Shown piece after piece: positions 1 through 52,301 of a stretch of DNA of 52,301 nt. How positions within the stretch are numbered: the first letter of the stretch is position 1; each line of letters starts with the position of its first letter. Position numbers and translations under genes: made by a program. Under the pieces are notes generated by a model. The model ran no database searches. It saw only the letters and a program-made list of their open reading frames with translations, and was not told where the DNA came from. Source of the stretch: Methylosinus sp. Sm6 (GTDB taxonomy: Bacteria > Pseudomonadota > Alphaproteobacteria > Rhizobiales > Beijerinckiaceae); NCBI RefSeq assembly GCF_019802345.1, contig NZ_JAINDZ010000031.1, forward strand, positions 1 through 52,301. The letters are read 5' to 3'.

Positions 1-90
1 CGCCTGATCCTGCCGGCCAAAGCCGGAAATCCCAGTGTCCGCCTCGATCCAGCTACACCACGCTCTGGGACACGATCCAAATACCACGTC

Positions 91-468
91 GTGTTCATCC
101 CGAAATGCCGCAGGAGGACGCTTTATGGGGAACTGCGGCGACATCTCGGGGAAGTGTTCAAGAGACTGGCCGCGCAGAAGGAGAGCCGGATCGAGGAGGG
201 GCATTTGATGCCCGATCACGTGCACATGATGATCGCGATCCCACCGAAATATGCAGTGTCGCAGGTGGTCGGATACATCAAGGGGAAAAGCGCGATCCAT
301 CTGGCGCGCGTTTACGCGGAGCGTAAACGCGGCTTCGTCGGTCAGCATTTTTGGGCGAGGGGGTATTTCGTCTCGACCGTAGGTCGAGACGAGGAGCTGA
401 TCCGAGAATATATCCGCAACCAGGAACGAGAGGATGCGCGATTGGATCAGTTGAATCTGTGGCGATGA
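91..468 (+). CDS. tnpA: IS200/IS605 family transposase TnpA (Y1 HUH), 5' end disrupted
   Basis: This is a single-strand DNA transposase that cuts and rejoins subterminal hairpins through a covalent phosphotyrosine. The HUH metal-binding motif is visible as PDHVHMMIAIPP (about residues 41-52) and the C-terminal helix with the catalytic Tyr is in GRDEELIREYIRNQE. At 125 aa it is slightly short for the family (about 135-150 aa). The best in-frame start is a GTG at 91, which omits the first beta strand. Family members begin roughly S-x-x-T-x-W-D-C-K-Y-H-V-V-F. Here the S-Y-T-T-L-W-D-T stretch is encoded at 51-74 in a different frame from K-Y-H-V-V-F (79 onward), consistent with a small frameshifting insertion. 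The frame is open to the window edge, so a start further left cannot be excluded. Confidence 0.72.
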   Translation: MFIPKCRRRTLYGELRRHLGEVFKRLAAQKESRIEEGHLMPDHVHMMIAIPPKYAVSQVVGYIKGKSAIHLARVYAERKRGFVGQHFWARGYFVSTVGRDEELIREYIRNQEREDARLDQLNLWR

Positions 469-476
469 CGCCGCGC

Positions 477-494
477 GGCCGCCTTTAGGCGGCC
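477..494. terminator. Hairpin just after tnpA (terminator-like or part of IS right end)
   Basis: Perfect 7-bp stem GGCCGCC / GGCGGCC with a TTTA loop, 8 nt after the transposase stop. No U-rich tail follows, so it may be part of the element's right-end structure rather than a classical terminator. Confidence 0.4.
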
Positions 495-555
495 AACAGA
501 AGTTGGGGCCGCGTCAGCGACCCCATAGCCGCTTTGAGCGGCTCACATCCTAAAG

Positions 556-574
556 CCCCCGGCTTTGCCGGGGG
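556..574. repeat. Right-end hairpin of the IS200-type element
   Basis: Perfect 8-bp stem CCCCCGGC / GCCGGGGG closed by TTT. Its position, about 90 nt after the transposase gene and beyond two other hairpins, suits the subterminal hairpin recognised by a Y1 transposase. Confidence 0.6.
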
Positions 575-737
575 ATACTTACAGGACGAGCATTTCAGTC
601 TGGGGCGAGACGCGCTCGGCGCGGCGTGGCGCTCGACAGTTTGGCGACCGATCGCATCTCGCAAGCCGGCGGACGAATTTCTCTCGAAATCCACGACGTT
701 TCTGGAGCCGTCATGCGACTTGGCGGCCCGCCTTGAA

Positions 738-1148
738 CTATCCGGCGACGTCCCAGTTTTCCATTCTCAGCGGTTCAGGAACACGAGAGAACGCCTTATC
801 CTTCGTCACCAGCACGGCGCTTGCGGCGACGGCGTGGCCGGCGATCATCATGTCGAGCGGTGCGAGCGACACGCCCTTCGCTTCGCACGACGCTCGCAGA
901 TCGGCGTAGGTCCGCGTCACGTCGCTATCCCAGGCCAACACATCGACCCGCAAAAGAAACTGCCTGACGCGCTCGGTCAGGACAGCAGGGTAGTTGCGCT
1001 TCGCGAGGCCATAGAGCAACTCGCCTTCCGTCACGGCGGATATGGCGATCTCCTCCATCGGGAGCGAAGCCAGCCGATGGCTAATTTCCGGCCGGTCTCC
1101 CCTGATGACATGGCTCGCGATATTAGTGTCGAGCAGATATAAGCTCAT
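738..1148 (-). CDS. vapC: VapC-type PIN-domain toxin ribonuclease
   Basis: Toxin of a type II toxin-antitoxin pair. PIN domains of this kind cleave tRNA or other RNA using Mg2+ held by acidic residues. At 136 aa it has normal VapC length. Candidate catalytic acids are D8 in LYLLDTNI, E42 in the [10 protein letters not shown] stretch, the Asp in [11 protein letters not shown] and the Asp in LVTKDKAF near the C-terminus. Its ATG overlaps the stop of the upstream antitoxin gene by ATGA (1145-1148), typical translational coupling. Family membership is secure; the RNA target is unknown. Confidence 0.93.
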
Positions 1149-1420
1149 TCCTTCCAGCCCTCGAAGGGATCGCGGACGGAATCGCGGTCCTGGCGCGGCT
1201 GGTCGCGGTCAGCCGGACCCATGAAGTCGCCAGGCACGTCGCCTTTGCCGTAAAGCTCGAACAGGCCGTCCCATGAATCCGGCTTGCTGGAGAGGATCAC
1301 GTCGCCCGTTTTCGGGTCACGGCGCACGAAGACCTCACTCCCCTCGAAACGGAATTCCAAGGGAAGTCGCACCGCTTGGCTGCGTCCGGTCGTAAAGAGC
1401 TTGGCGGTTTTCGTTCCCAT
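1145..1420 (-). CDS. vapB: VapB-type AbrB/SpoVT-fold antitoxin
   Basis: Antitoxin of 91 aa. The N-terminal half has the swapped-hairpin DNA-binding signature of VapB proteins ([19 protein letters not shown], then [16 protein letters not shown]). The acidic/aromatic C-terminal tail ([19 protein letters not shown]) is the part that normally plugs the VapC active site. I chose the ATG at 1420 because VapB homology begins there. The reading frame happens to stay open upstream through a resolvase remnant, which would give a 267-aa fusion, but homology does not support translation from there. It probably represses its own promoter in 1421-1560. Confidence 0.88.
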
Positions 1421-1560
1421 GGTCGCCTCACAACGCTGATAGCTACCATGATATATGGCAACGACGGTAGATATCAAGATAGGAATCGGCAGGCAGCCAT
1501 CCATTCTGGCAGAACCGACCATATGACGGGTCATCGTGGGATCTTCCACATAAAACGCAC
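1421..1560 (-). promoter_or_regulatory. Putative vapBC promoter/operator region
   Basis: This short AT-richer stretch separates vapB from the resolvase remnant. It contains a partial palindrome at 1446-1458 (CCAT, GATAT, ATGG) close to the vapB start, a plausible site for VapBC autorepression. No convincing -35/-10 pair can be fixed by eye. Confidence 0.35.
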
Positions 1561-1584
1561 TCCAAGAAATTATCTTGGATGGTG

Positions 1585-1961
1585 GAGTGGCGCGGGCATG
1601 GGAGACGAACCGTGAGATCGTCCCGCGGTGGACATTGAAGAGCCGGGCCATTTCGGCGGCAGATTTGCGCCTGGAGGCGACGGCTTCGACGATTTCTTTC
1701 TTCTGCTCCGTGGATATCCGAGGCTTTCGGCGGGGAACGCGGCCTTTCTCGTGGGCTTCGCGTAGGCCGGCACGGGTGCGCTCGCGGATCACCTCGCGCT
1801 CGAACTCGGCGAAGGAGCCGAGCATCTGCATCGTCATGCGGCCGGCGGGGCCGGACGTGTCGATCGACTCGGTGAGCGAGCGGAACTTTGCTCCCATGGC
1901 GTCGATGCGTTCGAGAATGACCCGCAGATCCTTGAGCGAGCGCGACAACCGATCGGCCGCG
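1585..1961 (-). pseudogene. N-terminally truncated serine resolvase/invertase (Tn3-type)
   Basis: What remains encodes the end of the catalytic domain ([10 protein letters not shown], then [20 protein letters not shown] and RERTRAGL) and a helix-turn-helix ([19 protein letters not shown]). The first 60-70 residues, including the catalytic serine, are missing. At about 1961 the sequence switches abruptly to an IS6 transposase remnant on the same strand, so the 5' end was removed there. There is no in-frame stop before vapB, so the remnant reads through into the antitoxin frame. It is certainly inactive as a recombinase. Confidence 0.85.
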
Positions 1962-2262
1962 TCACTCGCTTCACCGCTCGATGGTCCTATTCCACAATAT
2001 TATTGAGGTATTTGATGCGGCGGATTTCGATGTCCGCTTCATGCTCCGCATTATCGCTTTCGATCGCCGCCGTGTTGGCGCCGCTCTTTTCGATCGTGAT
2101 CTTCTCCAGCGCGCCATGTTGCCCGATCGCCTTGCGCACGAAGCGCAACGCGGCTTTGCAGTCCCTCTTGGCCGTTAGCAGGAAATATCCCACTATTCCG
2201 CCTGCTCCACGTCCGGCGATCGTAGCCCCAACCGACCCGCAATAAAAATTTGCGACAGAGCC
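1962..2262 (-). mobile_element. Internally deleted IS6-family insertion sequence remnant
   Basis: Transposase homology reads on the minus strand: FLLTAKRDCKAALRF, then KITIEKSGANTAA, then [13 protein letters not shown], an in-frame TAG at 1987-1989, then [11 protein letters not shown]. That is the second half of an IS6-type DDE domain. The middle catalytic Asp appears replaced by Glu (TIEKS where TIDKS is usual) and a Gln codon has become TAG, so it is dead. An IS6-like terminal repeat, GGCTCTGTCGCAAA, ends at 2262 and lies only about 80 nt from transposase residue about 130, so the first half of the gene has been deleted. The other end is cut off at the resolvase junction. Confidence 0.78.
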
Positions 2263-2328
2263 AAATTTGCACCGCAGCCACAAAAATGACCGCCCGACGG
2301 CTGCTCGCTGACGCGGCGGCTGGACCCG

Positions 2329-4116
2329 CTATTGCCGATCGTCGCCCTCGTCGAAACGTTGGCCGCGGACGGGGGTCTCCTGCCGGGGAAACCAGAGCCG
2401 CACATTCGTGCCCTTTCCGGGCTCGGAGGCGATCGACACGGCGCCTCCGGATTGCTCGACGAAGTCGAAGACCATGCTGAGGCCGAGCCCGGTTCCGCTT
2501 CCCGTCTCCTTCGTCGTGAAGAAAGGTTCGAAGGCCCGCGACAGTGTCTCGCGATCCATGCCGTTGCCGGTGTCGGAGACCGTGATCGACACATAGCGGC
2601 CGGGATTTAGATCGATAGGCTTGGAAGGTTGCCGGGCGTCTATCTCGACGTCCGCCGCCTCTATGGTGATCGAGCCGCCGCTCGGCATGGCGTCGCGGGC
2701 GTTGAGGCAGAGGTTGAGAATAGCGTTCTCGAATTGCGAGACGTCGGCCAGAACGTAGAGCGGCGCGCCGACACTGATGGAGCAAACGGCGATATGGCTT
2801 CCGATCACGCGGTCGAGGAAGGATGTCAATCCTGCGACGACCTCCGCCACGTCGATCACGCTCGGATCGAGCGGCCGTCGCCGCGCGAAAGCCAGCAGGC
2901 GGCTCGTGACGGCCGCGGCCTTCTGGGCGGTGACGCGCACCAGCTCGGCCCAGCTGCGACGCGGGTCGTTCGCCAGCAGGCCTGCCTCGAGCGCCTCGGC
3001 ATTGCCCATGATGACCGTCAGCAGATTGTTGAAGTCGTGCGCGACGCCGCCGGTGAGCTGGCCGAGCGCGTCGAGACGTTGCATGTGCCGAAGCCGTTCA
3101 TCGGCGGCTCGCTGCTGCGTCACATCGGCGATCATCGCGCAAAAGGCCCGCTGATCGCGCCATTTTATCGCGGCGACCCGCAGCTCGAGATCGAGCCGCG
3201 CGCCGTCGAGCCGCCGCGCCGTGAAATCGAATCGCGCCGGCGCGGGCCGCGCAAGCGCGAGAGCGGTCAGATGGATGGTCAAGCGCTGATGCGTGTCGGG
3301 CGTCAGATGTCGAAGCAGCGCGACGCGCAGATCGGTCCAGGCGAGAATCCCGCGCTCGTCCGCATAGCCCAGCAGTTCCGCCAGCGCCTTATTGGCGGCG
3401 ATGGGCGCGAAATTCTGATAGACGAGGATCGCGAGCGGGGATTTGTCGATCAAGGTCTCGAGAGCCTCCCCGATCTCCTGCCGACGCTCTCGCGTCAGCC
3501 TGTCGTCGGTGATGTCGATATGAAGGACGAGCGCGCCTCCGGAAGCGTCGTCGGTCAGAGGCGCGACGATCAGTCGAAGCCATACGTGCGAGGAGAGCGA
3601 TGCGATGCGGCACTCCTGGCTGAAGCTCCCGCGCCGGCGGTCGAGCACGGCCTCGATCGCCGTGATCGCCTCGGCCGCTTCAGCGCAGCCGCACGAGCTC
3701 TCCCGCCGCCAGAAATCGAGATAGTCGTCCCCGACGCGACAGCCCCGATCGTCTCCCGTTTCGGCGGCGCCGGCTCGCCAGGCGGCGTTGACGACGCGAA
3801 TGTCGCCTTCGGCGCCGAGCAGCGCCGCATGCATGGGGATCGCCTCGAGAATGGCGTCCCGTTCCGCCTCGGCCCTGCGGCGGGCGGCCGCCTGATCCCG
3901 AAGATGCGCCTGGACGACGGGCAGCCGCAGCAGAGAGCCGGAGGCCTGCGCCAGCGCGTCGGCATGCGCCTCGGTCAGATCGAGGATGCGCTGCTGAGTC
4001 GCGTGCAGGCCATCGAACAGCCGGGCCAGCTCGTCACGGGCATCATGTTCGGGGCTGTCTTCTGACGTCACATCGGGCTCGCCGCGTAATATGAGCATGT
4101 CGAACGACATCGACAC
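2329..4116 (-). CDS. Soluble PAS-type hybrid-less sensor histidine kinase
   Basis: Protein of 595 aa with no obvious membrane segment. Order: N-terminal coiled region (about 20-95), a first PAS-like segment (about 96-205), a second (about 215-335), then the kinase core. The H-box is LGQLTGGVAHDFNNLL with the phospho-acceptor at H360. The N-box holds N472 (LNLCLNARDAMPSGG), the G1 box is DTGNGM (515-520), followed by FEPFFTTK and GSGTGLGLSM. This is the HWE/HisKA-type layout common in alphaproteobacteria. It lies 111 nt downstream of a response-regulator gene on the same strand, its likely partner. The start is uncertain: GTG at 4116 or ATG at 4110 or 4098. The signal is unknown. Confidence 0.88.
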   Translation of the reverse strand: MSMSFDMLILRGEPDVTSEDSPEHDARDELARLFDGLHATQQRILDLTEAHADALAQASGSLLRLPVVQAHLRDQAAARRRAEAERDAILEAIPMHAALLGAEGDIRVVNAAWRAGAAETGDDRGCRVGDDYLDFWRRESSCGCAEAAEAITAIEAVLDRRRGSFSQECRIASLSSHVWLRLIVAPLTDDASGGALVLHIDITDDRLTRERRQEIGEALETLIDKSPLAILVYQNFAPIAANKALAELLGYADERGILAWTDLRVALLRHLTPDTHQRLTIHLTALALARPAPARFDFTARRLDGARLDLELRVAAIKWRDQRAFCAMIADVTQQRAADERLRHMQRLDALGQLTGGVAHDFNNLLTVIMGNAEALEAGLLANDPRRSWAELVRVTAQKAAAVTSRLLAFARRRPLDPSVIDVAEVVAGLTSFLDRVIGSHIAVCSISVGAPLYVLADVSQFENAILNLCLNARDAMPSGGSITIEAADVEIDARQPSKPIDLNPGRYVSITVSDTGNGMDRETLSRAFEPFFTTKETGSGTGLGLSMVFDFVEQSGGAVSIASEPGKGTNVRLWFPRQETPVRGQRFDEGDDRQ

Positions 4117-4227
4117 GTCGCCGAGAGCGCCGACGACACGCCGGTTGATAGCGCAGGCGGAGTCGAGTCAACGCCATATTCACGCCGCTTTGCGGTCGAC
4201 GCGGCGCGCCGGCTCGGGCGAAAGTGC

Positions 4228-4929
4228 CTATGAAGCAGAGCTCTCGAGCTTGTATCCGGAGCCGCGAACCGTCTGCAGGAGAGCGACGCTGTCCGAGTCG
4301 AGGCTGGCGAGCTTCGCGCGCAACCGTCCGATATACACGTCTAGGGTTTTGTCCCCGGAGACATACTCGCGAAAGAACGCATGCTTGTAGATCGCCGACT
4401 TGCTGCAGCTGCGTCCCGCATTCTCGTGGAGATAGCCCAGAATGCGCCCTTCAGTGTCGGTGAGCCCCACCATCCGGTCGTGACGGCGCAGCCGCCGGGT
4501 CTGCAGATCGCAGACGATCCTCCCGATCTGAAAGATCGTGGGAGCGGCGGCGCGAGACGTGCTCGCGCGCATCGTGACCAGCCGGGCGATGCGCGCCTGC
4601 AGCTCTCGCACCGACAAGGGCTTCATCAGATAGTCGTCGGCGCCGACGTCGAAAGTGCCGGCGCGCGTCTCGGCGGTTCCCCAGCCCGAGATCATCACGA
4701 TCGGCACCGAGGACGTGCGTCGAATCGACCGCAGAATGCTGAGGCCGTCGCCATCGGGAAGATGAATGTCGACGACGATAGCATCGAAGAAGGCGAGTTC
4801 TGGACCGAGGATCAGGCTGAGCGATTGGCTGTAGCTCGACGCGAAACGAAGGGCGTCGCCGGGGGTCGGCCAAGCATTGCGGATCGTCTGGCAGACCGCT
4901 GGATCGTCGTCGATGATCAATATGTCCAT
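4228..4929 (-). CDS. OmpR/PhoB-family response regulator
   Basis: Transcription factor of 233 aa. The receiver domain (about 1-120) has the acidic pocket D7-D9, the phospho-acceptor D54 (IVVDIHLPDGDG) and K103 (YLMKPLS). The winged-helix DNA-binding domain (about 130-230) ends in the family's typical VYIGRLRAKL ... TVRGSGYKLE. A GAGGG ribosome-binding site precedes the ATG. Regulators of this family usually bind tandem direct repeats spaced about one helical turn. The repeats at 6679-6997 have that geometry, which makes them possible targets. It is likely co-transcribed with the kinase downstream. Confidence 0.92.
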   Translation of the reverse strand: MDILIIDDDPAVCQTIRNAWPTPGDALRFASSYSQSLSLILGPELAFFDAIVVDIHLPDGDGLSILRSIRRTSSVPIVMISGWGTAETRAGTFDVGADDYLMKPLSVRELQARIARLVTMRASTSRAAAPTIFQIGRIVCDLQTRRLRRHDRMVGLTDTEGRILGYLHENAGRSCSKSAIYKHAFFREYVSGDKTLDVYIGRLRAKLASLDSDSVALLQTVRGSGYKLESSAS

Positions 4930-5054
4930 GTCGCCCTCGACCTGGCCTCTCCTTTGTTCGATGCGCGACGTCGCGACCGATGAATGAATTTCGCCGCTCG
5001 CGCCACCGCCGCTCGTCGGAGGGGAAAAGCGTGAACCATCGGGGCCGGCCGCCT

Positions 5055-6398
5055 TCAGAACAACTCGATCCGCGGAGCGACGTCGACAACAGCCCTGCCG
5101 CGGCTCGCGAGCCGATGGACGTTGCGCTGCTCCTCGGTCACATAGTCGGACGACAGACCATCCAGGAGATCGGCGAGGCTCGGCTCGCCCAGCGGGGGGC
5201 GGCCGGCTTCGTCCAGCCTGCCGCGGAGCGTGGCGATATGCGCTCCCACCGCTGAGGACATTTCGACGAGCTGCTCGACTTGCTGACGGACGATATCCTG
5301 GAACTGGATGCTGCCCATCATCGCCATGATGGGCTCAGCGAGACGCTCGTTCTCGTTGGCCATCTGCTTGATGAGGTCGGCATGATAACCGCGGACTTGC
5401 TGTTGCAGAACTCGGGCGAGATTTCCCGATAGTCCGTCGAGAAAGGATGCGATTCTTTCCATCGCTTCCCGATGATGCTTCTCGCGAGTCTCGGATTGCG
5501 TCAGCAGGCTGTCGCTGATCGACGTCATCAGCGCGTGGACGCGCGCATGCAAATTGTTCGCCAGCTGCTGCACCTCATCGGCGAGCGTGCGAATTTCCAT
5601 GCCGATGATGGAAAAGCCCGGACCCAGCTCGCCGGCGCGCGCGGCCTCGATCGACACATTGAACGACAGCATGGTCGTCTGCTTGGCGATTCGGCGCACG
5701 TCGTGGAGGGCGGTGAGCAGTTCTTTCGTTTCGTCGGCGATCTTGCAGCGGAACTTCTCCGCGTTCGCCGCCTCGTTCCCTTCCCGTGTCCGTTCCCTCG
5801 CGCCGAAATCGTCGAGGAGAGCTTTGTAGGCGGACAGGCTCTGCTCGATATCGCACAGAGCCTCGTTGATGCGATGCTCGGACTGGCCCTGGCGCTGTCG
5901 AATGAGATCGAGAAGAGTGTCGAGCCGTCGGTCGACCGCGGACAGATCGGAGAGCAGCGCCTCGGCGGCTTCGCTGCTGGTGTCGCTGATGGCCCGGAGC
6001 TGACGATTCAATATATCGACATACAGCGGAAAGCCGTCGAAGGTCGTGACGAGAGTCTCGAAGTCGGTTCGTTCCACGACGGCCATGGCGACAGGCGGCG
6101 CGGCGGCAATGGACGCGGTCGATTCGGCCTCGCTCGCGGGGGCCGTCTGGTCGAAAGCCGCCTGCGGTCCTTTTTCGTTCCGAACGAGAGCCGTCCGGCC
6201 GTTCTCGACGGCGACGTCCTTCGCCAGGCGATAGCCGGCGAGCAGAGCGCCGAAAGCGACGAGCGACGTCGCGCCGGTCGGCGGCCTCCAGAGCGACAGG
6301 TCGACGCCGATCGCGGCGGCGGCCGACAACACGGCCACGGTCAGGGCGCCCCGAGGCAGGCTCGCGCCGAGCGACGGCTTTCGATCGATCTGGTTCAT
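5055..6398 (-). CDS. Membrane methyl-accepting chemotaxis-like protein with short signalling domain
   Basis: Protein of 447 aa. Two hydrophobic segments near the N-terminus (about 16-36 and 40-60) are separated by only a few residues, so there is essentially no periplasmic sensor domain. A cytoplasmic helical region follows. The hairpin tip typical of chemoreceptors is recognisable but divergent ([19 protein letters not shown], about 240-260). I chose the ATG at 6398 because GGAGGGAAGACGAG precedes it. The frame stays open further upstream but without homology. The C-terminal part has QFQDIVRQQVEQLVEM, seen in cytoplasmic chemotaxis-related proteins. It may feed the adjacent chemosensory operon. 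Confidence 0.82.
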   Translation of the reverse strand: MNQIDRKPSLGASLPRGALTVAVLSAAAAIGVDLSLWRPPTGATSLVAFGALLAGYRLAKDVAVENGRTALVRNEKGPQAAFDQTAPASEAESTASIAAAPPVAMAVVERTDFETLVTTFDGFPLYVDILNRQLRAISDTSSEAAEALLSDLSAVDRRLDTLLDLIRQRQGQSEHRINEALCDIEQSLSAYKALLDDFGARERTREGNEAANAEKFRCKIADETKELLTALHDVRRIAKQTTMLSFNVSIEAARAGELGPGFSIIGMEIRTLADEVQQLANNLHARVHALMTSISDSLLTQSETREKHHREAMERIASFLDGLSGNLARVLQQQVRGYHADLIKQMANENERLAEPIMAMMGSIQFQDIVRQQVEQLVEMSSAVGAHIATLRGRLDEAGRPPLGEPSLADLLDGLSSDYVTEEQRNVHRLASRGRAVVDVAPRIELF

Positions 6399-6678
6399 CT
6401 CGTCTTCCCTCCTCGTTCGATCGAGACGCCGTCCTCGCCGCTTCTCGAGACCGGCTGGCGCGCTCTCGAGCGTCCAGTCGATCGCGCGCGCCGAGCATCG
6501 TCGCGACGAAGAGGTCGAGGCCGATTGCAGCCACGAAAGATCGCCATCGAACGCCGTCGGGCTTCCGAGACGGCTTTCGGCCGCTGCCGAAAGCGGCGCG
6601 TGGCTTTTCCGAGAGCGCGCTCCCGAATGGTCTTCGGGCAGAGTGAGCGATACGCTCTTAAATAAAGCTCTTCCGATT

Positions 6679-6693
6679 GTAAAATTGGGTAAA
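6679..6693 (+). repeat. GTAAA-N5-GTAAA direct repeat, copy 1
   Basis: Two GTAAA half-sites 10 nt apart start-to-start, spacer ATTGG. It shares TGGGTAAA with copy 2, and it is the copy nearest the minus-strand receptor gene. Confidence 0.55.
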
Positions 6694-6940
6694 CTCCGGC
6701 CGTTGCCGCAATATCGGCGAACCGCTTCGACGCCTGCGCTCGGTCGCTCGACCCCCGCCTTTTCCGCGCGCCATCGAAACAGCGAGATCACTCGTGGATC
6801 ACGAAAATATACTCTTGTCATTGTGCGGCAGAACGCACGATCTGCAACGATATTTTCGATCGCCGACCCGATCGCTCGATCGAAACAACGCCACGATTTG
6901 CTTGGCGCGATCTGCGACTGCTCCCTCCAATAGCGCAAAC

Positions 6941-6955
6941 GTAAACCTGGGTAAA
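6941..6955 (+). repeat. GTAAA-N5-GTAAA direct repeat, copy 2
   Basis: Same half-sites and spacing, spacer CCTGG. It lies 42 nt (about four helical turns) before copy 3 and about 150 nt upstream of the operon start codon. Confidence 0.55.
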
Positions 6956-6982
6956 ATCTAGCATTTGAAATAATGTACAATG

Positions 6983-6997
6983 GTAAAATAATGTAAA
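6983..6997 (+). repeat. GTAAA-N5-GTAAA direct repeat, copy 3
   Basis: Same half-sites and spacing, spacer ATAAT. It is embedded in the most AT-rich stretch upstream of the chemosensory operon, close to where a promoter would be expected. Confidence 0.55.
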
Positions 6998-7104
6998 CTC
7001 AAATATATTTTGAAACTATATTACTAATATTCCATCCCCGCGCAAGCAACGTAGAATAGTAATTCGCTCCGTCTTGGTTTGCGTCCGATAACGGAGCGGA
7101 GAGG

Positions 7105-9033
7105 ATGACGATCGTCAAAAAATACCAGAGGCAGATAAACGACGCGATGACCGAGGTCGTTCAGGCGCGCGCGTCTGGAGCGGGATCGCGTGACGCCGAT
7201 CAGCAGCGCAAGCGGGCGCGCACGCTCGCCAAGCAGCAGCAGGCCGCCGAGCGCATCGCCGCGGCGACGGCCGAGATCTCCAGCGGCGTCAAGGACGCGG
7301 CCTCCTCTTCCGAGGAGCTGAAGCGGGCGACGGACCAGATCGCCTCGGGCGCCGCCGAAGCGGCCAGCGCCGCGCAGGAATCGCTGGTGGCGTGCCGCAC
7401 GATGGGCGAAGCGATTTCCCGCCAGCTCCGCGCCACCGAGATGAGCCAGACCAAGGCGGAGGCCACGACGGCGCTGGTTCAGCGCGCCGGCGCCGAGATC
7501 GCCACGCTCATCTCCAATGTGTCGACCGCCGCGGACCGGCAGGCCGGTTCCGTGAAGCTCATCGCCGAGCTCGAGCGGCAGGCCGCCAATATCGGCGATA
7601 TCGTCAAGGCCGTCGGCCGCATCGCCGATCAAACCAATCTGCTGGCCCTCAATGCCGCCATCGAGGCCGCCCGCGCCGGCAAGCACGGCAAGGGCTTCGC
7701 GGTGGTCGCCGACGAAGTGCGCACGCTGGCGGAGACCTCCGAGAAGTCCGCCAAGCAGATCGCCGATCTCGTCGGGCAGATCCAGGTCGACGTGAAGGCG
7801 ATCACCGAAGGAATCAACACCTCGGCCGAAAGGATCAACGGCGAGGTCGAGAAGGGAAAGACCATCGGCGAGCAGCTCGAGCAAATCCGCGGCAGCGCCC
7901 TCGAGATCGTCGATGGCGCGCGCGAGATCGCCACCGGCGCGACGCAGTCGAACGCCGCCGCGCTCCAGGCCCTGAAAGGCTCGGAGGAAATCGCGGCGGC
8001 CGCCGAGCAGCAATCGGCCGCCGCCGAGGAATCGGCCAAGTCGGTGCAGGAGCAGGCGCAGGCTCTCGCCGAATGCGAGCAGACCGCGCAGGCGCTGACC
8101 GAGCTCTCAGAGGATCTGCGCAATTCGACCGACATAGCGAAGAGCTCCGAAGAAGTGGCCTCCTCCTCCGAAGAGCTTTCGACCGCCATTCAGGAGATCA
8201 ATCGTTCCGCGACGCAAATCCTGGCGGCGCTCGACGAGATTCGCCGCGGCACGCAGACGGCGGCCTCCGCCACCGCCGAGAGCGCCGCCGCCATGGGACA
8301 GATCGAGCGTGGGCTGGAGATCGCGCAGGCGCGATCCCAGGCGAGCGTCGACAAGCTCGGCGTCATCAAAACTCTGCTCGGCTCCAACAAGGCCGCCGTC
8401 GATCAGCTGATCTCCGGGATTCAGAATTCGGCCGCGGCCACGCGCTCCTCGATCGATCAGGTCAAGGATCTGGGCGTCGTCTCGCGACGGATCGACAAGA
8501 TCGTCGAAGCCATCGCCAATGTGTCGATCCAGACCAACATGCTGGCCGTCAACGGCTCGATCGAGGCCGCGCGCGCTGGCGAATATGGCAAGGGCTTCGC
8601 CGTGGTGGCGACGGACATTCGCAATCTCGCCCGCGATTCGGCCGAGAACGCGGATCGCATCAAGGATCTCGTCAAGAATGTTCAGGATCAAATCCAGGCC
8701 GTCAGCCGCGATCTCGACGAGATCGTCGAAGCCGCGCTCGTCGAGGTGGAAAAAGCCAAAGCGACGACAGCCTATCTCGTGACGATCGAGAACGACGTCT
8801 CGGACGTGGAGCGCGGCGCCGTCGACATATCGGCGACCGCCAACGAGATCGCCGCCGCGATCGGCCAGGCGAAGCGGGGTGTGGAGCAAATCTCCGCCGC
8901 CGCCCAGCAGGCGGAGCGCGCCGCCGACGAAGCCGCCGCCGCCGCCCGCCAGCAGTCGCAGGGCGCGGAAAGTCTCACCAATGCGGTCGAGCAGGTCGCC
9001 TCTCTCGCCGACGAATTGCAGACGGCCGCCTGA
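7105..9033 (+). CDS. Soluble chemoreceptor with two tandem MCP signalling modules
   Basis: Protein of 642 aa with no transmembrane segment or recognisable ligand domain. It is almost entirely heptad-rich helix. Two separate receptor hairpin tips are present: a canonical one at about 173-206 ([33 protein letters not shown]) and a second at about 470-505 ([34 protein letters not shown]). Each is flanked by long Ala/Glu-rich coiled coil. Ordinary receptors have one tip per polypeptide. It is the first gene of the chemosensory operon, 14 nt before the CheW gene, so it probably nucleates a cytoplasmic array with the downstream CheW and CheA proteins. Confidence 0.92.
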
Positions 9034-9047
9034 CGGGAGCGCTTCAG

Positions 9048-10583
9048 ATGTCTTCAGACGACATGGTCCTCGACGAGGAAGACGCGCCCGAGATCGAGAC
9101 GAACGACAATCAGTTCGTCACCTTCCATGTGGCCGGCGAAATTTTCGCGGCCCCGATGGCGCCGGTGCAGGAGATCATACGGGTGCCGGGGCTGGCGCAG
9201 GTGCCGCTCGCGCCGCTTTCGCTGCTCGGCCTCGCAAATCTGCGGGGCCGCATACTGCCGATCGTCAATCTGCGGCGAATCTTCGGCCTCCCCGATGTCG
9301 AGGAGAACGAAGCGACGCGAGCCCTGGTCATCAACCTCGGCTCGCCGCTCGGCTTCGTGGTCGATCGCGTGGCGAGCGTGATCGCGGTCGACAAGGCCAG
9401 CATCGAGCCGGCCGCCTCGATCGGCGCCATCGGCGACTCCAAATATCTTACCGGAGTCGTCAAGAACGCCAATGGCGAGCTGATCATGATCCTCGACTTT
9501 TCCGCCTTGATCGAACGGGAGTTCTCGAGCGCGATGGCCCGTCGGACGATCGGCCTCGACATGGCGAGCGAGGCCGCGGTCGATCGCGAGCCCAATGACG
9601 ACGACGCCAATGCGGACGAGATCCAGCTCGTCTCCTTCCACATCGACGGGCAGGAATATGCCGCGGACATCGTCGCTGTTCAGGAGATCGTGCAGATGCC
9701 CGAGCGGATGGCGGCGGTTCCCAACGCTCCATCGCATGTTCTCGGCCTGATGACGCTGCGCGAACGGCTGTTGCCGCTGGTCTCGCTGAGAGCTCTGCTC
9801 GGGCTCTCCGAGATGAGCGCCAACGATTCGCAGCGCATCGTGGTTCTCGGTCTGCGGGAAGGCCATGCCGTCGGCGTGGTGGCCGATTCTGTCGACGAGG
9901 TGCTGCGCGTGCCGCGCGAGCAAACGGAACTCCTGCCGTCGATTCTCTCGCAGAAGGGCGGACTCGAGGAAATCTCCGCCGTCTGCCGCCTCGACGGCGG
10001 CAAGCGGCTGGTGTCCGTGCTCGACACCGCCCGCATGTTCACCGACGCGGAAATGCGTCAGACGCTTGCCGCGATCAATGAAATGGAGACGGACGTGGCC
10101 GATGGTGACACAGAAGAGCAGGACACGATCGAAGACGAGGAGCAGGTCGTCGTCTTCCGGCTCGGCGGCGAGGAGTTCGGAGTTCCGATCGCCACCGTTC
10201 AGGAAATCGTGCGCGTACCCGAGGCGCTCACCCATGTGCCGAAAGCGCCGTCTTTCGTCGAAGGCGTGATCAATCTGCGCGGAGCGGTGCTGCCGGTCAT
10301 CGATCAGCGCCGGCGCCTCGATCTGACCACGATCGAGCGCAACGACCGTCAGCGGATCATGGTCTATGCGATCAGCGGACGACGGACCGGCTTCATCGTC
10401 GATTCGGTGACCGAGGTGCTGAAGATCCCGCGCGCGACCATCGAGCCCGCGCCGAAGCTGTCCGCAGATCAGCACCGGATTCTCGGACGCGTGGCCAATC
10501 TCGAGAGTCAGAAGCGCGTGATCATGCTGATGGATCCCGACGCTCTGCTCTCGGACACGGAACTCGGCGAACTCGCTGCGTGA
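9048..10583 (+). CDS. cheW: Triple CheW-domain coupling protein
   Basis: Protein of 511 aa made of three consecutive CheW-like domains, at about 22-160, 190-335 and 364-500, joined by acidic linkers. Each carries the family pattern, for example FHVAGEIFAAPMAPVQEIIR ... LANLRGRILPIVNLR and VVFRLGGEEFGVPIATVQEI ... INLRGAVLPVIDQR. CheW normally is a single domain that links receptors to CheA. A triple version could bridge several receptor or kinase units in one array. I chose the ATG at 9048 because it is the first start in the CheW frame after the receptor stop and has GGGAG upstream; the same frame is open far upstream inside the receptor gene but carries no homology there. Confidence 0.93.
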   Translation: MSSDDMVLDEEDAPEIETNDNQFVTFHVAGEIFAAPMAPVQEIIRVPGLAQVPLAPLSLLGLANLRGRILPIVNLRRIFGLPDVEENEATRALVINLGSPLGFVVDRVASVIAVDKASIEPAASIGAIGDSKYLTGVVKNANGELIMILDFSALIEREFSSAMARRTIGLDMASEAAVDREPNDDDANADEIQLVSFHIDGQEYAADIVAVQEIVQMPERMAAVPNAPSHVLGLMTLRERLLPLVSLRALLGLSEMSANDSQRIVVLGLREGHAVGVVADSVDEVLRVPREQTELLPSILSQKGGLEEISAVCRLDGGKRLVSVLDTARMFTDAEMRQTLAAINEMETDVADGDTEEQDTIEDEEQVVVFRLGGEEFGVPIATVQEIVRVPEALTHVPKAPSFVEGVINLRGAVLPVIDQRRRLDLTTIERNDRQRIMVYAISGRRTGFIVDSVTEVLKIPRATIEPAPKLSADQHRILGRVANLESQKRVIMLMDPDALLSDTELGELAA

Positions 10584-10593
10584 GCATCCGCAC

Positions 10594-11676
10594 ATGGGAC
10601 TGAAAGTTCTCGTCGTCGACGACTCGGCGCTGATGCGCAAGCATCTGACCTCGCTTCTCGCCTCGGAGGGGTTCGAGATCCGCGCCGCCCGCAATGGGCG
10701 GGAGGCTCTTTCCGAGCTCGTCGTCTTTCAGCCCGACGTGATCACGCTCGACATCAACATGCCGGAGATGGACGGCCTCACCACCCTTTCCCACATCATG
10801 ACGGAACGGCCGACGCCGACCGTCATGGTGTCCTCGCTGACCAAGAGGGGCGCTCTTGCGACCTTCGAAGCGCTGGCGCTCGGCGCGGTCGATTATATCG
10901 CCAAGCCCGGCGGCACGATCTCGCTCTCGATCGACGACATCGCGCGCAAGCTCGTCGAGAAGGTGAACATCGCCGCGAGAGCCCGCGTCAAAGGCCGTAT
11001 CGAACGCAGGCTCACGGATGCGCCCGCAACGGCGCGCCCTCTCGCGGCGCAAGCGGCGCCCATGCGCGCGCGCGCACGCGCCTATGCGACCCAGCCGGCC
11101 GCGTTCGGCCTGGTGCTCGTAGGCGTATCCACAGGCGGTCCGCGCACGCTCGAGGAAATTTTGTCGCGACTGCCAGCCAATCTGCCCTGGCCAGTGCTGA
11201 TCGCCCAGCATCTTCCGGCCGCCTTCACCGCGTCGTTGGCCAATCGCTTGAACGGCGTCTGCGCGCTCCATGTCGAGGAGGCGACCAATATGAAAGAGAT
11301 TCTCCCGGGCAATGTCTATATCGGCCGAGGCGGATCCGACCTCGCCGTGGCGCGGCGAGGCGGTCGCCTCGTCATGCTCAATCAACCGGAGTCTCCAGAT
11401 CATAATTGGCATCCGTCGGTAGAAATTCTGGTGTCGACCGCGCTCGACAACGTGCCGCCCAAGAGCCTCGTCGCCGTCCAGCTCACCGGAATGGGAAACG
11501 ACGGGGCCGAAGCGATGGCCGAGCTGAAAGCGGCCGGCGGCAGGACCATCGCCGAAAGCGAGGAGACGGCCGTTGTTTTCGGCATGCCAGCGGAGCTGAT
11601 CAAACGCGGCGGAGCCTCCTGCGTTCTGCCGAGCGGCCGGATCGCCGATCAGATCAGGCTGTGGCTCACCCATTGA
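10594..11676 (+). CDS. cheB: CheB protein-glutamate methylesterase
   Basis: Protein of 360 aa that removes methyl groups from receptor glutamates when phosphorylated by CheA. The receiver domain (1-120) has the DD pair (VLVVDDSALMRKH), the phospho-acceptor Asp in ITLDINMPEMDG and the Lys in DYIAKPGG. The C-terminal esterase domain shows the catalytic triad motifs: Ser in LVGVSTGGP, His in LIAQHLPAAF and Asp in TGMGNDGAEAM. The gene starts 10 nt after the triple CheW gene. The linker (about 125-165) is Ala/Arg-rich. Confidence 0.96.
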   Translation: MGLKVLVVDDSALMRKHLTSLLASEGFEIRAARNGREALSELVVFQPDVITLDINMPEMDGLTTLSHIMTERPTPTVMVSSLTKRGALATFEALALGAVDYIAKPGGTISLSIDDIARKLVEKVNIAARARVKGRIERRLTDAPATARPLAAQAAPMRARARAYATQPAAFGLVLVGVSTGGPRTLEEILSRLPANLPWPVLIAQHLPAAFTASLANRLNGVCALHVEEATNMKEILPGNVYIGRGGSDLAVARRGGRLVMLNQPESPDHNWHPSVEILVSTALDNVPPKSLVAVQLTGMGNDGAEAMAELKAAGGRTIAESEETAVVFGMPAELIKRGGASCVLPSGRIADQIRLWLTH

Positions 11677-11728
11677 AGGCGGTCGCGACGACAAAGCGGC
11701 GCGCACATTTGCTCGAGGGAACAAACGC

Positions 11729-12361
11729 ATGCCGATTCGCAAGGCGACACATGCAACGCCCGTCGAGCCCGACGAGACGGTCCGTCCGTCTCGCGAGCTC
11801 GGCGAATTGATCCAGCTGATCCAGAAGGGAGCGATCGCGCAACGGCTCGACGCCGCGCATAGTCTCGTGGCCTTCGGCGAAGTCGCGGCGGAAGCGCTTT
11901 GCGCCGCGCTGTTGAACGAGGCGGACCACGCGCTTCGCGACGCCATCGCCGTCTCTCTCGCGCGTGTCGGCGGACGCAGCGTCGTGAGCGGGCTAGCGCC
12001 GATGCTCCGCTCCAACGACCCCGCCATTCGCAACATCGCCGTAGATATATTGAAGGAGCTGCCACATGACGTGGCGCCGCTCATGGAGACGCTCCTCGGC
12101 GATCCGGACCCGGATGTGCGCATCCTCTTGGTCAATGTTCTCGGTTCTTTGCGTCACGCCAAGGTCGAATCGTGGCTGATCGGCGTCGTCGACCGCGACG
12201 AGAACGTCAATGTGGTCGCGGCGGCCATAGAGGCGCTCGTCGAGATCGGCGGCGCGGCCGCTCGAGGCGCGCTGTCGCGAGCGGCCGACCGCTTCTCCCA
12301 TGAGCCCTTCATCGTCTTTTCCGCCGAAAGCGCTCTCCATCACATCAGCAGCCGCGCATGA
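11729..12361 (+). CDS. HEAT-repeat protein embedded in the chemosensory operon
   Basis: Protein of 210 aa consisting of about five HEAT/PBS-lyase-like helical repeats (for example ALRDAIAVSLARVGG, DPAIRNIAVDILKEL, DPDVRILLVNVLGSL, NVNVVAAAIEALVEIG). Such solenoids usually mediate protein-protein contacts; no enzymatic motif is visible. It has a GAGGGA ribosome-binding site. Its stop overlaps the CheR start (ATGATGG around 12358-12361), so it is translated together with the receptor methyltransferase. A role as adaptor for methylation or array assembly is inference from position. Confidence 0.85.
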   Translation: MPIRKATHATPVEPDETVRPSRELGELIQLIQKGAIAQRLDAAHSLVAFGEVAAEALCAALLNEADHALRDAIAVSLARVGGRSVVSGLAPMLRSNDPAIRNIAVDILKELPHDVAPLMETLLGDPDPDVRILLVNVLGSLRHAKVESWLIGVVDRDENVNVVAAAIEALVEIGGAAARGALSRAADRFSHEPFIVFSAESALHHISSRA

Positions 12362-13212
12362 TGGCCACGACCACGATCAGCGCTGAGGATTTCGCCCGCT
12401 TTGCGGAGTTCTTCTATCAAAAGACCGGCATTCTGTTCGACGACAGCAAGCGCTATTTCGTCGATCGACGGCTCGCCGATCGCATCAAGGCGACCGACAG
12501 CGTCGACGTCCCCGCCTATCTCAGGCTGCTTCGACTGGACATATCGGGCCGGGAAGCGCAGGCGCTGACCAATCTGATGACGGTCAACGAGACCTACTTT
12601 TTCCGCGAGGCCTATCAGTTTTCCTGCCTGACCGATCATCTGCTCGGCGAGATCATACGCAGCAAGCGCTCGGCGGAGCCGATCCGCATCTGGTCGATGC
12701 CGTGCTCCACTGGCGAGGAGGCTTATTCCATCGTCATTCATCTGATGGAGCGCTGGGGCGCCATCGACAGCTACGATGTCGAGATCCTCGCTTCCGACAT
12801 CGACACGCATGTCCTCGATCAAGCGCGCAAAGGCGTCTACTCGCCGCGCTCCGTGCAGAGCATTTCCGCCGATCTGCTCGCGCGCTATTTCTCGCGCCAC
12901 GGACATGGCGCCTGGCAAATCAGCTCGGATCTTCGCGACTCGGTCGAGTTCATCCGGGCCAATGTCATCGATCGGCCGGACATGTCGCGCTTCGCGAAGA
13001 TGGACGTCATCTTCTGCCGCAACCTGCTCATCTATTTCGACGACATGTCGCGGCGGGCGGCGGCGGAGGCGTTCTATGAGGCCATGAACCCCGGCGCCTT
13101 CATCTGCCTCGGCCATTCCGAATCGATGAGCCGCATTTCGAGCCTGTTCAAAGCGCGTCGCTTCGGCTCGACGATCGTCTACCAGAAGCCACTGCTCGGG
13201 GAGGCGCTGTGA
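12358..13212 (+). CDS. cheR: CheR chemotaxis receptor methyltransferase
   Basis: SAM-dependent O-methyltransferase of 284 aa that methylates receptor glutamates. It contains the CheR N-terminal helical domain, MTVNETYFFRE (about 78-88), the SAM-binding loop WSMPCSTGEEAYSIV (about 114-128), ILASDIDTHVL and CRNLLIYFDD (about 219-228). It overlaps the HEAT-repeat gene upstream by 4 nt and meets the cheY gene downstream at a TGATG junction. It has no tetrapeptide docking tail or extra TPR domain, as expected for a stand-alone CheR. Confidence 0.96.
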   Translation: MMATTTISAEDFARFAEFFYQKTGILFDDSKRYFVDRRLADRIKATDSVDVPAYLRLLRLDISGREAQALTNLMTVNETYFFREAYQFSCLTDHLLGEIIRSKRSAEPIRIWSMPCSTGEEAYSIVIHLMERWGAIDSYDVEILASDIDTHVLDQARKGVYSPRSVQSISADLLARYFSRHGHGAWQISSDLRDSVEFIRANVIDRPDMSRFAKMDVIFCRNLLIYFDDMSRRAAAEAFYEAMNPGAFICLGHSESMSRISSLFKARRFGSTIVYQKPLLGEAL

Positions 13213-13583
13213 TGAAGAAGGCTCTCGTCGTCGACGACGCCACGACCATGCGCATGTATCACCGCCGAATTCTCGTCGACCTCGGCTTCGAGGTCGACGA
13301 ATGCGTCAATGGCGTCGAGGCGATCGAGAAGTCGCTGCAGACGCGCTACGATCTCTTCGTCGTGGACGTGAACATGCCGAAGATGGACGGATACCGCTTC
13401 TTGAAGGAGCTGCGCTCGCGCCGCGACGTCCACCAGGCGCCGGCGATCATGGTGTCGACCGAATCGGAGGCCAAGGATCGCCACGCCGCCTATGTCGCCG
13501 GCGCCAATGTCTATCTCACCAAGCCGCGGCATACGGGCGCGCTGTTGCGCGCCGCCGCTCTTTTGACGGGGGAGGTCCAGTGA
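13212..13583 (+). CDS. cheY: CheY single-domain response regulator
   Basis: Receiver-only protein of 123 aa. The pocket residues are D8-D9 (LVVDDAT), phospho-acceptor D52 (VVDVNMPKMDGY), Ser/Thr in VSTES and K104 (YLTKPR). I chose the ATG at 13212 (TGATG overlap with the cheR stop); an in-frame GTG sits three nt earlier. The gene overlaps the cheA GTG start (13580). It is the likely phosphoryl output of the operon's CheA, but there is no flagellar gene in the window, so the target may be something other than a flagellar motor. Confidence 0.93.
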   Translation: MKKALVVDDATTMRMYHRRILVDLGFEVDECVNGVEAIEKSLQTRYDLFVVDVNMPKMDGYRFLKELRSRRDVHQAPAIMVSTESEAKDRHAAYVAGANVYLTKPRHTGALLRAAALLTGEVQ

Positions 13584-16258
13584 ATCCGCTTCTCCAGCAA
13601 TTTCTCGTCGAGGCCCGCGACTATCTCGATCAGATCGATCACAAGCTCCTGCTGCTCGAGGAGGCTCCCGAGGACGACGCGATCATCGGCGAGATTTTTC
13701 GATTGGTTCATACGCTCAAAGGCAATTCCGGCCTCTTCGACATGCCGAGCCTGACGATCGTTCTGCATGCGGCCGAGGATGTCCTCGATCGGGTGCGCGA
13801 TCACACGCTCCTGATCGACCCGGAGCTGACCGATGCGCTGCTCGCAGCCCTCGATTTCGTCAATCGCCTGCTCGACGACGTCGAGGCGACCGGCGCCGTT
13901 CCCGCCCGCTACGCGGACGACGCGTCGGAGCTCGCGGGCGCCTTGCGTGACAGGCTGCCCGAGCGAAGCGAGACCGGAGACGACCCGAGCAGACAGGCGT
14001 GCGCGCCGCTCGAGCCGCCCGCGGACTGGTTCTGGTTGAGCGCCATTCCCGACCTCGAACGTCTCGAGGCTTTCGAACGGCTCGCGCCAGACGAGAACGC
14101 CGTCGCGGTGCGCTATCGGCCGGAGCCCGACTGCTTCTTCAAAGGCGAAGATCCGTTGCAGCTGCTGCGGACGACGCCGGGGCTTCTCTTGTTCGACATC
14201 GGGCCCGCCGAGCCATGGCCGGAGCCCGACAGCCTCGACGTCTATCGCGCCAATCTCGTCGTCGACGCCTTGACCAGCGCAAGCCTCGAGGAGATCGAGC
14301 GCCATTTCCGCTATGTGCGGGATCAGACGGCGATCTATGAGATTCCCCGCTACGCGCTGGCGCTTCCCGAGGCGTCATTGGCGATCGACTCGACCGATAT
14401 GATCGCCTCGGCGTTCCTGGACGAAGCGCGCAGGCTCACGGCCGCCGCCGATTGGAGAGGGCTGAGCGCGGCGGCGGAAGCCGCCCTCGACGTCATCAAT
14501 CCCACGCGAGCCTGCGTATCCGCGCTACGCTGGATCATGAAGATCGCGGGCTCGACGGATCGCGCCGACATCGTCGAGCCCTTGATCGCCGCAACCGTCG
14601 GCGGGCCGGCGCGGCCCGACTGGCGCGCCGTCTCCGTCGCGGGAGCGCTCCGAGGCGCCGGCGCGCCGCTGGCGGAGCGCGCGATATCCGACCGCTCGAA
14701 CAGTTCCGACGAGACGGCCGTGAGCTATCGCGCACTGGCGCTCGCGCAAATCGAAATGCTGTCACTTTCGACGACGGTCGCGGAGCAGCCGGGGCGCATC
14801 GCCTCGGTCCGCAATGCGCTTTGCGGACTGCTGACCTCCGCCGGCAGGACGGACGCGCTCGACGAGCTCGACAGGACGGCGGCAGCATGCGACGAACATG
14901 CAGATGCGAGCGGGCTCGTCGCCTTCATTCGTTCGGTCGTGTTGAACGAGGAAGCGGCCGCGTCCGTTAAGCCGGCGCTCGCTGTCGCGGGCGGCGGAAA
15001 TTCATCGGAGCCGCTCGACGCGCGCGAGGCGGCGCCGCTTTCGGCTAAGCGGTTCGCCGCCGAACCCTCTCCAACGGACCGCGGCGTGCGCGTGCTGAAG
15101 GTCGGTCAGGAGAAGGTCGACCGACTGATGGATCTGATCGGCGAGATGGTGGTCGCCAAAAATGCGCTTCCCTATCTCGCCGCACGCGCGGAGGTCCATT
15201 ACGGCTCACGCGAGCTGAGCCGCGAGATCAAGGCGCAATATGCGATCATCAACCGCATCGCCGAGGAGATGCAGGACGGCATCATGCAGGTGCGCATGCT
15301 GCCGGTCGGCGCGATCTTTCAGCGCTTTCCACGCCTCGTGCGCGACGTGGCGCGGCAGCTCGGCAAATCGGTCCGGCTGACCATCGAAGGCGAGGAGACC
15401 GAAGCCGACAAGAACATCGTCGAATCGCTCGCCGATCCGATGATCCATATCCTTCGCAACAGTCTCGATCACGGACTCGAGCCTCCCGACGTTCGCCGGG
15501 CTGCAGGAAAGCCCGAGGAAGGCCGGCTCACGGTGCGCGCCTTTCAAGAGGGCGACCGCGTTCTGATCGAGGTGGAGGACGACGGCAAGGGGATCGATCC
15601 CGAGGTGATCAAGCGCAAGGCGCTGGAGAAGGGGCTGATCGACGAGCAGCGGTTGGAGACGCTCGCCGACACTGACGCGATTCAGCTCGTCTTCGCTGCA
15701 GGCTTCTCGACCGCCGAGCAGATCTCCAGCCTCTCGGGGCGCGGCGTCGGGATGGATGTCGTCAAGTCGAGCCTCGAGAAGGTCGGCGGACAGGTCCAGC
15801 TGACCAGCGAGAAGGGCAAGGGCGCGCGCATTCTCCTGTCGCTGCCGCTGTCGATCAGCGTCTCGAACGTCATGATGGTGGACATCGGCGGCCAGCACTA
15901 CGGCGTGCCGATCGATGTGGTGGTCGAGACCGTGCGGGTGGCGCGCAAGGACACGCATGTCATCAAGCAGCATCGTACCGCCGTCCTCAGAGGGCGCGTC
16001 GTTCCGCTCTACAGCGCTTATGATCTGCTCGGCTCCGTCGGCGATCCTGCGCCGAATGCCGACGACGAGTTCGCGGTGCTGGTCGCGCGCGTTGCGGGCC
16101 ACACTGTCGGCGTCATCGTCGACGGCTTCGCCCAGACGATCGATGTGATCCTGAAGCCGCTCGAAGGACCGCTGGCGCATTTGACGGGTTTCTCGGGCAG
16201 CGCGCTGCTGGGCGACGGAAGCGTGCTGCTGGTGATCGATCTGAAGGAGCTGATCTGA
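13580..16258 (+). CDS. cheA: CheA histidine kinase
   Basis: Protein of 892 aa. Domains: N-terminal HPt with H44 (IFRLVHTLKGNSGLF), a long middle part (about 120-500) with no domain I recognise, dimerisation helices (about 510-580), the HATPase core with N-box IHILRNSLDHGLEPP, G1 VEDDGKGIDPE and STAEQISSLSGRGVGMDVV, and a C-terminal CheW-like domain (about 755-890). It has one HPt only and no receiver. I chose the GTG at 13580 because it has GGGGGAGG upstream and overlaps the cheY stop by 4 nt. It autophosphorylates in response to the receptor array and passes phosphate to CheY and CheB. Confidence 0.95.
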   Translation: MNPLLQQFLVEARDYLDQIDHKLLLLEEAPEDDAIIGEIFRLVHTLKGNSGLFDMPSLTIVLHAAEDVLDRVRDHTLLIDPELTDALLAALDFVNRLLDDVEATGAVPARYADDASELAGALRDRLPERSETGDDPSRQACAPLEPPADWFWLSAIPDLERLEAFERLAPDENAVAVRYRPEPDCFFKGEDPLQLLRTTPGLLLFDIGPAEPWPEPDSLDVYRANLVVDALTSASLEEIERHFRYVRDQTAIYEIPRYALALPEASLAIDSTDMIASAFLDEARRLTAAADWRGLSAAAEAALDVINPTRACVSALRWIMKIAGSTDRADIVEPLIAATVGGPARPDWRAVSVAGALRGAGAPLAERAISDRSNSSDETAVSYRALALAQIEMLSLSTTVAEQPGRIASVRNALCGLLTSAGRTDALDELDRTAAACDEHADASGLVAFIRSVVLNEEAAASVKPALAVAGGGNSSEPLDAREAAPLSAKRFAAEPSPTDRGVRVLKVGQEKVDRLMDLIGEMVVAKNALPYLAARAEVHYGSRELSREIKAQYAIINRIAEEMQDGIMQVRMLPVGAIFQRFPRLVRDVARQLGKSVRLTIEGEETEADKNIVESLADPMIHILRNSLDHGLEPPDVRRAAGKPEEGRLTVRAFQEGDRVLIEVEDDGKGIDPEVIKRKALEKGLIDEQRLETLADTDAIQLVFAAGFSTAEQISSLSGRGVGMDVVKSSLEKVGGQVQLTSEKGKGARILLSLPLSISVSNVMMVDIGGQHYGVPIDVVVETVRVARKDTHVIKQHRTAVLRGRVVPLYSAYDLLGSVGDPAPNADDEFAVLVARVAGHTVGVIVDGFAQTIDVILKPLEGPLAHLTGFSGSALLGDGSVLLVIDLKELI

Positions 16259-16494
16259 TGACGCAACGTCTGATGAAAGCCAAGGCGGTGCTCAGCGGAC
16301 ATGTGACGGTGGAGGCGGCCGCGTCGCTGCTGCAATGGATGATCGACCATCCGAAGGCGGAGCTGCATTTGAGCGGCGTGACGCATCTTCACGCCGCGGC
16401 GCTGCAGGCGATCGCGGCGTCGAGCAACCGCATCGCGAGCGCGCCGGAAGATCCTTTCTGCGCGAAGGCGCTGGCGCGGCTCGGCAGGACATGA
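16258..16494 (+). CDS. Small STAS-like protein, coupled to cheA
   Basis: Protein of 78 aa whose ATG overlaps the cheA stop (TGATG). The pattern HLSGVTHLHAAALQAIAASS resembles the core of STAS/anti-sigma-antagonist domains (beta strand, then the helix following the usual D-S-x-G motif). The phosphorylatable Ser position is occupied by Ala here, so it is probably not a phospho-switch. Similar short STAS-like genes accompany some non-flagellar chemosensory operons. Family assignment rests on a short pattern and is moderate. Confidence 0.6.
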   Translation: MTQRLMKAKAVLSGHVTVEAAASLLQWMIDHPKAELHLSGVTHLHAAALQAIAASSNRIASAPEDPFCAKALARLGRT

Positions 16495-16555
16495 TGTGAT
16501 CGCCGGATAGACGCGGGACTGTGAGTCCGCGGTGCACTTTCGGAGCGGGGCGTTC

Positions 16556-17407
16556 ATGACGAGCGACGATGCCGGCGGCGGAGCCTTCGTGATCGCGGTC
16601 GCCAACCGGAAGGGAGGGACCGGCAAGACGACGACGGCGGTCAATCTCGCCGCGGGCCTCGCGCGCCGGAATCTGGCGACTCTGCTCGTCGACCTGGACA
16701 GTCAGGGCCATGCGGGGCTGGCGTTCGGCGCGGTTGCGGCGGCTGGCGAGGCCAATGTCCATCGGATATTCACCGAGGGCCCCGGGGCGCTCACTTCGGC
16801 CATCAGGCGGCTGTCGGGGCCGTCGCCCTGGCCCGATCTCGTCGTGGCCGACACACGGCGCCCGCATCCATCGGACGCGCCGCCCGACCTTCTCGCGCAG
16901 GCCTTGTCGAGCGATGCGATCCGTCGACGCTATGATGTGGTCGTCGTCGACACGCCGCCGTCCCTCGACGCTCTGATGGTCACCGCTCTCGCGGCCGCCC
17001 ATGCGGTGCTGATCCCGTTCGTGCCGCATCCGCTCGCCGTCGAGGGCGTGCGGCAGTTCACCTCGATCTTCTTCAAGGTGCGCCTGAGCAGCAATCGGCG
17101 ACTCCGCCATCTCGCGCTGCTGCCGGTGATGGCAAATGCGCAATTTCTGATTCACAGGCGCATGATCGACGCTGTGACGCAGGAGTTCGGCGAGCACCGT
17201 CTCGCCGGCCTCATCCGTTCGGATATTCGTCTCGCCGAAGCATTCGAGATCGGACGGCCGATATTCGATCACGCGCCTTCGAGCCGTGGGGCGCAGGACT
17301 ACGAAGCGCTCAGCGAACGGCTGTCGTCGCTCTGGCGACCGAATGGCGCCGCCGCTTCGGCCATGGCGGAGGCGGTCGAAGGACTCCGCGTGCGCCGCGC
17401 CGATTGA
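16556..17407 (+). CDS. ParA-family partition ATPase of the chemosensory operon
   Basis: Protein of 283 aa. The deviant Walker A is NRKGGTGKTTTAVNLA (about 18-33), followed by Walker A' LLVDLDSQGHAG and Walker B VVVVDTPPS. In chromosomes, orphan ParA homologues placed inside chemotaxis operons (PpfA of Rhodobacter sphaeroides, ParC of Vibrio) position and segregate chemosensory clusters. Its location as the last gene of an operon led by a soluble receptor points to the same job. I chose the ATG at 16556 because GGAGC is upstream; an in-frame GTG lies at 16532. No parB or parS-like feature was noticed nearby. Confidence 0.9.
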   Translation: MTSDDAGGGAFVIAVANRKGGTGKTTTAVNLAAGLARRNLATLLVDLDSQGHAGLAFGAVAAAGEANVHRIFTEGPGALTSAIRRLSGPSPWPDLVVADTRRPHPSDAPPDLLAQALSSDAIRRRYDVVVVDTPPSLDALMVTALAAAHAVLIPFVPHPLAVEGVRQFTSIFFKVRLSSNRRLRHLALLPVMANAQFLIHRRMIDAVTQEFGEHRLAGLIRSDIRLAEAFEIGRPIFDHAPSSRGAQDYEALSERLSSLWRPNGAAASAMAEAVEGLRVRRAD

Positions 17408-17411
17408 CGCG

Positions 17412-17430
17412 GCGGCGATCGCGACGCCGC
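17412..17430. terminator. Weak hairpin between convergent genes
   Basis: GCGGCG and CGCCGC arms separated by 7 nt sit just past the parA-like stop and before the convergent cheY-like gene. It lacks a U-tract, so termination here is a guess. Confidence 0.25.
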
Positions 17431-17455
17431 TCCGCCATTTCGCATTCTCGCACCT

Positions 17456-17830
17456 TCAGGCGGCGTTCACCACCACCTGTTTGACGACTTGGACGAGGGC
17501 GAGCGCATCGACTGGTTTCACGAGCCAGCCAGTGGCGCCGGCCGCTTTCGCGGCTCCGCGCTTTTCCTGCTGCGAGTCAGTGGTCAGCACCAGTATCGGA
17601 GTGAAGCGGGTCGGGGCGAGACGACGAAGTTGTGCGATGAGCTCGACGCCATTCATGCCCGGCATGTGGTAATCGGTGATGATGAGGCTCGGCGACAAGC
17701 CGCCCTGGACCTTGGCGATCGCGGTATGGCCGTCAGTGGCCGTCGTGAAGGCGTAGCCGGCTTTCGAAAGGATGCCGGTCAGGCTCGCAAGCATCGTGGT
17801 GGAATCGTCGACCAGAAGAATGGGCTTCAT
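17456..17830 (-). CDS. CheY-like single-domain response regulator (second copy)
   Basis: Receiver-only protein of 124 aa. D8-D9 (ILLVDDSTTM), the phospho-acceptor Asp in IITDYHMPGMNGVEL, Thr in LTTDSQ and Lys in GWLVKPVD are all present. The ATG at 17830 follows a GAGG-type ribosome-binding site; the frame is open for another 26 codons upstream with no homology. It is convergent with the chemosensory operon and lies next to a diguanylate cyclase gene on the same strand, with a gap of about 190 nt between them. It could be a phosphate sink for CheA or act with the cyclase. Confidence 0.9.
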   Translation of the reverse strand: MKPILLVDDSTTMLASLTGILSKAGYAFTTATDGHTAIAKVQGGLSPSLIITDYHMPGMNGVELIAQLRRLAPTRFTPILVLTTDSQQEKRGAAKAAGATGWLVKPVDALALVQVVKQVVVNAA

Positions 17831-18023
17831 TTGTGGGGGTCCTCGCGAACGGCTGGTGTCTGCGCGCGAAAGCAGATGGCGGTAAAGCGTCTTCTCTACC
17901 TTCAGCATAAGCGGCGGCGCTTAAGAATTTCTGTATGGGATCGTCGACCGGCTTCCAAAATCGAACGCCGATAATGTCTGACAGAGCGCTTTGCATCCTC
18001 TGGAGTTTTGTGACTCGGTAGAA

Positions 18024-19160
18024 TTAGGATCCCGCGAAAACGACCCTGTTCCGCCCGGTCGCCTTCGCCCGGTAGAGCGCCGCGTCGGCTGCCCGCGTCG
18101 TCTCCCGATAGTCCGGGGCGCGCCCTTCGACCAGCGCGACGCCTACGCTCACCGTCGCCTGACCCTCGGCGAGAAACGAGGCCTCCTCGATGAAGGCGAG
18201 ACGAATCCGTTCCGCGACCGCCAATGCGATCTTCTGGTCTGCCGGATAAAGGAGAGCGGCGAATTCCTCGCCGCCGATCCGCGCCAGCGTGTCGCTGGCG
18301 CGGATGTTGCGCGTCGCCGTTTCGCCGAACACGGTCAGGACGTGGTCGCCGACCGCATGGCCGAACCGATCGTTGATGTCCTTGAAATTATCGAGGTCGA
18401 AGACGAGCACCGCGCTCGTCTGATCCGCGGAGGCCGATTTCGTCGCGCGTTCGATGGCCCGGTCGAAAGCGCGCCGATTGGCGACGCCCGTCAGCGGATC
18501 GCTCATCGCAGCGATCTCACGGCGGCTCGCCAAGCGCTCCTTCGAGAGGGCGATCAAAGTGAAGCCGAGGACTGCAGTGTAGCACGAGAGCTCCAGCCAG
18601 CGGTATTTCGTAAACGAGCTGCTCGTGAAGTGGGCGGCATCGATTTCGAGAAATGGAACCGAAACCGAAAGGATCACATCGAGCCCGGCCTGGAGCGCCG
18701 TGGCCCAGGCCGCGACGCGCGCCAGGACCAGACGCCCGTTCTGGTCGCGATTGTACGAAAACAGCTCGTAAGCCGTCATGATTTCGTAAATCGCGGCGAT
18801 CGCGGCGATTGCCGCGGTCCGAAGGTGAATGTCCTGCGTCCACAGTCCAGACAGCCAGACGAGCCCCCCGAGCAGCGCCGAACGAGATCGAAGAGGTCTG
18901 TCGGCGAAAACCGCGGCTCCCGTCCAGAGAAAGCCGCACGACCACAGCATGAGGGCGTTGCCGAGGACGATCGAGAGCGATTCGATCTGATTGCGGAACG
19001 CAAAGCAGAAAGCCGAGCTTCCCGCCATCAGGAAAGCCGCGGCCCACCAGCACAGTTCTCTCGCCTCCTCGTCGCTGCGCCAGATCACATAAATAAAGGC
19101 GCACAGAAGCAAGAGCATGAATGCGCTGAATAGAAACAGTGTCGGCGCCAAAGCGATCAA
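18024..19160 (-). CDS. Membrane-bound GGDEF diguanylate cyclase
   Basis: Protein of 378 aa that makes cyclic di-GMP from two GTP. The N-terminal about 200 residues are strongly hydrophobic with six or more predicted membrane segments (for example FLFSAFMLLLLCAFIYVIW). The C-terminal GGDEF domain has DPLTGVANRRAFD, VLVFDLDNFKDINDRFGH and the active-site loop RIGGEEFAALL. The usual inhibitory-site RxxD lies upstream (RASDTLARIGG). The start is a TTG at 19160 with TGGAG six nt upstream. No EAL domain is present. The location beside chemosensory genes suggests, but does not prove, a functional link. Confidence 0.93.
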   Translation of the reverse strand: MIALAPTLFLFSAFMLLLLCAFIYVIWRSDEEARELCWWAAAFLMAGSSAFCFAFRNQIESLSIVLGNALMLWSCGFLWTGAAVFADRPLRSRSALLGGLVWLSGLWTQDIHLRTAAIAAIAAIYEIMTAYELFSYNRDQNGRLVLARVAAWATALQAGLDVILSVSVPFLEIDAAHFTSSSFTKYRWLELSCYTAVLGFTLIALSKERLASRREIAAMSDPLTGVANRRAFDRAIERATKSASADQTSAVLVFDLDNFKDINDRFGHAVGDHVLTVFGETATRNIRASDTLARIGGEEFAALLYPADQKIALAVAERIRLAFIEEASFLAEGQATVSVGVALVEGRAPDYRETTRAADAALYRAKATGRNRVVFAGS

Positions 19161-19332
19161 GGCGACTCCAGATGTTGCGAATACGCCGTTACGGTGGGGC
19201 TGCCGAACGAAACGTCGAACACGGATAGGTCCAAACGACTTTCGTCGGCAATAACCGAGCGATGGTCGGAGTCAGAACAGATCGCAATGGTTAAATGTTT
19301 ATTGATAACGGCTATTCCGCGACGATCGACGG

Positions 19333-19361
19333 TTATCGCGGGTCGGTTGGGGCTTCGATCG
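19333..19361 (+). repeat. 29-bp copy of an IS6-remnant end sequence
   Basis: This matches the reverse complement of 2217-2245 at 27 of 29 positions (mismatches at the fifth and twenty-third base). At 2217-2245 the sequence is just inside the IS6-like terminal repeat. Here it abuts an IS66 fragment. Confidence 0.6.
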
Positions 19362-19500
19362 ACGTGACGCCGGCGCACTTCGAGATCGTCGTCACACGCC
19401 GTCCCAAATAAACGCCTGCCGGAGCTGCGAGGGTGAGGTCGCGCAGGCGCCGGCGCAAGAGCGGTTGATCGAGAACGGCGTGCCGATCGAGGCGCTCGAG
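19361..19500 (+). pseudogene. IS66-family transposase (TnpC) fragment, frameshifted
   Basis: DVTPAHFEIVVTRRPK is read from 19361 and hits TAA at 19409. After a 2-nt shift the same protein continues as ACRSCEGEVAQAPAQERLI and ENGVPIEALE up to 19500. This is the zinc-finger-bearing N-terminal part of IS66 TnpC. Both ends of the gene are missing. Confidence 0.75.
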
Positions 19501-19507
19501 TATCGCT

Positions 19508-19705
19508 GACCCGAAGGCCTTTCGATCAGGAAGGGGTTTCTCGGCTTGGGTCGGGGTCGCGCCAAAGCAAAACTCCAGCGGCGGCAAGGAGAGGCTCGGC
19601 GGGATCACAAAGCAGGGCGACCGAGATCTGCGCAGTCTGTTCACGGCTGGCGCCATGGCAAACATCCGCTACGCCAAGCTCCATGGAACCACGCATCGGC
19701 CCTGG
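19508..19705 (+). pseudogene. IS110-family transposase C-terminal fragment
   Basis: One open stretch reads DPKAFRSGRGFSAWVGVAPK, QNSSGGKERLGGITKQGDRD and LRSLFTAGAMANIRYAKL, the conserved C-terminal (transposase_20) region of IS110/IS1111 elements. It starts a few nt after the IS66 piece and runs in frame into an IS1380-type piece, so the IS110 gene is cut on both sides. Confidence 0.75.
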
Positions 19706-19720
19706 ACGGACGGTAACACG

Positions 19721-19830
19721 GCGAAGTTCGATTTTGGAGAGGCGGAAGGGTGTCGGATCGAGGCGCGCTTCGATGGCGGGACGTTGACCTCGAACGCGGG
19801 CGCGCCGCTGCTCGGCAAGGTCGAGGCCAG
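19721..19830 (+). pseudogene. IS1380-type transposase N-terminal fragment
   Basis: AKFDFGEAEGCRIEARFDGG and TLTSNAGAPLLGKV resemble the first 35-40 residues of IS1380-family transposases, after which similarity is lost. It is not the N-terminus of the intact transposase at 20215-21765, which begins differently. Confidence 0.6.
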
Positions 19831-19918
19831 CCCCTCCAAGACACCTTCCGCCCTTACGAATCCCCCGCAGCGACTTCTTCGATGCGGCTTAGCGAACAAT
19901 TTGGAACAGATTCCACGA

Positions 19919-20149
19919 TTACCCGGCACCCGCGCCTTGTGTCACATCGATGGCGGACGCAAAGGGCTCGAAATCGGCGACCGTCAGTCGGTAGAGCCTC
20001 GTCCCCTCTCGCTCGCCGCTGTCAGGCAGGAGATGGAACCCCATTTTGTCGAAAAAATCCGCAATGAGGCCGTTGCGATCGGTGCGCCGATATTCGCCGA
20101 CGATCTGTTCGACGCCACGCGCCGCCGCCAGCTCGACCAGCTCGTTCAT
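19919..20149 (-). pseudogene. 3' end of an FkbH-like (HAD-IIIC/GNAT) gene, cut by an insertion sequence
   Basis: The last 77 codons read MNELVELAAARGVEQIVGEY, RRTDRNGLIADFFDKMGFHL and LYRLTVADFEPF, then a stop. This matches the C-terminal acyltransferase-like part of FkbH-type proteins (P-T-x-K-N-x-x-V-x-D-F-Y motif relatives), which load glyceryl units in polyketide or surface-sugar pathways. Everything upstream is replaced by the insertion sequence starting at about 20145. Confidence 0.6.
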
Positions 20150-21830
20150 CCTAAAAACCGCAGTTGAGCGAACGGTCGACTGATGGAGATACGGGTTTTC
20201 GGCTTCAGGTTGCATCAGCATGGCGCGAGGCGCTGCGGCGGACGTAGCAGGCGGCCGCCGAGGAGCGCCTGGAACGCCCGCGAGAGGATCGCGCGCCATT
20301 TTTGCCGCAACGTCGACTGCTCCGCATTTTCGACGAGCCCCCGTAGGAAGGCGGCGACCGCAGCCAGCGCCTCGGCGGCCGTCCGCGCGCCGGCATGCGC
20401 GCTCGTCACGCGCAGCGTCGTCTGCCGGGCGTGCCGCGTGCGCGTCGCTATGGCCGAGAGAAACAGCGGACGGCTGGTGATCGCCTCGCGATGCAAGCGC
20501 GGCTCGGCGAGGAGCACGAATATGTTCCACCAATCGTAGAACAGCGCCATGAGCCGCGCCGACAAGCGACAGCGCGCCAGATCATGCGTCGTGAAGCCGC
20601 CCCAGCCCCATTGGTTCTTCATCTCGTCAAAAATATTCTCCGCGTCACCCCTGTCGCGGTAGAGCTGACCGAACGCTTCTGTCTCTTCCACGAGCGAGGT
20701 GACCAGAACCGAATATTCGCAAGGCTCGCCGCCATGGTCGAACTCGGGGAAGGACAGCTGCGGCGCGCCGTTCTCGTCATCATAGGACAGCCCTACGGCA
20801 CCCTTCAATCGCCGGCGCAGCACGATCACGCGACGCTCGCGGCTCCATCCCAAAAGGCGAACCGCGCCTTCCTTCGCTTGAAAGCCGTGGCCCACATAGA
20901 TCCATTCCTGCGCGCGGCTCAGCTTCTCGATCATGCGCACGACATTCCTGGTCAGGCGCAGCTTGAACAGATAAGGCAGTCCGCGCGCCTCGGCCTCGCG
21001 CATGACGCCTTCGTTTTCAAAGCCGCTGTCGCCGCGCAGCAGCGTCGGCCAGCAGTCGCGCGGCAGACGATCGATCAACGCCCACAGGCTCGGCGCGGCG
21101 TGCTTCGACGCATGCTCGTCGCCAGGACACACGTCGACGTCGAGCACGAGACGCGCCTGCGCCATCGAATAAGTGTGATAGCAATGGCTCGGACGTCCCG
21201 GCTTTTTGGGATTATAGCCGAGGACCGCCCCTTCCTGATGGCCGTAGAGCGGCTTGACGGTCGTGTCGACGTCGAGGATCCACGGCTCGGCCAGCAAGGG
21301 CGCCACGCAATATTGCAAATGGCCGCGCAGCCATGCCGCGCCTTCGCTCTCGTCGATCGCTTTGAAGGCGCGCCGCACTGCATCTTCGCTGACGACCTTC
21401 TTCATGCCGAGCAGCTCCGGCAGCACGGCGTCGCAGCGCAGCGCCACTATATGAGCGTAGCGCTTGTGCCCGGCGAGCATGGCGAGCATCGCCGTGCCGA
21501 GAACGTCGCGCTTCTTGGGCGCATTGGGGCTGGCATAGCGCGGCGGACAATCGGCGACGAAGGCGTCGAACAGTCCGCTCGTTTTCAGGAAGTCGATGAA
21601 GAACGGCAGCTGCCCGAGCCGCGTCATCGCCGCTTCCTGATCCCATTCGACCCGGATCGCGCCGAAGAAGCTGTCGAGATCGACGCCCGCCGGCGCCTCG
21701 CCGACCACAACCGGCGATTGCTCACCCGCAGGGTGAGCCGAAGGAAGAGAGGAATCGTCCATCATGCGCTTGATAATGCGCCTCTCGCCTCATCCCTTCA
21801 AAGGGGAAACGCCCGGATTTAGGATGAAAC
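20145..21830 (-). mobile_element. Intact DDE insertion sequence (IS1380/IS4-like)
   Basis: The element is bounded by an 11-bp inverted repeat, TTCATCCTAAA at 20145-20155 and its complement at 21820-21830, and encodes one full transposase. The flanks show no target-site duplication and belong to different broken genes (fkbH-like on one side, ssuD on the other), which suggests a deletion between formerly separate sequences. The outer few bases of each repeat could be host coding sequence, so the ends are approximate. Confidence 0.65.
20215..21765 (-). CDS. DDE transposase, IS1380/IS4-like
   Basis: Full-length transposase of 516 aa. The first catalytic Asp is in WILDVDTTVKPLYGHQEGAV, the second in TLLRGDSGFENEGVM, and the Y-R-E-K signature in QLYRDRGDAENIFDEMKNQW. 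The N-terminus has LGQLPFFIDFLKTSGLFDAF and KKRDVLGTAMLAMLAGHKRY, typical of this group. No frameshift or internal stop was seen, so the element may be active. A start codon pair (ATGATG) at 21765 was chosen as the longest frame with family-like sequence. Confidence 0.9.
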   Translation of the reverse strand: MMDDSSLPSAHPAGEQSPVVVGEAPAGVDLDSFFGAIRVEWDQEAAMTRLGQLPFFIDFLKTSGLFDAFVADCPPRYASPNAPKKRDVLGTAMLAMLAGHKRYAHIVALRCDAVLPELLGMKKVVSEDAVRRAFKAIDESEGAAWLRGHLQYCVAPLLAEPWILDVDTTVKPLYGHQEGAVLGYNPKKPGRPSHCYHTYSMAQARLVLDVDVCPGDEHASKHAAPSLWALIDRLPRDCWPTLLRGDSGFENEGVMREAEARGLPYLFKLRLTRNVVRMIEKLSRAQEWIYVGHGFQAKEGAVRLLGWSRERRVIVLRRRLKGAVGLSYDDENGAPQLSFPEFDHGGEPCEYSVLVTSLVEETEAFGQLYRDRGDAENIFDEMKNQWGWGGFTTHDLARCRLSARLMALFYDWWNIFVLLAEPRLHREAITSRPLFLSAIATRTRHARQTTLRVTSAHAGARTAAEALAAVAAFLRGLVENAEQSTLRQKWRAILSRAFQALLGGRLLRPPQRLAPC

Positions 21831-22210
21831 TGTCGACGCCGAGCGCTGCATATTCACGCAAGCGCGCCTCGACCTGCGCCGGATTGCCGACGATCGCCGT
21901 TCCTGCGCCGCCCCGCGTCAATCCGACGCCGGCCCAGAGATTGGGGCTAATCTCGAGGTCCGCGCGCGTGCGCCCATGGCCTTTGCGCAATTCGAGCATT
22001 CTCTGCTGGCCGATCGAGTCCATTCTCGCGAATGTCTGCTGCGCCTCGGCAATCGCCCCGTCGTCTAAGCGGCTGATGAGAGAGTCCGCCGCCGCCCAGG
22101 CTTCGTCCTCCGTCTCGCGCACGATCGCGTGAAGCCGCACTCCGAAGCGGGGCGCGCGTTCAAATGCCGCCGCGCGACGCTGCACAACCGCGATCTTCTC
22201 GGCGACCGCG
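21790..22210 (-). pseudogene. ssuD: Internal fragment of an alkanesulfonate monooxygenase (SsuD-like)
   Basis: The frame encodes [72 protein letters not shown] and [14 protein letters not shown]. This is the C-terminal half of the FMNH2-dependent luciferase-like enzyme that desulfonates alkanesulfonates. It breaks off at FIL, where the insertion sequence begins, and at its 5' side it joins a porin-type signal peptide in another frame. About 200 N-terminal residues are missing, so it cannot work. Its position next to SsuC/SsuB-type transport genes suggests a former ssu operon. Confidence 0.85.
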
Positions 22211-22291
22211 CGACGGTAGATCGGCGGCGAAGGCGGCGTTCGCGCAGACGAGCGCGCCCGCCGCACCGATGACGCGGTAAAGGAGATTCAT
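22206..22291 (-). pseudogene. Signal-peptide remnant of an alphaproteobacterial porin
   Basis: ATG at 22291 opens [16 protein letters not shown], then [12 protein letters not shown], a classic signal peptide with an A-F-A cleavage site followed by the A-D-L-P start of mature rhizobial-type porins. The frame then runs into the ssuD fragment out of frame and stops soon after. It appears to be a deletion junction rather than a real small gene. Confidence 0.4.
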
Positions 22292-22326
22292 CTAACTGCA
22301 GCCGGAGGCCTCCGCGTCAATCGATT

Positions 22327-22356
22327 CGAAGAGCAAGCGTTCAGGCTCGCTCTTCG
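22327..22356 (-). terminator. Hairpin terminator after the ssuB-like gene
   Basis: A strong stem CGAAGAGCAAGC / GCTCGCTCTTCG with one internal mismatch and a 6-nt loop lies 43 nt past the end of the minus-strand ABC operon. The tail is AT-leaning but not a U-run. Confidence 0.55.
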
Positions 22357-22398
22357 GCGGATGACGCGAGTCGCTAGTCTCGCCGCGCGTGAACGCGA

Positions 22399-23136
22399 TC
22401 ATTCGCTGCGCAGCTTCGTCTCAACGAGGGAGGCGATGTCGCGCAAGCGTTGGTCGGCGCGTCGTCGCGGACGCGCGACGTCGATCGTGATGGAGGCGCG
22501 GACCTCGCCCGGCTGGCCGCCGAGGGCGATCACGCGGTCGGCGAGATAGACCGCTTCATCGATGTCATGCGTGACGAACAGGACCGTCTTGCCGGTCTCG
22601 CGCCAGAGCTCGAGCAGATCGTCCTGCAGGCGTTGTCGCGTCGGCGCGTCCAGTGCGGAGAAAGGTTCGTCCATCAGCAGCAGGTCCGGCTGCACCGCGA
22701 GCGCGCGGGCGAGGGCGACGCGCTGCCTCTGTCCGCCGGAGAGCTGATGCGGAAAGCGCTCCGCATAGTTCTCGAGCCCGACGCCGCGCAATGCGTCCAG
22801 CGCGCGAATGTGGCGCTCCGCTTTCGAAAGCTTCATCTTTTCGAGGCCGAGCGCCACATTGGCCTCGACGCGCCGCCAGGGAAGCAATCGCGCATCCTGA
22901 AACACCAGCGCCATGGCGCAATCGGATCGCGCGTCGAATCGCAATGCGCCGGCCGAAGGCGCGGCGAGGCCGATCAGCACGCGCAGCAAGGTCGATTTGC
23001 CGACGCCGGAGGCGCCGAGGATCGCGATGAATTCCCCGCGCGTGATCGTCAGATCGAGCCGCTCCAGCACGGCGACATGGGCGCCGTCGTGCTCATAGCC
23101 GAGCGCCAGCCCCTCGATCTCGATGAGCGGCGCCAT
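22399..23136 (-). CDS. ABC transporter ATP-binding protein, SsuB/TauB-like
   Basis: Nucleotide-binding subunit of 245 aa that powers import of a small anion, by family probably an alkanesulfonate, taurine, nitrate or related compound. Walker A is LGASGVGKSTLL (about 38-49), Q-loop VFQDARLLPWRR, signature HQLSGGQRQRVALARAL, Walker B LLLMDEPFSALD and H-loop VLFVTHDIDEAVYLADR. I chose the ATG at 23136, which overlaps the permease stop (TGATG); an in-frame ATG at 23148 is possible. It is co-transcribed with the permease and the DUF3604-type gene upstream, with the binding protein divergent at 26385. Confidence 0.93.
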   Translation of the reverse strand: MAPLIEIEGLALGYEHDGAHVAVLERLDLTITRGEFIAILGASGVGKSTLLRVLIGLAAPSAGALRFDARSDCAMALVFQDARLLPWRRVEANVALGLEKMKLSKAERHIRALDALRGVGLENYAERFPHQLSGGQRQRVALARALAVQPDLLLMDEPFSALDAPTRQRLQDDLLELWRETGKTVLFVTHDIDEAVYLADRVIALGGQPGEVRASITIDVARPRRRADQRLRDIASLVETKLRSE

Positions 23137-23879
23137 CACGCCTTCCATGTGAGAAGCCTCGATTGCGCGAAGATGAATGCCATGTCGATCAAGCCGTAGA
23201 GCGCCGCCATGGTCAGCATGTAGACGACGACGATATCGGTGGCGAGCAGGCTGGAGGCTTGGTTCATCCGCTGCCCGAGGCCGGCGACGCCGAACAGCTC
23301 GGCGGCGACCACGGCCATCCAGGCCTGGCCGAGCGAGGTGCGCACGCCGACGAGAATGCCGGGGAGGCTCGCCGGAAACTGCACCTTCACCAGCTTCTCC
23401 CAGCTGGTTCTGAAGCCGAAGGCGGCCGCCACCTCGATGAGATCGCGATCGACATTGCGAATGGCGCCGTGGGCGGAAAAATAGACGATCCAGAACACGC
23501 CGATGGCGATGATGAACACCGCCGCCTTCTCCTCGACGCCGAACCAGAGAATGGCGAAGGGAATCCAGGCGAGGCCGGGAATGGGGCGAAGAATGCGCGT
23601 GATCCAGGCCGTCATCCATTCGAGCGGCGGAAGCACGCCGGTCGCGACGCCCGCCGCGACGCCGAGCGCCACGCCGACGCCGAGGCCGATGAGATAATGC
23701 GACAGGCTCGCGCCAACACAGGCGAGCCAGACGCCGTTCTGGAACTCGCGCCAGAAGGCTCCGGGCAATTGGCTGGGGACGGGGAGAAGCGCATGCGCTC
23801 CCGGGGTGAGCAGGGGAGCGAGCTCCCATGCGCCGAGGAACAGCGCGAGGCCCAGCAGGGCGGCGAGACGCTGCTTCAT
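23136..23879 (-). CDS. ABC transporter permease, SsuC/TauC-like
   Basis: Inner-membrane subunit of 247 aa with about six hydrophobic segments. The EAA loop that contacts the ATPase is visible as EVAAAFGFRTSWEKLVKVQF followed by P-A-S-L-P-G-I. RPIPGLAWIPFAILWFG is typical of the SsuC/TauC/NrtB group. I chose the ATG at 23879 because it overlaps the upstream gene's stop (ATGA) and starts a hydrophobic N-terminus (KQRLAALLGLALFLGAW). Confidence 0.93.
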   Translation of the reverse strand: MKQRLAALLGLALFLGAWELAPLLTPGAHALLPVPSQLPGAFWREFQNGVWLACVGASLSHYLIGLGVGVALGVAAGVATGVLPPLEWMTAWITRILRPIPGLAWIPFAILWFGVEEKAAVFIIAIGVFWIVYFSAHGAIRNVDRDLIEVAAAFGFRTSWEKLVKVQFPASLPGILVGVRTSLGQAWMAVVAAELFGVAGLGQRMNQASSLLATDIVVVYMLTMAALYGLIDMAFIFAQSRLLTWKA

Positions 23880-26293
23880 CTCGCTTCGCTCTCGTTCGGC
23901 CCGCCGACAAAGGTAATGAATTGCGCGGACGACCACACTTTCGCGTCGTCGCGCTGACGGCCGAACAGATAGACCGGACGAAATCCGAACGGCCCGTTGC
24001 GCGGCTCGACCGTGAAGCGTCCCGCGATGTCGCGCGGCAGCGGCGCGTCCGCGAGACGCTCGAGCGCGAGGAACAGCTCGACGCCGCCGAGGTCGAGCCG
24101 CAGCTCGCCTTTCTCGATCAGCTCGCGGCCGGTCGCCTCGAAGCGAAACTCCGGCGCATGGACGAAAGGCGCGGGAAAGCGGGGATCGCCGACCTTCACG
24201 AAGCCGCCGATCGTTCCCTCGACGAGAAAGCGCGCGGCGGAAAGATCATCGATTTCCAGCTCCAGCGCATCGGCGTCGCCATAGGTTTCCGAGCGAAAGG
24301 CGATGTCGGTCGCGCCGGCGCGCCAGGCGTTCTCCTCGTCATGCTCGAAGCCGACGCAGGCGAAGCCGCGCACCACGGCGCCCTGCACGCGCAGACGACC
24401 GTTCCAGCTCGCCCAGCGATAGCGATCCTTTATTCGCGCGCCGCCCCAGCGCAGCCGGGCGCGCGTCCGCGAAAAGCCGAGCTCGGCGTGGAGATTTCGG
24501 CGCCAGAGCAGCCCCTCATGGTCGAAGGCGGCGATCTCGTCGAAGCCGGCGTCGCCGAGGAAGCGATAGTCGATCTCGGCCGGCCCCTCATTCTCGAAGG
24601 CGTCGCCTTGGAGGCGATCCCCGCATCGGACGATGAGCGCGAGCCGCTCGCCGGTCGTCGCGAAACTATGGCGCGCGCGCAATGCGCGGCCGATCGCGGC
24701 GCGGTCCAGGCTTTCGGCGAAAACGCCGGTCAGCCCGCCGCGAACGCCGAACACTTGCACGCCGGGCGCGCCGCCGCCCGGCCGTCCGCGATGCTCGTCG
24801 CTGTTCGCGCAGACGCCGAGCCGATAGCCGCGGGCGATCACATCGCGATAGAGCCAAGAGAAATGGCCCCAGGCCGAGGCGATCTCGACGAGGCGCTCGA
24901 GCTCGGGGTGGTGCCAATCGGCGATATAGCGTCGCCCGCCGACATGCGGCACGACGAGATGGGTTTCCGGCGAATGGCCATAAGCGTCCCACAGCTCATT
25001 CACCGGCCAGCGGCCGAGCTCGACCTTCGGCGACTTCATGTCCTCGTTCCAGGACAGGGTGCGATTGTGCCGCCCTTGCGCGTCATAGGGAAAGTCGGGC
25101 TCCTCCTCGCCGAGGAAGATCACCTTGTGGTCGCCGCCCGCCGTCGAGCTTCCGCACCATTCCTGCACCGGATAGGTCACGAAGCGCCCGGGCGCGTCGA
25201 GCGCGTTCACCGCCGCGACGCCGTCGCGCCAATTGGCGTCGGTGATCTGAAAGTCGTTGGCCGTATAGCCGAACACGTCGACGCCGCCGACATCGCGCGC
25301 GAAGGCGGCGTTGTAGGAAGGGCTGTTCGTTCCGACCGTGTCATGCGCATGAACATGCAGATCGGCGTAGAAGCCGCGCGGCGCCGGCGCATCGGCGAAG
25401 ACCGAGAGAAAGGCCGAAGCCGTGGGAATCCCATGCGCGTCGGGCTCGGCGACCAGCGTCACGTCTCCGTGGTCGGTCGGGACATCCTCTATCGCGACGC
25501 TCGCCCAGCCTTCTACCGGAAAGGCGAGGTCGCGTGACGCGATCGTCTCGGCGCCCGCGAGGATCGATAGTCGGAGGGAGCCGGGACAATCGCGGACGAT
25601 ATTCCCCCAGCGATCGAGCGCAGAGAGGCGGAATGGCGCGTGTGCCCCGGGCCGCGCGAAACGCGGGCCGACGAGCGACAGCCGCGCCGGCGGACCGGCG
25701 ACGATGCGCAGCGAGACATCGCCAGGCACGGCGACATAACGCGACGTGCCCAGCGGATCGACATAGGTGCGAAAGCGAAAATCATCGTCGACGAAGGTCT
25801 GGAGGCGCGTGCCCGGTCCGCCGGCGCGGCGATCGCCCAATCGGATGACGATGTGGTCGCCCATATTGAGATAGCCGTCGATCACATCGACGATCACGGC
25901 CTTCTGATAAGGCCGCTCATGTCCTTTTTGGTCGAAGCGGACCGCGAGATGCTGCACGCTCGCCGGCGATTGGCCGGGGGCCAGCGGGCCGGCCTGATAG
26001 TCGACGCTGAGATAATCGGCGCCTTTCGGATCGGCGGTCTGGAACAGCGCCCAGTCGGAATAGAATTTGAACGTGACCTTTAAGGTCGCGCCATCGGCGA
26101 CGCCGCTCGCGCCCACCTCATAGTCGAGCAAGATCTCCCGCCAGGATCCGGCCTCCGCTTCCTCGAGGCTGCAAGCGAGCCGGCCGGCGAAGGGAGCTTC
26201 CTTCATCTTGTCATAGAGACCTTCCGGCGCGACCGGCGCCAAGGGTCGCGAGCCCGATAACGGGGGGCGCGCCCTATCCTCCTCATTCGACAA
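23876..26293 (-). CDS. DUF3604-type, PHP-like metal-dependent protein
   Basis: Large protein of 805 aa with no signal peptide. The central and C-terminal part has metal-ligand motifs of PHP-like phosphoesterases: DLHVHAHDTVGTN (about 325), VVPHVGGRRYI (about 455) and GVCANSDEHRGRPG (about 505). These fit the DUF3604 family of uncharacterised hydrolases. The N-terminal 300 residues look beta-rich. The gene is the first of a three-gene operon with an SsuBC-like transporter (ATGA overlap) and is divergent from the binding-protein gene, so it likely acts on the imported compound or its ester. No substrate can be inferred. Confidence 0.75.
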   Translation of the reverse strand: MSNEEDRARPPLSGSRPLAPVAPEGLYDKMKEAPFAGRLACSLEEAEAGSWREILLDYEVGASGVADGATLKVTFKFYSDWALFQTADPKGADYLSVDYQAGPLAPGQSPASVQHLAVRFDQKGHERPYQKAVIVDVIDGYLNMGDHIVIRLGDRRAGGPGTRLQTFVDDDFRFRTYVDPLGTSRYVAVPGDVSLRIVAGPPARLSLVGPRFARPGAHAPFRLSALDRWGNIVRDCPGSLRLSILAGAETIASRDLAFPVEGWASVAIEDVPTDHGDVTLVAEPDAHGIPTASAFLSVFADAPAPRGFYADLHVHAHDTVGTNSPSYNAAFARDVGGVDVFGYTANDFQITDANWRDGVAAVNALDAPGRFVTYPVQEWCGSSTAGGDHKVIFLGEEEPDFPYDAQGRHNRTLSWNEDMKSPKVELGRWPVNELWDAYGHSPETHLVVPHVGGRRYIADWHHPELERLVEIASAWGHFSWLYRDVIARGYRLGVCANSDEHRGRPGGGAPGVQVFGVRGGLTGVFAESLDRAAIGRALRARHSFATTGERLALIVRCGDRLQGDAFENEGPAEIDYRFLGDAGFDEIAAFDHEGLLWRRNLHAELGFSRTRARLRWGGARIKDRYRWASWNGRLRVQGAVVRGFACVGFEHDEENAWRAGATDIAFRSETYGDADALELEIDDLSAARFLVEGTIGGFVKVGDPRFPAPFVHAPEFRFEATGRELIEKGELRLDLGGVELFLALERLADAPLPRDIAGRFTVEPRNGPFGFRPVYLFGRQRDDAKVWSSAQFITFVGGPNESEAR

Positions 26294-26307
26294 TCGAGCC
26301 CTCCTTC

Positions 26308-26328
26308 AGTCTATTTCTACTATAGACT
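26308..26328. promoter_or_regulatory. Inverted-repeat operator candidate in a divergent promoter
   Basis: Perfect 7-bp inverted repeat AGTCTAT-N7-ATAGACT lies in the 91-nt AT-rich gap between the DUF3604-type gene and the binding-protein gene. The half-site core TATAGACTA recurs at 34762-34770 in another divergent transporter promoter. Confidence 0.5.
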
Positions 26329-26384
26329 ATATCGTTATCTTGACGCAAACTCGCGCCCGTTGCGAGCCGAGAGGAGGACGATTA

Positions 26385-27407
26385 ATGTCGAAGAAGCTCG
26401 TCGCGATGGCCATGGCCATCGCCTTCCATGCGACCGGCTCGGCTGCCGAGACGGTGACCGCGCGCGTTGGAGTCATCCCGGTCATCGGCGCGGCCCCTCT
26501 GTTTGTGGCGGAGAAGGAAGGCTGGCTCCGCGAGAGCGGACTCGAGCTGCAGACCAAGATCTTCGAGAGTGGCCCCAATATCGTTCAGGCGGCGGCGAGC
26601 GGCGGCATCGACATCTACATCGGGGGAATCGCTCCGGCCGCGGCCGGACGGGCGAAAGGCGTCGACCTGCGCGTTGTGGCGGCCCTCGCGGTGGACGAGA
26701 ATGTGCTCGTCGGCGGCCCCAAGCTCGAGGCCTTCTTCAAGAAGGGCGTCGCGCCGGCGGCGGCCTTCAAGGCCTTCCGGGCCGCCAATGGTCGGCCGGC
26801 CCGCATCGCCACCCAGCCGCCCGGCTCGGTGCCGGCCGCCAATCTCCAATATTGGCTGCGCGAGGCGACGCATACCGACCCTTCCGACGTCGAGGTCGTC
26901 TCTATCGGCATAGACGCGACGCAGCAGGCTCTGCTCGCGAGCGCCGTGGAGGCCGCGACCGTGCGCGAGCCGACTCTGACGATCGTGCAGAAGGCGAACC
27001 CTGAAATAGCGCTGATCGCGGGCGGCTCGGAGCTGTTTCCAGGTCAGCCGGGCACGGTGGCCGCGGTCTCGGCGGATTTCCTCGAGAAACATCCGAAGCT
27101 GGTTCAAGCGCTGGTCGGCGGTCTCGTCCGCGCTGTGGAGGAGCTGCAGAAAGATCCCGATCGCGCTGCGCCTCATGTCGAAGCGGCATTGTCCAAAGGC
27201 ATTGTCGATGGCGCGACCATCCGCAAATCGCTGTCGTCCCCCGCCGTCCGTTTTGTCGTGGATCCGAAAGCGATCACCGAGCCGACCAAGGCTCTGCTCG
27301 CCTATCAGGCGACGCTCGGCGTGGTCGATAAGGCGCCGAGCGTCGACGGCCTCTTCGACTCGCGCTTCTTCGACAAGACGAGGAGCGAGAAATCCTCGAA
27401 GAAGTGA
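26385..27407 (+). CDS. Periplasmic substrate-binding protein, SsuA/TauA (NMT1) family
   Basis: Protein of 340 aa with an N-terminal signal peptide (KKLVAMAMAIAFHATGSAA, cleavage after about residue 22). The mature part shows the family's PVIGAAPLFVAEKEGWLRES and early-lobe pattern ESGPNIVQAAASGGIDIYIG. I chose the ATG at 26385 because GAGGAGG is 8 nt upstream and the frame before it lacks a signal sequence. Divergent from and presumably serving the SsuBC-like transporter at 22399-23879. Binding specificity cannot be read. Confidence 0.88.
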   Translation: MSKKLVAMAMAIAFHATGSAAETVTARVGVIPVIGAAPLFVAEKEGWLRESGLELQTKIFESGPNIVQAAASGGIDIYIGGIAPAAAGRAKGVDLRVVAALAVDENVLVGGPKLEAFFKKGVAPAAAFKAFRAANGRPARIATQPPGSVPAANLQYWLREATHTDPSDVEVVSIGIDATQQALLASAVEAATVREPTLTIVQKANPEIALIAGGSELFPGQPGTVAAVSADFLEKHPKLVQALVGGLVRAVEELQKDPDRAAPHVEAALSKGIVDGATIRKSLSSPAVRFVVDPKAITEPTKALLAYQATLGVVDKAPSVDGLFDSRFFDKTRSEKSSKK

Positions 27408-27532
27408 GCCGCAGCGCAAGTCGGCGTCGCAAGCAGGATGAGGGCGTCGATTTCGTTTCACGCTTGTCGGCGTCGACTCCCTTACAATATCACCCGCCGG
27501 TGCCGCGCGCCGTCCGGCGAATTTTCGAGACG

Positions 27533-28810
27533 ATGAAAATGAAACGAAGACGAAGGACGCCGACGCCCGACCTCGAGCAGGCCGCGGGCGCAGGCCTCAT
27601 GCATCGCCGGGCCTTCATCGCCGGCGCCGCGATCGCCGGGGCAGTCGCGGCGGAGCCGGCGCGCGCCGAGGGGCTCGCGGTCGAGCCGTGGATGACCGCT
27701 CCGGGCTCGCCCTTCACCGGCTATGGCCAGCCCTCGCGCTTCGAGGCCGGCGTCGCCCGCGTGTTCGCCAATCCGCCGAACGCGCCGGGCTCTGGCGCCG
27801 CACGCACGCCGCTGCATCGGCTGCAGGGAATGATCACGCCCAATGGCTTGCATTTCGAGCGCAGCCACAGCGGCGTTCCGGACATCGATCCCGACAAGCA
27901 CCGTCTGCTCATTCATGGGCTCGTCACGCGCCCCTTGGTCTTCTCGCTCGAGACCCTGTCGCGCTATCCTATGGAGTCCCGCATCGCCTTTATCGAATGC
28001 GGCGGCAATAGCGCGCAGCTCTATCAGACCGAAGCGCTGGACGCCGATGCGCAGCGGCTGCACGGCCTCGTCTCCTGCGCCGAATGGACGGGTGTGAGGC
28101 TGTCCACGCTGCTCGACGAAGCGGGCGTCGATCCTACCGCTCTCTGGGTCCTCGCCGAGGGCGGCGACGCGGCCGGCATGAGCCGCAGCGTGCCGATCGC
28201 CAAGGCGATGGACGATGCGCTGATCGCGCTCTATCAAAATGGCGAGCGCATCCGCCCGTCCAACGGCTATCCGATGCGTCTGCTGCTGCCGGGCTACGAA
28301 GGCAATATGCAGGTCAAGTGGCTGCGCCGTCTGAAGCTCGTCGAGACGCCGGTGATGACGCGGGACGAGACGGCGAAATATACGCTGCTGCGGCCCGACG
28401 GCTCGGCGCTGCAGTTCGTCTTCGGCACGGAGGTGAAATCGGTCATCACCCAGCCCTCTCCCGAATTGTCGTTGAAGGAGCCGGGGCTCCACGAGATCTC
28501 CGGCCTCGCCTGGTCGGGCGCCGGCCGCATCGTCAAGGTGGAAGTGTCCGCCGACGGCGGCCGCAGCTGGGCCGAGGCGCATTTGCAGCAACCGATCCTT
28601 TCGAAGGCGCTGACGCGCTTTCGGCTCGGCTGGCGCTGGGATGGCGGACCCGCCGTGCTGCAGAGCCGCGCGACCGACGAGGAGGGCAATGTGCAGCCGA
28701 CGCGCGAAGCGCTGCTCGCGCGTCGCGGCGCGCGAGCGCTCTACCACTTCAACGGGGTCGCGAGCTGGGGTGTGGCTGCGAGCGGAAGGGTGACGCATGT
28801 CTATGCGTGA
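27533..28810 (+). CDS. soxC: SoxC-like molybdopterin sulfite/sulfane dehydrogenase subunit
   Basis: Protein of 425 aa of the sulfite oxidase family. An N-terminal helix DLEQAAGAGLMHRRAFIAGA contains a twin-arginine export motif (RRAF), so it is probably folded in the cytoplasm and exported by Tat. The molybdenum-ligand Cys lies in LHGLVSCAEWTGVRLSTLL, preceded by AFIECGGNSAQ; the C-terminal dimerisation domain ends in FNGVASWGVAASGRVTHVY. In SoxCD this subunit oxidises protein-bound sulfane. I chose the ATG at 27533; ATG 27539 and 27599 are alternatives. It overlaps the cytochrome gene that follows. Confidence 0.9.
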   Translation: MKMKRRRRTPTPDLEQAAGAGLMHRRAFIAGAAIAGAVAAEPARAEGLAVEPWMTAPGSPFTGYGQPSRFEAGVARVFANPPNAPGSGAARTPLHRLQGMITPNGLHFERSHSGVPDIDPDKHRLLIHGLVTRPLVFSLETLSRYPMESRIAFIECGGNSAQLYQTEALDADAQRLHGLVSCAEWTGVRLSTLLDEAGVDPTALWVLAEGGDAAGMSRSVPIAKAMDDALIALYQNGERIRPSNGYPMRLLLPGYEGNMQVKWLRRLKLVETPVMTRDETAKYTLLRPDGSALQFVFGTEVKSVITQPSPELSLKEPGLHEISGLAWSGAGRIVKVEVSADGGRSWAEAHLQQPILSKALTRFRLGWRWDGGPAVLQSRATDEEGNVQPTREALLARRGARALYHFNGVASWGVAASGRVTHVYA

Positions 28811-29324
28811 GGCCGCCGCTCTGGCGCTGCTGCTCGCTTTGGCGTGCGCGGGCGCGCGAGCCGAAGGACCGGAGCTCGGTCGACCAGCTACGCCGAGCGA
28901 AATCGCGCGCTTCGACATCAGCGTCGGCCCGGACGGCGCAGGCCTGCCGCCGGGCTCGGGAACGGCGCGCGAGGGCCGTGTGGTCTATGAGGCGAGATGC
29001 GTCGCTTGCCATGGCGAGAAGGGCGAGGGCAAGCCGAATGATCGGCTGGTCGGCGGCGTCGGCGCGCTCGCGGGGCAAAAGCCGGCGACAAAGACCGTCG
29101 GCAGCTATTGGCCTTATGCGACGACCGTTTTCGATTATGTGCGCAGGGCGATGCCCTTCGACGCGCCGAAGTCGTTGCGCGACGAAGACCTCTATGCGGT
29201 CACGGCCTATCTTCTTCATCTCAATGGCGTGATCGGCGAGGACGCGACGGTAGACGCCGCGACTCTGCCCAAAATCGTGATGCCCAATCGAAACGGCTTC
29301 GCGCCTTTTGCTCCTGGCGACTGA
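28797..29324 (+). CDS. soxD: SoxD-like monohaem cytochrome c
   Basis: Periplasmic cytochrome of 175 aa with a signal peptide (AAALALLLALACAGARA) and one haem site, RCVACHGEKGEGK, with a possible distal Met near RRAMPFDAPKSL. The pattern TVGSYWPYATTVFDYVRRAM is shared with the first domain of SoxD. Classical SoxD has two haems and about 390 aa, so this is a short version. Its start overlaps the SoxC-like gene, so the pair likely forms the Mo/haem complex that passes electrons to the respiratory chain. Confidence 0.88.
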   Translation: MSMREAAALALLLALACAGARAEGPELGRPATPSEIARFDISVGPDGAGLPPGSGTAREGRVVYEARCVACHGEKGEGKPNDRLVGGVGALAGQKPATKTVGSYWPYATTVFDYVRRAMPFDAPKSLRDEDLYAVTAYLLHLNGVIGEDATVDAATLPKIVMPNRNGFAPFAPGD

Positions 29325-29637
29325 CCTGCTGGCGAAGACAAGTCGGCGCGATAAGGCGGGCGGGGGCTCCGCGACGCCCGAGCTGACGCCGGCCGAAATC
29401 CGACCGCGATCGCCGATCTGCCGCCCATGACCCGGGCGGAGGCCAAAAAAATGACATTGTCTACCGAATTACTATATATTCAGTGTCGTATCGGAAGCGG
29501 TGCCTTCCACACCGGACGACAGCGCCGCGCAGGCGCCCGGGAAGCAGGCTTCCGCATAATCTCAGCGCCGGGTCGTCGCTACGGTGGATGGCCTGCGCTG
29601 ATGGTGAGTGCATCGCCATGACAAGGGAGACCTGTGC
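29325..29637 (+). promoter_or_regulatory. Intergenic region with AT-rich motif upstream of the desaturase gene
   Basis: No gene is supported. Within it, 29457-29480 is AT-rich (TTGTCTACC ... TTACTATATATT) and resembles the motifs near 26320, 34765 and 39455. A GC-rich inverted repeat at 29357-29380 could be a weak terminator for the soxCD-like pair. Confidence 0.4.
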
Positions 29638-30738
29638 TTGACAGATTCGCACTTCATTCCAGATCATGAAGCCGAAATTGGCGGCGACAAATCCCTAGTC
29701 GGCTCGGAGGGAGCGTCGCAAGGCCTGAAGCTCGCCCTTTCGCGAGATGCGGCTGCGAACTCGTGGTTCGAGCAGCATGAAGGGCCGACGCTCCTGGTTG
29801 CGGCGGCGATCTATGCCAGCTGGCTATTGCTGCTCGCTTCTCATGAACATGTCCCTTGGTGGATCACGGCTCCGCTGGCGGGCTACGTCGTGCAGTGGCA
29901 TTCCTCTTTGCAGCACGAGGCGATTCACGGCATGCGCGGGATCCCGAAGGGGCTGCGTCGCGCGCTCGTCTGGGCGCCGATCGGTGTGTGGTGCCCTTTC
30001 GAAATCTATAGGAGGCTGCATTCGCAGCACCATCGCAACCGCTATGTCACCTATCCAGGGCAGGATCCAGAATCGTACTATAACAAGGAAGAGGACTGGA
30101 AAGAGCATGGCGATCTGTGGAGGGGGCTGCTCACAGTCAACCAGACCTTCTTGGGAAGGCTGTTCATCGGTCCGTTCTTGCAAATGCCGCGGCTCCTGAT
30201 CGACGAAGCTGGCAAGATGATCGCCGGCGACACGGCAAACGCCGGCATTTGGCTTCGCCATTGCATCGGCTCGGCCTTGGTGCTGCTGCTCGTGACGCGG
30301 GTATTCGAAATGTCCGTTTGGTCGTATCTCGTTGAGTTCACCTATAGCAGCTTTGTCTTTGGCATGATGCGCAGCTTCACCGAGCACCGCTGGAGCGAGC
30401 GGGCGAGCGAACGCGCTGCCGTGGTCGAATCGAACTGGGTGTTCGGGCTTCTGTTCTTGTGGAACAACCTCCATGCCGTTCACCATCTCTTCCCGACGGT
30501 GTCATGGTGGAAATTGCCCCATGTCTGGCGCCGGCATCGTGCGCGCATCGAAGCGCACAACGGCGGCTTCGTGTTTCGAGGTTATTGCGAGATCGCTCGG
30601 CGATGGCTCACCACGCCGAATTTCATCCCGATCCACCCGCCCGGCCGCGCCAGCGAGAATTCATTGTCTGACGCGGCTGTGCTCGAGCCCGGCCCTGCGA
30701 CGCAGCCGCGCATCACGTTGCGTACGCATGCGACGTGA
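29638..30738 (+). CDS. Membrane fatty-acid desaturase/hydroxylase family protein
   Basis: Protein of 366 aa with about four hydrophobic segments and the three histidine clusters of membrane di-iron enzymes: HSSLQHEAIHG (about 85-95), RRLHSQHHRNRY (about 125-136) and NNLHAVHHLFPTV (about 280-292). Such enzymes use O2 to desaturate or hydroxylate lipids, alkanes or other hydrophobic molecules. I chose the TTG at 29638, with AAGGGAG upstream; an in-frame GTG at 29608 is the alternative. It overlaps the PhnD-like gene that follows, so the two are coupled. The substrate is unknown. Confidence 0.85.
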   Translation: MTDSHFIPDHEAEIGGDKSLVGSEGASQGLKLALSRDAAANSWFEQHEGPTLLVAAAIYASWLLLLASHEHVPWWITAPLAGYVVQWHSSLQHEAIHGMRGIPKGLRRALVWAPIGVWCPFEIYRRLHSQHHRNRYVTYPGQDPESYYNKEEDWKEHGDLWRGLLTVNQTFLGRLFIGPFLQMPRLLIDEAGKMIAGDTANAGIWLRHCIGSALVLLLVTRVFEMSVWSYLVEFTYSSFVFGMMRSFTEHRWSERASERAAVVESNWVFGLLFLWNNLHAVHHLFPTVSWWKLPHVWRRHRARIEAHNGGFVFRGYCEIARRWLTTPNFIPIHPPGRASENSLSDAAVLEPGPATQPRITLRTHAT

Positions 30739-31561
30739 TGCAGCGCGTCCATCGCGGCGGACGGCCAGCCTGCCGATGTACTGTCTTCCCGAGATGGCAG
30801 CCGCGAATGCCGCCCTCTGGACGGCCTTGCAGCTCGGGCTTTGCGCCAAGGGCGTCGAAACCGCCGACATCGAGTTCCACACCGAAGGATGCGCGGTTTC
30901 GGAGGGCCTCGGGCCGGGGGTATTCTTCACCCAGACGTGCGGCTATCCGCTGTTCAAGCATCACCGCGACAAAGGACGCGTGCTTGGAACGCCGCATTAC
31001 TCGACTCCCGGATGCGTGGGATCCACTCATCGCGCCTTCTTCATCGTCAGAAGCGATGATCCCGCCGAATGTCTTAAAGACATGCGCGGGCGGATATTCG
31101 GGTGCAACAGCTTGCTGTCGAACTCCGGCATGAACTTGCCGCGACTGTCTCTCGCGCGGATTGCTGGAGGACAGGCCTTCTTTTCCTCCGTCGTCATGAC
31201 CGGCGGGCATGTCGCGAGTCTCGAACGTCTCGACGAGGGACGCATCGATATCTGCTCGGTCGACAATGTGACCTGGGGATTTTTCAAGAAGTTCCGCCCC
31301 GTCAACGCCGAACGATATCGGATTCTCGACGAGACCGTATCTAGCCCGTCATTGCCATATGTGACTGCGGCGAACACGAGCGAATCCGATGCGGCAGCTA
31401 TTGCCGAGACACTGCATGAGATTATGGACGATCCACAGATGGCCGGCATGCGCGATGCGTTGGAGCTCGCCGGCTTTTCCGCGCCCGACGTCGACGCCTA
31501 CGAACGTCTGACGGAATTCGAGCGCGAAGCCGCCGAGCTGGGCTTTCCCGAGCTGAAATAG
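30728..31561 (+). CDS. PhnD-like (phosphonate/transferrin-fold) binding protein without signal peptide
   Basis: Protein of about 277 aa. The opening LPMYCLPEMAAANAALWTAL is typical of PhnD/SsuA-fold proteins annotated as phosphate/phosphonate-binding. Later motifs include TQTCGYPLFKHHRDKGRVLG, GRIFGCNSLLSNSGMNLPR and DICSVDNVTWGFF. No signal peptide precedes it, which is common in this subgroup and suggests a cytoplasmic or non-transport role. I chose the ATG at 30728 (11-nt overlap with the desaturase gene); ATG 30776 is possible. No permease or ATPase accompanies it. Confidence 0.75.
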   Translation: MRRDAARPSRRTASLPMYCLPEMAAANAALWTALQLGLCAKGVETADIEFHTEGCAVSEGLGPGVFFTQTCGYPLFKHHRDKGRVLGTPHYSTPGCVGSTHRAFFIVRSDDPAECLKDMRGRIFGCNSLLSNSGMNLPRLSLARIAGGQAFFSSVVMTGGHVASLERLDEGRIDICSVDNVTWGFFKKFRPVNAERYRILDETVSSPSLPYVTAANTSESDAAAIAETLHEIMDDPQMAGMRDALELAGFSAPDVDAYERLTEFEREAAELGFPELK

Positions 31562-31583
31562 GCGCGACAGCGAAGTGCGCGCC
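31561..31583. terminator. Hairpin between convergent genes
   Basis: GGCGCG arm, then about 11 nt, then CGCGCC arm, beginning at the last base of the PhnD-like stop codon and before the convergent binding-protein gene. There is no U-tract. Confidence 0.35.
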
Positions 31584-31610
31584 GCCGCGGGCTCGGGCGA
31601 CTCGGCTCGG

Positions 31611-33044
31611 TCACGGGTCGATGGGCTCGGAAATCCGGCCGAGCGCTCTGGCTTTGGCCTCTGTGAAAGTTCTGACAGCGCCGTTCACGCCACGGGCGAA
31701 TTCAGAGGCGGCGGCGCTCGAGAGAAAGGCGCTCGATCGACCATCCGGTTCCGAGACGAACCAGGCACGATCCGCAAAGAGCTTGACTCCGCTCACGCGG
31801 TCCCAGGCGTAAATTGCGCGTGCGGTTCTTCCCTGCCGCTCCCCCTCCGTGAGCGCCGCCAATGCGGCTTCGAGCGATGAAAATCGCCACACTCGGGGTT
31901 CGTCCGTCAGCCAAATCTCTGTCGCGCGTAAGACGCCTGCGATCGGGTTGCCAGTGGATGTTTCCGTCAGCGCAGGCGCGGCAAAGCCGGCCGAAAAACG
32001 CGACTCATAGTCGAGTCCCGCTTCCTTCATCGCCCTGCGGATCAATGCATCGTCGATAAAGGTTTCGAGGTCGAGCCCCTCGTCGGCTCGCTTGAGCAAT
32101 CGCAGCGTGTCGATCGACGTCGCGAGATCCTGTCGGAACTCCTTGCTCCACACGAGATCGCGCCTCTGCAATCCGAGCGGGCCATGGAAAAGATAGACGA
32201 CCGGGGCCTCGATTCCGGTCGCCCTCGCGATGAGCTCGCTGTATTTCTCGGGCTCCTCATCGAGAAGCCTCGTCGCCTCGATCACGGCGCGCAGATAGGC
32301 GACGACGACTTCCGGATACGCTTCGGCATAGACCCCGTCGACGAGCGTTCCGTGAAATGTCGGAACTCCCGCCTGCGAGCCATCGAAAATTTTTCGCGCC
32401 ACGCCTCGATAGGGAAAGAGTTCCGCGAACGGGACGAATCCGGCATGCGCATCGATCTGGCCGCTCTGCAGTGCCGAGCCGGCGACTTCGGGCGCTTGCG
32501 CGACGATCTTGACGTCCCGGTCGGGGTTCCAGCCGAGATCGGCGATCGCGCGCAACAGCATGCCATGCGCCGTCGAGGCGAATGGGACCGATATCGTCTT
32601 TCCTCTGAGCTCCGCGAGTGACTGGACGGGGGAGCCGATCGGGACGACGACGCCATTGCCGCTGCCCTTCGTGCTACCGGACAGCGCCACGATGAATTTG
32701 CTGCGCTTGCCCGCCTTCTTGAAGGCGACGCCGTTCAGCGCCCCGGGAAAGTCCGCCATCACGCCGAAGTCGAGCTTGCCGGCGATCATTTCATTGGTGA
32801 TCGGCGCGCCGCTGGTGAAATTCTTCCACTGAATGTCATAGGTCGCGCCGGCGTATTTGCCGTCGTGCGGCAGATAGCGGTCGAGAAGACCGAGCTCGCG
32901 GATGAGCAATCCGCCCGCCGCGCAATTGATCGTCGTGTCCTGCACGCCGATCGCGACGCGGATCGTCTCGGCGGTGGACTGGCTCGTCGGCGCCGCGAGA
33001 AACATCGCCAGCAGCAAGAGACGCGCGATCGGCATCATCGACAT
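31611..33044 (-). CDS. Periplasmic NMT1/SsuA-type binding protein with C-terminal NosL-like domain
   Basis: Protein of 477 aa. The N-terminus is a signal peptide (ARLLLLAMFLAAPTSQSTA). Residues about 30-340 form an SsuA/TauA/NMT1-type binding domain (GLLIRELGLLDRYLP, FGVMADFPGALNGVAFKKAG, VPFASTAHGMLLRAIADLGW). The last about 110 residues (IYAWDRVSGVKLFADRAWFV ... AASEFARGVNGAVRTFTEAK) resemble the C-terminal domain of NosL, a copper-binding accessory protein of nitrous oxide reductase. Typical binding proteins are about 330 aa, so this is an extended version. GAGGAG precedes the start region; ATG 33038 is as likely as 33044. It is the last gene of an ATPase-permease-binding protein operon. 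Confidence 0.82.
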   Translation of the reverse strand: MSMMPIARLLLLAMFLAAPTSQSTAETIRVAIGVQDTTINCAAGGLLIRELGLLDRYLPHDGKYAGATYDIQWKNFTSGAPITNEMIAGKLDFGVMADFPGALNGVAFKKAGKRSKFIVALSGSTKGSGNGVVVPIGSPVQSLAELRGKTISVPFASTAHGMLLRAIADLGWNPDRDVKIVAQAPEVAGSALQSGQIDAHAGFVPFAELFPYRGVARKIFDGSQAGVPTFHGTLVDGVYAEAYPEVVVAYLRAVIEATRLLDEEPEKYSELIARATGIEAPVVYLFHGPLGLQRRDLVWSKEFRQDLATSIDTLRLLKRADEGLDLETFIDDALIRRAMKEAGLDYESRFSAGFAAPALTETSTGNPIAGVLRATEIWLTDEPRVWRFSSLEAALAALTEGERQGRTARAIYAWDRVSGVKLFADRAWFVSEPDGRSSAFLSSAAASEFARGVNGAVRTFTEAKARALGRISEPIDP

Positions 33045-33068
33045 CGACTCCTCGAGGTTTCGAGCGAT

Positions 33069-33911
33069 TTATGAATTTTTGCGTCGCCATGGCATGACGA
33101 CTGCGCCGAGGCCACGCACGGCGGCGCTGCTCGCCGAGCCGAGGACGCCGATGACGAGCATGCCGACGACGATATCCGGGTAATTCTGCAAAGTGTAGGA
33201 CTCCCATGTGTAATAGCCGATGCCGAGCTGTCCCGAGATCATTTCGGCCGTCACCAGGCAGAACCAGCATGTGCCCATGCCGATCGACAGACCGGTGACG
33301 ACGCCGGGCATCGCGCCCGGGATCACGATCTCGCGGATGATCGTCGTCTCGTTCGCTCCGAGCGAACGGGCAGAAGCGATCAGCCGGCGGTCGACCTCGC
33401 GGACCGCGTCGATGGAGTTGAGCAGGATCGGAAACAGCGCGCCGGTGAAGGTGATGAAGATCATCGACGCTTCCGACGATGGAAACATCAGAATGGCGAG
33501 CGGTATCCAAGCGACCGCGGGAATGGGACGCGCGAGCTCCAAGGTCGGCATCACGATATCCTCGATAGATCGCCCGCGCGCGACGAGCACGCCGACCACG
33601 ACGCCGACCGTCGCGGCCAGAAAATAGCCAGCGAGCACGCGCGTGAGGCTCGCTGCGATGTGCGATTGGAGCTTTCCCGTGTTCGCGAGCGCGAGGAAGG
33701 CCTCCGCGACCTCGGCCGGCGCGGGAAGGTTTGCGAAGGAGACGAAAGGCAACCGGAGCCTGACCGCCGACACCCCGTTCCAGAGCAGGAACAGGGTCAG
33801 CACCGACAAAGCGCGCAATGTCCATCTTCGCCAGGATACGCGTGAGCTCGAGGAGGCCGCTTCGGCCGAGCCAGCGCTCGGGCGCGCGCGAAGTCTCGGC
33901 GCGCCCGTCAT
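33069..33911 (-). CDS. ABC transporter permease, SsuC/TauC-like (second system)
   Basis: Inner-membrane subunit of 280 aa with about six hydrophobic segments. The EAA-type loop is ASARSLGANETTIIREIVIP followed by G-A-M-P-G, and LARPIPAVAWIPLAILMFPS is characteristic of the family. The ATG at 33911 overlaps the ATPase stop (ATGA). The operon order is ATPase, permease, binding protein. Confidence 0.92.
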   Translation of the reverse strand: MTGAPRLRARPSAGSAEAASSSSRVSWRRWTLRALSVLTLFLLWNGVSAVRLRLPFVSFANLPAPAEVAEAFLALANTGKLQSHIAASLTRVLAGYFLAATVGVVVGVLVARGRSIEDIVMPTLELARPIPAVAWIPLAILMFPSSEASMIFITFTGALFPILLNSIDAVREVDRRLIASARSLGANETTIIREIVIPGAMPGVVTGLSIGMGTCWFCLVTAEMISGQLGIGYYTWESYTLQNYPDIVVGMLVIGVLGSASSAAVRGLGAVVMPWRRKNS

Positions 33912-34753
33912 GCGAGCGCTTCCGCTCGCTCGAAAGCGCGCCGGCTCTCGCAACGGATGAGGTCCCGGCACCGAACCTTGGCCTCGTTGAAGGCCTCGCT
34001 TGCATGGACCTCCCTCGGACGTGGCCGCGGAAGATCGATCCGCAAGTCGAGGAGGACACGTCCCGGCGCCGCGCTGAGAACCACGACGCGATCTCCCAGA
34101 AACAGGGCCTCGTCCAGATCGTGGGTGACGAAGACGACAGTGTTGCGGATATCGCGCCATTGCTCGAGGAGATGCTCCTGCATCAGCGCTCGGGTCTGCG
34201 CGTCGAGCGCGCCGAAAGGCTCGTCCATCAGCAGCACGGCCGGTCGAGTGACGAGCGCGCGGGCGATGGCGACGCGCTGCTGCATTCCACCCGATAGCGT
34301 CGATGGATAGGCTCGCGCGAAACGCGCGAGCCCGACAGACGACAGATAATCAAGCGCTAGGCGGCGCGCCTCGGCGGTCGACGCGCCGCGCATGCGCAGG
34401 CCGAAGGCCACATTGTCCTGCGCGGTCTTCCAGGGAAAGAGCGAATAGTGCTGGAACACGACGCCCCGATCCGGGCCGGGTCCGCAGACCCGTTCGCCAT
34501 CGACGAGCGCCATACCGGACGTCGGCGCGACGAAGCCGCCGATCACATTGAGCGCCGTCGACTTTCCGCAACCCGACGGCCCGAGGAGGCACAAGAATTC
34601 GCCGGGCCGGATCACGAGGCTCGTCTCGGTGAGCCCGGCGCCGCGGCCATAAGCGACGGTGACCTCGCGCAATTCGACGCGCCCCACGCCCGCGCCGGTG
34701 GCAGCGGGTCGAGGGTCGGCCTTCGGGCGTGAATTAAGGCTGGTCGAAAGCAT
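33908..34753 (-). CDS. ABC transporter ATP-binding protein, SsuB/TauB-like (second system)
   Basis: ATPase of 281 aa. Walker A CLLGPSGCGKSTALNVIGGF, Q-loop VVFQHYSLFPWK, signature TLSGGMQQRVAIARAL, Walker B VLLMDEPFGALDAQT and H-loop VVFVTHDLDEALFLGDR are all present. The start at 34753 is favoured because the frame upstream of it carries the divergent promoter motif and no homology. Divergent from the AprA-like flavoprotein gene (34828), which points to a shared regulator and substrate. Confidence 0.92.
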   Translation of the reverse strand: MLSTSLNSRPKADPRPAATGAGVGRVELREVTVAYGRGAGLTETSLVIRPGEFLCLLGPSGCGKSTALNVIGGFVAPTSGMALVDGERVCGPGPDRGVVFQHYSLFPWKTAQDNVAFGLRMRGASTAEARRLALDYLSSVGLARFARAYPSTLSGGMQQRVAIARALVTRPAVLLMDEPFGALDAQTRALMQEHLLEQWRDIRNTVVFVTHDLDEALFLGDRVVVLSAAPGRVLLDLRIDLPRPRPREVHASEAFNEAKVRCRDLIRCESRRAFERAEALA

Positions 34754-34827
34754 AGACAATATATAGACTAATAGGTGAATGAAACGCAACGGGCTCGACG
34801 CGGGCGAAGCGATCCGAAAGAGGCGAT
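34754..34827. promoter_or_regulatory. Divergent promoter between the second transporter and the AprA-like operon
   Basis: A 74-nt gap holds ATAGAC twice (34752-34757 and 34763-34768) in an AT-rich block, with TATAGACTA at 34762-34770 identical to the motif at 26321-26329. This is a likely site for a common regulator. Confidence 0.5.
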
Positions 34828-36564
34828 GTGAGCCAGAACCTTGACACCGACTCCGTCTTCGACGCCGATGTGCTCGTGATCGGCGGAGGAACGGCCGGCC
34901 CGCTCGCCGCCTATAAGGCGAAGGCCGCGAATCCGGCGCTTCGCGTCGTCCTTCTCGAGAAGGCGAATGTGAAGCGCTCCGGCGCGATCGCCATCGGGAT
35001 GGACGGGCTCAACAACGCGGTCGTTCCGGGATTCGCCACGCCGGAGCAATATGTCCGCGAGATCACCATCGCCAATGACGGCATCGTCTATCAGAAGGCG
35101 CTCCTCGCCTATGCCGAGCGCTCCTTCGACATGATCCGCGAGCTCGACCAATGGGGCGTAAAGTTCCTCAAGGACGAGAACGGCGATTTCGACGTGAAGA
35201 AGGTCCATCATCTCGGGACCTATGTGCTGCCGATGCCGGAAGGCGGCTCCGTCAAGAAAATTCTCTATCGTCAATTGCGCAAGGCGCAGGTGCTGATCTC
35301 CAATCGCTTCATGGCGACGCGCCTGCTGACCGCGAAGGACGGACGCATCGCTGGCGCGATCGCCGTCAATAGCCGCAGCGCGGAGCTCCTCGTCATTCGC
35401 GCCAAGGCGGTGATCCTCGCCGCGGGCGCGGCGGGACGGCTCGGCCTGCCGGCCTCCGGCTATCTCTGGGGAACCTATGAGAACCCCGCCAATTCCGGCG
35501 ACGGCTATGCGTTGGCCTTCCACGCGGGGGCCGAATTGACCAATCTCGAATGCTTCCAGATCAACCCGCTCATCAAGGACTATAATGGTCCGGCCTGCGC
35601 CTATGTCGGCGGGCCTTTCGGAGCCTATACGGCCAATAGCCGCGGCGAGCGCTTCATCGAATGCGACTATTGGTCGGGGCAGATGATGCTCGAATTCTAC
35701 CGCGAGCTGCAGAGCGGCCGCGGGCCGGTGTTTCTCAAATTCGATCATCTCGCGCCCGAAACCATCGCGGAGGTCGAAGGCATCTTGCACAAGGTCGAGC
35801 GTCCGTCGCGCGGGCAGTTCCATGCCGGGCGTGGAACCGACTACCGCCGCGACATGGTCGAGATGCATATTTCGGAGATCGGCTTCTGCTCCGGACACAG
35901 CGCCTCGGGCGTATGGGTCGACGAATTCGCGTGCACGACGGTCGCGGGCCTCTATGCGGCGGGCGATATGGCGAGCGTGCCGCACAATTATATGCTCGGC
36001 GCCTTCGTCAATGGCGCGATCGCCGGAGAGCATGCGGCCGAATTTTCACGCGACTCCGATCTCGCCGAGCTCGACCCCGGCCAGATCGAGGCCGAGCGGC
36101 AGCGCACAAGGGCGCCGCTGCGCAATGCGACGGGGCTTCCCGCCAATCAGGTGGAATATAAGATCAGGCGCTTCGTCAATGACTATCTGCAGCCGCCCAA
36201 ATCGCCGCGCAAATATGAGATCGCGCAGAAGCGTTTCGCCGAGATCCGCGATGATCTGAAGCGTCTCGTCGCCCGCGACGCGCATGAGCTCATGCGCGCG
36301 CTCGAGGTGCATTCGATCCTCGATTGCGCGGAGATGGCGGCCGCGGCGTCGCTCTATCGCAAGGAGAGCCGCTGGGGCCTCTATCATCATCGTCTCGACT
36401 ATCCGGAGCGCGACGACGACGAATGGTTCTGTCATGTGCAGCTCTACAAGGATGCGAGCGGCGCCATCGCCTGCCGCAAGCGCGCCGTCGATCCCTATAT
36501 CATTCCTGTCGAGACCGCGGAGCGCGACGCTTATGATCGGCTTCGCATTCTCGCCCGCAACTGA
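34828..36564 (+). CDS. AprA-like FAD-dependent flavoprotein (fumarate/APS reductase family)
   Basis: Protein of 578 aa. N-terminal FAD dinucleotide-binding fold ADVLVIGGGTAGPLAAYKAK (about 13-32), then VVLLEKANVKRSGAIAIGMDG, a capping domain (LASGYLWGTYENP region and ECFQINPLIKDYNGPACAYV) and C-terminal FAD contacts GLYAAGDMASVPHNYMLGAF. It belongs with the flavoproteins of adenylylsulfate reductase and fumarate reductase, most like an AprA-related group of unknown function found near sulfonate transporters. The start GTG 34828 has AAAGAGG upstream. The gene is followed by a ferredoxin and a HEAT-repeat protein, likely one complex. True APS reductase activity is not established. Confidence 0.85.
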   Translation: MSQNLDTDSVFDADVLVIGGGTAGPLAAYKAKAANPALRVVLLEKANVKRSGAIAIGMDGLNNAVVPGFATPEQYVREITIANDGIVYQKALLAYAERSFDMIRELDQWGVKFLKDENGDFDVKKVHHLGTYVLPMPEGGSVKKILYRQLRKAQVLISNRFMATRLLTAKDGRIAGAIAVNSRSAELLVIRAKAVILAAGAAGRLGLPASGYLWGTYENPANSGDGYALAFHAGAELTNLECFQINPLIKDYNGPACAYVGGPFGAYTANSRGERFIECDYWSGQMMLEFYRELQSGRGPVFLKFDHLAPETIAEVEGILHKVERPSRGQFHAGRGTDYRRDMVEMHISEIGFCSGHSASGVWVDEFACTTVAGLYAAGDMASVPHNYMLGAFVNGAIAGEHAAEFSRDSDLAELDPGQIEAERQRTRAPLRNATGLPANQVEYKIRRFVNDYLQPPKSPRKYEIAQKRFAEIRDDLKRLVARDAHELMRALEVHSILDCAEMAAAASLYRKESRWGLYHHRLDYPERDDDEWFCHVQLYKDASGAIACRKRAVDPYIIPVETAERDAYDRLRILARN

Positions 36565-36571
36565 GGCTTCG

Positions 36572-36805
36572 ATGTCCTTCGCGGAAAATCCATCCGAATT
36601 TCCGGTCACGGTCGACCCCGAAAAATGCATCGCCGACAAGGGATGCACGATCTGCGTGGACGTGTGCCCGCTCGATGTTCTGCGCATACATCCTGAAACG
36701 GGAAAAGCGCATATGAAATACGACGAATGCTGGTATTGCCTGCCTTGCGAGCTCGATTGCCCGACGCAGGCGATCGCCGTGTCGATCCCCTATCTCTTGC
36801 GGTGA
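36572..36805 (+). CDS. Two-cluster 4Fe-4S ferredoxin (AprB-like)
   Basis: Protein of 77 aa. The first cysteine cluster is CIADKGCTICVDVCPLD (about 19-35) and the second is CWYCLPCELDCP (about 53-64), enough for two [4Fe-4S] centres. It is shorter than AprB of sulfate reducers, lacking the C-terminal tail that wraps the flavoprotein. It starts 7 nt after the flavoprotein stop and probably carries its electrons. Confidence 0.92.
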   Translation: MSFAENPSEFPVTVDPEKCIADKGCTICVDVCPLDVLRIHPETGKAHMKYDECWYCLPCELDCPTQAIAVSIPYLLR

Positions 36806-36810
36806 AGAGA

Positions 36811-37782
36811 ATGGCCGAGCGGAGCTTTTTCGAGGAGCAGGGCGTCGATCTCGACGATGTCGCGGAGCGGCTGCAGAGTGAAGACGCCGACGCGAGGCGC
36901 ATAGCCGTCGTGGAACTCGCCGAGAGCGGCGAGCCCGCAGGCGAGGCTCTGCTCGTCGCGGCCCTGCGCGATCCGCACTCCGGCGTGAGGCGCGCAGCGG
37001 CGAGCGCGCTCGAGCAATTCGACGGCGCCGCGGCGGCGAGCGCTCTGGCGGAGGCCCTGCTCGACGAGGATGCGGAGGTCGCAGCCGCGGCCGACGCCAG
37101 CCTGCGCCAATTTCGCGCGCCCGAGGCCGCTCCGCCGCTGCTCTCGCTCGTCGGCCATGAACGCGCCGATGTCCGCGCGGCGGCTTGGCGCGGCCTGCGC
37201 GGCCTTCGTGTCGCGGCGACGCTCGTCCCGGCGCTGCGCGCGCTCGACGATGTGGACGCGCAGGTGCGGCGCGAGGCGATCGGCGCGCTGGCCTATCTGA
37301 AGGACGAGACGACGACGGCGGCGCTGATCCGCGCAGGACGCGACGATCATCTCGAGGTGCGGCGCGCGGCGCTTGCGGCGCTCGCCTTCGCGCCGGCTTC
37401 CATGATCCTCGAGGCGATCCTCGACGGTCTCGCCGACCGGCATTGGCGCGTTCGCGAAACCGCCGCGTCTCTCGCCGGAAGAGCCGGCGCGGCCGGCGCC
37501 GAGGCGTCCCTGATCGCAGCGCTGGCCGACGACGTCTGGCAGGTCGCTCTCGAAGCGGCTCGCTCTCTGGGGCGCCTGCGCGCCGGGGGCGCAGTCGTAG
37601 CGCTCGGGGCGCTGGCGACGCATCCGGTGAGCAATCTGCGCAAGGAGGTCGCCGCGGCGCTCGGCGAAATTCGCCGCCACGAGGCGCTATGCCACCTCTC
37701 GCTGCTGGCCGAGGACTCGGACCCCGATGTGCGCAAGATCGCGCGTTGGTCGATCCATCTCATCGATTCTTCCGCGCGCTGA
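36811..37782 (+). CDS. HEAT-repeat protein linked to the AprA-like flavoprotein
   Basis: Protein of 323 aa composed of about nine HEAT/PBS-lyase-like repeats (for example DPHSGVRRAAASALEQF, DAQVRREAIGALAYL, HWRVRETAASLAGRAG, NLRKEVAAALGEIRRHEALC). No enzymatic motif was seen. The start ATG 36811 has GAAGAGA upstream and lies 5 nt after the ferredoxin stop, so it is co-translated. It is the second HEAT-repeat protein in this window and is unrelated in context to the one in the chemosensory operon. A scaffold for the flavoprotein-ferredoxin pair is inference. Confidence 0.87.
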   Translation: MAERSFFEEQGVDLDDVAERLQSEDADARRIAVVELAESGEPAGEALLVAALRDPHSGVRRAAASALEQFDGAAAASALAEALLDEDAEVAAAADASLRQFRAPEAAPPLLSLVGHERADVRAAAWRGLRGLRVAATLVPALRALDDVDAQVRREAIGALAYLKDETTTAALIRAGRDDHLEVRRAALAALAFAPASMILEAILDGLADRHWRVRETAASLAGRAGAAGAEASLIAALADDVWQVALEAARSLGRLRAGGAVVALGALATHPVSNLRKEVAAALGEIRRHEALCHLSLLAEDSDPDVRKIARWSIHLIDSSAR

Positions 37783-37797
37783 GGCGTCCCGCCTCAG
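37779..37797. terminator. Bidirectional hairpin overlapping two stop codons
   Basis: CTGAGGCG-TCC-CGCCTCAG, a perfect 8-bp stem with a 3-nt loop, contains the stop of the HEAT-repeat gene (37780-37782) and the stop of the convergent amidase gene (37794-37796). It is a plausible shared terminator. Confidence 0.55.
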
Positions 37798-39164
37798 AGG
37801 CGGCTCAGCCAATCGAGATGCGGCGTCGGGAAAGGCTGGAGCTTTTCGAACGCCCTCGCGAGACGCAGCACCGTCGCGTCGCCGAACTGCGGCCCGACGA
37901 TTTGGAGCCCCACCGGCAGGCCATTATTGTCGAAGCCGGCGGGCGCGGAGGCGGCCGGCTGCTGCGTGATGTTGAAGGGGACGGCGAAGGGCGTCTCGGG
38001 AGCGACGCCGAGGCGCGGAACGGGCTTGGACTGCACGGGCGTGACGAGCAGATCATATTTCTCGTGGAATCGGCGCAGCCTTATGCCGAGCTCCGCGCGG
38101 CGCTCATTGGCCTCGACGACCTCGGCGAGCGTGTAGCGCTCCAGCCGCTCGACGCGCTTTCGTATAGCAGGATCGATCAGCTCGAGGCCGGCGTCGCCGA
38201 TGTCGCGCCGCAGGCGGATCGCGCGCTCGGCGTTGATCGCGTCGATGATCGCGGACGGGTCGGAGAAGCCGGGGTCCGCCTCCTCGACGATCGCGCCCAA
38301 TTCGGCGAGCCGCGCCACCGCGCGGTCCACGACGGCGGCGACGCCCGGATCGACCTGAATATAGCCGAGCGTGCGGCTATAGGCGATGCGCAATCCTTTC
38401 ACGCCGCTGTCGAGACCATTGGTCCAATCGCGCCCGTCGCTCGGCAGGCTGGTCCAGTCGCGAGCGTCCGGCTTGCCGATGACGTTCAGCAGCAGAGCGG
38501 CGTCGGTCACCGTCCGCGTGATCGGGCCGATATGGAACAGCGAGCCATTATGCGGATAGCCGGCGACGCGGCCGAAGGTCGGCTTGAACCCGAAGACGCC
38601 ATTGACGGCGGCCGGATTGCGAATGGAGCCGCCGCCATCGGTTCCGACCTGCAGCGCGCCGAGGCCGAGCGCCGCCGCGACAGCGGCGCCGCCGCTGCTG
38701 CCGCCGCTGACGTAGCTGCGATCCCAGGCGTTGGGCGTGACGCCGGCGAGCCGGGTCTCGGTCAGTCCCTTGAGACCGAATTCGGCGGTCTGCGTCTTGC
38801 CCAATATCGCCGCGCCGGATTCGCGCAGACGCGCGGCCGGGGGCGAATCCTCCTGCTGCACGACGTCCGGCGTCGCAAGGCTTCCCTTGCGTGTCGGAAA
38901 GCCGCGGACGTTCAGCAAATCCTTGAAGCCCACCGGCACGCCGTCGAGCATGCCGAGCGGCGCGCCTTTCGACCAGCGCGCCTCGGAGGCTCGCGCCTGC
39001 GCCAGCGCCCCCTCGGCGTCGACGGCGCGAAAGGCGTTGAAATGCGGCTGCAGCTCCCCGATCCGTTTCAATGTCGCGGCCACGACCTCGACCGGCGAGA
39101 GCGCCTTGGAGCGATAGGCGGCGATCAGCTCGCTCGCGGAAAATTGCGTCGGATCCTGGGGCAT
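37794..39164 (-). CDS. Amidase-signature family hydrolase
   Basis: Protein of 456 aa. The Ser-cisSer-Lys triad motifs are present: Lys in LDGVPVGFKDLLNVRGFPTR, and the serines in YVSGGSSGGAAVAAALG and GTDGGGSIRNPAAVNG. The C-terminal AFEKLQPFPTPH is typical of this family. These enzymes release ammonia from amides, or hydrolyse carbamoyl and acyl bonds; substrate unknown. I chose the ATG at 39164 because GAGGAACGCC precedes it; ATG at 39188 lacks a ribosome-binding site. Confidence 0.9.
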   Translation of the reverse strand: MPQDPTQFSASELIAAYRSKALSPVEVVAATLKRIGELQPHFNAFRAVDAEGALAQARASEARWSKGAPLGMLDGVPVGFKDLLNVRGFPTRKGSLATPDVVQQEDSPPAARLRESGAAILGKTQTAEFGLKGLTETRLAGVTPNAWDRSYVSGGSSGGAAVAAALGLGALQVGTDGGGSIRNPAAVNGVFGFKPTFGRVAGYPHNGSLFHIGPITRTVTDAALLLNVIGKPDARDWTSLPSDGRDWTNGLDSGVKGLRIAYSRTLGYIQVDPGVAAVVDRAVARLAELGAIVEEADPGFSDPSAIIDAINAERAIRLRRDIGDAGLELIDPAIRKRVERLERYTLAEVVEANERRAELGIRLRRFHEKYDLLVTPVQSKPVPRLGVAPETPFAVPFNITQQPAASAPAGFDNNGLPVGLQIVGPQFGDATVLRLARAFEKLQPFPTPHLDWLSRL

Positions 39165-39848
39165 GGCGTTCCTCGTGCGGGCTGACATGCTATCGGGCGG
39201 TCATCGCCGTCGTCGAAGACCGCTCATTCATCTCGGCGCGAGATTGGGATGTGTGTGCGTCCGCAGCGGGCGGCGTCCAGATCAATGCGGCCACGCCGAG
39301 AATCGCTAGCGACAAATGCTTCGACGCCATCGCGTTTTTCCCACTTTGGAGTCCGCACATCGCAAAGGAATGTCGCGATTGCCGTGGCGACGCCCTTCAT
39401 GCGCAGGAGCGAGGATATGCGATCCCGCGCCCAAGTCAACGCATAACCATATATAGTAGCTATATATTAGTCAGCAGAAGGCGCTTTTCCACGCCCTCGC
39501 CGGTCGCTCGCGGCGCTCCCTATTCCATGAGAGCATGGCCACGCCCGCCTTTGAGCCTTCGGCCCCTGAGGATCCCGCACGGTTTTATTAAGCCTATAAC
39601 TCGCGTCGCGCCCGGCCACAGCTTTCGCGTCGGGCTTCGCAAAAAAGCTCGCACCTTCCATCGCCCGCGCCAGCGAGACCGCCAATCAACGATGCGCGAA
39701 CTGTCCCGACGAGGCGCCTGCGCAATTCCCGCCATCTTGCTCGACGTTCGTGAATCGATTGCCCTCGTTCTCGATCGCACGAGCATCGCCTCGCTGCGCA
39801 ACAGAGCCAGCAGCGAGACGATAGCCTTACGCTGACCTGTCCGGCGTA
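39165..39848. other. Gene-poor intergenic region
   Basis: About 680 nt in which no reading frame shows recognisable homology. It holds the probable amidase promoter, with an AT-rich palindrome at 39449-39467. The remainder to the end of the RND operon shows no clear terminator or repeat. Confidence 0.5.
39449..39467. promoter_or_regulatory. AT-rich palindrome upstream of the amidase gene
   Basis: Perfect inverted repeat ATATATAG-TAG-CTATATAT. Read on the minus strand it contains CTACTATA, as in the motif at 26318-26325. It lies about 290 nt upstream of the amidase start, so a direct role is uncertain. Confidence 0.45.
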
Positions 39849-42800
39849 TTAGAGCCGCGCGGGTCGGCGTCCGAACATCTTTCTCAGCCGGTCGACATAC
39901 AAGAACACCACAGGCGTGGTGTAGAGCGTCAATATCTGGCTGACGAGCAGTCCTCCGACGATGGCGATCCCGAGAGGACGGCGCATTTCGGCGCCCTCCC
40001 CCGAGCCGATCGCGAGCGGCAGGGCGCCGAACAATGCGACCAGAGTTGTGATGAGAATCGGACGAAAGCGCGTGCGGCAGGCTTCACGTATCGCCGCCTC
40101 GGGCGACAACCCGCGCCGCCGTTCCGCGTCGAGCGCGAAATCGACCAGGATGATGGCGTTCTTCTTCACGACGCCGATGAGCAGGAGCACGCCGATCATG
40201 GCGATGATGCTGAGCTCCGTTCCGCAGCCGAGCAGCGCGAGAAAAGCCCCGACGCCGGCCGACGGAAGCGTCGACAGAATCGTCAGCGGATGCAGGAAGC
40301 TCTCATAGAGGATGCCGAGCACGATGTAGACCACGGTCAGAGCGGCCGCGATCATCAAGGGTTGATTGGCGAGCGCGTTCTGATAGCCGGCGGCGTTGCC
40401 GGAGAAGACGCCTTGGATCGAGCCGGGCGCGCCGGATTTGGCGATCGCTTCGGCGATCACGCTCGCGGCGTCGCCCAGCGACTTGCCGTCGGCCAGATTG
40501 AAAGAGATGGTGATCGCGGCGAAATGGCCCTGATGATTGACTTGCAGCGGCGTCACGCCGTCATCGAAACGCGCGAGCGACGACAGCGGAATCATCGGCG
40601 CCGGCGCGCTGTTGACGGCGCCGCTCGCGCTCGTCGAAGCGCGCGGGGAGAACACACGCCGCGCCGCAGCGGCGTCTGCGCCGATGTAGAGATTGTCGAG
40701 CGATTCCCCGGTCCCTTGAAATTTTGGAGCGACCTCCATCACCACATGATATTGGTTGAGCGGCTCATAGATCGTCGAAACCTGTCGCTGCCCGTAGGCG
40801 TCGAAGAGCGTGTTGTCGATCGCGCTCGCAGGAAGGCCGAAACGCGCCGCTTTGGAGCGATCCATGACGATGCTGTGGCGAAGGCCCTTGTCCTGCTGAT
40901 CCGAGCTCACGTCGAGAAGCGTCTTGTCGCGTCGCAGCGCCTCTACGATGAGCGGAACGAATGTGCGCAATTGCTCGAGATCGTCGGAGAGCAGCGTATA
41001 TTGAAACATCGCATTGCCGGTTCGCCCGCCCATGCGGATGTCCTGCACCGATTGCAGAAACAGGCTCGCGCCGCCGACACGCGCGAACTTCGGACGCAGA
41101 CGCGCCATGATCTCGTCGGCGGACGCCTTGCGCTCGTCGAGGGGCTTCAAGGTCACGAGCATGTCGGCGATATTGACCGGGCCGCCGGGCCCGAAGCTGC
41201 CGCCGATCACGGCGGACGCCGACTCGACTCCCGGATCGGCTTCGAGGATCGCGACGAATTGCACGAGCTTCTCCTTCATCGCCGCGAAAGATATGCTCTG
41301 ATCGGCGACGATCGCGCCGCGCATTCGTCCCGAATCCTGAATGGGGAAAAAGCCTTTGGGAACGATTTGGAGCAAATGGAAATTGAGAAGGATCGTCGCG
41401 AGGAGCGTCGCGAATGTGACGCCCGGCCGCGCCAGCGCGACGTCGAGCGTGCGCACATAAGCGTGATGCAGCGCCGAAAAGGCGCGCTCGCTCCACCGCA
41501 GCAAGAAGAATTGCGGAGGCCCGGCGTGGCCGCGCAGGATGCGTGAGCACAGCATCGGCGTCACGCTGACCGACAAAATCAGCGAAACGAGGATCGCAAC
41601 CGACAAGGTCATGGCGAATTCACGCATCATTCGGCCGATGATGCCGCCCATGAACAAGATCGGCAGAAACACCGCGACCAGCGAGAGGCTCATCGACAAC
41701 ACCGTCGGCGCGACCTCGCGGGCGCCCGTCAGCGCTGCGGCGCGGGGCGGTTCGCCCGCTTCGATCCGACGCGCAATATTCTCGACGACGACGATGGCGT
41801 CGTCGACGATGAAGCCCGTGGCGATGGTCAGCGCCATGAGCGACAGATTATCGAGGCTGTAGTCGAGGAGATACATCGCGCCCAAGGCGCCGATCAGCGA
41901 GACGGGAACGCAGAGGCTCGCCGGAGCGGTCGCGCGGGCGTCCCGCAGCGATAGGAAAACGATGAACACGACGAGCAGAACCGTGAAGAATAGCGTCGAC
42001 TCGATCTCGTGGAGAGATGCGCGAATGGTCAGGGTCCGGTCCTGCACGATGCGCAGCTCCACATCCGCCGGCAGAGCGGCCGCCAGCGGCGCTGTCAAAG
42101 CCCTGATGCGGTCGACGACCTCGATGAAATTGGCGCCCGGCTGCCGATAGATGCGAATCTGCACGGCGGTCCGGCCATTGCTGAGTCCATGGTTGCGGAC
42201 GTCCTCGACCGAATCGACGACATCGGCGATGTCCTTCAACTTCACGGCGGCGCCGCTGCGATAGGCGACGACGAGACCCTCATAGTCGGCCGCCCTGCGT
42301 GACTGATCATTGGCGTAGAGCGTCAGACGCCGGTCGCGCTCGTCGATGAAGCCCTTCGGTCCGTTGAAATTGGCGGCATGCAGCGCGGCGCGTACATCCT
42401 CGAGCGAGACGCCATGCGCATACAGCGCCGGCGCATCGAGCTCGACCCGCACCGCCGGCAGAGCCGCGCCGCCGACCGAGACCTCGCCCACACCCTCGAT
42501 CTGCGCATATTTCTGCTGCAGAACATTGGAGGCGACCTCGAACAACTGCCCCGAGGTCAGCCGATCCGAGAACAGGGCCAAGATCACGATCGGGACTTCG
42601 GCCGGATTCGAGGTACGAAAGGTCGGGTTATTGCGCAGCGCCTGCGGAAGATCGGCGCGCGCCGCCGCGATCGCCGCTTGAATGTCGCGTTGTGCGCCGT
42701 CGATATTGCGGTCGAGATCGAATTGGAGCGAGATGCGCGTCGAGCCGAGCGAACTCGACGACGTCATTTCCGTTACGCCGGCGATCTGTCCGAGACGGCG

Positions 42801-43004
42801 CTCCAGAGGCGTCGCCACCGAGGCCGCCATGGTCTCCGGGCTCGCGCCCGGCATCGACGCGGTTATTCCGATCACCGGAAAGTCGATATTGGGAATCGGC
42901 GCTCTCGGCAGAAGGAGCGAGGCGGAGAGGCCGGCGAGCACGACGCCCAGCGTCAAGAGGCTCGTGGCCACGGGACGGGCGATGGCCGCCGCGGTGATGC
43001 TCAT
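39849..43004 (-). CDS. RND multidrug efflux inner-membrane subunit (MdtC-like)
   Basis: Protein of 1051 aa with the RND topology of one N-terminal helix, a large periplasmic loop, a bundle, a second loop and a second bundle. Recognisable family blocks include ASLLLPRAPIPNIDFPVIGI, YLLDYSLDNLSLMALTIATG, FIVDDAIVVVENIARRI with the proton-relay Asp pair, and LLIGVVKKNAIILVDFAL. The start ATG 43004 overlaps the stop of the preceding pump gene. MdtB and MdtC form a heterotrimer in E. coli, and two adjacent pump genes here fit that arrangement. Confidence 0.93.
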   Translation of the reverse strand: MSITAAAIARPVATSLLTLGVVLAGLSASLLLPRAPIPNIDFPVIGITASMPGASPETMAASVATPLERRLGQIAGVTEMTSSSSLGSTRISLQFDLDRNIDGAQRDIQAAIAAARADLPQALRNNPTFRTSNPAEVPIVILALFSDRLTSGQLFEVASNVLQQKYAQIEGVGEVSVGGAALPAVRVELDAPALYAHGVSLEDVRAALHAANFNGPKGFIDERDRRLTLYANDQSRRAADYEGLVVAYRSGAAVKLKDIADVVDSVEDVRNHGLSNGRTAVQIRIYRQPGANFIEVVDRIRALTAPLAAALPADVELRIVQDRTLTIRASLHEIESTLFFTVLLVVFIVFLSLRDARATAPASLCVPVSLIGALGAMYLLDYSLDNLSLMALTIATGFIVDDAIVVVENIARRIEAGEPPRAAALTGAREVAPTVLSMSLSLVAVFLPILFMGGIIGRMMREFAMTLSVAILVSLILSVSVTPMLCSRILRGHAGPPQFFLLRWSERAFSALHHAYVRTLDVALARPGVTFATLLATILLNFHLLQIVPKGFFPIQDSGRMRGAIVADQSISFAAMKEKLVQFVAILEADPGVESASAVIGGSFGPGGPVNIADMLVTLKPLDERKASADEIMARLRPKFARVGGASLFLQSVQDIRMGGRTGNAMFQYTLLSDDLEQLRTFVPLIVEALRRDKTLLDVSSDQQDKGLRHSIVMDRSKAARFGLPASAIDNTLFDAYGQRQVSTIYEPLNQYHVVMEVAPKFQGTGESLDNLYIGADAAAARRVFSPRASTSASGAVNSAPAPMIPLSSLARFDDGVTPLQVNHQGHFAAITISFNLADGKSLGDAASVIAEAIAKSGAPGSIQGVFSGNAAGYQNALANQPLMIAAALTVVYIVLGILYESFLHPLTILSTLPSAGVGAFLALLGCGTELSIIAMIGVLLLIGVVKKNAIILVDFALDAERRRGLSPEAAIREACRTRFRPILITTLVALFGALPLAIGSGEGAEMRRPLGIAIVGGLLVSQILTLYTTPVVFLYVDRLRKMFGRRPARL

Positions 43005-46000
43005 GCCGCTTCGCGCTCCTTCGCATGCCCGACGCGGAGAGAAGCGGATTTCGTCCATCCGTCGAATGCGAGATAGATCACCGGCGTCGTGAACAGCGTG
43101 AGGATCTGGCTGAAGATCAGCCCGCCGACGATCGATGCGCCGAGCGGCTGGCGCAGCTCCGCGCCTTCGCCGGAGCCGAGCAGCAGGGGCAGCGCGCCGA
43201 GCAGCGCTGCGAGCGTCGTCATCAATATCGGCCGGAAGCGGAGAATGCAGGCTCTGTAGATCGCCTCGCGTGGCGCGAGGCCTTCGTCCCGCTCCGCCTG
43301 CAACGCAAAGTCGATCATCATGATCGCATTTTTCTTGACGATGCCGATGAGGAGGATGACGCCGATGATTCCGATCACGCCGAGATCGTCGCCGGCCAGC
43401 ATCAACGCGAGCAAGGCGCCGATGCCGGCCGAGGGCAGTGTCGAGAGAATCGTCAGGGGATGGATGTAGCTCTCATAGAGCACGCCGAGCACGATATAGA
43501 CGGTGACGATCGCCGCGAGAATGAGCAGCAGCGTGCTGACCGACGAAGCGTTGAAGGCGTGCGTCGCGCCCTGGAACACGGTGATGACGCTGGCCGGCGT
43601 TCCGATGGACGCCTGGGCGGTTCGCAACGCCTCCATGGCGGCGCCGAGCGAATAGCCGGGAGCGAGATTGAAGGAGATCGTCGTCGCCGGAAATTGCGCG
43701 AGATGATCGATGGAGAGGGGCGCCGCGATCTCGCTGACGGAGACGAAGGTATCGAGCGGCGTCTGCCGGCCGCCATTGGTCGGCACGCGCAATTCCGCGA
43801 GCGTCTCGCGCCCCGACCGCGCGCGCGTCGCCGCCTCGAGAATCACACGATATTGACTGGTCTGCGTGAACAGCGTCGAGACGATGCGTTGACCGAAGGC
43901 GTCGTAGAGGATGTTGTCGATCGTCGCGACGCCGACCCCGTATCGCGCCGCCTTTTCACGGTCGATCTCGACGAACAGCGCATTGCCGCCGTCGCGCGCG
44001 CTGCTGGCGACGTCACGCAGCGCCGGAGCATGGGACAAATCGTCGACCAGGCGGCGCGCATAATCGGCGAGCTCGGCGGGATTGGCGTCCTGCAGAGCGA
44101 AATGGAATTCGCCGCGGCTCACGCCGGAATCGATCGCGAGATCTTGCGCGGGCTGCAGATAGAGCGCGCCGACGGCGCGCAATCGCGCCGCATCCTGCAA
44201 TCTCCGTGTGATGGCCGCGATCGCGCCGGAGCGCTCGGCTTTCGGCTTCAGCTTGATCAGCAAGCGCGCGCTGTCGAGCGTGCGATTGACGCCGTCCACG
44301 CCGAGGAAGGACGAGACATTTCCGACGGCCGGATCCTCGAGCAGCAGCGCGACGAGATCGAGCTGCTTGCGCGTCATCGCCTCGTAATTGAGCGACTGTC
44401 CGCCCTCGAAGAAGCCTTGCACGAGGCCGGTGTCCTGCGTCGGGAAAAACCCCTTCGGGATCGTCACGTAGAGGACGCCGGTCAGCGCCAGCGTCGCGGC
44501 GAACACGGAGAGCGTCGTGCGGGAGTGGGCGAGCACGAAGCGCAGGGCGACGGCATAGGCGTCGCTCAGGCGATCGAACCAGTCGTGCATGTCCTTCGCA
44601 TCATGCGCATGGGCGTCGCGCGCCGTCAGCAGCTTGGCGCACAGCATGGGCGCCAGCGTCAACGACACGATCGCCGAGATCACGATGGTGACCGAGAGGG
44701 TCACTGCGAATTCGCGAAACAGACGCCCGACGACATCGCTCATGAACAAGAGCGGGATCAGGACGGCGATGAGCGAGATGGTGAGCGAGACAATGGTGAA
44801 GCCGATCTCGCGCGCGCCGATGAGGGCGGCGGCGAGCGGCGTCTCGCCGCGTTCGATATAGCGGGAGATGTTCTCGATCATGACGATGGCGTCGTCGACG
44901 ACGAAGCCGGTGGCGATCGTCAGCGCCATCAGCGTGAGATTATTGAGGCTGTAGCCGAGCAGATACATCACGGCGAAGGCGCCGATCAGCGACAAGGGAA
45001 CGGCGACGCTCGGAATGATCGTGGCGCGCGGGCTGCGCAGAAACAGGAAGATCACGGCGACGACGAGCGCGATGGAGAAGAGAAGCTCCATTTCGACGTC
45101 GTGAATAGAGGCGCGAATAGCCGTCGTTCGATCGGTGAGGACGACGAGATCCACCGTGGCTGGAAGCGAGGCGGCGAGCGCGGGCAGCAGCGCCTTTATC
45201 TGATCGACGACGGCGACGACATTGGCGCCGGGCTGCCGCTTCACATCGACGATGATCGCGGGCTCGAGATCGGTAAAGGCGCCGAGCTCGCGATTCTCCG
45301 AGCCGTCGGTCACCTCCGCCACATCCTGCAGACGCACCGGGCCGCCGGCGCGATAGGCGACGACGAGCCCTTCATAGTCATGCGCGCTCTGCAGCTGATC
45401 ATTGGCGTCGATGGCGAATTGGCGGCTACGCCCGTCGATGGTTCCCTTCGGCAGATTGACATTGGCGTTGGAGATCGTCGCGCGCAGATCTTCGAGCGAG
45501 AGATTATGCGCGGCGAGCTTCGCCGTATCGGCGCGCACCACGACGGCCGGGCGATGGCCGCCCGAGACGCTCACCAGTCCGACGCCCGAGAGCTGTGAGA
45601 TTTTTTGCGCGACGCGGCTGTCGGCGAGATCCTGCACTTGCGTCAAAGGCATGGTCTTCGAGCGCAGCGCCAGCGTCAGAACCGGCGCGTCGGCCGGATT
45701 GATCTTGGCGTAGACCGGCGGCGCCGGCAGATCGGTCGGCAGAAAGCTCGCGGCCGCGTTGATCGCCGCCTGCACCTGCTGCTCGGCGGCGTCGAGCGAC
45801 AGTTTCAGGCTGAATTGCAAGGTGATGATCGAAGCGCCGCCCGAGCTCGTCGAGGCGATTTCGGTGAGGCCGGGCGTCTGTCCGAGCTGGCGCTCGAGCG
45901 GCGCCGTGATCGTCGCGGCGACGACGTCGGGACTGGCGCCGGGATAGAAGGTGCGGACCTCGATCGTCGGATAATCGATCTGCGGCAGCGCCGCAACGGG

Positions 46001-46105
46001 AAGAAGGCGAAAGCCGATGAGCCCGGCGAGAAAGATCGCCGCCATCGTCAAAGTGGTCGCGACCGGCCGCTCGATGAAGGGACGCGAGATATCGAAGGCG
46101 CTCAT
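43001..46105 (-). CDS. RND multidrug efflux inner-membrane subunit (MdtB-like)
   Basis: Protein of 1034 aa of the same family as its neighbour. Motifs include GFRLLPVAALPQIDYPTIEV, YLLGYSLNNLTLMALTIATG, FVVDDAIVMIENISRYIERG and LLIGIVKKNAIMMIDFAL. It begins MSAFDISRPFIERPVATTLT, an N-terminal amphipathic helix plus first membrane helix. It is joined to the adaptor gene by an ATGA overlap upstream and to the second pump gene by an ATGA overlap downstream, so all three subunits are translated from one message. Confidence 0.95.
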   Translation of the reverse strand: MSAFDISRPFIERPVATTLTMAAIFLAGLIGFRLLPVAALPQIDYPTIEVRTFYPGASPDVVAATITAPLERQLGQTPGLTEIASTSSGGASIITLQFSLKLSLDAAEQQVQAAINAAASFLPTDLPAPPVYAKINPADAPVLTLALRSKTMPLTQVQDLADSRVAQKISQLSGVGLVSVSGGHRPAVVVRADTAKLAAHNLSLEDLRATISNANVNLPKGTIDGRSRQFAIDANDQLQSAHDYEGLVVAYRAGGPVRLQDVAEVTDGSENRELGAFTDLEPAIIVDVKRQPGANVVAVVDQIKALLPALAASLPATVDLVVLTDRTTAIRASIHDVEMELLFSIALVVAVIFLFLRSPRATIIPSVAVPLSLIGAFAVMYLLGYSLNNLTLMALTIATGFVVDDAIVMIENISRYIERGETPLAAALIGAREIGFTIVSLTISLIAVLIPLLFMSDVVGRLFREFAVTLSVTIVISAIVSLTLAPMLCAKLLTARDAHAHDAKDMHDWFDRLSDAYAVALRFVLAHSRTTLSVFAATLALTGVLYVTIPKGFFPTQDTGLVQGFFEGGQSLNYEAMTRKQLDLVALLLEDPAVGNVSSFLGVDGVNRTLDSARLLIKLKPKAERSGAIAAITRRLQDAARLRAVGALYLQPAQDLAIDSGVSRGEFHFALQDANPAELADYARRLVDDLSHAPALRDVASSARDGGNALFVEIDREKAARYGVGVATIDNILYDAFGQRIVSTLFTQTSQYRVILEAATRARSGRETLAELRVPTNGGRQTPLDTFVSVSEIAAPLSIDHLAQFPATTISFNLAPGYSLGAAMEALRTAQASIGTPASVITVFQGATHAFNASSVSTLLLILAAIVTVYIVLGVLYESYIHPLTILSTLPSAGIGALLALMLAGDDLGVIGIIGVILLIGIVKKNAIMMIDFALQAERDEGLAPREAIYRACILRFRPILMTTLAALLGALPLLLGSGEGAELRQPLGASIVGGLIFSQILTLFTTPVIYLAFDGWTKSASLRVGHAKEREAA

Positions 46106-47397
46106 CGCGCCTCGGTCTTTTCGGCGCGGCGCTCCGCCGGCGCCTCCTTGCGCTTGCCCGCGGCCGGCTCGCCGACATTGGAAGGCCCGCCCTTCGGCGG
46201 TCGGGTCACGACGACCTTGGCGCCGTCGCGCAGGCGATCGACGCCTTCCACCACGACTCGCTGGCCGGGCTCCAAGCCGCTTTCGATCACCGCCCGCTCG
46301 CCGTCGCTGGGGCCGAGGCGGACCGAACGCACGGCGACCTTTTCGTCGTCGTCGAGCGCATAGACGAAAGGTCCCTTTGCGCCGCGCTGCAGCGCGGCGG
46401 CGGGAGCGAGGACGACGCCTTTCAATGTCTCGACGGTCAATTCGGCGTTGACGAATTGATTGGGGTAGAGAGACTCGTCGTCATTGGCGAATTCCGCACG
46501 CAGACGCACGGTTCCGGAGGAGGCGTCGATCTGATTGTCGATCGCATAGAGCGCGCCGCGCGCGATCTGCTCGGCGCGATCGTGGTCATAAGCGACGACG
46601 GCGAGCTTCTCGCCGAAGCGGAAGCGCTTCAGCACGCTCTGCAGCTTCGCCTCCGGCAGGCTGAAGATCACTGTGATCGGCGAGATGCGGGTCACCACGG
46701 CGACGCCATTGGGATCGCTCGTCTGCACGATGTTGCCGGGATCGACCTGGCGCAGACCGATACGGCCGCCGATCGGCGCGGCGATATGCGTATAGTCGAG
46801 ATCGAGCCGTGCCCGACCGACCAGCGCGCGGTCGATGTCGACCGCCGCGCGATATTGCCCGATCAGCGCCTTCTGCGTGTCGAGCTGCTGTCCGGAAACG
46901 CCATCCTTGATCTTGTTGCGTAAAGATTCGTAACGGGCGAGATCGCGCTCGGCGTTTCTGAGCAGCGCCTCGTCTTTTTGCAGCTGGCCCTCCGCCTGCG
47001 CCAATGCGAGCTCGAAAGGGCGCGGATCGATCTCGGCCAATATGTCTCCCGCTGCGACCTCCTGCCCTTCCGTGTACCGCACCTTCAGCAAGGGCCCGGA
47101 GACTTGCGGCTTGACGACGGCCGTCGCGGTGGCCGTCACCGTGCCGAGCGCCGAGACGACGACGGGAAAATCGCCGCGCATCACCTCCGCCGCCGCGACG
47201 GTCGTCGCTGGTCCGCGCGCGCCGGCCGGCGGCGTTCGGACGGCGTCGGTCGAATAATAGCGCCATGCCGTGAAGATTGCGCCGGCGAGCAGCGCGACGA
47301 GCGCGACGCGCGATGCGATTTTTCGTTTCACCATGCGCCGCAGGGCGAGCTCGAAAGCGTGTGGCGCCTGGGCGACGTCGCCGACATCGGAACTCAT
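46102..47397 (-). CDS. RND efflux periplasmic adaptor (MdtA-like)
   Basis: Membrane-fusion protein of 431 aa. An N-terminal anchor helix (KIASRVALVALLAGAIFTAW, about 25-45) is followed by the first lipoyl half (VTATATAVVKPQVSGPLLKV), a coiled-coil hairpin (about 125-190), the second lipoyl half (LDLDYTHIAAPIGGRIGLR) and a beta-barrel. The C-terminal tail is long, charged and low-complexity (about 400-431). I chose the ATG at 47397, with GGAG upstream. The frame remains open beyond, but it reads into the upstream gene region without homology. No outer-membrane channel gene is in the operon. Confidence 0.93.
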   Translation of the reverse strand: MSSDVGDVAQAPHAFELALRRMVKRKIASRVALVALLAGAIFTAWRYYSTDAVRTPPAGARGPATTVAAAEVMRGDFPVVVSALGTVTATATAVVKPQVSGPLLKVRYTEGQEVAAGDILAEIDPRPFELALAQAEGQLQKDEALLRNAERDLARYESLRNKIKDGVSGQQLDTQKALIGQYRAAVDIDRALVGRARLDLDYTHIAAPIGGRIGLRQVDPGNIVQTSDPNGVAVVTRISPITVIFSLPEAKLQSVLKRFRFGEKLAVVAYDHDRAEQIARGALYAIDNQIDASSGTVRLRAEFANDDESLYPNQFVNAELTVETLKGVVLAPAAALQRGAKGPFVYALDDDEKVAVRSVRLGPSDGERAVIESGLEPGQRVVVEGVDRLRDGAKVVVTRPPKGGPSNVGEPAAGKRKEAPAERRAEKTEAR

Positions 47398-47443
47398 TTT
47401 GCAACTCCGCGCGAATAGGGGGCTGACGTCGCAGGCCGGTCGA

Positions 47444-48949
47444 TCAAGCCTTCTGCGCTGCGAGCGCGCGCCGCTCCCTTTGCGGGATGCTGCGGCGCAG
47501 GCGCCGCCAGGCGAGCACGACCGCGGTGGTCGACAGAGCGAGGCCGAAGAACACCCACAGCGCCATCCAGCCGTTCCACAGCCAATGATCTCGGAACGGG
47601 CCGAAATCCCAATGGTGGACGGCGGAATAGAGCCAGCGATAGACGCGCCGGCTCGCATCGATCTTGGCCAGCAGGCGGCCGTCGACCGGATCGATGTAGA
47701 GCGAGCTGCGGCCGGCGTCCGCGAGGTCCACGCGCAGGACCGGAAGCGGCTTGTCGATCCGCGACTGGTGATGATTGGGGTAGTAATAGCTGTCGTAGTC
47801 GATCAGCAGCTCGCGGCCGGAGATCGGCGCCGTTCCGGCGAGGCGCGCCGCGGCGGCGGCGAGGGCGTCTTCGCCGAAAGCCGCTTTGGTTCGTCCCGTC
47901 TCGAGGGCGCGCCGCTCTCCGTCACGCGAGACGGCGAGAAGAACGGCGTCGTCGCCGATGCGGCTCCAGGACAGAGCGACCGTTTCCGGCGCCAGCGCCG
48001 CGACGCCGGCGGATGTTGCGCTCGCCATCGCGTCGGGCCCCCCGACGGCGCGATAGCGCGCGATCTCGTCGGGACTCGGCGTCGGCTGCGAGAAGATTTG
48101 CCCGGGATTGGTGGAGAAGAAGCCGCTCGCCGCCCATGAGAGGGCGAAGACGCCGCCGATTAGTCCGGCCCAGAAATGATAGGCGAAAAAGAACTCGCGA
48201 TAGGGCTGCGTGCGGCCGCGCGAATAGGTCGGGCGGCCGAAGAAGCCGGGCCTCCATTTCACGAAGCCGAGAATGACGCCGGTGAGCGCGGCGGCGGCCG
48301 CGAAGAAGCCGGCCCAAGACAGCGCCGCGCGGCGATAGTCGCCGGCGCCGACGAGGTCGAGCCAGCGGAAGAGATGAAGCCAATTGCCGGCGTAGATCAG
48401 AGCGCGCTCGCCGCGCGTCGCGGATTGCACGACCTCGCCGGTGCGCGCGGAGACGACGATCTCTCGGCTGTCCGGGGCTGCGAAACGATGGAAGGGCCGC
48501 AGTGCTTCAGCGTTGCGAACGCCGACCGGCGCCTCTTCGGCGCCGCTGTAGACGAGATCGGCGCCCTCGGCCCAGAGATCGGCGATGCGACGCGCTTGCT
48601 CGGGGGAGAAGACGATAGGCGCGCCATCCAGCGCCGAAATGGCGGAGCGCCGTCCGAATTGGTTCTCGATCAGCCAAGCCGGCGCGCCGGCGACGCGAAC
48701 AAGCCGACCTTCGACGATAACGCCGTCCTCCTGCTCGTGTCGCCCGCCGAGCGCGCGCGCCGCGAGCGCATCGCCGAGCGAGAGCCAGCTCGCCTCCGGC
48801 GCGAGGCTCTCGGCATGGGCGAGCTGCTGCGCGCGGGTGATCGGCGGCGCGGCCAGGAAGGCGATGACGAGTCCGGTGGAGAACCAGACGAGCATGAACA
48901 GCGCCAGCACGACGCCGATCCAGCGGTGCAGAAAGATGAGACTCTTCAT
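47444..48949 (-). CDS. PepSY-associated membrane protein
   Basis: Protein of 501 aa with at least four membrane helices. The opening SLIFLHRWIGVVLALFMLVW and later HFWAGLIGGVFALSWAASGF carry the His residues seen in PepSY-TM proteins (for example those beside siderophore or metal reductase genes); WLHLFRWLDLVGAG and SAVHHWDFGPFRDHWLWNGW are further membrane-edge His clusters. Large periplasmic PepSY-like parts occur between them (SSLYIDPVDGRLLAKID). It lies 46 nt upstream of the adaptor gene and likely heads the efflux operon. Some relatives reduce ferric or other metals, but the function here is unknown. Confidence 0.8.
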   Translation of the reverse strand: MKSLIFLHRWIGVVLALFMLVWFSTGLVIAFLAAPPITRAQQLAHAESLAPEASWLSLGDALAARALGGRHEQEDGVIVEGRLVRVAGAPAWLIENQFGRRSAISALDGAPIVFSPEQARRIADLWAEGADLVYSGAEEAPVGVRNAEALRPFHRFAAPDSREIVVSARTGEVVQSATRGERALIYAGNWLHLFRWLDLVGAGDYRRAALSWAGFFAAAAALTGVILGFVKWRPGFFGRPTYSRGRTQPYREFFFAYHFWAGLIGGVFALSWAASGFFSTNPGQIFSQPTPSPDEIARYRAVGGPDAMASATSAGVAALAPETVALSWSRIGDDAVLLAVSRDGERRALETGRTKAAFGEDALAAAAARLAGTAPISGRELLIDYDSYYYPNHHQSRIDKPLPVLRVDLADAGRSSLYIDPVDGRLLAKIDASRRVYRWLYSAVHHWDFGPFRDHWLWNGWMALWVFFGLALSTTAVVLAWRRLRRSIPQRERRALAAQKA

Positions 48950-49155
48950 GGGTCCGATGTTTCCTTCGAGACGCGCGCCGACGAGGCGCCGAGCGCTGGG
49001 TGCGCCGCAGATGAAATGTCTGGGTTTGGTCGCGGCGCGTTTCGACCGGCCGCGCCCGCGGGCTCGGCAGCTGCGCGCTGCTTCCGATTATATTATATAA
49101 TATCGATAGGATTAATCAATACTCGTTTGCGGCGTCGGCCTTCGCCGGCGCCCCG
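48950..49155 (-). promoter_or_regulatory. Promoter region of the PepSY/efflux operon
   Basis: This 206-nt gap is downstream of ribA and upstream of the PepSY gene. It contains the 14-bp palindrome ATATTATATAATAT at 49090-49103 within an AT-rich block. I see no gene. Confidence 0.45.
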
Positions 49156-50292
49156 TCACAAGGGCGAAGGGTCGGCGAGGGAGCGGGCGCGGCCGTTCGC
49201 GCGCGGAGCGCGGTCGAGATCGATGAGATGGCCGGCTTTGTCGCGCTTGGCGGCGAGATAGCGCTCGTTATGCGCATTGCGCCGTCCCATGACGCGCTGA
49301 TCGGCGACGACTTCGAGACCGGCGGCGCCGAGCGCGGCGATCTTCTCGGGATTATTCGTCAGCAGCCGCACACGTTGCGCGCCCAGGGCCTTCAGCATGG
49401 CGGCGGCGAATTCGAAGCGGCGGCCGTCCTGCTCGAAGCCGAGCGCCTCGTCGGCGTCATAGGTGTCGAAGCCATGGGCCTGGAGGTCATAGGCTAGGAT
49501 CTTGTTGCCGAGTCCATTGCCGCGGCCTTCCTGATCGAGATAGAGCAGCACGCCGCCGCCGTTCTCGGCGAAATGGCGCGCCGCATGGCGCAATTGGTCG
49601 CCGCAATCGCATTTGAGGCTGCCGAACAGATCGCCGGTGAGGCAAGCCGAATGCAGCCGGACGGAAACCGGCTCGGCGAAATCCGGCTTGCCGATGATGA
49701 TCGCCGTCTGGTCGCGCAGACCTTCGCCGCCGCGGAACACGACGAATTCGGCGTCGGCCGCGCCGTCGAGCGGCACGCTCGCCCGCGAGACGATGCGCAG
49801 CGCCGCCGCGCAGTCCCTGCGATAGGCGGTCACATCCGCCAGTTCGACGCCGAGCAGTCCGGCGAAGGCGCCCTCCGCCGCCGGCGTCTCGGCGACGATC
49901 GCCGCGGGCAGCGCTTGCGCGAGCCGCATCAGTTCCAGCGCGCCTCGCTCGGAGGAGGTCGCGGCGTGCAGGGGTTCGGCGAGGCGGGCGTCTGGATCGA
50001 CGGCGAGCGTCGCCAGCCGATCGAGATCGAGTTCGGCGAATGCGAGGGCGCCGGCTTCCCGCGTCGCTACGCCGAGGCGCCGCAGCCGCGGCGCCGTCAG
50101 CGCGAGCCGCGTCGTCGCAGGCGGCAGCAGCGTGGCGAGCGCGGCGTCCAGCGCATCGACGGCGACGACGAGCGCGCACGCCGCGGCATCGCGGAGGATG
50201 ACCGGCCGACCCGCGCGAATCTCGGCGATCGCGCGCTCGACGTCGATGCGCGCCGCCCCGGGCGCGCCTCGTGAAACAGATGGAACCGACAC
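49156..50292 (-). CDS. ribA: GTP cyclohydrolase II
   Basis: First enzyme of riboflavin biosynthesis; converts GTP to a pyrimidinone intermediate with formate and pyrophosphate release. At 378 aa it has the catalytic domain in the C-terminal half: VRLHSACLTGDLFGSLKCDC (zinc Cys ligands), VLLYLDQEGRGNGLGNKILA and RLLTNNPEKIAALGAAGLEV. The N-terminal about 150 residues are a degenerate domain without the RibB signature (no recognisable dihydroxybutanone phosphate synthase acid/Thr motif), so it is not a bifunctional RibBA. A GTG at 50292 follows GGGAGG closely; an in-frame ATG at 50319 lacks such a site. Confidence 0.92.
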   Translation of the reverse strand: MSVPSVSRGAPGAARIDVERAIAEIRAGRPVILRDAAACALVVAVDALDAALATLLPPATTRLALTAPRLRRLGVATREAGALAFAELDLDRLATLAVDPDARLAEPLHAATSSERGALELMRLAQALPAAIVAETPAAEGAFAGLLGVELADVTAYRRDCAAALRIVSRASVPLDGAADAEFVVFRGGEGLRDQTAIIIGKPDFAEPVSVRLHSACLTGDLFGSLKCDCGDQLRHAARHFAENGGGVLLYLDQEGRGNGLGNKILAYDLQAHGFDTYDADEALGFEQDGRRFEFAAAMLKALGAQRVRLLTNNPEKIAALGAAGLEVVADQRVMGRRNAHNERYLAAKRDKAGHLIDLDRAPRANGRARSLADPSPL

Positions 50293-50359
50293 GCAGCCTC
50301 CCAATCGAGCGAACAACATGCCCGAGGTATAATTCGTTTATCCGATCTAACAAGTGGAT

Positions 50360-51202
50360 TTATCGGGCGCCGCTCGGCGGCCGGGCGAGGAGGTCGACAT
50401 GGCCGATCCGGCACGCGCTGCGCCTCTGCGCGCGCCAATCGCCGATCGTTTCAGCCGGCGACAAACCGGTTTGAAGGACGGCCTGCGCCGCGCCGTCCGC
50501 GAGCGCGTCGATCAGCGGCGCGTCGTCTGCGCCGAGCCGCCACGGACTGGCGGCGCGGGAGACAAGATAGCCTTGCGCCTCCAACGCCTCTCGCAGGATC
50601 GTCGCGGCGCGCGGGCCGGCGGCCGGGCCGAAGCCCTTGTCCCTGCCCTGATGAGCGTGGAACGCCGCCAGCATGGCCGCGTCCTGTGCATGCGCCGGGG
50701 TCCAGCGTTCGTCTCCGTCATAGGTGAGAGCGGCGTAGAGCGGCACGCCGCGCGTGGCGAGCGCTCGGGCGAAACGCGCGATCCAGTCCGGCGAAACCAG
50801 ATCGAAGAACGCGGCCGCGGTCACGAGATCGATCCGCCCATCCAGCGCGGCCTCCGCCCCCGAGGCGAGATCGGCGAGGCGGAACTCGACGAGGATGCGC
50901 CGTCCATTGTGCAGGATGACGAACGGAACTCGGCTTTCGACGCGGTCGCCCCAGGCGGCGAGCCGGCTGCGCGCGGCCTCGAGCAGCGCGAGATCGTGAT
51001 CGACGAGGCGCCATCTCTGACTTGCCGGAAGGACCGATGCGAGGCCGCGCAGATTGGAGCCCGCGCCGCAGGCGAGGTCGACGATCTCGACATGGCTCCG
51101 CGCTTCGAACATCGCGCCGACGGCGTCGCGCAGTTCGACGCTGCGGGCGCGATGGTCGGCGCCTTCGCGCAAATCGAGCCAGTCTGCAGAAAAGCCGCTC
51201 AT
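50360..51202 (-). CDS. Class I SAM-dependent methyltransferase
   Basis: Protein of 280 aa. The SAM-binding glycine loop is VEIVDLACGAGSNLRGLA (about 38-55), and the acid loop is RWRLVDHDLALLEAAR. No domain indicates the acceptor. I chose the ATG at 51202 because GGAG lies 8 nt upstream; longer frames exist without homology. It lies 40 nt upstream of the riboflavin gene and is transcribed in the same direction, so the two may share a message. It is divergent from the arylsulfotransferase-like gene. Confidence 0.82.
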   Translation of the reverse strand: MSGFSADWLDLREGADHRARSVELRDAVGAMFEARSHVEIVDLACGAGSNLRGLASVLPASQRWRLVDHDLALLEAARSRLAAWGDRVESRVPFVILHNGRRILVEFRLADLASGAEAALDGRIDLVTAAAFFDLVSPDWIARFARALATRGVPLYAALTYDGDERWTPAHAQDAAMLAAFHAHQGRDKGFGPAAGPRAATILREALEAQGYLVSRAASPWRLGADDAPLIDALADGAAQAVLQTGLSPAETIGDWRAQRRSACRIGHVDLLARPPSGAR

Positions 51203-51499
51203 TGCGCCGACTCCGCGGCGGCGCCGATCGTCCATGTGGGCGCTCGCTGCGCGCCCGGGGGACTGCCTCGGCGGGAATCGTTTGCCATCAGCCTCTTCGT
51301 CCCTGCGCCGAAAGGCTCGGCGCTCGCATGGTTCGCAGCAAAAAGTCATGCATAATCCTTAGCTGATAAGTCGATATTTCTCTCGAGGGAGGGCGTTTCG
51401 ACACGATAATCTCGGTGGAAAAATCTTCGGACGCACCATTTATCATATCATTTGGATATGATAAAAGCGCCTATTATCGCGGCAGTGCGGGAGGCTCAC
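51203..51499. promoter_or_regulatory. Divergent promoter region with a long palindrome
   Basis: This 297-nt gap separates the methyltransferase and arylsulfotransferase-like genes. It includes a perfect 11-bp inverted repeat TTTATCATATC-ATTTG-GATATGATAAA at 51439-51465. No gene is recognised here. Confidence 0.5.
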
Positions 51500-52301
51500 A
51501 TGGCCGAGACGCGTCTCAGGTCGACCAAACCCCTGATCTCTACGATTTTCGCCTGCGTCGTCGCTTCGGCGGCGACGAAAGCCTGCGCCGAACCGAGCGT
51601 CTTTCCCACCGGAACGACGATCTACGATCCGGCGCGCGCTCATAGCTCCTATGTCCTCTTCACGGGCGGCGACGATGTCTCGCGTCTCATCGATCTCACC
51701 GGCGCGGTCGTCCACGAGTGGAAGTTTTCGGGCCAGCCGGTCGCCTTCATCGATCCGGCGCTCGTCGGCGGCGCGCGCGGACATGTCTTCGTCACGCTGG
51801 AGAGCGAAGAGGGCAAGGGAACGGATCTCGCGCCGGGGCGTGCGCAGACCCGCATTCGCAAGACGGTCGGCGAGGTCGATTGGAGCGGAGCGCCGCTGTG
51901 GAGCTTCGGCAAATCCGCGCCCGACGGCCGCGCGCATCAACATCACGACATCGCCCGGCTGCCCAACGGCAACACGCTGGTTCTTTCCAATCTCTCTTAT
52001 CCTCTGCCCGGATTCTCCGCGCCGCAAGTGCTGGACGACGTCGCCTATGAGGTCGATCCGGAGGGAGAGATCGCCTGGACCTGGGCCGCGTCCGATCACA
52101 TCGACGAGATCGGCTTCGCGCCGGACGAATTGAAGCTGATCAAGAGCTCCAAAAATCCCGACTATCTGCATGTCAACAGTCTGAAGCCGGTCGGCCCCAA
52201 TCATTGGTTCGACGACGGCGACCAGCGCTTTGCCCCGGACAATCTGATCTTCGACGCGCGCAATGCGAATTTCATCGCCGTCGTCGACCGCAAGACACGC
52301 A
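51500..52301 (+). CDS. Arylsulfotransferase (ASST)-family protein, partial at window end
   Basis: The first about 267 residues are present and the gene runs off the right edge. A signal peptide (PLISTIFACVVASAATKACA) precedes repeats of a beta-propeller type. Recognisable family sequence includes RAHSSYVLFTGGDDVSRLID, GAVVHEWKFSG, HHDIARLPNGNTLVLSN and YEVDPEGEIAWTWAASDHI. Bacterial ASSTs transfer sulfate between phenolic compounds in the periplasm using an active-site His. I chose the ATG at 51500 with GGGAGG upstream because the earlier in-frame ATG (51458) lies inside the palindrome and lacks a ribosome-binding site. Catalytic activity is not shown. Confidence 0.78.
   Translation, partial: MAETRLRSTKPLISTIFACVVASAATKACAEPSVFPTGTTIYDPARAHSSYVLFTGGDDVSRLIDLTGAVVHEWKFSGQPVAFIDPALVGGARGHVFVTLESEEGKGTDLAPGRAQTRIRKTVGEVDWSGAPLWSFGKSAPDGRAHQHHDIARLPNGNTLVLSNLSYPLPGFSAPQVLDDVAYEVDPEGEIAWTWAASDHIDEIGFAPDELKLIKSSKNPDYLHVNSLKPVGPNHWFDDGDQRFAPDNLIFDARNANFIAVVDRKTR

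Follow-up and report, generated by a model that had tools for sequence, protein, structure and literature searches.

The nine genes at 7105-17407 of the window (the whole 52,301-nucleotide stretch of Methylosinus sp. Sm6 contig NZ_JAINDZ010000031.1 that was analysed), all on the plus strand, and two flanking genes on the opposite strand are identified from their sequences as an F9-class chemosensory system, a rare known kind that has been studied most thoroughly in Vibrio cholerae. We consider it probable that this module forms a two-layer array bridged by its receptor DosM, that the array is inherited through ParA by way of the DosM tail, and that the receptor-like protein MCP2 acts as a phosphatase of CheY/CheY2 and as a link to the membrane. 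A broader reading is offered tentatively, at less than even confidence: F9 arrays may exist in two forms, ParA-less and ParA-partitioned, with DosM in the latter as scaffold, receptor and ParB-like cargo adaptor for its own ParA lineage; in both, MCP2 may represent a novel chemoreceptor type in which a signalling hairpin interrupts a CheZ-type phosphatase, so that the enzyme could be docked into the array through the receptor-like tip.

Gene content and class of the module

Table 1 Features of the F9 module of Methylosinus sp. Sm6; positions are those of the window.
Feature	Positions	Strand	Remarks
MCP2	5055..6398	-	MCP-like, membrane-anchored (predicted), CheZ-like core, C-terminal IELF
MCP2 QFQDIVRQ motif	5283..5306	-	Residues 365-372; aligned with CheZ active-site motif
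DosM-like receptor	7105..9033	+	642 aa; Pfam MCPsignal, two stretches
DosM N-terminal tail	7105..7224	+	MTIVKK then basic linker; candidate ParA-activating peptide (compared with AAPs in PMC7993993)
DosM signalling tip 1	7639..7674	+	Residues 179-190
DosM signalling tip 2	8539..8574	+	Residues 479-490
CheW3 (triple CheW)	9048..10583	+	Three concatenated CheW domains
CheB	10594..11676	+	Receiver and methylesterase
HEAT-repeat protein	11729..12361	+	Recurring site between CheB and CheR
CheR	12358..13212	+	
CheY	13209..13583	+	First receiver of module; GTG start
CheA	13580..16258	+	892 aa, GTG start; Hpt, H-kinase_dim, HATPase_c, CheW
STAS-fold protein	16258..16494	+	78 aa
F9-type ParA ATPase	16556..17407	+	283 aa
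ParA deviant Walker A motif	16610..16633	+	KGGTGKTT
CheY2	17456..17908	-	Second receiver of module

The tight series from soluble receptor to ParA described in the original prediction is confirmed (Table 1): HEAT/CheR, CheR/CheY and CheY/CheA overlap by 4 bases, CheA/STAS by 1 base, and the remaining intergenic gaps measure 10-61 bases. MCP2 and CheY2 belong to the module as well; they were absent from that first list, being flanking genes read from the other strand. Rhizobium sp. NFR03 (L055) has the two upstream of DosM and on its strand.

The same gene order was to be sought in relatives, and the order DosM-CheW3-CheB-HEAT-CheR-CheY-CheA on one strand is present in 38 of the 61 related loci listed (automatic count; best 80 kept from a named-loci search over 590 stretches); the series is therefore not a product of chance. 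Among the other 23, nine lack HEAT or HEAT and CheY, one (L031) is complete but had its count spoiled by over-long frames, and 13 lack other genes, being mostly short or broken loci. A search for extra F9 loci in the orders of G409 and G439 gave none new.

The F9 class is marked by DosM, a sensorless receptor with two signalling domains, and CheW3 (PMC9321776). Tandem double signalling domains in the receptor, three concatenated CheW domains, and CheA and CheY in the same cluster are all present here, and the module encodes the adaptation enzymes along with DosM, CheW3 and CheA. The claim that unusual members set this operon apart thus does not hold, and uniqueness of the gene mix is rejected: DosM and CheW3 are the class signature, the gene order recurs in relatives, and the HEAT and STAS-like genes occupy the same positions there. 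On sequence alone the STAS assignment is weak, its Pfam match (E 0.038) falling short of the cut-off; the fold is predicted with pLDDT 95, and the top PDB matches of the model are SpoIIAA/RsbV-type STAS proteins (probability 1.00; best E 1.7e-3, none <=0.001), with many ClpP chains ranking after them.

The F9 system of Vibrio cholerae is described as a membrane-free, purely cytoplasmic double-layer array (PMC9321776, PMC7534058). As DosM and CheW3 define the class to which it belongs, the predicted soluble-receptor array is supported; by this analogy a cytoplasmic array is well supported here as an already known kind, not a new one. DosM, which spans both baseplates in the F9 model, would form rods, tipped by a signalling hairpin on either side, that bridge two CheA/CheW3 baseplates, as in V. 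cholerae, and the resulting two-layered array would be independent of the membrane. The hairpin tips lie 300 residues apart in 51 of 55 scorable DosMs, the present one included, and no transmembrane stretch is found in DosM (highest 19-residue mean hydropathy 0.94). Membrane independence, as originally predicted, calls for one reservation: MCP2, also encoded by the module, carries predicted N-terminal membrane helices.

Among the closest known systems, V. cholerae cluster I (DosM VC1403, CheW3 VC1402, CheA VC1397; F9) shares the double-hairpin receptor, triple CheW, CheA, CheB, CheR and two CheYs. To judge by its locus numbers (PMC7534058) and gene list (PMC11940527), CheW3 and CheA appear to be separated by four genes, just as they are in the present module. 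The available gene lists of that cluster give che genes only and leave ParA unmentioned; the two locus numbers between CheA and receptor VC1394 suit CheY plus one more gene, so that V. cholerae probably has no ParA there. The present module differs in having ParA and in carrying CheY2 and MCP2 on the opposite strand at its flanks.

The ParA lineage and the DosM tail

Linked ParA genes are present in 20 of the 49 F9 loci compared; since the other 29 lack one, ParA is dispensable for the class. The motif KGGTGKT is of ParA type, its signature lysine (K19) is kept in all 20 F9 ParAs, and the nearest solved structures are ParA-family and Soj proteins. The 20 sequences form one clade (SH-aLRT 97, first tree) spanning Deferribacterota and Pseudomonadota, separate from ParA-ParB-type, ParC, FlhG, MinD and RepA relatives in a tree that contains no PpfA sequence. 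The ParA trees are quick trees with long-branch warnings; alignments held 20 of 22 ParA, 32 of 35 STAS and 31 of 37 MCP2 sequences, long or uncertain ends being excluded. Other genomes supplied the 29 'chromosomal' ParAs as best matches, which were named by resemblance, and a ParB-like neighbour was seen for the own genome; the three ParCs were named by position after CheB in CheY-CheZ-CheA-CheB clusters. The clustering with PpfA/ParC expected in the original prediction is accordingly not borne out as far as ParC is concerned, the three ParCs forming a clade of their own. Clustering with plasmid partition proteins, named beforehand as the outcome that would speak against the prediction, was not seen: a RepA type is rejected, the F9 ParAs standing apart from RepA, which was represented by two own-genome proteins only (NCBIfam RepA over cut-off). 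Neither a ParB gene nor a ParP-type partner gene is found among the annotated genes of the operon; the other Soj-like ParA of the same genome is followed by a gene identified by eye as ParB.

Presence of ParA was mapped on a quick F9 tree (the window and the 48 loci below L100 in which all four genes are present; F9-like loci only; warnings for long branches, L090 and L082, and for letter make-up). It requires 10 changes and is clustered, 1 of 500 shuffles being as low. ParA recurs at two positions in the gene order, following either STAS or MCP2. An unlinked F9-clade ParA is present in two genomes that have no linked gene, and in one of them (G050) DosM lacks the [KR]K pair considered below. 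With the F9 ParA profile, the ParAs of three control genomes score 314-375 bits; whole-genome searches for L064, L082 and L086, loci that stop within or close to MCP2 or CheA, gave no ParA above 240 bits, a threshold fixed once the scores were seen. A weak ParA-like gene adjoining CheA in L085 (97 bits) was scored as ParA-less.

Partition of the array by ParA is plausible from these sequences. The module's own ParA would bind the nucleoid and be stimulated by DosM, whose basic N-terminal peptides would be presented in multiple copies; by moving, spacing or splitting the array, ParA would pass it on to both daughter cells. Basic N-termini are employed by activators of ParA/MinD ATPases, among them TlpT of Rhodobacter sphaeroides, whose N-terminus is the proposed activator of PpfA (PMC7993993). 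In that organism the CheOp3 array is likewise cytoplasmic, and the ParA-like ATPase PpfA is encoded beside the soluble receptor TlpT; TlpT has a classical MCP coiled coil in place of the double hairpin of DosM (PMC3964821), and CheA is split (PMC6829392). ParA genes are common in che operons (77 of 206 species; PMC2829493).

An N-terminal [KR]K pair, a rule picked by eye after the sequences were seen, occurs in 17 of 17 scorable ParA-linked DosMs and in 10 of 26 others (Fisher 2e-5; loci with cut or broken DosM excluded); with kinship allowed for by independent pairs, the association is not significant (p 0.06-0.25). The looser rule of any two adjacent basic residues gives 17 of 17 and 13 of 26 (Fisher 4e-4; independent pairs p 0.25-1). 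Three loci without linked ParA (L236-L238), outside these counts, begin with MALVKT, MALIKK and MALVKT. A basic tail exclusive to ParA-linked loci was dropped as an idea, residues 11-40 being basic in both groups (mean net charge +2.9 with linked ParA, +3.4 without).

This shared basicity suits another arrangement, in which the DosM tail itself holds the array on the nucleoid and ParA does some other job, such as regulating assembly. The receptor FrzCD of Myxococcus xanthus has one signalling domain. It is similarly membrane-free with a basic N-terminal tail; it differs in binding DNA itself through that tail (PMC5716589), which lends the arrangement a precedent. The existence of a ParA lineage linked to F9 loci and the terminal dibasic peptide in every scorable ParA-linked locus argue against it, and we regard it as improbable. 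We put at a similarly low level a polar anchor of the ParC/ParP kind in place of partitioning along the nucleoid. ParC of F6 systems is also a ParA-family ATPase in a che cluster, with a known polar function and polar arrays (PMC5706961), and F9 components of V. cholerae are reported at the poles under low oxygen (PMC11940527); the clade of F9 ParAs is, however, separate from that of the three ParCs named by gene order, and the operon has no separate ParP-like gene. That ParA is a leftover or passenger partition gene with no relation to the array seems very improbable: its patchy presence on the F9 tree and its unlinked occurrence in two genomes would fit, whereas the single F9-linked clade across two phyla, the two recurring positions and the clustered presence would not.

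MCP2 and its likeness to CheZ

From its sequence, MCP2 appears to resemble CheZ with a receptor hairpin inserted, a built-in off-switch enzyme. Shared with CheZ are the D...Q helix, a partner helix bearing a TE.AA-type stretch, and a conserved short C-terminus (ELF in MCP2; DALF or LGF in CheZ genes); the differences are the chemoreceptor hairpin between the two helices and the predicted membrane helices. Q365, Q367, D368 and Q372 are invariant in 31 of 31 aligned MCP2s, so that a conserved helix carries a D of the active-site type and, four residues further on, the matching Q. The profile without the hairpin matches CheZ with probability 93.3 and score 53.5, reached by 0 of 40 heptad-permuted profiles (maximum 36.7; reversed 18.6). 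A profile of the C-terminal part of MCP2, run against six-frame translations of 60 genomes, also matches CheZ genes (E 6.6e-8 to 2.6e-4), finding CheZ in 7 of the 18 genomes with CheZ over the Pfam cut-off and missing it in 11.

A mere coiled-coil resemblance, with neither common descent nor phosphatase activity, is the rival to this reading. Background from coiled coils is high, as a DosM control profile scores 35.7 against CheZ (probability 17); the C-terminal part of MCP2 scores narrowly above its best permutation (40.2 vs 35.1), and the N-terminal part (23.4) is equalled by 3 of 40. Curated CheZ cut-offs are not reached: NCBIfam CheZ gives E 1.8e-4 and 21.1 bits (cut-off 350) for the present MCP2, Pfam CheZ gives it no match up to E 1, and five of 31 members match Pfam at E up to 1 (best 6.7e-4). 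A structure search with the MCP2 model led to chemoreceptors and coiled coils; CheZ is absent from the 50 matches listed. The joint score of both parts over its permuted and reversed controls, the invariant motif columns and the matches to CheZ genes speak against mere resemblance, which we judge somewhat unlikely.

The ELF end, conserved in 37 of 37 MCP2s and unlikely to be chance, was considered as a docking site. In the consensus of the CheR/CheB-docking pentapeptide, position 2 is tryptophan and position 5 phenylalanine (PMC7390727); counted from the start of the pattern, the second position in MCP2 is mostly I. Since CheZ-like relatives found without a receptor tip also end in IELF, DLF or DALF, a CheZ-type tail is favoured, with docking as a possible second reading. 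With its receptor tip, CheZ-like core and membrane anchor, MCP2 would dephosphorylate the module's CheY or CheY2 and may connect the array with the membrane itself or with a membrane signal.

Meaning for F9 systems

PMC7534058 gives the cellular role of F9 in V. cholerae as unknown, and the available text of that paper names no means of array inheritance. The less known part of the class is the ParA-bearing fraction of its loci. F9 modules with and without their own ParA form a natural set, with R. sphaeroides PpfA/TlpT as a worked case, so that the positioning of a membrane-free array and its sharing at division become testable. If MCP2 does combine a receptor with a CheZ-type phosphatase, the receptor itself would contain the means of ending the signal, and MCP2 relatives in other che clusters would need re-annotation.

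Composition and kinship of the F9 module

The nine-gene series of the original prediction (DosM, CheW3, CheB, HEAT, CheR, CheY, CheA, STAS-like, ParA) is present on a single strand, with overlaps or short gaps between genes. Pfam matches in the series are as follows: two MCPsignal stretches in the first gene, the receptor DosM; three CheW domains in the gene after it, CheW3; CheB with a receiver; HEAT repeats; CheR; a receiver; the Hpt, dimerisation, ATPase, and CheW domains of CheA; and a ParA-type ATPase. DosM has no membrane stretch, in keeping with the soluble receptor proposed. Judged by sequence, the 78-residue product encoded 3' of CheA does not reach the STAS cut-off. Among structures matching its predicted fold (pLDDT 95), the anti-sigma-factor antagonists SpoIIAA and RsbV come first (best E 1.7e-3, probability 1.00), with many ClpP chains ranked lower.

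Features of the window discussed in the text
Feature	Position	Strand	Description
MCP2	5055-6398	minus	Divergent gene; 447 residues; predicted N-terminal membrane anchor and MCP signalling tip
Nine-gene series	7105-17407	plus	DosM to ParA
CheY2	17456-17908	minus	Receiver
GGDEF protein	18024-19160	minus	Diguanylate cyclase
Transposase	20215-21765		DDE type
Efflux genes	39849-47658		RND type (ACR_tran, HlyD-like)

The unusual members had been thought to set the module apart; DosM with tandem double signalling domains and CheW3 with triple CheW domains are architectures unique to F9 according to passages of PMC9321776, and the system is thus known in kind. The same passages report full F9 sets in 64 of 2781 species, sensory domains absent from 98% of DosM homologues, and frequent gene transfer. 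Cluster I of V. cholerae is an F9 system with a purely cytoplasmic, two-layer array, its baseplates consisting of CheA and triple CheW and its DosM forming an extended rod with a signalling domain at either end (passages of PMC7534058); the window likewise has both F9 signature proteins, DosM and CheW3. The two DosM signalling tips are 300 residues apart in 51 of the 55 aligned DosMs in which both tips are present, the window protein included, other spacings being 299, 265 (locus L059, with the frame also split), and 402 (twice, in Deferribacterota). For the latter two loci (L089, L090), a spacing of 402 rather than 300 leads to the prediction of a thicker array. The window module is a real F9 system, of a kind already known.

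CheW3 was searched for in 397 genomes of the order, 10 of which matched, and in 398 of the phylum, 9 of which matched; an alignment search in the class gave 5 of 385. All three counts include the genome of the window itself and G117, a genome compared. A named collection supplied 80 loci, the best of a list limited in length, roughly L055 to L099 being F9-like. DosM through CheA, seven genes in all, keep one order on one strand in 38 of 61 loci; beyond CheA, relatives carry STAS, CheY2, and MCP2, with ParA, when present, after STAS or after MCP2. The window and Rhizobium sp. NFR03 (L055) form a pair in a tree of CheW3, CheB, CheR, and CheA; they fall within a supported group of 23 loci, most of them beta- and gammaproteobacterial and a few from Acidobacteriota and Desulfobulbaceae. 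This nesting in the gene tree suggests that the module was acquired by horizontal transfer.

Two variant arrangements were seen. The Burkholderiales genome of L067 has two divergent F9 loci adjoining, one of them shorter (DosM, CheW3, CheB, and CheR with a receiver, within the stretch examined); Paraburkholderia loci L101 to L103 have a CheW3-like protein beside CheR and an MCP, with no DosM over threshold, which is a different arrangement.

The linked ParA and the DosM N-terminus

A linked ParA is found in 20 of the 49 loci of the F9 tree and requires 10 changes, a number as low being reached in 1 of 500 shuffles; strains of Thiobaca and Polaromonas and Rhizobium sp. NFR03 are among those with the ParA-linked module. 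When 59 ParA-family proteins are placed in a tree, these 20 fall into a single clade (SH-aLRT 97). Outside it are 29 Soj-like ParAs from other genomes, 3 ParCs and 3 FlhGs (named from position in F6-type clusters), and four further family members from the genome of the window: two RepAs, a MinD, and one whose neighbour is ParB-like. The expectation that ParA would not be plasmid-like holds with respect to the two RepAs; the grouping with ParC that was also expected is not found. The closest solved structures to the window ParA are ParA-family and Soj proteins. Thirteen places in its own genome match it, itself included, none of them on the three contigs with the other CheW genes.

Two unlinked ParAs, from Chromatium okenii (genome of L099) and from genome G050, joined the clade later, so that its tie to F9 is close without being strict. 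Of 34 genomes whose F9 locus shows no linked ParA in the stretch examined, only these two match above 240 bits (three control genomes, 314-375 bits; remaining matches, at most 230). The C. okenii gene, of which a cut copy lies on another contig, adjoins a small gene with a weak CheB match (39 bits), presumably to its receiver; no che gene was found in an 18-kb stretch with the G050 gene (L273). Counting the C. okenii one, small genes of this kind were noted at L057, L075, L098, and L274; in several F9 loci such a gene stands directly before ParA. Homologues of ParA encoded in che operons have long been on record (77 of 206 species; passages of PMC2829493); the main text of PMC9321776 lacks the word 'partition', and the passages listed from it and from PMC7184735 hold no statement on ParA.

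ParA/MinD ATPase activators are argued to share a short basic N-terminal extension, TlpT, the suggested partner of PpfA, being among them (passages of PMC7993993). DosM proteins open with a conserved MALVKK-type peptide; a variable linker comes next, then a basic stretch. Within the first seven residues, K or R is followed by K in 17 of 17 scorable ParA-linked DosMs and in 10 of the 26 others (Fisher 2e-5). After correction for kinship, some 4 of 8 independent pairs agree with expectation and none contradicts it (p 0.06-0.25). As the rule was picked after inspection of the sequences, a tie between this basic pair and ParA is a lead. Over DosM residues 11-40, mean net charge shows no difference of the expected sign (+2.9 in ParA-linked DosMs, +3.4 in the others). 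In G050, where a ParA of the F9 clade occurs unlinked, DosM lacks the basic pair; this genome either speaks against a ParA-activating role of the DosM peptide or has a ParA that serves something else.

MCP2 as a candidate CheZ-like receptor

The two genes flanking the nine-gene series, overlooked in the original prediction, encode products matching MCP2 and CheY2 of relatives. In the predicted membrane anchor of MCP2, hydropathy reaches 1.94, with helices 16-35 and 42-71 in the predicted model. A C-terminal ELF is present in 37 of 37 MCP2 proteins, and Q365, Q367, D368, and Q372 are invariant across 31 aligned ones. The MCP2 stretch GSIQFQDIVRQQVEQL aligns with CheZ AQDFQDLTGQVIKKMM, the D and Q of which are catalytic.

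With the receptor hairpin removed, the MCP2 profile aligns to CheZ across both helices (probability 93.3, score 53.5; reversed profile, 18.6; 40 heptad permutations, at most 36.7; DosM profile as control, score 35.7, probability 17). Taken singly, the C-terminal part reaches 40.2, against 35.1 for its best permutation, and the N-terminal part 23.4, attained by 3 of 40 permutations. Run against six-frame translations of 60 genomes, the C-terminal profile found 10 places also over the Pfam CheZ cut-off (E 6.6e-8 to 2.6e-4), in 7 of the 18 genomes having such a CheZ; it missed CheZ in the remaining 11. NCBIfam CheZ matches residues 308-399 of the window protein (E 1.8e-4, far under cut-off); Pfam CheZ, at E up to 1, matches 5 of 31 MCP2s (best 6.7e-4) and leaves that of the window unmatched. 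The structure search returned chemoreceptors and coiled coils, with no CheZ among the 50 matches listed, and the genome holds no CheZ over the Pfam cut-off. On the alignments, MCP2 may be read as a CheZ-type core with an inserted receptor hairpin, as a candidate only; the open-access papers searched gave no report that combines a receptor with CheZ in one protein.

Proteins of about 212-746 residues in other genomes (L211 to L235) have the MCP2/CheZ-like C-terminal part, many ending in IELF, DLF, or DALF, and would form a wider CheZ-like family; some of the nine scanned lack a receptor signalling domain in Pfam. At L239 and L240, MCP2-like and CheY2-like genes lie in che clusters showing no DosM-CheW3 pair.

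Output of the system

The GGDEF gene adjoins CheY2 on the same strand, the transposase gene is found some 2.3 kb past CheY2, and the efflux genes lie further along the window. Of the genome's three flagellin genes, two share a contig with a different CheW cluster, and it may therefore be this other system that serves flagellar taxis. The parts of this module worth following are the lineage of its linked ParA and the candidate CheZ-like receptor MCP2.
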